Below the pieces are notes generated by a model. That model saw nothing but the letters and a program-made list of their open reading frames with translations. It had not been told where the DNA came from and searched no databases. Below are positions 1 through 23,156 of a stretch of 23,156 bases of DNA, piece by piece (the stretch's first letter is position 1; each line of letters begins with the position of its first letter). The translations under genes were made by a program, and so were the position numbers. Source of the DNA: a virus; IMG/VR virus record IMGVR_UViG_3300028553_000176, positions 1-23,156 of that record. One strand, written 5' to 3'.

Positions 1-25
1 CTAAAGAACGCAAGGAGTTCCAACG

Positions 26-421
26 ATGAATGATCTGTCCAAAGTGATACCTTGGGAAACTGATTGCATAGATGACTCTAAGGGCGCTCCTTGGAGCGAA
101 CTTGAACATGAAGACTTTCACGTGAAAGTGTTTCGTGACATGTATCCAGTAACCCCAGGACATCTACTATTTGTGCCTAAATACAATACCATTGCAGTAA
201 TGAACGATGCTGTGGCTAGTGCCATTAGATATGGCGAAGGCAAACTACTTAATGGTGAGTGGGACGGGTTTAATCTCGGGATGAATGTAGGTGAGGCTGC
301 TGGTCAAACCTGTACGTGGCCTCATGTGCATTTAATCCCCCGACGTAAAGGCGATATGGAAGATCCGACAGGTGGAGTAAGACATGTGATACCTGATAAA
401 GGAAATTATCGTAAATGGTAG
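26..421 (+). CDS. HIT-family (histidine triad) protein
   Basis: A 131-residue protein of the HIT superfamily, which are nucleotide hydrolases or transferases acting on substrates such as diadenosine polyphosphates and nucleoside phosphoramidates. Family signs are the VTPGHLLFVPK segment (residues 42-52), the FNLGMNVGEAAGQT segment (82-95) and the core WPHVHLIPR (98-106). In the usual HxHxHxx triad the middle His is the nucleophile; here it aligns with H100 and the third His with H102, but the first His is Trp (W98). The catalytic His is therefore kept while one supporting His is lost. The start has a good ribosome binding site (AAGGAG, about 8 bases upstream). The next gene overlaps its end by 7 bases, suggesting translational coupling. 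The cellular role in the phage is unknown; nucleotide metabolism during infection is an inference. Confidence 0.85.
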   Translation: MNDLSKVIPWETDCIDDSKGAPWSELEHEDFHVKVFRDMYPVTPGHLLFVPKYNTIAVMNDAVASAIRYGEGKLLNGEWDGFNLGMNVGEAAGQTCTWPHVHLIPRRKGDMEDPTGGVRHVIPDKGNYRKW

Positions 422-609
422 AAATTTGTGTTCCTTGGAAAAATCAAACCAATGTTTGGTGGGATGAAATCTGCGCTCGTATAATTGAACATTTCGGATT
501 ACCCGGAAATAGGTATACCACAGAAGTCAGCAGTATGGAAATAAAATTCTTATTTCGAGATAACAGAGATGCATTGTTGTGTAAAATAATGATAAGCGAA
601 GAATTATGA
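415..609 (+). CDS. Small conserved phage protein, unknown function
   Basis: A 64-residue protein that I do not recognise functionally. It starts inside the end of the HIT gene (7-base overlap) and ends in an ATGA overlap with the next reading frame, so it sits in a coupled series and is very probably translated. It has an aromatic N-terminal stretch (VPWKNQTNVWWDEIC) and a predicted alpha/beta mix, with no membrane segment or signal peptide. It resembles small hypotheticals that I recall from T4-like marine phages, but no domain can be assigned. Confidence 0.65.
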   Translation: MVEICVPWKNQTNVWWDEICARIIEHFGLPGNRYTTEVSSMEIKFLFRDNRDALLCKIMISEEL

Positions 610-778
610 ATAAATTACACATATGGACTCTAACTGTCGAGCAAGACCCCGAAAACGGAGATTGCATATTGATATTTCCTCCTGAGATATTAGAACAAGC
701 AGGATGGGGGAAGGTGATACATTAACTTGGACTGATCAAGGAGACGGCTCTTGGCTTTTAGAAAAGAAGAGTATATAA
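606..778 (+). pseudogene. AbrB/MazE-like small protein, split by a frameshift
   Basis: The ATG at 606 overlaps the previous stop (ATGA). The first frame reads 39 codons to TAA at 723-725. At a run of five G (706-710) a shift to the -1 frame continues the same protein to TAA at 776-778, giving a composite of about 57 residues. The first half holds HIWTLTVEQDPENGD and FPPEILEQAGW; the second half starts EGDTLTW and contains DGSW. That order is typical of AbrB/SpoVT-like 'swapped-hairpin' small proteins common in phages. One added G in the homopolymer would restore a single ORF, so either a sequencing or assembly error or a real mutation is likely. Programmed -1 slippage is less likely: the zero-frame codons TGG GGG do not form a good X XXY YYZ heptamer. 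DNA binding or an antitoxin-like role is inferred only from family resemblance. Confidence 0.6.
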
Positions 779-779
779 T
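751..779 (+). promoter_or_regulatory. Possible sigma70-type promoter ahead of queE
   Basis: TTGGCT at 751-756 (4 of 6 to the -35 consensus), a 17-base spacer, and a perfect TATAAT at 774-779. A start site about 7 bases downstream would fall on the queE ATG at 785, giving an almost leaderless message. It overlaps the end of the broken AbrB-like frame and could be chance in AT-rich DNA. Confidence 0.35.
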
Positions 780-784
780 TAACT

Positions 785-1651
785 ATGAGTAAAATTAAAA
801 TTGCAGAGCTGTTTTACAGCATTCAGGGCGAAGGCAAATATATGGGTGTGCCTTCTGTATTCTTACGTACATTTGGTTGTAACTTTAAATGTCAAGGATT
901 TGGCATGCCAAGGGGTGAGCTTAGTGTCGAAGCCGATGAACTTGGCAGTATTTCTCATATGTTTAACAAATATGAGGAACTACCTCTAGTCAGTACAGGA
1001 TGTGACAGTTATGCATCGTGGCATCCAGACTTTAAAAACTTGAGTCCTATGCTTGAAAGCAATGCTATTGTACATCGCATTATGGAAATACTTCCACACC
1101 GTCGTTGGGAAGATGAGCATCTTGTTATTACTGGAGGCGAGCCATTACTAGGTTGGCAACGTGCTTATCCAGAATTGTTATCGCATCCTAGTATGGATAG
1201 ACTTAAAGAAATTACCTTTGAAACTAACGGTACTCAAAAGTTATCATCAGAATTCAAAGCATATTTGGCAAACTGGATCGACAGCAACGCAGATGGTTAC
1301 ATGCGTGACAGCAACAGTATTACATTTAGTATAAGTGCTAAACTTCCATGTAGTGGAGAGAAGTGGGGGGAAGCTATTTGTCCAGAAGTAGTTTGTGAAT
1401 ACGAACAAATTGGTACAGCCTATTTGAAGTTTGTTATTGCTACAGAAGAAGACTTCGCCGATGCCGAACGTGCAATTAAAGAATTTAGAGCTGCCGGATT
1501 TACAGGTCATGTTTATCTAATGCCGGTAGGCGGTGTTGAAAGTGTTTATGCATTAAACAATAAGAATGTAGCATTACTGGCAATGAAAAACGGTCTACGT
1601 TATAGTGACCGGCTGCAAGTGCCATTGTTTAAAAACGAGTGGGGTACTTAA
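785..1651 (+). CDS. queE: 7-carboxy-7-deazaguanine synthase (radical SAM)
   Basis: A 288-residue QueE homologue. QueE converts 6-carboxytetrahydropterin to 7-carboxy-7-deazaguanine using S-adenosylmethionine and a [4Fe-4S] cluster, the step leading to preQ0, queuosine and 7-deazaguanine DNA modifications. The N-terminus FYSIQGEGKYMGVPSVFLR (residues 10-28) is the classic QueE opening, and ITGGEPLLGWQ is the SAM-binding GGEP motif. Cluster cysteines are C32, C36 and, after a 36-residue insertion, C73 in GCDSY, where CD(T/S) aligns with the usual third cysteine. The standard CX3CX2C is thus CX3CX36C, resembling the enlarged cluster loops seen in some QueE proteins. No other deazaguanine gene (folE, queD, queC, dpdA) is in the window. 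The product could feed DNA modification by the phage or queuosine for host tRNA. The next gene starts in a TAATG overlap. Confidence 0.92.
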   Translation: MSKIKIAELFYSIQGEGKYMGVPSVFLRTFGCNFKCQGFGMPRGELSVEADELGSISHMFNKYEELPLVSTGCDSYASWHPDFKNLSPMLESNAIVHRIMEILPHRRWEDEHLVITGGEPLLGWQRAYPELLSHPSMDRLKEITFETNGTQKLSSEFKAYLANWIDSNADGYMRDSNSITFSISAKLPCSGEKWGEAICPEVVCEYEQIGTAYLKFVIATEEDFADAERAIKEFRAAGFTGHVYLMPVGGVESVYALNNKNVALLAMKNGLRYSDRLQVPLFKNEWGT

Positions 1652-1836
1652 TGAAGAATGTTAACTATTGTTATTTTAACGATAGATACAGTTCTACGTG
1701 GACCTTGAGATTTAAAGGAATTTATGCTTCTTTGCGTCGAAACAAAGTGGCGAGGACCTGGCATTTTTATATGAAACGAATTACTGATTTGGACATATTT
1801 GGTCTATATCATGAAATAGGATGGAAAGTAAAATAA
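1651..1836 (+). CDS. Small protein, unknown function
   Basis: A 61-residue, basic and aromatic-rich protein (RYSSTWTLRFKG near the N-terminus). I chose the ATG at 1651 because it forms a TAATG overlap with the queE stop; an in-frame start at 1639 lies within queE and is less likely. Its own stop makes another TAATG with the next gene. This back-to-back coupling supports translation. I do not recognise a family. Confidence 0.6.
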   Translation: MKNVNYCYFNDRYSSTWTLRFKGIYASLRRNKVARTWHFYMKRITDLDIFGLYHEIGWKVK

Positions 1837-2276
1837 TGAAAAAATTTATAGAACGGTTATTTGGTATAGATAAGATCAGAGCAGAAGCTGAACGATCTAT
1901 AGTTATCGCAGCAGAAGCTGCTGAAGCTGCCAAAACAGCCAGTGCCGCAGCCGAACGTGCAGCAGAAGCAGAAGCGCAGGCCAAGCTGTCACCAAAAGAA
2001 CGTGCTACCCGAAAAAAAGAACCCTGGATAGGGGTACTCGAAACACATGTCAATAAAGATAATGTGCGTAATGGCTTTTTTGAGCTTGACTGGAACGACC
2101 TTTTTGTGTTAAAATTAAAGCAAGAGGGATACGGTGAGGATGGTGACAAAGACGAAGAAATCGTAGATCGTTGGTTCCGTGAACTGTGTGCCAATGTAGT
2201 AGTTGATGGTGATTTTGGCGGTCCTGTAAACACAGGCCTAATTGATATCAAAACAGTAAAGAAAGATAATCTATGA
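1836..2276 (+). CDS. Conserved phage protein with Ala/Glu-rich N-terminal helix
   Basis: A 146-residue protein with two parts. Residues 1-50 begin MKKFIERLFGIDKI and continue as an Ala/Glu-rich helix with repeated AAEAAEA-type heptads, likely a coiled coil. From about residue 58 there is a compact domain with EPWIGVLETHVNKDN, NGFFELDWND and EEIVDRWFRELCANV. This layout resembles a hypothetical that I recall from T4-like cyanophages, but no biochemical role is known to me. The ATG at 1836 is preferred over 1821 because it forms TAATG with the upstream stop. It ends in an ATGA overlap with the flap nuclease, so production of the two is probably coupled. Confidence 0.75.
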   Translation: MKKFIERLFGIDKIRAEAERSIVIAAEAAEAAKTASAAAERAAEAEAQAKLSPKERATRKKEPWIGVLETHVNKDNVRNGFFELDWNDLFVLKLKQEGYGEDGDKDEEIVDRWFRELCANVVVDGDFGGPVNTGLIDIKTVKKDNL

Positions 2277-3277
2277 ATTACATCTTAGTTGATACAGCAA
2301 ACACATTCTTTCGTGCTCGTCACGTAATCAATGGTGACGCTGATATCAAACTAGGCATGGCGTTCCATATTACACTAAACAGTATTCGCAAGGCTTGGCA
2401 ACAGTTCGAAGGTAGTCATGTTATATTCTGTTTAGAAGGTCGCAGCTGGCGCAAGGACTTCTATACACCTTACAAGGCGCAACGTGCTGCCGCTCGTGCT
2501 GCACACACAGAAAAAGAACAAGATGAAGAAAAGATCTTCTGGGAAGCATTTGATACATTTAAAGAATTTATCACAGACAAAACTAACTGCACGGTACTGC
2601 AAAATCCGCGGCTTGAAGCAGATGATCTTATCGCTGGTTGGATTCAAAGTCATCCCAATGACAATCATATCATTATCTCAACTGACACAGACTTTGTACA
2701 ATTAATTGCACCCAATGTCACACAGTACAATGGTGTAATGGAACATGTTATCACTGACAAAGGAATATTTGATGACAAAGGCAAAGCAATCATTGATAAG
2801 AAAACACAAGAGCCCAAGCCAGCGCCTAATCCAGAATGGCTGTTATTCGAAAAATGCATGCGTGGTGATACCAGTGATAATGTGTTCTCAGCGTATCCGG
2901 GTGTACGTACTAAAGGCACAAGCAAAAAAGTGGGTCTTACTGAAGCGTTCGAAGATCGTAACAGCAAAGGATATGCGTGGAATAATCTCATGCTGCAGAG
3001 ATGGTCTGACCACAATGGTCAAGAACACCGTGTGTTAGAAGATTATGAACGCAATCGTCGACTTATCGATCTAACATATCAGCCCGATGACATCAAAGAA
3101 ATAATTACAAATACCATTTCCACTGCTACTGCTGAACAAAAGAATGTGAGTCAAGTTGGTATAAGATTAATCAAGTTCTGCAACCTATGGGATTTGAAAA
3201 AAATTGCTGATCAGGCACAGAGTTATGCCGAACCACTTAACGCAAGATACACGAACTTAGAAATTGTGACAGCATGA
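2273..3277 (+). CDS. rnh: T4 RNase H-like 5'-3' exonuclease / flap endonuclease
   Basis: A 334-residue PIN-like FEN-superfamily nuclease. In T4 the homologue removes RNA primers from lagging-strand fragments. Visible metal-ligand motifs are D7 (YILVDTANTFFR), E115-A-D117-D118 (RLEADDLIAGW), D138 and D140 (ISTDTDF), and D199 and D202 (MRGDTSDN). These are followed by a helix-3-turn-helix DNA-binding region, YPGVRTKGTSKK (208-219). The second acidic motif, usually Asp in FEN proteins, reads FCLEGRSWRK, so E55 stands in its place. Length is close to T4 RNase H (about 305 residues) with a longer C-terminus. The start overlaps the preceding stop (ATGA), and the next gene's first possible ATG overlaps this stop. 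It probably acts in phage replication. Confidence 0.92.
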   Translation: MNYILVDTANTFFRARHVINGDADIKLGMAFHITLNSIRKAWQQFEGSHVIFCLEGRSWRKDFYTPYKAQRAAARAAHTEKEQDEEKIFWEAFDTFKEFITDKTNCTVLQNPRLEADDLIAGWIQSHPNDNHIIISTDTDFVQLIAPNVTQYNGVMEHVITDKGIFDDKGKAIIDKKTQEPKPAPNPEWLLFEKCMRGDTSDNVFSAYPGVRTKGTSKKVGLTEAFEDRNSKGYAWNNLMLQRWSDHNGQEHRVLEDYERNRRLIDLTYQPDDIKEIITNTISTATAEQKNVSQVGIRLIKFCNLWDLKKIADQAQSYAEPLNARYTNLEIVTA

Positions 3278-3297
3278 TCACACTACAGGAGATAGAG

Positions 3298-3774
3298 ATG
3301 ACAGACATACACGCTAAACCTATCATAGCAAATAAATTTTGGATCGTAGAATCTAATGGCGAGAAGATTGCTACTCTGAGAAAGGACGGTGACAATAGAT
3401 TTGTTATGAGCAACGAGACCGGTATAAAAATCTATGAGACTAAAGATAGTTTAACCAAACAGTTTGGTAAAAAGTTTTTCACTGTAAAGATTGTCAAAGA
3501 GGCAGACACGGCTCTGCCTAATGAAGTTCATGGGTATGCTACCAGCACTGAGCCTCACAACGCCATGTTTGATATACGGAAAAAATTACCGCTATTCACA
3601 AAAAGCAGCGATTCAAAAAGTTTATATTGTGCAGGCTACTACTGTATCAAATTTGAGAAAGGATGGGTCAAGAGTTTTTGTCCTAAAAAGATCACACTAG
3701 AACGATATTCATACAAAGGTCCGTTTAAAACAGAATTAGAGATGAAACAGGTATTGACTAATGTCACAAAGTAA
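3298..3774 (+). CDS. Conserved phage protein, unknown function
   Basis: A 158-residue protein. I chose the ATG at 3298 because ACAGGAG lies 6-8 bases upstream and the downstream sequence MTDIHAKPIIANKFWIVE looks like a natural N-terminus. An earlier ATG at 3274 overlaps the nuclease stop (ATGA) and would add eight residues. Features include KFWIVESNGEKIATL near the N-terminus and a C-terminal KGWVKSFCPKKITLERY followed by SYKGPFKTELEM. It resembles a small conserved T4-like phage protein known to me only as hypothetical. No membrane segments. It overlaps the next start by 14 bases. Confidence 0.75.
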   Translation: MTDIHAKPIIANKFWIVESNGEKIATLRKDGDNRFVMSNETGIKIYETKDSLTKQFGKKFFTVKIVKEADTALPNEVHGYATSTEPHNAMFDIRKKLPLFTKSSDSKSLYCAGYYCIKFEKGWVKSFCPKKITLERYSYKGPFKTELEMKQVLTNVTK

Positions 3775-4009
3775 TTTACCAGGAATACTGCCTACAGTAC
3801 AAAAACTCATTCAACGAATCAGTGTTGCTGAACGTAGCCAACAAAAAGAAATACGCATTAGCATACAAGAAGCTCGAGATCTCACTGCAGAATTAGCACT
3901 GTTAACAGCTAAACTGGGAAGCACTGTCAGCGAAATACATCAAATGTTAACTGCAATCAAAGAATCTACTACCCAAATAGACGTGAAATTCGACGGCGGG
4001 CAGTTCTAA
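3761..4009 (+). CDS. Small helical phage protein, unknown function
   Basis: An 82-residue, Leu/Ile/Gln-rich, almost entirely helical protein (LPGILPTVQKLIQRIS, then EARDLTAELALLTAKLGST) ending in DVKFDGGQF. The heptad-like spacing suggests a short coiled coil. It starts inside the preceding gene and is the last gene before the late promoter at 4017, so it probably closes the upstream transcription unit. Function not recognised. Confidence 0.7.
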   Translation: MSQSNLPGILPTVQKLIQRISVAERSQQKEIRISIQEARDLTAELALLTAKLGSTVSEIHQMLTAIKESTTQIDVKFDGGQF

Positions 4010-4016
4010 AAAAAGA

Positions 4017-4024
4017 CATAAATA
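4017..4024 (+). promoter_or_regulatory. T4-type late promoter octamer (CATAAATA)
   Basis: CATAAATA lies in the 46-base gap between two genes, 31 bases ahead of the ATG at 4056. T4 late promoters are TATAAATA, read by the phage sigma factor gp55; NATAAATA variants are known to me from T4-like cyanophages. A start site 5-7 bases downstream would place the hairpin at 4025-4053 almost entirely within the 5' leader. Confidence 0.7.
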
Positions 4025-4053
4025 TATACGTGGTTAATTAGGAAACACGTATA
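4025..4053 (+). promoter_or_regulatory. Leader hairpin presenting the ribosome binding site in its loop
   Basis: A perfect 8-base inverted repeat: TATACGTG (4025-4032) pairs with CACGTATA (4046-4053) around a 13-base loop (4033-4045) that carries the Shine-Dalgarno-like TTAGGAAA. The ATG follows three bases after the stem. Such a fold could expose the site and shorten its effective distance to the start. If the late transcript starts a few bases into the left arm, the stem would be partly lost, which matters for its role. Confidence 0.5.
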
Positions 4054-4055
4054 AA

Positions 4056-4340
4056 ATGTCTAGACCCAAGCCAAAAATTCTTTTAGAGTATGCTTACAAG
4101 GAAACTTTCAAAGTTGAGCAAATTCTTGACTCAGAAGCTATCTGGGCTGTGTTCTACAACGGTCAACCTTTCAATCTCAAAAGCGGTAGTCTAATAGCCA
4201 GCTATCCTGGACCAAAATATAAAAAAGTTTCATTTTCGAATCCTGGACATGCACATAATTTGGCAAAAAAATTAAACAAACTTTTTAAAACCACAGACTT
4301 TGCTGTGGTCAAACTCACTGCTGGTGAAGAGGTAGCCTAA
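4056..4340 (+). CDS. Conserved phage protein, unknown function
   Basis: A 94-residue basic protein directly behind a late promoter. It begins MSRPKPKILLEY and contains AIWAVFYNGQPFNL and YPGPKYKKVSFSNPGHAHNL, a pattern that I recall from hypothetical proteins of T4-like marine myoviruses. No catalytic motif, membrane segment or signal peptide. Late expression suggests a role in assembly or host takeover late in infection, but that is inference. The next gene starts one base after its stop. Confidence 0.75.
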   Translation: MSRPKPKILLEYAYKETFKVEQILDSEAIWAVFYNGQPFNLKSGSLIASYPGPKYKKVSFSNPGHAHNLAKKLNKLFKTTDFAVVKLTAGEEVA

Positions 4341-4341
4341 C

Positions 4342-4743
4342 GTGGATTCCAAGGATGCCTATACCCGGGTATTCTTGCAGGCAGCAGAATTATCCGTTAA
4401 CGAAAAAAATATCAAAGACTACAAAGCTGTTTGGTGGTGGAGTTTTAGAAACAAAGATCAAGGTGGTTTGAGATTGACCGAAAAGGCCTTGGAATTCGTT
4501 GAAGAATATGCTAAAATTAAAACATATAAAATAGAATTTCCAAAAGAATTTGCATTTACTCCACAGGTGTTGCTTTGGTTAGACAATTACATCGATTCAC
4601 CATTTTTTGTAAACAAAAAATATATCATTGTCATGAAAGAAAAAGCCGCATTTGAACTGTATCTGCTTAGTGGTGATATTCGAAAGCTAGGACATAACAG
4701 AGCCATGAACAAAAGACTTAGCCAAGAATCCACCCCCGAATAA
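4342..4743 (+). CDS. Conserved phage protein, unknown function (GTG start)
   Basis: A 133-residue protein starting at GTG, one base after the preceding stop, with GAAGAGG upstream as the likely ribosome binding site. It contains YKAVWWWSFRNKDQGGLRL near residues 28-46 and a C-terminal ELYLLSGDIRKLGHNRAM. The spacing and content resemble hypotheticals of T4-like marine phages. No domain with known activity is seen. It is followed by a 24-base gap holding the second late promoter. Confidence 0.75.
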   Translation: MDSKDAYTRVFLQAAELSVNEKNIKDYKAVWWWSFRNKDQGGLRLTEKALEFVEEYAKIKTYKIEFPKEFAFTPQVLLWLDNYIDSPFFVNKKYIIVMKEKAAFELYLLSGDIRKLGHNRAMNKRLSQESTPE

Positions 4744-4751
4744 TCCTACTG

Positions 4752-4759
4752 TATAAATA
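4752..4759 (+). promoter_or_regulatory. T4-type late promoter, exact consensus TATAAATA
   Basis: An exact match to the T4 late octamer in a 24-base intergenic gap. Only 8 bases separate it from the ATG at 4768. With a start site 5-7 bases downstream of the octamer, the transcript would be leaderless or nearly so for the first gene, while the following genes keep their own ribosome binding sites. Confidence 0.8.
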
Positions 4760-4767
4760 TTTTCACT

Positions 4768-5040
4768 ATGTTTGACCTTAATCCTATGGATGTTTTACAA
4801 CAGAGAAATTTGCGTACAATTGCTCCGCATTTTTCTATGTTCACTGTTACTGAAACTGAGTTGTTTAATGGCGTGGAAGATTGGGTTCGAACAAAGCTCA
4901 AAGGCAGATATTATATCTGTACAAAACCTGCTGTAGATCGCAGCGGGAATCTTAGATCTTCATGTGTAATAGGATTTGAAGATCATCAAGAACTAACTTA
5001 TTTCATGCTTGCATGTCCACACCTAAGGAGAACACAATGA
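4768..5040 (+). CDS. Conserved phage protein, unknown function
   Basis: A 90-residue protein directly after an exact late promoter. It starts MFDLNPMDVLQQRNLR and contains ETELFNGVEDWVRTKLKGRY and ELTYFMLACPHLRR. No ribosome binding site is visible before the ATG, in line with a near-leaderless message or read-through translation from the preceding gene. It resembles a hypothetical in the conserved block of T4-like marine phages that also includes the next three genes. Stop and next start overlap as ATGA. Confidence 0.78.
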   Translation: MFDLNPMDVLQQRNLRTIAPHFSMFTVTETELFNGVEDWVRTKLKGRYYICTKPAVDRSGNLRSSCVIGFEDHQELTYFMLACPHLRRTQ

Positions 5041-5267
5041 CAGAAGAAATCAACGAACCATCTGGCACAGAATCTGTTGCCGAACAAGCAGCACCTGCGC
5101 CGCAGTCTGCACCTGATTTAAATATCAGCGACCTACTAGCAGTAAAAAATATCATAGAAGTTGCTACTTCAAGAGGTGCGTTCAAAGCCGCCGAGCTAGA
5201 AGCCGTAGGTAAAACTTTTAATAAATTAAATAGTTTTCTAGAATCTATATCTAAAAAGGAAGCCTAA
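5037..5267 (+). CDS. Small acidic phage protein, unknown function
   Basis: A 76-residue protein. I chose the ATG at 5037 (AAGGAG 7 bases upstream, ATGA overlap with the preceding stop) over an in-frame ATG at 5013. Residues 1-28 are Glu/Ala/Pro-rich and probably disordered; the rest, from LNISDLLAVKNIIEVATSRG, is a helical domain ending in KLNSFLESISKKEA. It resembles small hypotheticals of T4-like marine phages. An assembly or scaffold-type role would be guesswork. Confidence 0.75.
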   Translation: MTEEINEPSGTESVAEQAAPAPQSAPDLNISDLLAVKNIIEVATSRGAFKAAELEAVGKTFNKLNSFLESISKKEA

Positions 5268-5918
5268 ATGCGAAGCCTAAAACACATAGGTAGAATTCAA
5301 AACACAGGAGCCAAGATATTAGTGGTGTTTAGAACTTTGCCAGGGGAGTCAAATATGGCTCTAGTATTACCTGTAGCACAACTACCGGACCAATATCATG
5401 ACGCAATTATGACATTGGTAGAAACTGATCAGGCACAAGACGCATTTGAATTTGGTGAAATCATGCACATCCGGCTATTTCCAGATGGTAGACCCATGCT
5501 GAGGGCCATGCAAGCTGATGGTAGATTGATAAAAGTACCTACGGATTCCGTAATGATGACTCCTACTACCAACGACACTGTGCTGTTAGCCAACCTCAAC
5601 ACATTAATCGCCGAACAGAAAAACTGCACTATCGACGATCTATGCCAATTTGTAGCAGGAGCACCATCAGTTAAGCCAGTGATCAAAGACATAGCCACAG
5701 TCAACGACATGACGCCGGCAGTGGATTCAGATATTCCCGCTCCTATTAGAGCACAGGCCGACACAAACGCCGCACTGTCTGATCGCGACCTTGCCAAATC
5801 ATATCGTAGTCAAGCAGATGCCATGTACAAAGAAGCAGCTAGATTACGCAAAGAAGCCGATAATTTAGATCCGGTGATTAAAAAGACCAAAAAAGTAGAA
5901 GACACTGTTGATGCCTAA
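5268..5918 (+). CDS. Conserved phage protein with helical Lys/Ala-rich tail
   Basis: A 216-residue protein starting directly after the preceding stop, with AAGGA about 10 bases upstream. The first 115 residues form a conserved domain (MRSLKHIGRIQNTGAKILVV, LPDQYHDAIMTLVETDQAQ, LFPDGRPMLRAMQADGRLI). A Pro/Ala/Asp-rich linker follows (about 130-165), then a charged helix, KSYRSQADAMYKEAARLRKE, and a Lys-rich end. The closing helix suggests a coiled coil or an interaction tail. I recognise it as a conserved hypothetical of T4-like marine myoviruses; function unknown. It overlaps the next gene by 8 bases. Confidence 0.8.
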   Translation: MRSLKHIGRIQNTGAKILVVFRTLPGESNMALVLPVAQLPDQYHDAIMTLVETDQAQDAFEFGEIMHIRLFPDGRPMLRAMQADGRLIKVPTDSVMMTPTTNDTVLLANLNTLIAEQKNCTIDDLCQFVAGAPSVKPVIKDIATVNDMTPAVDSDIPAPIRAQADTNAALSDRDLAKSYRSQADAMYKEAARLRKEADNLDPVIKKTKKVEDTVDA

Positions 5919-6216
5919 TCCTTTATTCAAACCTCCGCGCCACCTTGTAAAAGAATGGCCGGAGATTTTTGAAGATCTTTACATGAACACCATGCCTGTG
6001 GCCTATCTAGATTCGGTGAGATTAGATTTCACAGATGGTCGGATATGGGAAATTAATGTTCAGGAACAGCTCTCTGACGCTGCTCCGGATGAGATAGCCG
6101 AAAAGCTTCTTGGTATTTTCCAGGAATATCGCAAAGACATTAAAAAGATAGACTTTCAAATGGATATTGAACGACTGAAAAACGATATCCAGGAAAGCTC
6201 TAAAAATCTTCTTTGA
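5911..6216 (+). CDS. Conserved phage protein, unknown function
   Basis: A 101-residue protein; start ATG at 5911 inside the end of the preceding gene (a TTG at 5908 directly precedes it and is not needed). The N-terminus is MPNPLFKPPRHLVKEWPEIF and the C-terminal half is charged and helical. It is the last plus-strand gene. Its final six codons overlap the end of the opposing minus-strand gene by 17 bases. It belongs to the same conserved block as the preceding genes. Confidence 0.78.
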   Translation: MPNPLFKPPRHLVKEWPEIFEDLYMNTMPVAYLDSVRLDFTDGRIWEINVQEQLSDAAPDEIAEKLLGIFQEYRKDIKKIDFQMDIERLKNDIQESSKNLL

Positions 6217-7408
6217 AATACAGTTCCGTAGATCTAATAACATTATCAAACATCATCTTTTTAAAATTTAGTTTTTTATAATTTTGAAAGTTGTGTTGGA
6301 TAATGTTATTCCATTTATAGATGGCAGTTCTTCTTATTTCAGGATCTTGCACACACCAATTTCTTAGAGATTGATGAAACTGTAAAAATCGTTCCCGATC
6401 ATCCTCAACAAGATCATAGCTTTGGTCTATACCGTCAAAGTCAGTTTGAAATCCCCAACTCCGTAGTTTTTCTAAAGTGCCTTTTTGACCTAGAATCATA
6501 AAAGGATGACCTACTAGCAAAGGCCTAAAAGTTTTTTCTGTAATAAACAATCCGCCAGTTTGATTGAAATGACTTTCGGTTACCACTGTTAGTTGACTGT
6601 TTTCATATATTTCAAGATTATTAATTAAGTTTGGAACTTGATTAACTAGGTCTTGTACATCCACAGTCCTAGGATAGTTGGTCTTTAATACTGTATGGTA
6701 ATGATTATATTCTACTGTTTGATATATAGGATATTCTATTTCGTGCGTATCAAACCAAGCACCGCCACTTACCAATCCTTGCAATTTGTTTTCAGCTAGA
6801 AAATATAAATGTTCTGTCCTATGATTTCTATGAGCACGATTTAGGCTGTTAACAGGTAATCCGTAATCTTTTATGACTACAGGATGGGCCGGGTGTATGC
6901 TGTTATTAGAAGTTTTACCATCCCATTCTACGCCTTCTTGAAATTCAATGTATTCTTCTTTAGATTGTTGCTTGCACCATTCTGTATATTGTTGACTGGC
7001 ATTTAAATTTCCAGAAACAATAACTACAGAGTGTTTAGGCAGTCCTAACAGACGAACAGTATTGTGTAGGTGCTCAAATCCGTTAAAGTCTTTTGAAGCA
7101 AAATTATCTCCTTCAACTACTGACAATATTACTATACGAAGTTTTTTAAGTTTAGCAGCCTTAATTACCTTGCCTGGTATGTTAAGCAGTAAGTTAAAAC
7201 TTTCAGGTTTGGTTTTTGCACACCAAAGACTCGGAATTTTACTAACTTCCGCAATGTATAATCCCGGCTGTGTATATTCCGTTGATTGTGTAAATTCAAA
7301 ATTAGATTCACGCAACCTTTTTTTTAACTCAGTCAGCGACCGCACCTGTTTGATGTCTGTAAGGTGCGACAAATTAACTTCAGTGTCACTGTCAAAATAA
7401 CAGAGCAT
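6200..7408 (-). CDS. Putative glycosyltransferase with C-terminal TEKT(F/Y)(K/R)P motif
   Basis: A 402-residue protein, last gene of the minus-strand cluster. Its C-terminal part carries VVTESHF (275-281), ITEKTFRPLLVGHPF (289-303) and a GF..DFDGIDQSYDL segment followed by a helical DDRERF stretch. The same motif set occurs in two other proteins of this cluster (8665-9846 and 10794-12086). An EK pair followed by a Pro-rich turn before a beta strand is reminiscent of nucleotide-sugar binding in GT-B transferases such as family 10, so a glycosyltransferase role is plausible, not proven. The start forms TAATG with the preceding stop. The N-terminal 200 residues are not recognisable. Confidence 0.65.
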   Translation of the reverse strand: MLCYFDSDTEVNLSHLTDIKQVRSLTELKKRLRESNFEFTQSTEYTQPGLYIAEVSKIPSLWCAKTKPESFNLLLNIPGKVIKAAKLKKLRIVILSVVEGDNFASKDFNGFEHLHNTVRLLGLPKHSVVIVSGNLNASQQYTEWCKQQSKEEYIEFQEGVEWDGKTSNNSIHPAHPVVIKDYGLPVNSLNRAHRNHRTEHLYFLAENKLQGLVSGGAWFDTHEIEYPIYQTVEYNHYHTVLKTNYPRTVDVQDLVNQVPNLINNLEIYENSQLTVVTESHFNQTGGLFITEKTFRPLLVGHPFMILGQKGTLEKLRSWGFQTDFDGIDQSYDLVEDDRERFLQFHQSLRNWCVQDPEIRRTAIYKWNNIIQHNFQNYKKLNFKKMMFDNVIRSTELYFKEDF

Positions 7409-7992
7409 TAGAGACCCCTTGCTAGGATAACTCCATTATTTCCTGTATAAACTATTTTATAACCGTTGCACAACAAATAAGGAACTACAGCACCACACTT
7501 ACCGGTGTATGTTTCAGATCCAGCAACTAACGGAGTGTCATCGCAGATCACCAGTGATTGGTCAGCCATATAAGGCACACAGTTTATCATCTGGGCTAGA
7601 TGTTCTACTTGACTACCCATATTAGACCAATCGACATTTCTAAATGCATAACTTGTCCTAATAGTGTCTGCATTTGGGCCAGGATTAGCCCAATCATAAT
7701 TATCAAGATAAAGAACTTTGATCTGTTTGTTTAAAGTAGGCAACACTTTCTTAGTCCACACACTACCTGTTTCAACTTGCCATATAATATGATCTAGGTG
7801 GGTAAATCTATGCTGCGGCTCAATGATAACATCCACGGTATAAAAGGGTATTTCCCAGTTAACTGATAAGCCGTTAAAAAATTCGGTAGATCCTTCATTT
7901 TGATCACTGCCTATTTCTAAAATCATGTCAGTAGCTTGATTGTAAGACAGTTGTTCAATGTAAGGTTGACTGTTAAGGTGAAAGTTTGCCAT
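7408..7992 (-). CDS. SAM-dependent methyltransferase-like protein (class I fold)
   Basis: A 194-residue protein with the outline of a class I methyltransferase: a motif I-like loop, LEIGSDQNEGST (25-36); an acidic end of the second strand, FYTVDV (50-55); LYLDNYDW (94-101); and SLVICDDTP (146-154), where an Asp pair would lie near the active site. The last strand pair is KIVYTGNNGVILARG. This resembles O-methyltransferases that accept sugars or small molecules, but the substrate cannot be read. It is joined by TAATG overlaps to genes on both sides. In this setting it may methylate a sugar or glycan; that is inference. Confidence 0.6.
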   Translation of the reverse strand: MANFHLNSQPYIEQLSYNQATDMILEIGSDQNEGSTEFFNGLSVNWEIPFYTVDVIIEPQHRFTHLDHIIWQVETGSVWTKKVLPTLNKQIKVLYLDNYDWANPGPNADTIRTSYAFRNVDWSNMGSQVEHLAQMINCVPYMADQSLVICDDTPLVAGSETYTGKCGAVVPYLLCNGYKIVYTGNNGVILARGL

Positions 7993-8696
7993 TATACAAA
8001 TTGACTGCGGTGAGGTGGTGTTTCATGCGTAGCATTGCTACCATAATAAAACTGGATAAAGTTTTGTCTAGCGATGTGATCGGGGCAGGCTAGCGGATGG
8101 GGGTGGCCGTGAATTAGTCGTTCATCGTAATTCCAGATGGCTAGTCTGTTGGGCTTTGGGGCAATTTTCACTAGGCATTCAGTTCGATCAAAGTCCCAAA
8201 ACTCTAGTTCACCTCCCCAACTAGCATCCCATTCAGAATTCATATACAGTATCAAATTGGCACGACGAGTAAGCCTTAGCTGTTCATTCCAATTAAAGTC
8301 GTTATGTAGGCCTAGACTATCTCCACGGGATACACGAGTTATACCGCCTCCGCGATAGTGAGGATCAGCTACTAGCTTTTCAATTCCAGTAAGCTGTTCG
8401 ATCCATTTGAGAAATTGTCCTCCCTGAAAGCTGTAGGCCATTGACTGTATTCTAGGAGTGCTGGTAAAATTTCTGCACTCTTTTCTATAACTTGTGCCAT
8501 TGCTAAACACTGTCCAATCGTTTTCCTGTAAGAAATCAACTTCAAAACTTAAGGTATTAAACAATTCATCGGGTAGAAAATTGTCTATAATCGTATAAGG
8601 AACTGGAGACCGATTGGCATGACTCACTGCTAATTCGGCAGGATCATAGTGCTGATTCAATTCATTAAAGAATTTGTATATTTGACTGTGGCTCAA
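7992..8696 (-). CDS. 2-oxoglutarate/Fe(II)-dependent oxygenase (prolyl hydroxylase-like)
   Basis: A 234-residue protein with a full 2OG-Fe(II) dioxygenase signature: iron ligands H131 and D133 in GLHNDFN, distal His H196 in LIHGHPHPL, and R210 (ARQNFIQFYY) to bind 2-oxoglutarate. The N-terminal YTIIDNFLPDELF (34-46) is typical of the prolyl-4-hydroxylase-like group. Such enzymes hydroxylate protein side chains, sugars or small molecules. The best available start is TTG at 8696 with AAGAG upstream; no in-frame ATG occurs in the first 80 residues, so the N-terminus is uncertain. It lies between two sugar-transfer-type genes, so hydroxylation of a fibre side chain or a sugar is a reasonable guess. 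Confidence 0.85.
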   Translation of the reverse strand: MSHSQIYKFFNELNQHYDPAELAVSHANRSPVPYTIIDNFLPDELFNTLSFEVDFLQENDWTVFSNGTSYRKECRNFTSTPRIQSMAYSFQGGQFLKWIEQLTGIEKLVADPHYRGGGITRVSRGDSLGLHNDFNWNEQLRLTRRANLILYMNSEWDASWGGELEFWDFDRTECLVKIAPKPNRLAIWNYDERLIHGHPHPLACPDHIARQNFIQFYYGSNATHETPPHRSQFV

Positions 8697-9846
8697 AATA
8701 ATCTCTTAGAAAATTAAACTTTTCGTTGTACTGCAAATTGTCTTTTTTAGACAACAACTTTTGTTGATTTCTAACTGCTATAGAATGACAATTTTCTACT
8801 AGATTAGTATATTCATCTGCAGATAGATTTGTAATTCGTTCTATTTCGTCAACAATCATATTTAATCGTTTGTGGTTGTCTATTTCTAGATCGTAGCTTT
8901 CATTGATATAAGGGCTAAATGTTTCAAAACCTAGTTGGCGCACATCTTCTAGAAAATACGGTGTAGAAAACGCAATAAATGGTCTGCAACAGGCAATAGG
9001 CTTGTTGGTTTTTTCCGTAATACTACTAGGTGCTAGACTGCGCTTATAAACTTTATCTGGACTAGGAACATAGTAGAATAGATCGTAGTGTGTTTCAATT
9101 AATAAATGAAAATCTGCAGACAGCACACAGTTATAAGTAGCGTCATTCCATTTGTTCATTACATTATCTTCTGGGTCTTCTAGTGTATAGGGAATCTTAG
9201 ATATCCATGCTGTTACTGTATCGTTGACTTCAAAACTGTTGTTGGCTAGATCAGCCAGCATAGTTTCTTGACTAAAATGTTTTACTTCTCCGTAGGGGAA
9301 AATATTGTAGAACGAATATTTGAAATCTTTTAATATATCGCGTTTAGCAAGCTCTGCATATACTTGCAATCTCCATGCACGATAGTTTCTACTTAATGCA
9401 CTAAATTTTTTTTCAGTGACAAAGTTTCCTGTAGGAACATGGGTCTTTCCCAATAGGTCATTGTAAACACCCACAGTCACTCCCTCTATTGCTAATTCTC
9501 TAAATCTATCATTGAGGAATCGTCTATGCACTTCGTCCATTACTATTAGATAGATTTTTTCAGCAGGAATATGCTTTTGATCTATTATGTTTTTAATATC
9601 ATATGCTAGTGTATGTGTAAAAGTTTCATTACAGTTTTCATAAAGAAACTTTGCAGTAGAATCTGTGCGCAGATGGTCCCATTGAGCTACATCTAAAGAA
9701 TCTAAAATTTTGATTCCTTGATGAAGGTCATAATAGGCATGAAAATAATAGATAGTATCTGACTCAGATTTCCAACTAGTCAATGGTGCAAATTTATCCA
9801 GCTGTACTTTTAGATCATACAGTCGTCCTGTTTTACTGTAAATCAT
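8665..9846 (-). CDS. Putative glycosyltransferase with C-terminal TEKT motif (paralogue)
   Basis: A 393-residue protein sharing two motif regions with the 430-residue gene at 10794-12086: a central FSALSRNYRAWRLQVYAEL (148-166) and a C-terminal ETHYDLFYY...SITEKTNKPIACCRPF (276-290) with the GF.TF...NESYDLE box. The latter is also in the 402-residue gene at 6200. The central L.R..R..RL pattern plus the EK motif is what I associate with GT-B-like transferases in marine phage surface clusters, but no activity is proven. The start overlaps the epimerase stop by 14 bases, and its end overlaps the oxygenase start by 32 bases. Confidence 0.65.
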   Translation of the reverse strand: MIYSKTGRLYDLKVQLDKFAPLTSWKSESDTIYYFHAYYDLHQGIKILDSLDVAQWDHLRTDSTAKFLYENCNETFTHTLAYDIKNIIDQKHIPAEKIYLIVMDEVHRRFLNDRFRELAIEGVTVGVYNDLLGKTHVPTGNFVTEKKFSALSRNYRAWRLQVYAELAKRDILKDFKYSFYNIFPYGEVKHFSQETMLADLANNSFEVNDTVTAWISKIPYTLEDPEDNVMNKWNDATYNCVLSADFHLLIETHYDLFYYVPSPDKVYKRSLAPSSITEKTNKPIACCRPFIAFSTPYFLEDVRQLGFETFSPYINESYDLEIDNHKRLNMIVDEIERITNLSADEYTNLVENCHSIAVRNQQKLLSKKDNLQYNEKFNFLRDYFEPQSNIQIL

Positions 9847-10804
9847 CTACTTGTCCTTTGATCCATTTATAGGTATGCTCTAATCCGTATTCCAAGTTCT
9901 CATCGGGACGCCATCCTAGTAATTCTTCAATAAGAGCGTTATGACTTGTTCTGCCCATTACACCTACAGGGCCGTCAACATTACGAATTGATAATTCTTT
10001 TTCGGCAATGTTGGCAATCAATAGAGCAAGATCATTTATGCTGATCATACGCTCACTGCCAAGATTAACAGGCTGCGTGATATCGCTGGCCATAATCATT
10101 TGCAGACCTTTTAGACATTCTTCAATGTACAAGAAACTGCGAGTCTGTGTACCAGGTCCCCAAATTTCAACTGTACCTGCTTCGGGACAGCTTGCAACTT
10201 TACGGCAAAGTGCTGCTGGTGCTTTTTCTTTTCCGTCATTCCAGGATCCCTGTGGGCCAAAGACATTGTGTAGTCGAACTACCTTTGCGTCAATGCCGTA
10301 GTTTTTCCTGTGTGCAAAATAGAGTCTTTCGCTGAATAGTTTTTCCCAACCATACTCAGTATCTGGTTGTGCAGGATATGCAGTAGATTCTTCGCAGTTA
10401 GGATTATCAGGATCTTCTTGGTTACGCTCTGGGTAAACACAGGCGCTGCTGGTATAAAGAATTTTTGGAATTTGTTTTTTAGTTGCTTCGTACAATACAT
10501 TGAGATTGATCAGTGCAGAATTATGCATAATATCTGCATCGTGTTCTCCAGTGCCAATATATCCTGTGCCGCCCATATCTGCTGCCAGTTGATAAATTTC
10601 ATCAAGGTCAGCAGTGACTAATTGATCTACCAATTGCGGATTTCGTAAATCGTAAAGATAAAATTCATCAGCATCAGTCTCAGCATACAAGGGCTGTTTT
10701 ATATCAGCGGCCACAATATAGTGTCCTTGTTTCTTTAATTCTTTAACTAAATGATAGCCTATAAAGCCGCCTGCGCCGCATACTAGTATTTTTTTATGTT
10801 CCAT
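9833..10804 (-). CDS. GDP-mannose 3,5-epimerase homologue (SDR superfamily)
   Basis: A 323-residue extended short-chain dehydrogenase with the NAD-binding GAGGFIG (10-16). Segment by segment it matches GDP-mannose 3,5-epimerase, which turns GDP-D-mannose into GDP-L-galactose or GDP-L-gulose: LAADMGGTGYI (73-83), SSACVYPE (119-126), YGWEK (151-155), EKAPAALCRK (193-202), TQTRSFLYIEEC (219-230), PVNLGSERMIS and GVMGRTSHN. Residues matching the plant enzyme's catalytic set are C122, Y151, K155, K194 and R285, all present. Length is normal for the core enzyme. The epimerase is joined by short overlaps to putative glycosyltransferases on both sides, suggesting its product is used locally. Another SDR sugar epimerase is the alternative, but the combined motifs favour this one. 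Confidence 0.88.
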   Translation of the reverse strand: MEHKKILVCGAGGFIGYHLVKELKKQGHYIVAADIKQPLYAETDADEFYLYDLRNPQLVDQLVTADLDEIYQLAADMGGTGYIGTGEHDADIMHNSALINLNVLYEATKKQIPKILYTSSACVYPERNQEDPDNPNCEESTAYPAQPDTEYGWEKLFSERLYFAHRKNYGIDAKVVRLHNVFGPQGSWNDGKEKAPAALCRKVASCPEAGTVEIWGPGTQTRSFLYIEECLKGLQMIMASDITQPVNLGSERMISINDLALLIANIAEKELSIRNVDGPVGVMGRTSHNALIEELLGWRPDENLEYGLEHTYKWIKGQVDDLQ

Positions 10805-12086
10805 ATTTTTCTACCAAGTTATCTATTTCCGTGTCCTGCATTGTATTTAAATGGGCTACATTATAGTCGACTATATCTTTCACTGCATAGGTAAACTGTA
10901 TCCTTACTTCATCCGACCACGTTGATATTTCTTCTATAATACCCATAATCATCTTGAAGCGTTGTTTATCGTCTTTTTCTAGATCATAGCTTTCATCCCA
11001 AAATTCGCCAAAAGTTTTAAAGCCCATATCTTTGATATGCTGTAAACTACCAGCAGCACCTAGCAGTATAAAAGGCTGCATAAATGCAATAGGCTTATAG
11101 GTCTTTTCTGTAATGTGAATAATGTTGTTAAAGAAATACGTCTCAGTAACGATATTGACCAGCGAATTGTCATATAAGTGTTTCACTGGATCAACACTGT
11201 GTTCCATAGGATATCTACTAAAATTTGGATTGTCCAACACCAAAGGCAGTAATTTATCGGCTGCTAATACATCAGTGCTGTCTAATCCCATATCAGAGAA
11301 TCTACTTATTAGGTATTTGCAATTTTCAACGAAAGACCTATTGGCTTCTGGCTGTGTTTTATCCATACTGTAATAACACTGATCAATCAATCCACGCTGT
11401 ACCATTGCCAAATATAACATTAATCTATGATTATTATATCGTCTATTGAAACATAGGAAAGTTTTCTTTCGAGGACCCGGTTGATATTTTGTAATTATAG
11501 ATTCACGTATTGCTTGACCTATGTTACATTTGTCTATTCTAAATACAGGAAAATATTCCATTCGCATCTCTGGCAACTTGTGATTACGTTTACAATAATC
11601 TTCGTATACTTCCTTGCCGTTGTAGCAATTGGTCAGGTAAATTACCTGTGTTAGTGGTAATCCTTTAGATATAAAATAATCTGATAGATGGTTCAAAAAT
11701 TCATCATCCAGATATCCTTCATAGAACAGTGTCACTAAAAAGTAAGCTGTCTTATTTTTCACTCTGTTTAAAACTTTGGAATCAATTTGATTGTCATCAA
11801 ACAATCCGTCTGCACTGTGAAAATTATGAAACTTGTCTCTATAATGAAAATCATTCCAATTTAGTTCATATAGGAATATTTCTTGAGGAAGTTTGTAAGT
11901 AGACACTATCCTAGAGGCTACTATTCTAGAATGAAAGTGTGGTTTTTGAAATAGGTCGCCTTTCAGTTGAGGGAAATGATAATCAACCGATGCAGTCATA
12001 AGATCAACAACAGTGGGTATCCTATTATTAGTCAATGGTCCATTAGGACCAATCCATTCGTAGGCTAGATTTATTTTTTTACTCAT
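10794..12086 (-). CDS. Putative glycosyltransferase with TEKT motif
   Basis: A 430-residue protein. The central part has KKTFLCFNRRYNNHRLMLY (207-225), a motif that I associate with phage and bacterial GT-B-like transferases. The C-terminal part has VNIVTETYFF (310-319), ITEKTYKPIAFMQPFILLG (325-343) and GFKTFGEFWDESYDLE. It aligns along much of its length with the 393-residue gene at 8665. The N-terminal region is rich in aromatic residues and Asp but shows no DXD of a GT-A enzyme. It overlaps the radical SAM gene by 8 bases and the epimerase by 11. The sugar donor might be made by the neighbouring epimerase. Confidence 0.68.
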   Translation of the reverse strand: MSKKINLAYEWIGPNGPLTNNRIPTVVDLMTASVDYHFPQLKGDLFQKPHFHSRIVASRIVSTYKLPQEIFLYELNWNDFHYRDKFHNFHSADGLFDDNQIDSKVLNRVKNKTAYFLVTLFYEGYLDDEFLNHLSDYFISKGLPLTQVIYLTNCYNGKEVYEDYCKRNHKLPEMRMEYFPVFRIDKCNIGQAIRESIITKYQPGPRKKTFLCFNRRYNNHRLMLYLAMVQRGLIDQCYYSMDKTQPEANRSFVENCKYLISRFSDMGLDSTDVLAADKLLPLVLDNPNFSRYPMEHSVDPVKHLYDNSLVNIVTETYFFNNIIHITEKTYKPIAFMQPFILLGAAGSLQHIKDMGFKTFGEFWDESYDLEKDDKQRFKMIMGIIEEISTWSDEVRIQFTYAVKDIVDYNVAHLNTMQDTEIDNLVEKYGT

Positions 12087-13443
12087 CTTTGCATCTATTG
12101 TAAAATTCTATCATCTCAGGAAAAGTTGCTGAAAAATCTGTGCCGCGTCTGCGGTCATATTCTGTAAACCAATTATAAAAATCTTTGCGGCCTTCTTTTA
12201 GTTTATCGTCTGTATATACTGTAGTTTCCATATAATCAACCACACGCCTAAACTTTTCATATTCAAGATTAGAAAAACATTGTATATCGTTATCGTCGGT
12301 ATGTGATTTTATAAATTCTAAATGCCTGTACATATAAGGCATAAATTCATCCTTAGGTAATATATTCATATCATACTGTAACGGTTCTTTTAGATAGGGA
12401 GTGTCAAATTTAATTCTCTGTTCATCTGAATTAGTTAGGTTATATCGATTTCGCCATTGCAACATTTTTTCTAAAAGCGATTGAAAGTTAGGAACCGTTA
12501 ATATATTAAATGTAATCATAAAAGTAATGGGCAATGATGTATTTTGCATATAGGTGTCAAAATTCTTTTCCCATAATTCTAAATCTAAACCTGTTCGAAT
12601 ATACTCGGCAGGTGAGTCCCAAGTATCCATACTGGTAAAAATTTTAAATTTTTTAATCTTTTTTCCTATTACTAAATTATTTGCTTTCTCTACTAAACGT
12701 TCTATTAGAATAGGTTTAACTCCAAAATTACTGTTGATGTTGAGTTCTAAATTGGGTAATGGGTTTATTTCTAGATCATCTAAAAGACGCCATGTGCTTT
12801 GTTGCAGTAGAGGTTCGCCGCCGGTGATGCGTAGAATCGTCAAGGTCTTACGAACTTCGGGCCACCAACGCCACCATGCTTCTACATAAGGATTAGTTTC
12901 TTCCTCATGAATTTTAAACCAATCAATATCATTACGATGATTTTTCACCATAGTGTACGGGCCATGATCTTTGATCTCTTTGTAATAACTGCTGCTGTGT
13001 TTGGGATGACAATATCCGCATTTAAAATTGCATTCGTTACCAAATGATATTTCTATATACTGCGGATTAATCATCTGATCCCAGTCACCGTTTTTTATCT
13101 GTGCAAAACGCTGATCTGTATAGATTGTGGCATTTCTTTCTTTTCTATCTGATATGTAATCGTCTCCTAGCTTTTCTATATTCCAGCAATAATCGCAGCC
13201 CTTGGGCTTACCGCCATTCAGCATTTCGAGACGCTCAAGTTTTTTTTCTGTGGTATTATGTAATGCACTGGGATCAATCTGAATTTCTTGTAAGGGTATT
13301 TTATGAGGGGCAGGATGATAACAACTGTGTGTTTCACCTGTTTGTAGATAGATAGTAGTATGATGCCATTTGGCCATACAGAATGTAGGACTAATTTCAT
13401 TCATTATCGGTATAAATGTTTTAATCTTTTCTACATCGTTCAT
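12079..13443 (-). CDS. Twitch-domain radical SAM protein
   Basis: A 454-residue radical SAM enzyme. The cluster motif is CX3CX2C: C138, C142 and C145 in ECNFKCGYCHP, followed by the SAM-binding ITGGEP (206-211). Upstream, C22 (TFCMAKWHH), C41 (SCYHP) and C83-X2-C86 (GCDYCW) form a possible second cluster site, as in SPASM/twitch proteins that modify peptides or sugars. The reaction cannot be deduced. It sits between a glycosyltransferase-like gene and the repeat-bearing GT protein and overlaps both. Known twitch and SPASM enzymes often act on peptide side chains, so modification of a fibre protein is one idea, and sugar radical chemistry another. Confidence 0.85.
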   Translation of the reverse strand: MNDVEKIKTFIPIMNEISPTFCMAKWHHTTIYLQTGETHSCYHPAPHKIPLQEIQIDPSALHNTTEKKLERLEMLNGGKPKGCDYCWNIEKLGDDYISDRKERNATIYTDQRFAQIKNGDWDQMINPQYIEISFGNECNFKCGYCHPKHSSSYYKEIKDHGPYTMVKNHRNDIDWFKIHEEETNPYVEAWWRWWPEVRKTLTILRITGGEPLLQQSTWRLLDDLEINPLPNLELNINSNFGVKPILIERLVEKANNLVIGKKIKKFKIFTSMDTWDSPAEYIRTGLDLELWEKNFDTYMQNTSLPITFMITFNILTVPNFQSLLEKMLQWRNRYNLTNSDEQRIKFDTPYLKEPLQYDMNILPKDEFMPYMYRHLEFIKSHTDDNDIQCFSNLEYEKFRRVVDYMETTVYTDDKLKEGRKDFYNWFTEYDRRRGTDFSATFPEMIEFYNRCKDE

Positions 13444-15415
13444 TGAACTGCTCCTCTAACCAAGTAAAGTCATTTATCATTTTTAGTGCTTCTAGATTAT
13501 TTTTATTTTCTGATCCGTAGTCTCTTCCAGCCCTAGCACCATTTATTGCATATTCTCCATACTGCTTATCTATTCCAATATTGCACCATGTATCTAAACG
13601 TAGTTTAGTTTCTTCTTCGAATTGTCGTTCAATTACTCGACTGGCTAGTTTACAACATTCTCTAAACGCTGATCTCCATGTAGCAAATGCGTCAGTGTTA
13701 AATGCATTAATATTGGATACCGCATCCATAGCTTTGAATTTTTTAGATATGCCAGTTGTCATATCTGATGTATTGGTATTCATATCTAGTGTTAGTTGCC
13801 TTGGTAATAATTTGACTCCGCCGTTACCATATTCTAAATTATTAATAGGGTTAAGGCTTCGCCAAACATGAACGCAGTCTATGTCATAACTTGACATGAC
13901 TAGATTAAAATTGAAATCCTTTTCAATAACGGCATCACCGTCAATTATCCACATCATATCTGTATCACATAATTTTGCTGCGGTAATATGGGCTTGGTGA
14001 ATACCTTTTATGCCATGCACACGTTTTGCCCTTGGGCAGACATCTAATAATTTGTTATAGTTTTCATCAGCATTAGGCTCATTGTAAGATATAAAAACAA
14101 CATCGTACACATGATGTTTAGATCCTAGCCGAAGGTGTTCTTTTTTTTCAATTAAAAATCGATGTTGAAATTCTCGTTGTCCTATAATTTTATATTTAGA
14201 TAATAATACTAGCCCGTTGGTATATATTTCTTCGCCGTTGAACAGATGCTTAAATGTGTGATTTTCTTTTCTGTCATGATCATACTTGCCATCATTAGGA
14301 TCAAAATATAGATCAAATACAGATTCATCTATGATATCTATCTCAGGCCATATACCCCAAAACATCGACTGTGTTTCATTCTTTAAAACGTCTAGGTAAT
14401 TATCATATGATGAAAGAATGTAGCTGTTATATCTATATCTACTCACAACTTTGCTATGTTCTTTTTTATCAATCAAGTATTTTCTATCAAATTCTTTTTT
14501 GGATATAATTTTCGATTTAGAAAATAATACAACACCACTTAGGTAAGATTCTGTGTCATTGCACATATTTTTAAATACATGATTTTCTGTACGATCATAA
14601 TCTAAAGATCCATCATTTGGATCGAAATATAAATCAACAATTGTGTTATCAATAATTTCTGTATTTGGCCACTGAAACCAAAACATCTGTTGTTTTTCAG
14701 TGTTAACAATATTTAGATACTCGTCATAAGATTTAATTTTATAGAGAGGATATTGATATTTGCTAGCAACCACATCATGTTCTTTTTTGTCAATAGCATA
14801 TTGTTTATCAAACTCACGATTTGATAATGGTTTATACTTACTACAAAGAATCACGCCACTGAAATACGAAGCTGTATCATTACACACATTTTTGAATACA
14901 TGATTTTCTCTGCGATCGTAACTGTTATGATGACTAAAATACAATTCAAAAATAGAATCATTTATAATCGTAACCTCTGGCCAAACTACCCAAAACATAT
15001 CGTCTGTAATTTCTTGATATTCTTTAAATGTAGAAGGATGATATTTGTTATATTGTTTCGGTTTACTAGCAACAATGTCTATTTCTTTTTTGTCTGTAAA
15101 AAATCTATTATAAAATTCTCTTTGAGAAATAGTTAATGATTTAGGAAATAAGCACACTCCGTCATAGTGTTCACCGTTTTTAAAAACATGAACATACATG
15201 TCATCCCATTTAGTGGCTTTGTAATCTAGCAAATTAAATAATGTTAGATTTACATCGTCCCAGATGACCCAGAACATTTTTGTTAAAGATTTAGATTGTA
15301 TTTCTTTGTATGATTTTATGTTTGTGAGACGTTGAGCAAGAGGATACCTAGACTTTATTGTTTTCCAGTCCTTGTCATTACCGTTGCTTGCTGAAACATA
15401 AAAAATATCATACAT
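13421..15415 (-). CDS. GT-A glycosyltransferase-like protein with four degenerate tandem modules
   Basis: A 664-residue protein. Residues about 437-640 are an intact GT-A-like domain: YDVVFISYNEPNAD, RVHGIKGIHQAHITAAKL, the DXD-like metal motif D492-G-D494, YGNGGVKLLPRQL, ATWRSAFRECCKL and YAINGARAG. Ahead of it are four tandem modules starting at MFW47, MFW140, MFW244 and MFW351, each of about 93-107 residues. They share MFW..WPE..IID, DR.ENH.FK, a G(V/L).L.SK strand and a KKEH end. These modules line up with the start of the GT domain (MFW..WPE against MMWIIDGD; VHVFK...GVCLFPKSLT against VHVW...GGVKLLPRQLT) but lack the DXD, so they look like inactive GT copies. It overlaps the radical SAM gene by 23 bases. 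Confidence 0.75.
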   Translation of the reverse strand: MYDIFYVSASNGNDKDWKTIKSRYPLAQRLTNIKSYKEIQSKSLTKMFWVIWDDVNLTLFNLLDYKATKWDDMYVHVFKNGEHYDGVCLFPKSLTISQREFYNRFFTDKKEIDIVASKPKQYNKYHPSTFKEYQEITDDMFWVVWPEVTIINDSIFELYFSHHNSYDRRENHVFKNVCNDTASYFSGVILCSKYKPLSNREFDKQYAIDKKEHDVVASKYQYPLYKIKSYDEYLNIVNTEKQQMFWFQWPNTEIIDNTIVDLYFDPNDGSLDYDRTENHVFKNMCNDTESYLSGVVLFSKSKIISKKEFDRKYLIDKKEHSKVVSRYRYNSYILSSYDNYLDVLKNETQSMFWGIWPEIDIIDESVFDLYFDPNDGKYDHDRKENHTFKHLFNGEEIYTNGLVLLSKYKIIGQREFQHRFLIEKKEHLRLGSKHHVYDVVFISYNEPNADENYNKLLDVCPRAKRVHGIKGIHQAHITAAKLCDTDMMWIIDGDAVIEKDFNFNLVMSSYDIDCVHVWRSLNPINNLEYGNGGVKLLPRQLTLDMNTNTSDMTTGISKKFKAMDAVSNINAFNTDAFATWRSAFRECCKLASRVIERQFEEETKLRLDTWCNIGIDKQYGEYAINGARAGRDYGSENKNNLEALKMINDFTWLEEQFNERCRKD
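14120..15277 (-). repeat. Four tandem protein-level modules inside the GT-like gene
   Basis: Approximate module limits, in transcription order, are 15277-14999, 14998-14687, 14686-14366 and 14365-14120. The last three are most alike (shared WP..IIDE/N, LYFDPNDG, ENH.FK). The first is the most diverged (WDD in place of WPE). Each keeps the Trp-rich strand and the DKKEH-type ending, which suggests duplication of one ancestral domain followed by divergence. Confidence 0.8.
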
Positions 15416-16325
15416 TCGTAGGTACCGGCATCTTAAAATAAGTATCGTTTAAGTTCATTGTTTCATTATACAGATCTAAAGTAAATTTACTTTGCTGTGC
15501 GTCAAGGAACGGCCAATCTAATCCTAGCCCGATTTTTATTTTTTCGCCTAAGTTTTTAATCTCATCTATGAGGCCGTCACCGTTTACATCTTCGTATGGC
15601 TTACCGTATTGAAAATATATTTCTCTAAGTATTTCAAAATCTCTTACATCTACATAATTCCATTGAGTACAGTTGGCCATCCATGTTCCCAATCTAGCAC
15701 CGTAAACAGCGTAAACACCGTTTTGTTCATGGGCACCAACTGTTGACCACATCCGCAGTCTATGGATATTATGCCACCATACACGCTGTGAGATTTCCAT
15801 AGGAGGAATTTTTACTCCGTCTAACAATGTCATTTTTACACCTTCACGGAATCCTGCCCGCCATGCCTGGAAGGGACTACCTGTGATAATACTTTCACTA
15901 AATGTTAACGGAAAATTTCTATATCCATCTTCCCAACAAAAATCCACCTGTCCGCGATCACTTGTGGAATTTTCATGCGTTCGCATGTTTATCACAAAAT
16001 CTTTACGCCAGATTTTTAATCCGCCATTACCGTAACGAAGGCCATTAATAACATTTCGACCGCACCAGCAATAGACCTGTGTTTTTGGATTGCTCATATC
16101 GATGTCTAGATTAAAAAATTTAGGATCTACAATATTATCAGCATCTACTGTGACAAACCAATCAGTTTCACTTAGTTCTGCTGCGGCTTTGTGTGCGTGA
16201 TCCGAACCTTTTACTCCGTGTACACGTTTGGCCCAAGGCACTTTATTACACAGATCAGCATAGTGGAGATCAGCATTAGGCTCATCATAACTTAAAAATA
16301 TCACATCAAATTCTATAATTTTCAT
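15408..16325 (-). CDS. GT-A family glycosyltransferase-like protein
   Basis: A 305-residue protein homologous to the C-terminal domain of the following 664-residue gene: FDVIFLSYDEPNADLHYADL (6-25), RVHGVKGSDHAHKAAAEL, a DXD motif D61-A-D63 (VTVDADNIVD), GLRYGNGGLKIWRKDF, QAWRAGFREGVKM and YAVYGARLGTW. The DXD would bind the metal and nucleotide sugar. Near the C-terminus, D246-V-N-G-D-G-L-I-D254 resembles an EF-hand or dockerin-type calcium loop. The start overlaps the preceding stop as ATGA; its end overlaps the next gene by 8 bases. Acceptor unknown; fibre or surface glycan is inferred from the neighbours. Confidence 0.82.
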   Translation of the reverse strand: MKIIEFDVIFLSYDEPNADLHYADLCNKVPWAKRVHGVKGSDHAHKAAAELSETDWFVTVDADNIVDPKFFNLDIDMSNPKTQVYCWCGRNVINGLRYGNGGLKIWRKDFVINMRTHENSTSDRGQVDFCWEDGYRNFPLTFSESIITGSPFQAWRAGFREGVKMTLLDGVKIPPMEISQRVWWHNIHRLRMWSTVGAHEQNGVYAVYGARLGTWMANCTQWNYVDVRDFEILREIYFQYGKPYEDVNGDGLIDEIKNLGEKIKIGLGLDWPFLDAQQSKFTLDLYNETMNLNDTYFKMPVPTNV

Positions 16326-16939
16326 TTATATTCTATCACGTAATTTTTAAATAATCTGCGTGTGTACACACTGAAGATGGTATGATTTAAATTTTTTATT
16401 ATTTTGTTTTTGCCAATTAGATTGTTAATCGTTATAGAAAACATTTGGTAAATTTCGTTAGGATCATTATAACCGGTAATTAAAAAATCCATAACTGTGT
16501 TTCCATCCCAAACAAAATTTCTCGGTTTTGGGTTTGTTTGATATTTTTTAGTACCGCCAAATTCTTGAGATAATTGTATTTTTAATGTTTTGGTTTTTGA
16601 AGTATATGTTAAGAATATATCTGGATGTGTTACATCAGTATACTCAGACGACACAATTCGATGCAACACATCGTCTAATTTTATCAGTGTTTTTATTTCA
16701 GCTATTTCTAATTTTCCTGAATTAATATCTATTAGACATTTTTCAATTTGTATTTCTGCTGAAATAATACTCTGTGCCAATTCACGATTTATTGGCACTT
16801 GATTAATCTGATCAGGAAATGCATAGTCAGGGCCTACACTTTGGACCTTACCAGTTAATGGGTCAAACACTGCGACATAGGTCACTTCTGGAGGTTTATA
16901 TTCGGCTAACCACTTATCAAAATCTTCTATTGTTTCCAT
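16322..16939 (-). CDS. Protein of unknown function in the glycosylation cluster
   Basis: A 205-residue protein. Near the N-terminus is a distinctive strand-rich segment, VTYVAVFDPLTGKVQSVGP (19-37), followed by a helical stretch with IISAEIQIEKC and a Lys/Asn-rich C-terminal half predicted as mixed beta. No catalytic motif, DXD or membrane segment. The 13-base overlap with the GT8-like gene upstream and the ATGA overlap with the GT-A gene downstream point to a shared transcript. Unknown; it could be a partner of the transferases or a small structural domain. Confidence 0.7.
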   Translation of the reverse strand: METIEDFDKWLAEYKPPEVTYVAVFDPLTGKVQSVGPDYAFPDQINQVPINRELAQSIISAEIQIEKCLIDINSGKLEIAEIKTLIKLDDVLHRIVSSEYTDVTHPDIFLTYTSKTKTLKIQLSQEFGGTKKYQTNPKPRNFVWDGNTVMDFLITGYNDPNEIYQMFSITINNLIGKNKIIKNLNHTIFSVYTRRLFKNYVIEYK

Positions 16940-17766
16940 GCTATTTCCTCTAAAATATGGATTAGCTCTCTGTCAATTTTATTTTTTTCTACATAGTGAA
17001 CTACATCAGTTTGTTGGTAATTGCCTATTTTCAATCGACCTTGTTTGTTGAGATAGAAACCAACATGGTCACTCCAGGTGTCTGCTGGCCACGGCCAGTT
17101 CTGCATAAGGGGTTTCATATGTACTACTCTTGGAAATTCTAAAGGATAAGCAATGTCATCTGTGATATCCAATATCTGTGCAGCTAGAGCAAATGCTTCG
17201 TCTGTGCCTATGATTTTTGGTTTATGGGCTGTGAGAAAAATATTTGCAAACTCTACAGGATATTGTATGATGCATCTACCAAGATCAAAAAAACTCTTGG
17301 CCATTGTTGTATCTTTACGAAAAAAGGTCCACATGGAATATAAATCAGGTAAATGATTTTCATCAAAAGTTTTTCTATAACTTCGATTAGTTGCTATTTC
17401 ACCTCTGTATGTGTAGGCCTTGTTGGCCACATATAAGTCACAGTTTTCAACGAAATAATCTATCCAATGACTGTAATCTCTAGTAAACAACATATCAACA
17501 TCTAAACAAACTGTGTGTTCGAATGGCGATAGCTGATCCATCCAAGATCTACCATTCCAGAATGTTTGCTCATCCCAAGCAATCACATGGTCGAAAACCC
17601 AAGGGCTTTTTAATTCTGTGATTTTTTCTACATCATCTATTACCAATGCTACTTTATCATATCCTGGTTTTTGTGTGTTTTTTATACTAAGTGCAAGACC
17701 ATAGGCTAATTGCAAATAGTCAACAGTGTCGCTGTTTGATACGATAAGCAAGTATCCAAAATTCAT
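16927..17766 (-). CDS. GT8-like glycosyltransferase
   Basis: A 279-residue GT-A-fold protein. It opens GYLLIVSNSDTVDYLQLAYG, typical of family 8-like transferases. The DXD metal site is D89-V-D91 in HTVCLDVDMLF. A later GTDEAFALA (187-195) matches the acidic acceptor-side motif, and VVHMKPLMQNW (214-224) supplies the His-x-Lys-Pro often seen in family 8, where the His is a third metal ligand. It shares general layout and the opening with its upstream neighbour at 17763-18623. Joined by an ATGA overlap to that gene. Donor and acceptor unknown. Confidence 0.8.
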   Translation of the reverse strand: MNFGYLLIVSNSDTVDYLQLAYGLALSIKNTQKPGYDKVALVIDDVEKITELKSPWVFDHVIAWDEQTFWNGRSWMDQLSPFEHTVCLDVDMLFTRDYSHWIDYFVENCDLYVANKAYTYRGEIATNRSYRKTFDENHLPDLYSMWTFFRKDTTMAKSFFDLGRCIIQYPVEFANIFLTAHKPKIIGTDEAFALAAQILDITDDIAYPLEFPRVVHMKPLMQNWPWPADTWSDHVGFYLNKQGRLKIGNYQQTDVVHYVEKNKIDRELIHILEEIAWKQ

Positions 17767-18623
17767 ATCATCTCCAACAACTGTTGTTGATTTCTAATAA
17801 TGCTTTGCTTGTTCATTACATGAATATCAACCTCGGATATTGATGCAGCACAGTAATTATTATCCAACTTATGATCTATAAGAAATAGCAAACGCTGATC
17901 ATTAACATTATACAAAATATCTCTGTCGAGTGCAGATAAAATAGGTGGTAATGTTCCTATACCAGATTCAGTATATCCATCTAATATATGTTTGCTCACA
18001 CTAAAAGCAATGTCATTTCGAAATTGTCGATGATCGAATCTAAATACATCAGCATAGTGTCTATAGTTTTCCTTGACATGGTTTACTGTGTCAAAAAACA
18101 ATCGTGTATTTTGATTTTTAGTGAACATAACTGTAGTGGCCCAATATAATTTTACACCAGTGTCAGAAATGTGTCTATCAAGATATTTCATTCTATCTTG
18201 ACTGTTGATATCATTTATAGATTCACCGATCAATAAATCGCAGTCTGTGTGCCAATACTTGTTGAGAACATCGGAAAATATTAAAAAGTCACTGTCTATT
18301 AATAGAGTTCTATCATAGGGTGTGAGACTCCAGGCAGTGTCTCGATTTACATTTATAAATGGCACTGTGCCGATGGCTTCGCCGTCGTGGAGTCGTCTCT
18401 GATTTTCGGTTATGGGTCTGTCAACCGTAATAATATTTTCAAAAACTGTATTAGCAACATCAAATATCTGTGACTGTTTCATCCATGATACAGTAGAGTC
18501 GTCAGTGACCAACGAGGCTGACACAGCCAAATGTTTTTTAGCTAGGCCTGCGCTGATAACAGCCAATAGTGCATAATCAACTGCGCGAGTGTTATGAGCG
18601 TAGATTAATATACCCTGTGTCAT
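17763..18623 (-). CDS. GT8-like glycosyltransferase
   Basis: A 286-residue GT-A-like protein with ILIYAHNTRAVDYALLAVIS at the N-terminus, a DXD metal site D110-S-D112 in TLLIDSDFLIF, FRNDIAFSVS (the acceptor-side motif) and EVDIHVMNKQSI, whose His may be the third metal ligand. It has the same order of motifs as the next gene, so the two probably arose by duplication. ATGA overlaps at both ends place it in one translationally coupled unit. Acceptor unknown. Confidence 0.78.
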   Translation of the reverse strand: MTQGILIYAHNTRAVDYALLAVISAGLAKKHLAVSASLVTDDSTVSWMKQSQIFDVANTVFENIITVDRPITENQRRLHDGEAIGTVPFINVNRDTAWSLTPYDRTLLIDSDFLIFSDVLNKYWHTDCDLLIGESINDINSQDRMKYLDRHISDTGVKLYWATTVMFTKNQNTRLFFDTVNHVKENYRHYADVFRFDHRQFRNDIAFSVSKHILDGYTESGIGTLPPILSALDRDILYNVNDQRLLFLIDHKLDNNYCAASISEVDIHVMNKQSIIRNQQQLLEMI

Positions 18624-18970
18624 GTATCTAATAATTTTTCTACAGATCTACTTTTTTTGATATTTTGATAATGTTCAAAGTATTCGTTGGTAACTTGAAA
18701 GTATCTATCAAATATCTGATCACGAAACACTGTGAGGTCGTCTATGAGTATAGGATTTTGATTGATATCCAATAAAACCACTGCGTGTGTTCTACCTTTG
18801 GTAATTAATATTTCTACAAAAGTCAATAGATCCCTATCTATGCGAAAAATGCCTCCATTAATGCCATAAGTGAGTTTGGCTTCTGAACGTTCTTTGAGAG
18901 TTTTTTTCTGTATGGAAAAAGTCTGCTGGTAATTAGCAAAATCCAAAACTTTGGCAAATTTCTCTTGCAT
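18620..18970 (-). CDS. Small conserved phage protein, unknown function
   Basis: A 116-residue protein, first gene of the glycosylation cluster, with AGGAG about 5 bases ahead of its ATG. Segments KVLDFANYQQTFSIQKKTLK, AKLTYGINGGIFRID and the C-terminal KKSRSVEKLLDT resemble a conserved hypothetical of T4-like marine phages that I recall only by sequence pattern. Its beginning touches the perfect inverted repeat at 18979-19004, whose right arm runs into the ribosome binding site, so its translation or transcription may be controlled there. Confidence 0.75.
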   Translation of the reverse strand: MQEKFAKVLDFANYQQTFSIQKKTLKERSEAKLTYGINGGIFRIDRDLLTFVEILITKGRTHAVVLLDINQNPILIDDLTVFRDQIFDRYFQVTNEYFEHYQNIKKSRSVEKLLDT

Positions 18971-18978
18971 GTGGTCTC

Positions 18979-19004
18979 CTAAATAAACTGCACAGTTTAT
19001 TTAG
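18979..19004 (-). repeat. Perfect 12-bp inverted repeat overlapping a ribosome binding site
   Basis: CTAAATAAACTG and CAGTTTATTTAG are exact reverse complements around a 2-base centre in the 58-base gap between the second virion protein and the cluster. On the minus strand the last two bases of the second arm form the AG of the AGGAG ribosome binding site of the downstream gene. No U-run follows on either strand, so it is not a classical terminator. It could be an operator, an mRNA processing or stability hairpin, or a translational switch. ACTAAATA in the first arm is one base from the NATAAATA late pattern. Confidence 0.65.
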
Positions 19005-19010
19005 TGTCGT

Positions 19011-19020
19011 AACACGTGTT
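19011..19020. repeat. 10-bp palindrome AACACGTGTT
   Basis: A perfect 10-bp palindrome 6 bases from the larger inverted repeat, in the same intergenic gap. It could be a protein binding site or chance. Its core ACACGTGT shares CACGT with the leader hairpin at 4025-4053. Confidence 0.35.
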
Positions 19021-19028
19021 GAGAAAAA

Positions 19029-20030
19029 TTAAGAACCAGTCACAGCACCGACAGTCACAGTAGGATTGGTGACTGTGAATACTGCACTGCTAGGAACCAT
19101 TATACCTGTGGCGAACAGCAAAGAGACTGATACTGTTAGTGTGCCATCCACTGAATCACCCGGGGGGAACATGGAGGCTGTTGCTGTATTCGGAGAGCCA
19201 CTAGGTAATGGCGCGATTCCCGGATCTACGTACCCATCGGTGAACACCACACGAATTTCTCCAGACGCTGCTGTACCAGAACTGTTGCTGGCAACATCAA
19301 CACATCTGGCCTGTATCTGATAATTGTTAGAACCATAAGGACTACTGGCTGTGGCTGTGTAAAAAGTTTGAAAAGTGCTATTTGTTCTATACCAATTTGT
19401 ACCATCGTTGGGCGTGGTTCCGGCATTCGGAACTGCACCGCCAAAATTCTGTGTGCCTGCTGTACTCAATAAAGATGTCCAACTAGTGTTTTGAGTTGTG
19501 CCAGATCCTCCTGATCTAGCTGCGCTGATTCTAATCTTACCGCCACTATTAAACCAATATCTAGCTTGATTGCTGTCAGCCCAATTAAACTGTATAGTAC
19601 AAGTACATTGAGAGATCCACGCTGTGGTTCTTGATGCTGAAACAGCAGTGGTTGTAGCGCTTTCTCCTGCTGCTATTCCAAATCTGTTAGTGGTGATATT
19701 ATTTGCCCAGACATCATATTGATTTTGAGGCACATCCAGTGTACCAGTGTCGGGAGTAAATGCTGCTGTGTATCTGATTGTGTTACCTTCTGCTACCTGT
19801 GCTGTGGTGGGGTTTGAACCATTAATATGTTTGTAGGCATTAATTACATCATATCGAAGGTTCGCCCATTCGTTGATAGTAATTCTAGTACCTTCTGCTA
19901 CGGCAGAACTGTTGATTCGTGCCTGTTGGCCCCATCCGAAATTACCAGACCCGTTACCTAAAACGGTAACCATCTTGTTTCTGATATCGTTGTAATCTGC
20001 TTGAAGTATTTTGCTATTGACAGCTGGCAT
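19029..20030 (-). CDS. Virion structural protein, paralogue of the preceding gene
   Basis: A 333-residue Thr/Ser/Asn/Gly-rich protein, beta-rich as in virion surface proteins. It is a diverged duplicate of the 296-residue gene upstream, sharing ILQADYNDIRNKM/ILAAQYVTIQDKA, the EWANLRYDVINAYKHIN/QWDLIKFDIINIKLHQD segment, QARYWFNSGGKIRIS against QARYFFNSGGKVRFT, SSPYGSNNYQIQAR against SSPYSANNYRLEAR, and GYVDPG against SYVDPG. Similar proteins occur beside fibres in T4-like marine phages and are considered structural. No signal peptide. A 16-base gap separates it from the upstream stop and no clear ribosome binding site is visible. Confidence 0.75.
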   Translation of the reverse strand: MPAVNSKILQADYNDIRNKMVTVLGNGSGNFGWGQQARINSSAVAEGTRITINEWANLRYDVINAYKHINGSNPTTAQVAEGNTIRYTAAFTPDTGTLDVPQNQYDVWANNITTNRFGIAAGESATTTAVSASRTTAWISQCTCTIQFNWADSNQARYWFNSGGKIRISAARSGGSGTTQNTSWTSLLSTAGTQNFGGAVPNAGTTPNDGTNWYRTNSTFQTFYTATASSPYGSNNYQIQARCVDVASNSSGTAASGEIRVVFTDGYVDPGIAPLPSGSPNTATASMFPPGDSVDGTLTVSVSLLFATGIMVPSSAVFTVTNPTVTVGAVTGS

Positions 20031-20046
20031 AGGAATATTTACTTAA

Positions 20047-20937
20047 TTAACTGGCAGAGATAGCAGAAAGTGAATACGAAGGACTAGTTATTGCAAAGGT
20101 GCCGCTGGGCTGTAAGAGTCCTGAAGCTTTGAGTTCTGATGCAGCTATGGTTAATGTTCCGTTGACAAGATCTCCGGGCGCTGGTGCGCCGGGATCAACA
20201 TAGCTGTCACTGAGAGTCACACGTAAAAACAGTTGTGTTGCAGTGCCTGTAGAGTTATCGGATACATTGGTACGTGCTTCTAGACGATAATTATTAGCGG
20301 AATACGGACTGCTTAACGAACTTTGATAATAGATTTGAAAACTGTTGGTAAGAGTATAATAATTAACAATGCCTGTATCGGCTCCAAACGATTGTGTACC
20401 CACACTGGCTAGAAGATTTACCCATGCATTTATCTGTGCAGTAGACGAACCTCCACTTAGGCTGGTTGTAAATCGTACCTTGCCGCCACTGTTGAAAAAA
20501 TATCTTGCTTGGTCAGCTGTGGAGAATGTACAGGTCAGAGTGGCAGTTAACGATGTAGACCAGGGAGTAGTGCGGGTTTGACTAGCTGTTGAATTTACTA
20601 CCGACTGACTACCAGCTATTTGGAATCGATTGGCTATGGCCTGTTCCAATATGGTATTGTAATTTGTGTTAGGAGCAGATGCGCCAAAGTTGATAGGATC
20701 TCCTACGTTTACAGTAACTACTCCCGGTAATACTCCGTCTTGATGCAATTTGATATTAATTATATCAAATTTTATCAAATCCCATTGAGCCTTGGTGATG
20801 GTATTCCCAGTAAACACATCTGAACTCTGTACCGTCTGACCGTATCCTCTGGTAACTGATCCTGTACCGATCAAGGATTGGGCTTTGTCCTGTATGGTCA
20901 CATACTGTGCTGCAAGGATATTAGTCCCTTGAGTCAT
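20047..20937 (-). CDS. Virion structural protein (tail-fibre associated)
   Basis: A 296-residue beta-rich, Ser/Thr/Asn-rich protein starting in a TAATG overlap with the tail fibre stop. Recognisable blocks are ILAAQYVTIQDKAQSLIG, ARYFFNSGGKVRFTTSLSGG, SSPYSANNYRLEAR and DSYVDPGAPAPGDLVNGTL. It is paralogous to the next gene. The location directly after the fibre, in the same late unit, argues for a fibre tip, collar or other virion part. It carries no Cys in the central sheet region except C136, so the CTCT seen in its paralogue is not shared. Confidence 0.75.
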   Translation of the reverse strand: MTQGTNILAAQYVTIQDKAQSLIGTGSVTRGYGQTVQSSDVFTGNTITKAQWDLIKFDIINIKLHQDGVLPGVVTVNVGDPINFGASAPNTNYNTILEQAIANRFQIAGSQSVVNSTASQTRTTPWSTSLTATLTCTFSTADQARYFFNSGGKVRFTTSLSGGSSTAQINAWVNLLASVGTQSFGADTGIVNYYTLTNSFQIYYQSSLSSPYSANNYRLEARTNVSDNSTGTATQLFLRVTLSDSYVDPGAPAPGDLVNGTLTIAASELKASGLLQPSGTFAITSPSYSLSAISAS

Positions 20938-22739
20938 TACAGTACCAACGCTTGGATTATTTTCACACCCTCGTCATCGCTGGTTTCGAGGGCCACAGCA
21001 AAAACTCTGCTGGAGTCTGAAGGTGCCATCACAGCACATCCGTGATCAGCAGCAATTAAATCTTGCCCTTTGTCAATTCGACCGACTACTTTAACTGGAA
21101 CACGACCCTTGAGAGCCACATACACACCACCTTCTAGATCTTTATTCATCATAAACGCAGGACTATCACTGATAACTCCTACGGCACGTTGATTTTGCGA
21201 ACAGGCTGTGATTTCTTTTTCTCCACCAATTACCACAACTGTGCCTACAGCGTATTCTTGGTCTGGAAGATATTTTTCAGCTAGGTCTGCGTATCTTGCT
21301 GCTGTGGCTGTACCGTTGAAAATGTTTGCAGTAATGTTGGCGCTGACGTCTCTAGCAACAATACTATATGCAGTGGCTGTTATCCGTGCTGTGCGATACT
21401 GGGTACTAGGTGTACCGTCTGCCCATGTATCATCTACCCTAGCATTCGTTCTATCAATGAAAGTTCTATCTACTTTATCAGCTATACCAACAAACTGATT
21501 AGCCACAAGGTTACCGCTGCTGTTGCGTATGGCTACTGTAGCTACTGATGATCCTGGTACTGTAGCACTGCTGTTCAAACCGTTTAATTGTCCTGCATTA
21601 GCGGCTGTTGAAGCTGAACCAATAACTGCACCTGTAAGTGTTCCTACTATGTTAGCTCCGGCAAAACCAATCTGTTTGGTGCCGGCATCGATGATTACAT
21701 CGTTGTCATTGGCCAGCACATTACCTTTATGTACTCCAGTGGTATTACCTGTGACATTACCTACAACACTACCTGTGAAAGTTGTAGCATGTACATTGCT
21801 CCATGCTAGTCCAGCTTGGCCGAGAGTGTAGACATTTGTGTTCCCCGGTACTACACCATTAGGTGTTAACACAGCCACATCTCGTTCATCAGTGGTTTCT
21901 GCTACTGTGATTCTAAAAGTGATGTTATTGCCTAAACGATTTTCTACAATTACCTCATCACCATTTTCTATTCTCACTCGGAGATCGTTGCCGTCTCCTA
22001 ATTGAAATCCCGGATCTTTGAAACTTACTTCCGATGTGAATACAGTTTCACCGATCTTAAGATACGCATCGCTGGCGAATCCTCCCAGTTTATCTGCATT
22101 TGAAGCAGTACCCCAGAATCTAAAATCATCCGAGCTCACGCCTGTTTGAGATTTAGCCAGTGTAATACCCTTCTTTATTACTGTAAAATCATCAATGGCA
22201 TTTTTGCTGTTGTCAAGAGTGAATGCTGTTTTGCTTGCTATGGCCACAGTTTTGTCGTCTGTGATTACTTTGAGTACGGTATGGGGGCCTTCAGCTGTGG
22301 TTAAGGTTCCATAAACCACTGCTGCAGAAATAATACTGCTGCCTAGATCGGGGCTAGCAATAGGTCCTACTAGTGTGAATTCAGTACCTGTATAAGCATA
22401 CAATTGTTTTGCACCGGTATCCCACCAAAAATCGCCTGTGGACAATCCGCTGGGTGCAGATGCACTGGCTTCGGCACCGCTGGCTACTTTGAATCTCGCA
22501 CCATCATAATACTTTAATTTCTTAGTAGCGGTATCGAACCAAATCTGCCCTGTGATTGATTTTGGTGGTGCTGTGGTATTTGCAAAATTTTCTAGAAGAT
22601 GCAGAAAATTCTCATTTTGCACTTCGCCATAGCCTGCATAATTTTTACCCACTAATCGCAAATCAGTGGTGGTGTCGATGGTGCCGTCTGCTACCGATGT
22701 TACAAACGCACCGCTAAATTTATTGACTTCGTATGACAT
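20937..22739 (-). CDS. Tail fibre protein
   Basis: A 600-residue fibre protein. Near the N-terminus are two copies of a W-(F/W)-D-T-x2-K-x-L-x2-Y-x-G motif (about 64-80 and 102-118), frequent in phage fibres. The middle is Ala/Thr/Gly/Asn-rich repetitive beta (LGQAGLAWSNVHATTFTGSV then GNVTGNTTG, 306-335), typical of trimeric fibres. The C-terminus (about 483-600), from YADLAEKYLPDQEYAVGTVV to VKIIQALVL, is a compact domain seen at the ends of many T4-like marine phage fibres. Its likely role is host recognition. A late promoter octamer lies 25-32 bases upstream, with AGGA in the leader. The upstream gene is a chaperone-like partner. Confidence 0.85.
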   Translation of the reverse strand: MSYEVNKFSGAFVTSVADGTIDTTTDLRLVGKNYAGYGEVQNENFLHLLENFANTTAPPKSITGQIWFDTATKKLKYYDGARFKVASGAEASASAPSGLSTGDFWWDTGAKQLYAYTGTEFTLVGPIASPDLGSSIISAAVVYGTLTTAEGPHTVLKVITDDKTVAIASKTAFTLDNSKNAIDDFTVIKKGITLAKSQTGVSSDDFRFWGTASNADKLGGFASDAYLKIGETVFTSEVSFKDPGFQLGDGNDLRVRIENGDEVIVENRLGNNITFRITVAETTDERDVAVLTPNGVVPGNTNVYTLGQAGLAWSNVHATTFTGSVVGNVTGNTTGVHKGNVLANDNDVIIDAGTKQIGFAGANIVGTLTGAVIGSASTAANAGQLNGLNSSATVPGSSVATVAIRNSSGNLVANQFVGIADKVDRTFIDRTNARVDDTWADGTPSTQYRTARITATAYSIVARDVSANITANIFNGTATAARYADLAEKYLPDQEYAVGTVVVIGGEKEITACSQNQRAVGVISDSPAFMMNKDLEGGVYVALKGRVPVKVVGRIDKGQDLIAADHGCAVMAPSDSSRVFAVALETSDDEGVKIIQALVL

Positions 22740-22763
22740 GCTGTGATATTCCTAGTATGTTGT

Positions 22764-22771
22764 TATTTATG
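22764..22771 (-). promoter_or_regulatory. T4-type late promoter octamer (CATAAATA, minus strand)
   Basis: Read on the minus strand, CATAAATA runs from 22771 to 22764, directly after the stop of the chaperone-like gene and 25 bases ahead of the tail fibre ATG. The short leader would hold TAGGAA as ribosome binding site. It is the same form as the plus-strand octamer at 4017. It should drive the fibre genes and possibly the whole glycosylation cluster. Confidence 0.75.
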
Positions 22772-23128
22772 CTATATTATCCTTGCAGCAGCGGCCTGTC
22801 TCTGCTGCTCAAGTTGTAGATATTCTGCGTCAGTGAGACTGGTAGCAACATTCAGAGCTTTTTGTCTGATATGGCGCATGATTTTCCAATCGGTGGAGTT
22901 CAAAAACTCACGCTCTAGACCGTTAGTTCTCTCCTGTTCTCGCTGATTTATCACAGTTTGATCCACAGCCACCACAGTTCCGGAAGCCACATCGAATCGG
23001 TGTGTCTGCGCCATTATCTGTGCGTGTTGACTATCTGAGATAGTAACCACAGACACTGTGCTGGGCACTGCAGGTTCATAGCTCTGTATAGCTGTGATCT
23101 GATTGTTTTCTATACATACATAGTGCAT
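22772..23128 (-). CDS. Tail fibre assembly / tail chaperone-like protein
   Basis: A 118-residue protein. I chose the ATG at 23128, with GGAG about 6 bases upstream, over an in-frame TTG four codons earlier. The N-terminal half is a small beta domain (MHYVCIENNQITAI). The C-terminal helix pair, FLNSTDWKIMRHIRQKALNV and SLTDAEYLQLEQQRQAAAAR, carries the DW...R...L..A.Y..L..QRQ.....I pattern of phage tail fibre assembly proteins, which help fibres fold and trimerise. The next gene is the fibre itself. The extra residues and the exact partner are inferred from position. Confidence 0.78.
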   Translation of the reverse strand: MHYVCIENNQITAIQSYEPAVPSTVSVVTISDSQHAQIMAQTHRFDVASGTVVAVDQTVINQREQERTNGLEREFLNSTDWKIMRHIRQKALNVATSLTDAEYLQLEQQRQAAAARII

Positions 23129-23156
23129 GATTAACTCCAAATTACCAAATAGTTAG

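Follow-up and report, generated by a model that had tools for sequence, protein, structure and literature searches.

The gene cluster described here is best read as a two-part cytoplasmic glycosylation island that lies in the late fibre region of uncultured T4-like phages and acts on virion tail proteins, a reading that we judge to stand an even chance of being right. An earlier note on this DNA had described thirteen tightly overlapping minus-strand genes, and in the 23,156-nt stretch analysed (the window) all thirteen ORFs were found in place, with 12 of 12 internal junctions overlapping by 1–32 nt (Table 1). Nearly all of the enzyme classes that it had named were confirmed as well (radical SAM, epimerase, oxygenase, GT8-like, GT-A and TEKT proteins); the methyltransferase-like call stands as a weak assignment. 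What did not survive was the treatment of the 12.8 kb as a single set, which instead resolves into two modules of differing evolutionary behaviour, a fixed core and an exchangeable cassette (6200–12086).

Table 1. Features of the fibre region and the island in the window.
Feature	Position	Strand	Evidence
Tail fibre assembly (chaperone-like) protein	22772..23140	-	phrog_188 / phrog_8716
Tail fibre, Peptidase_G2-type C-terminal domain	20937..22739	-	PF11962; phrog_19602
parA, virion-like paralogue, Ser+Thr 25.7%	20047..20937	-	
parB, virion-like paralogue, Ser+Thr 23.7%	19029..20030	-	
u116, core protein	18620..18970	-	position conserved in about 130 loci
gt8a, GT8-like glycosyltransferase (DSD)	17763..18623	-	glycogenin profile match, E=4e-7; D110/D112 100% conserved
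gt8b, GT8-like glycosyltransferase (DVD)	16927..17766	-	glycogenin profile match; D89/D91 99-100% conserved
u205, core protein	16322..16939	-	conserved position; co-divergence with parA
gtA1, GT-A-type glycosyltransferase (DAD)	15408..16325	-	homology to gtA2 catalytic domain, E=2e-32; hhalign 100%
gtA2, GT-A glycosyltransferase with four N-terminal degenerate GT-A repeats	13421..15415	-	homology, structure model, Foldseek
gtA2 repeat array, aa 1-434, four ~105-aa repeats	14114..15415	-	DxD site replaced: WDD, WPE, WPN, WPE
gtA2 catalytic GT-A domain, aa 435-664, DGD at 492-494	13424..14113	-	
N-twitch radical SAM protein, final core gene	12079..13443	-	NF033640, 310 bits
tektC, GT-B-fold glycosyltransferase, cassette start	10794..12086	-	AF2 + Foldseek
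GDP-mannose 3,5-epimerase homologue	9833..10804	-	PDB GME matches; catalytic residues
tektB, TEKT transferase	8665..9846	-	
2OG-Fe(II) oxygenase, prolyl-hydroxylase type	7992..8696	-	PF13640, E=4e-15
Methyltransferase-like protein (weak assignment)	7408..7992	-	MT24 in 3/11 members, best E 0.008
tektA, TEKT transferase, cassette end beside convergent gene block	6200..7408	-	homology to tektC, E=1e-16

The island is carried by an uncultured freshwater T4-like giant phage with related contigs of up to 281 kb, and a Gp23-type capsid protein is present in relatives. Among these relatives the order fibre-parA-parB-u116-gt8a-gt8b-u205-gtA1-gtA2-radical SAM is fixed. About 130 loci repeat the core order, a count that includes some overlapping or redundant contigs, and the clustering is therefore not due to chance. 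Upstream of the core, relatives carry a structural block of a baseplate wedge gene, a 4,733-aa virion protein and an array of three to four fibre paralogues, whose final member corresponds to the window's tail fibre. The paralogues parA and parB share 36.5% identity, and parB is missing from a sister lineage; their Ser/Thr richness is frequent in fibres generally, which weakens this composition as evidence for a target. The 50,697 cultured-phage records yielded no match to the radical SAM protein, gtA1, tektC, parB, gt8b or gtA2, and relatives of the oxygenase there reached only 27–32%.

Fibre or par genes precede the core in 46 of the 47 distinct loci with sufficient upstream sequence, and in a group of marine phages whose gene order differs a gtA2 homologue lies shortly behind an S74-type tail-fibre gene of >2,700 aa. 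Both observations uphold the proposal that the phage encodes a glycosylation cluster linked to its late fibre genes; as regards the neighbourhood itself, the tie to tail fibres holds for the core, whereas the cassette tracks the fibre weakly. The divergence of core genes also follows that of parA more closely than the backbone accounts for (partial Mantel 0.62 for u205, the strongest among the genes tested, 0.55 for gt8b and 0.51 for gtA1). A T4-type late promoter (TATAAATA) was not found on the minus strand, and the promoter of this phage may differ. The position of the core beside the fibres could also reflect mere syntenic inheritance, which would count against a virion target.

The cassette is far more variable, with 16 gene orders among 34 distinct loci. 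The hydroxylase, epimerase and TEKT transferases are missing or replaced in many close relatives, such that the oxygenase occurs in 19 and TEKT transferases in 30 of the 34 cassettes; a tektB–epimerase fusion was seen in five related loci. Some cassettes consist almost exclusively of radical SAM genes (F10-F11-F8), and other cassette genes encode an NDP-sugar epimerase and dehydrogenase, SGNH-like proteins and methyltransferases. Cassette content correlates with the fibre at a Mantel rho of 0.33, compared to 0.83 for fibre against backbone. The window has a cassette in common with loci L006, L017 and L157 (similarity 0.92–1.0), where parA is at 38–39%, and shares zero cassette genes with L007 and L009, where the fibre is at 90–91%; L009 and L007 show an equivalent swap pattern with L081 for another cassette. 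Because the hydroxylase belongs to a swappable, weakly fibre-correlated cassette, hydroxylation and subsequent glycosylation of the fibre, as had been proposed, is not the general function. The collagen-style scheme attached to that proposal is not supported either, since the fibre, parA and parB hold no collagen-like G-x-y runs of at least four. At its distal end the cassette adjoins a convergent RNase H/QueE gene block.

In the preferred model, the core, placed directly after the fibre and the Ser/Thr-rich paralogues and probably co-transcribed with them, would most likely initiate and extend a glycan carried by one of these virion proteins, and the cassette would supply its variable decoration. 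In the window's cassette, a GT-B TEKT transferase would receive GDP-L-galactose or GDP-L-gulose from the GDP-mannose 3,5-epimerase, and the oxygenase and possible methyltransferase may modify the sugar or the acceptor. Lineages exchange cassettes at the fixed interval between the core and the convergent block, which would change the glycan while the fibre stays. If the virion is the target, these phages, widespread in fresh water and uncultured, encode several enzymes that together build a swappable tail glycan, a capacity that would bear on host recognition and competition between phages.

Alternatively, the island might remodel LPS or capsule at the surface of the infected host, for instance to prevent superinfection, a possible but doubtful reading. 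This kind of change has been proposed for the GT8 and other transferases of similar islands, those of the pelagimyophage host recognition cluster (PMC7029224), and the NDP-sugar epimerase/dehydrogenase, SGNH-like and methyltransferase genes of the cassettes resemble polysaccharide decoration genes. However, no likely membrane protein was found by hydropathy, the only measure used, among the core or 170 cassette proteins, and thus neither the flippase nor the polymerase expected of O-antigen conversion. A ligase was likewise not found, nor was the combination of membrane flippase and membrane transferase that characterizes gtr-like systems. The position behind the fibres suggests late expression, which would be late for exclusion, and the co-divergence of the core with parA also speaks against a host-surface role.

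The family profile of the GT8-like pair matches glycogenin over the DxD half, although none of 22 members matched GT8 in Pfam; glycogenin itself glycosylates protein, which favors the virion as target. The radical SAM protein matches NF033640 (N_Twi_rSAM) over positions 1–398, well above the curated cut-off of 170 bits, and its CxxxCxxC motif (C138, C142, C145) and N-terminal C22, C41, C83 and C86 are 100% conserved in 72 orthologues. The protein was found in 340 viral stretches, and none of the GTDB genomes searched for it carry one. N-twitch/SPASM-type radical SAM enzymes often have peptides or proteins as substrates, and the radical SAM protein and the oxygenase could conceivably mature a peptide or a virion protein in a RiPP-like manner, with the transferases capping the product, so that glycosylation would be one step of a wider modification. 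Cassettes made up nearly entirely of radical SAM genes, nine N_Twi_rSAM matches above the cut-off in a 281-kb relative and the prolyl-hydroxylase type of the oxygenase point in this direction, but a precursor peptide gene was not seen and the prevalence of TEKT transferases indicates that glycosyl transfer predominates, leaving the idea improbable. The gtA1–gtA2–radical SAM trio also occurs in a chromosome contig of Bdellovibrionia in which fibres are absent; the three therefore need not act on virions, and their recurrence in a bacterium provides a lead to N-twitch radical SAM function.

Among the cassette enzymes, the epimerase matches GME chains in the PDB at 1e-84 to 1e-87 (best, Arabidopsis-type GME, 1e-87), with the next family at 1e-26, and the SSAC and YxxxK motifs and C122, K194, Y151 and K155 are conserved, from which GME activity is predicted. 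The AF2 model of tektC (pLDDT 85, pTM 0.84) has GT-B proteins as its best Foldseek matches (SenB, trehalose-phosphate synthase and GtfA), at modest TM-scores of 0.3–0.5. The oxygenase profile matches OGFOD1 (9e-13) and also prolyl hydroxylases, and its HxD...H motif and Arg (H131, D133, H196, R210) are 100% conserved in 25 relatives. Glycosylation of modified phage DNA by the transferases is very improbable: phage DNA glycosylation is a known phenomenon and a QueE homologue lies within the window, yet the thymidylate synthase/hydroxymethylase family is absent from nine long relatives (including contigs of 281 and 195 kb), the oxygenase resembles prolyl hydroxylases, and the genes sit among tail rather than replication genes.

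The most distinctive core protein is gtA2, assigned to the GT-A fold by an AlphaFold2 model and Foldseek. Across 132 related proteins, 0 to 14 tandem repeats of ~105 aa precede the catalytic domain, and the DxD metal site is intact in 86 of 86 catalytic domains versus 0 of 367 repeats. Sequence comparison indicates that the repeats derive from gtA2's own catalytic core: the repeat profile against that of gtA1, the other candidate source, was not significant, which traces them to the gtA2 catalytic domain. Relative L139, whose cassette side is 99% identical to that of the window, carries five repeats to the window's four through an exact, in-frame duplication of 321 bp, a lone difference that could be an assembly artefact given that assemblers can collapse exact repeats. 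As a general cause, such artefacts were rejected, as they cannot explain 0–14 diverged repeats in 132 proteins; a link between repeat number and cassette type was also discarded, with 0–5 repeats occurring alongside one cassette type. The array probably serves as an arm that binds the acceptor and is lengthened or shortened by unequal recombination. More speculatively, gtA2 may represent a new kind of glycosyltransferase, in which dead half-GT-A repeats, expandable in number, hold the acceptor (a virion fibre or the growing glycan) and so guide an active GT-A domain; the length of the array (0–14 repeats, changed by ~107 codons at a time through unequal recombination) would tune glycosylation and cassette exchange would change the sugar, giving modular tail-glycan variation. 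No published description was found of an enzyme that carries multiple dead copies of its catalytic core in a row. gtA2 offers a clean case of an enzyme growing an arm in this way, and its natural variants with 0 to 14 repeats, which include L017 with none and L159 with one, are ready test material.

Two known enzymes bear comparison with gtA2. Chondroitin polymerase K4CP, its best PDB fold match, has two GT-A domains per chain, both active, whereas in gtA2 a single site is intact and the other copies, several in number, are partial and dead. Lysyl hydroxylase LH3, a weak structural match (E=1e-3), takes part in collagen glycosylation and unites 2OG hydroxylation with a GT-A domain and an accessory, degenerate GT-like domain. 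The same elements recur here, but in separate genes, with many small repeats in place of one accessory domain, and a collagen-like substrate was not found.

For mycobacteriophage virion glycosylation, we know of no accompanying set of epimerase, hydroxylase or radical SAM genes. That system is similar in that phage-encoded glycans are placed on virion proteins, and differs in that the capsid and tail tube are its targets (Freeman et al. 2023, as cited in PMC12619734). Moraphages are likewise large freshwater phages with several conserved glycosyltransferases (four core orthogroups), but the searched parts of PMC12619734 mention neither radical SAM proteins nor a fibre-linked cluster. The island is best read as related to the host recognition cluster of T4-like phages: in pelagimyophages and cyanomyophages this is a hypervariable island that holds radical SAM cassettes and, beside tail fibres, transferases of GT8 and other types (PMC7029224), and the present group likewise combines fibres, transferases and variable cassettes in a T4-like phage with a Gp23-type capsid protein. 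This published precedent for GT8 and radical SAM genes in T4-like tail-fibre islands, together with a T4-like genome carrying 12 radical SAM genes (PMC5332604), tempers the suggestion that the enzyme combination is unusual. Within the available text of PMC7029224 a gtA2-type repeat array is not mentioned; the present group also differs in its fixed core, with variation confined to the distal cassette. A search for the neck gene gp14 was uninformative, with zero matches anywhere. The published cluster lies between VrlC and gp14, the neck gene forming its distal flank; here a giant structural protein precedes the fibres and the convergent RNase H/QueE block forms the other flank.

Gene maps of related viral contigs divide the thirteen-gene minus-strand run of this linear, 23-kb IMG/VR virus fragment into two modules, a constant core and a variable stretch. 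The run lies downstream of a tail-fibre assembly gene, the fibre gene, and two paralogous virion-like genes (parA and parB), whose products have the highest Ser/Thr share among the window's proteins (25.7% and 23.7%, respectively), and it faces a convergent plus-strand block with QueE and RNase H-type exonuclease genes. The tight overlap of the thirteen genes described in the earlier note was borne out at 12 of 12 internal junctions (1–32 nt). Relatives encode a Gp23-type capsid protein with at most 76% identity to its counterparts in large T4-like phages (Sinorhizobium phage Phosso, Vibrio phage 2.275, and PA5oct among them), and the longest related contig measures 281 kb.

The constant core reads fibre–parA–(parB)–u116–gt8a–gt8b–u205–gtA1–gtA2–rSAM, and the variable stretch, or cassette, is bounded by rSAM and the convergent p102 gene. 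Across the 34 distinct contigs containing both ends of the variable stretch, 16 gene orders were observed. TEKT-motif transferases occur in 30 of these cassettes, true GDP-mannose 3,5-epimerases (GME) or other SDR epimerases in 23, an oxygenase in 19, SGNH-like proteins in 16 (with weak Pfam support for F4 only, and F6 and F7 assigned by motif), and UDP-glucose/GDP-mannose dehydrogenases and further radical SAM genes in 8 each. Epimerase and tektB form a single protein in five loci, which suggests that the tektB-type transferase works with the epimerase's product. Cassette orientation is not fixed, since contigs L173 and L175 carry the radical SAM cassette in the opposite orientation to the core.

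As to whether the cluster always travels with these fibres, the core does so in 46 of the 47 loci that allowed the test, and the cassette is swapped between lineages and largely uncoupled from the fibre. Fibre identity correlated with that of p216, a backbone gene used for comparison (rho = 0.83), with core genes (rho = 0.54–0.80), and with cassette sharing (rho = 0.33); cassette sharing versus p216 gave 0.11. With p216 controlled for, parA correlated with u205 (0.62), gt8b (0.55), gtA1 (0.51), u116 (0.50), and the cassette (0.33), the last being a weak link that persists and that physical linkage can explain in part. The window's cassette also occurs in L006, L017, and L157, though their parA proteins are only 38%–39% identical; because the cassette proteins are 74%–94% identical in these comparisons, against about 60% for p216, transfer between lineages is indicated. 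Conversely, L007 and L009 carry fibres 90%–91% identical to the window's and an entirely different cassette, which recurs in L081 with a parA 42%–44% identical.

Within the core, the gtA2 homologues found at this position differ in length by steps of about 105 residues (classes of roughly 225, 350, 465, 550, 660, 765, 870, and 972 aa), with 0 to 14 N-terminal repeats each. An HMM of these repeats also matches the catalytic domain around the DxD site. Because a profile trained on nothing but 413 repeats matches 132 of 132 catalytic domains (1e-14 to 5e-8) and aligns with the catalytic-domain profile (probability 97.7%, E = 1.8e-12), the repeats are partial copies of the catalytic core. The DxD motif is present in 86/86 scored catalytic domains and 0/367 scored repeats, and the strand–helix order of the AlphaFold2 model is the same in every repeat. 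Contig L139 (3300028581_000349) matches the window at 99.2% identity along a 14.9-kb stretch that runs from inside gtA2 across the cassette and past it. Its gtA2 has one additional repeat, an in-register tandem duplication of exactly 321 nt, and the first 1,166 nt and last 1,156 nt of the two genes are identical; assembly may have collapsed the longer form to give the window's version. The contigs diverge on the upstream side of gtA2 (gtA1 95%, u205 58%), placing a recombination point near the gtA1/gtA2 boundary. Repeat number showed no tie to cassette type among the loci compared.

The twitch radical SAM assignment was confirmed: rSAM scores 310 bits against NF033640 (N_Twi_rSAM; cut-off 170), and 7/7 cluster cysteines are invariant in 72 orthologues. 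Closest match and catalytic residues support gme as a GDP-mannose 3,5-epimerase, and oxy is a 2OG-Fe(II) oxygenase of the prolyl-hydroxylase type; the methyltransferase-like assignment of mt is weak. A Pfam search gave no match for gt8a or gt8b, and their joint profile matches glycogenin (4e-7). gtA1 is homologous to the C-terminal domain of gtA2. AlphaFold2 models, computed on alignments of relatives, were obtained for gtA2 (pLDDT 89.2, pTM 0.61, hence confident locally and less so in relative domain placing) and tektC (pLDDT 85.0, pTM 0.84). Foldseek matched gtA2 to GT-A enzymes (chondroitin polymerase, SunS, PBCV-1 capsid transferase) and tektC to GT-B enzymes (SenB, trehalose-phosphate synthase, O-GlcNAc transferase GtfA); with modest E-values and low whole-chain TM-scores, these matches indicate fold, not function.

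In the likeliest model, the core would be expressed together with the fibres, and its enzymes would attach a glycan to an acceptor in the cytoplasm, probably the fibre, parA, or parB protein. The cassette would vary the decoration of this glycan, and the gtA2 repeats may hold the acceptor. Hydropathy analysis found no likely membrane proteins in the core or the cassettes. The main alternative is that the island modifies the host surface, as PMC7029224 proposes for similar islands; sequence alone would fit either target. Glycosylation of a hydroxylated side chain, as suggested earlier, is possible for the window's cassette; with the oxygenase missing from 15 of 34 cassettes, it cannot be the general scheme. 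Already known were T4-like phages in which a fibre-linked transferase island includes radical SAM genes (PMC7029224), T4-like genomes rich in radical SAM genes (PMC5332604), and large freshwater phages with several core transferases (PMC12619734). As far as we could find, the separation of a fixed core from an exchangeable cassette, the epimerase–TEKT fusion, the gtA1–gtA2–rSAM trio common to phages and a bacterium, and gtA2's array of dead repeats are new; a limited literature search found no published account of a comparable array.

Coordinates of features in the window and in related contigs
Feature	Location	Remarks
Thirteen-gene run	window 18970–6200 (−)	u116, gt8a, gt8b, u205, gtA1, gtA2, rSAM, tektC, gme, tektB, oxy, mt, tektA
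gtA2	window 13421–15415 (−)	
QueE-like radical SAM gene	window 785–1651 (+)	adjoins RNase H block; may act in 7-deazaguanine modification of tRNA or DNA
In-frame fusion of GDP-mannose 3,5-epimerase and TEKT transferase	L027:7485–9629	also L034, L038, L059, L075
gtA1–gtA2–N_Twi_rSAM trio	L251:9980–13144 (Bdellovibrionia contig)	also L253; two further radical SAM genes nearby
Tail fibre (>2,500 aa), then 194–197-aa GT-A-like protein and repeat-bearing gtA2 homologue	L231:3–12244 (marine T4-like)	also L198, L203, L229
Nine N_Twi_rSAM genes over curated cut-off	G001 (related phage contig, 281,658 bp), around 144–152 kb and 230–258 kb	two clusters

Members of the gtA2 family are common, with at least 600 viral stretches carrying one. 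One marine T4-like group arranges its genes differently: a multi-repeat gtA2 homologue lies shortly behind a tail-fibre gene (>2,700 aa, with an S74-type chaperone motif at its end) and upstream of tail sheath and tube genes, all named from sequence rather than by HMM. The phage order of gtA1, gtA2, and N_Twi_rSAM recurs in a 493-kb Bdellovibrionia contig with cellular neighbours, where gtA2 lacks repeats and the N_Twi_rSAM protein scores 434 bits; the trio is thus a unit also found away from virion genes.
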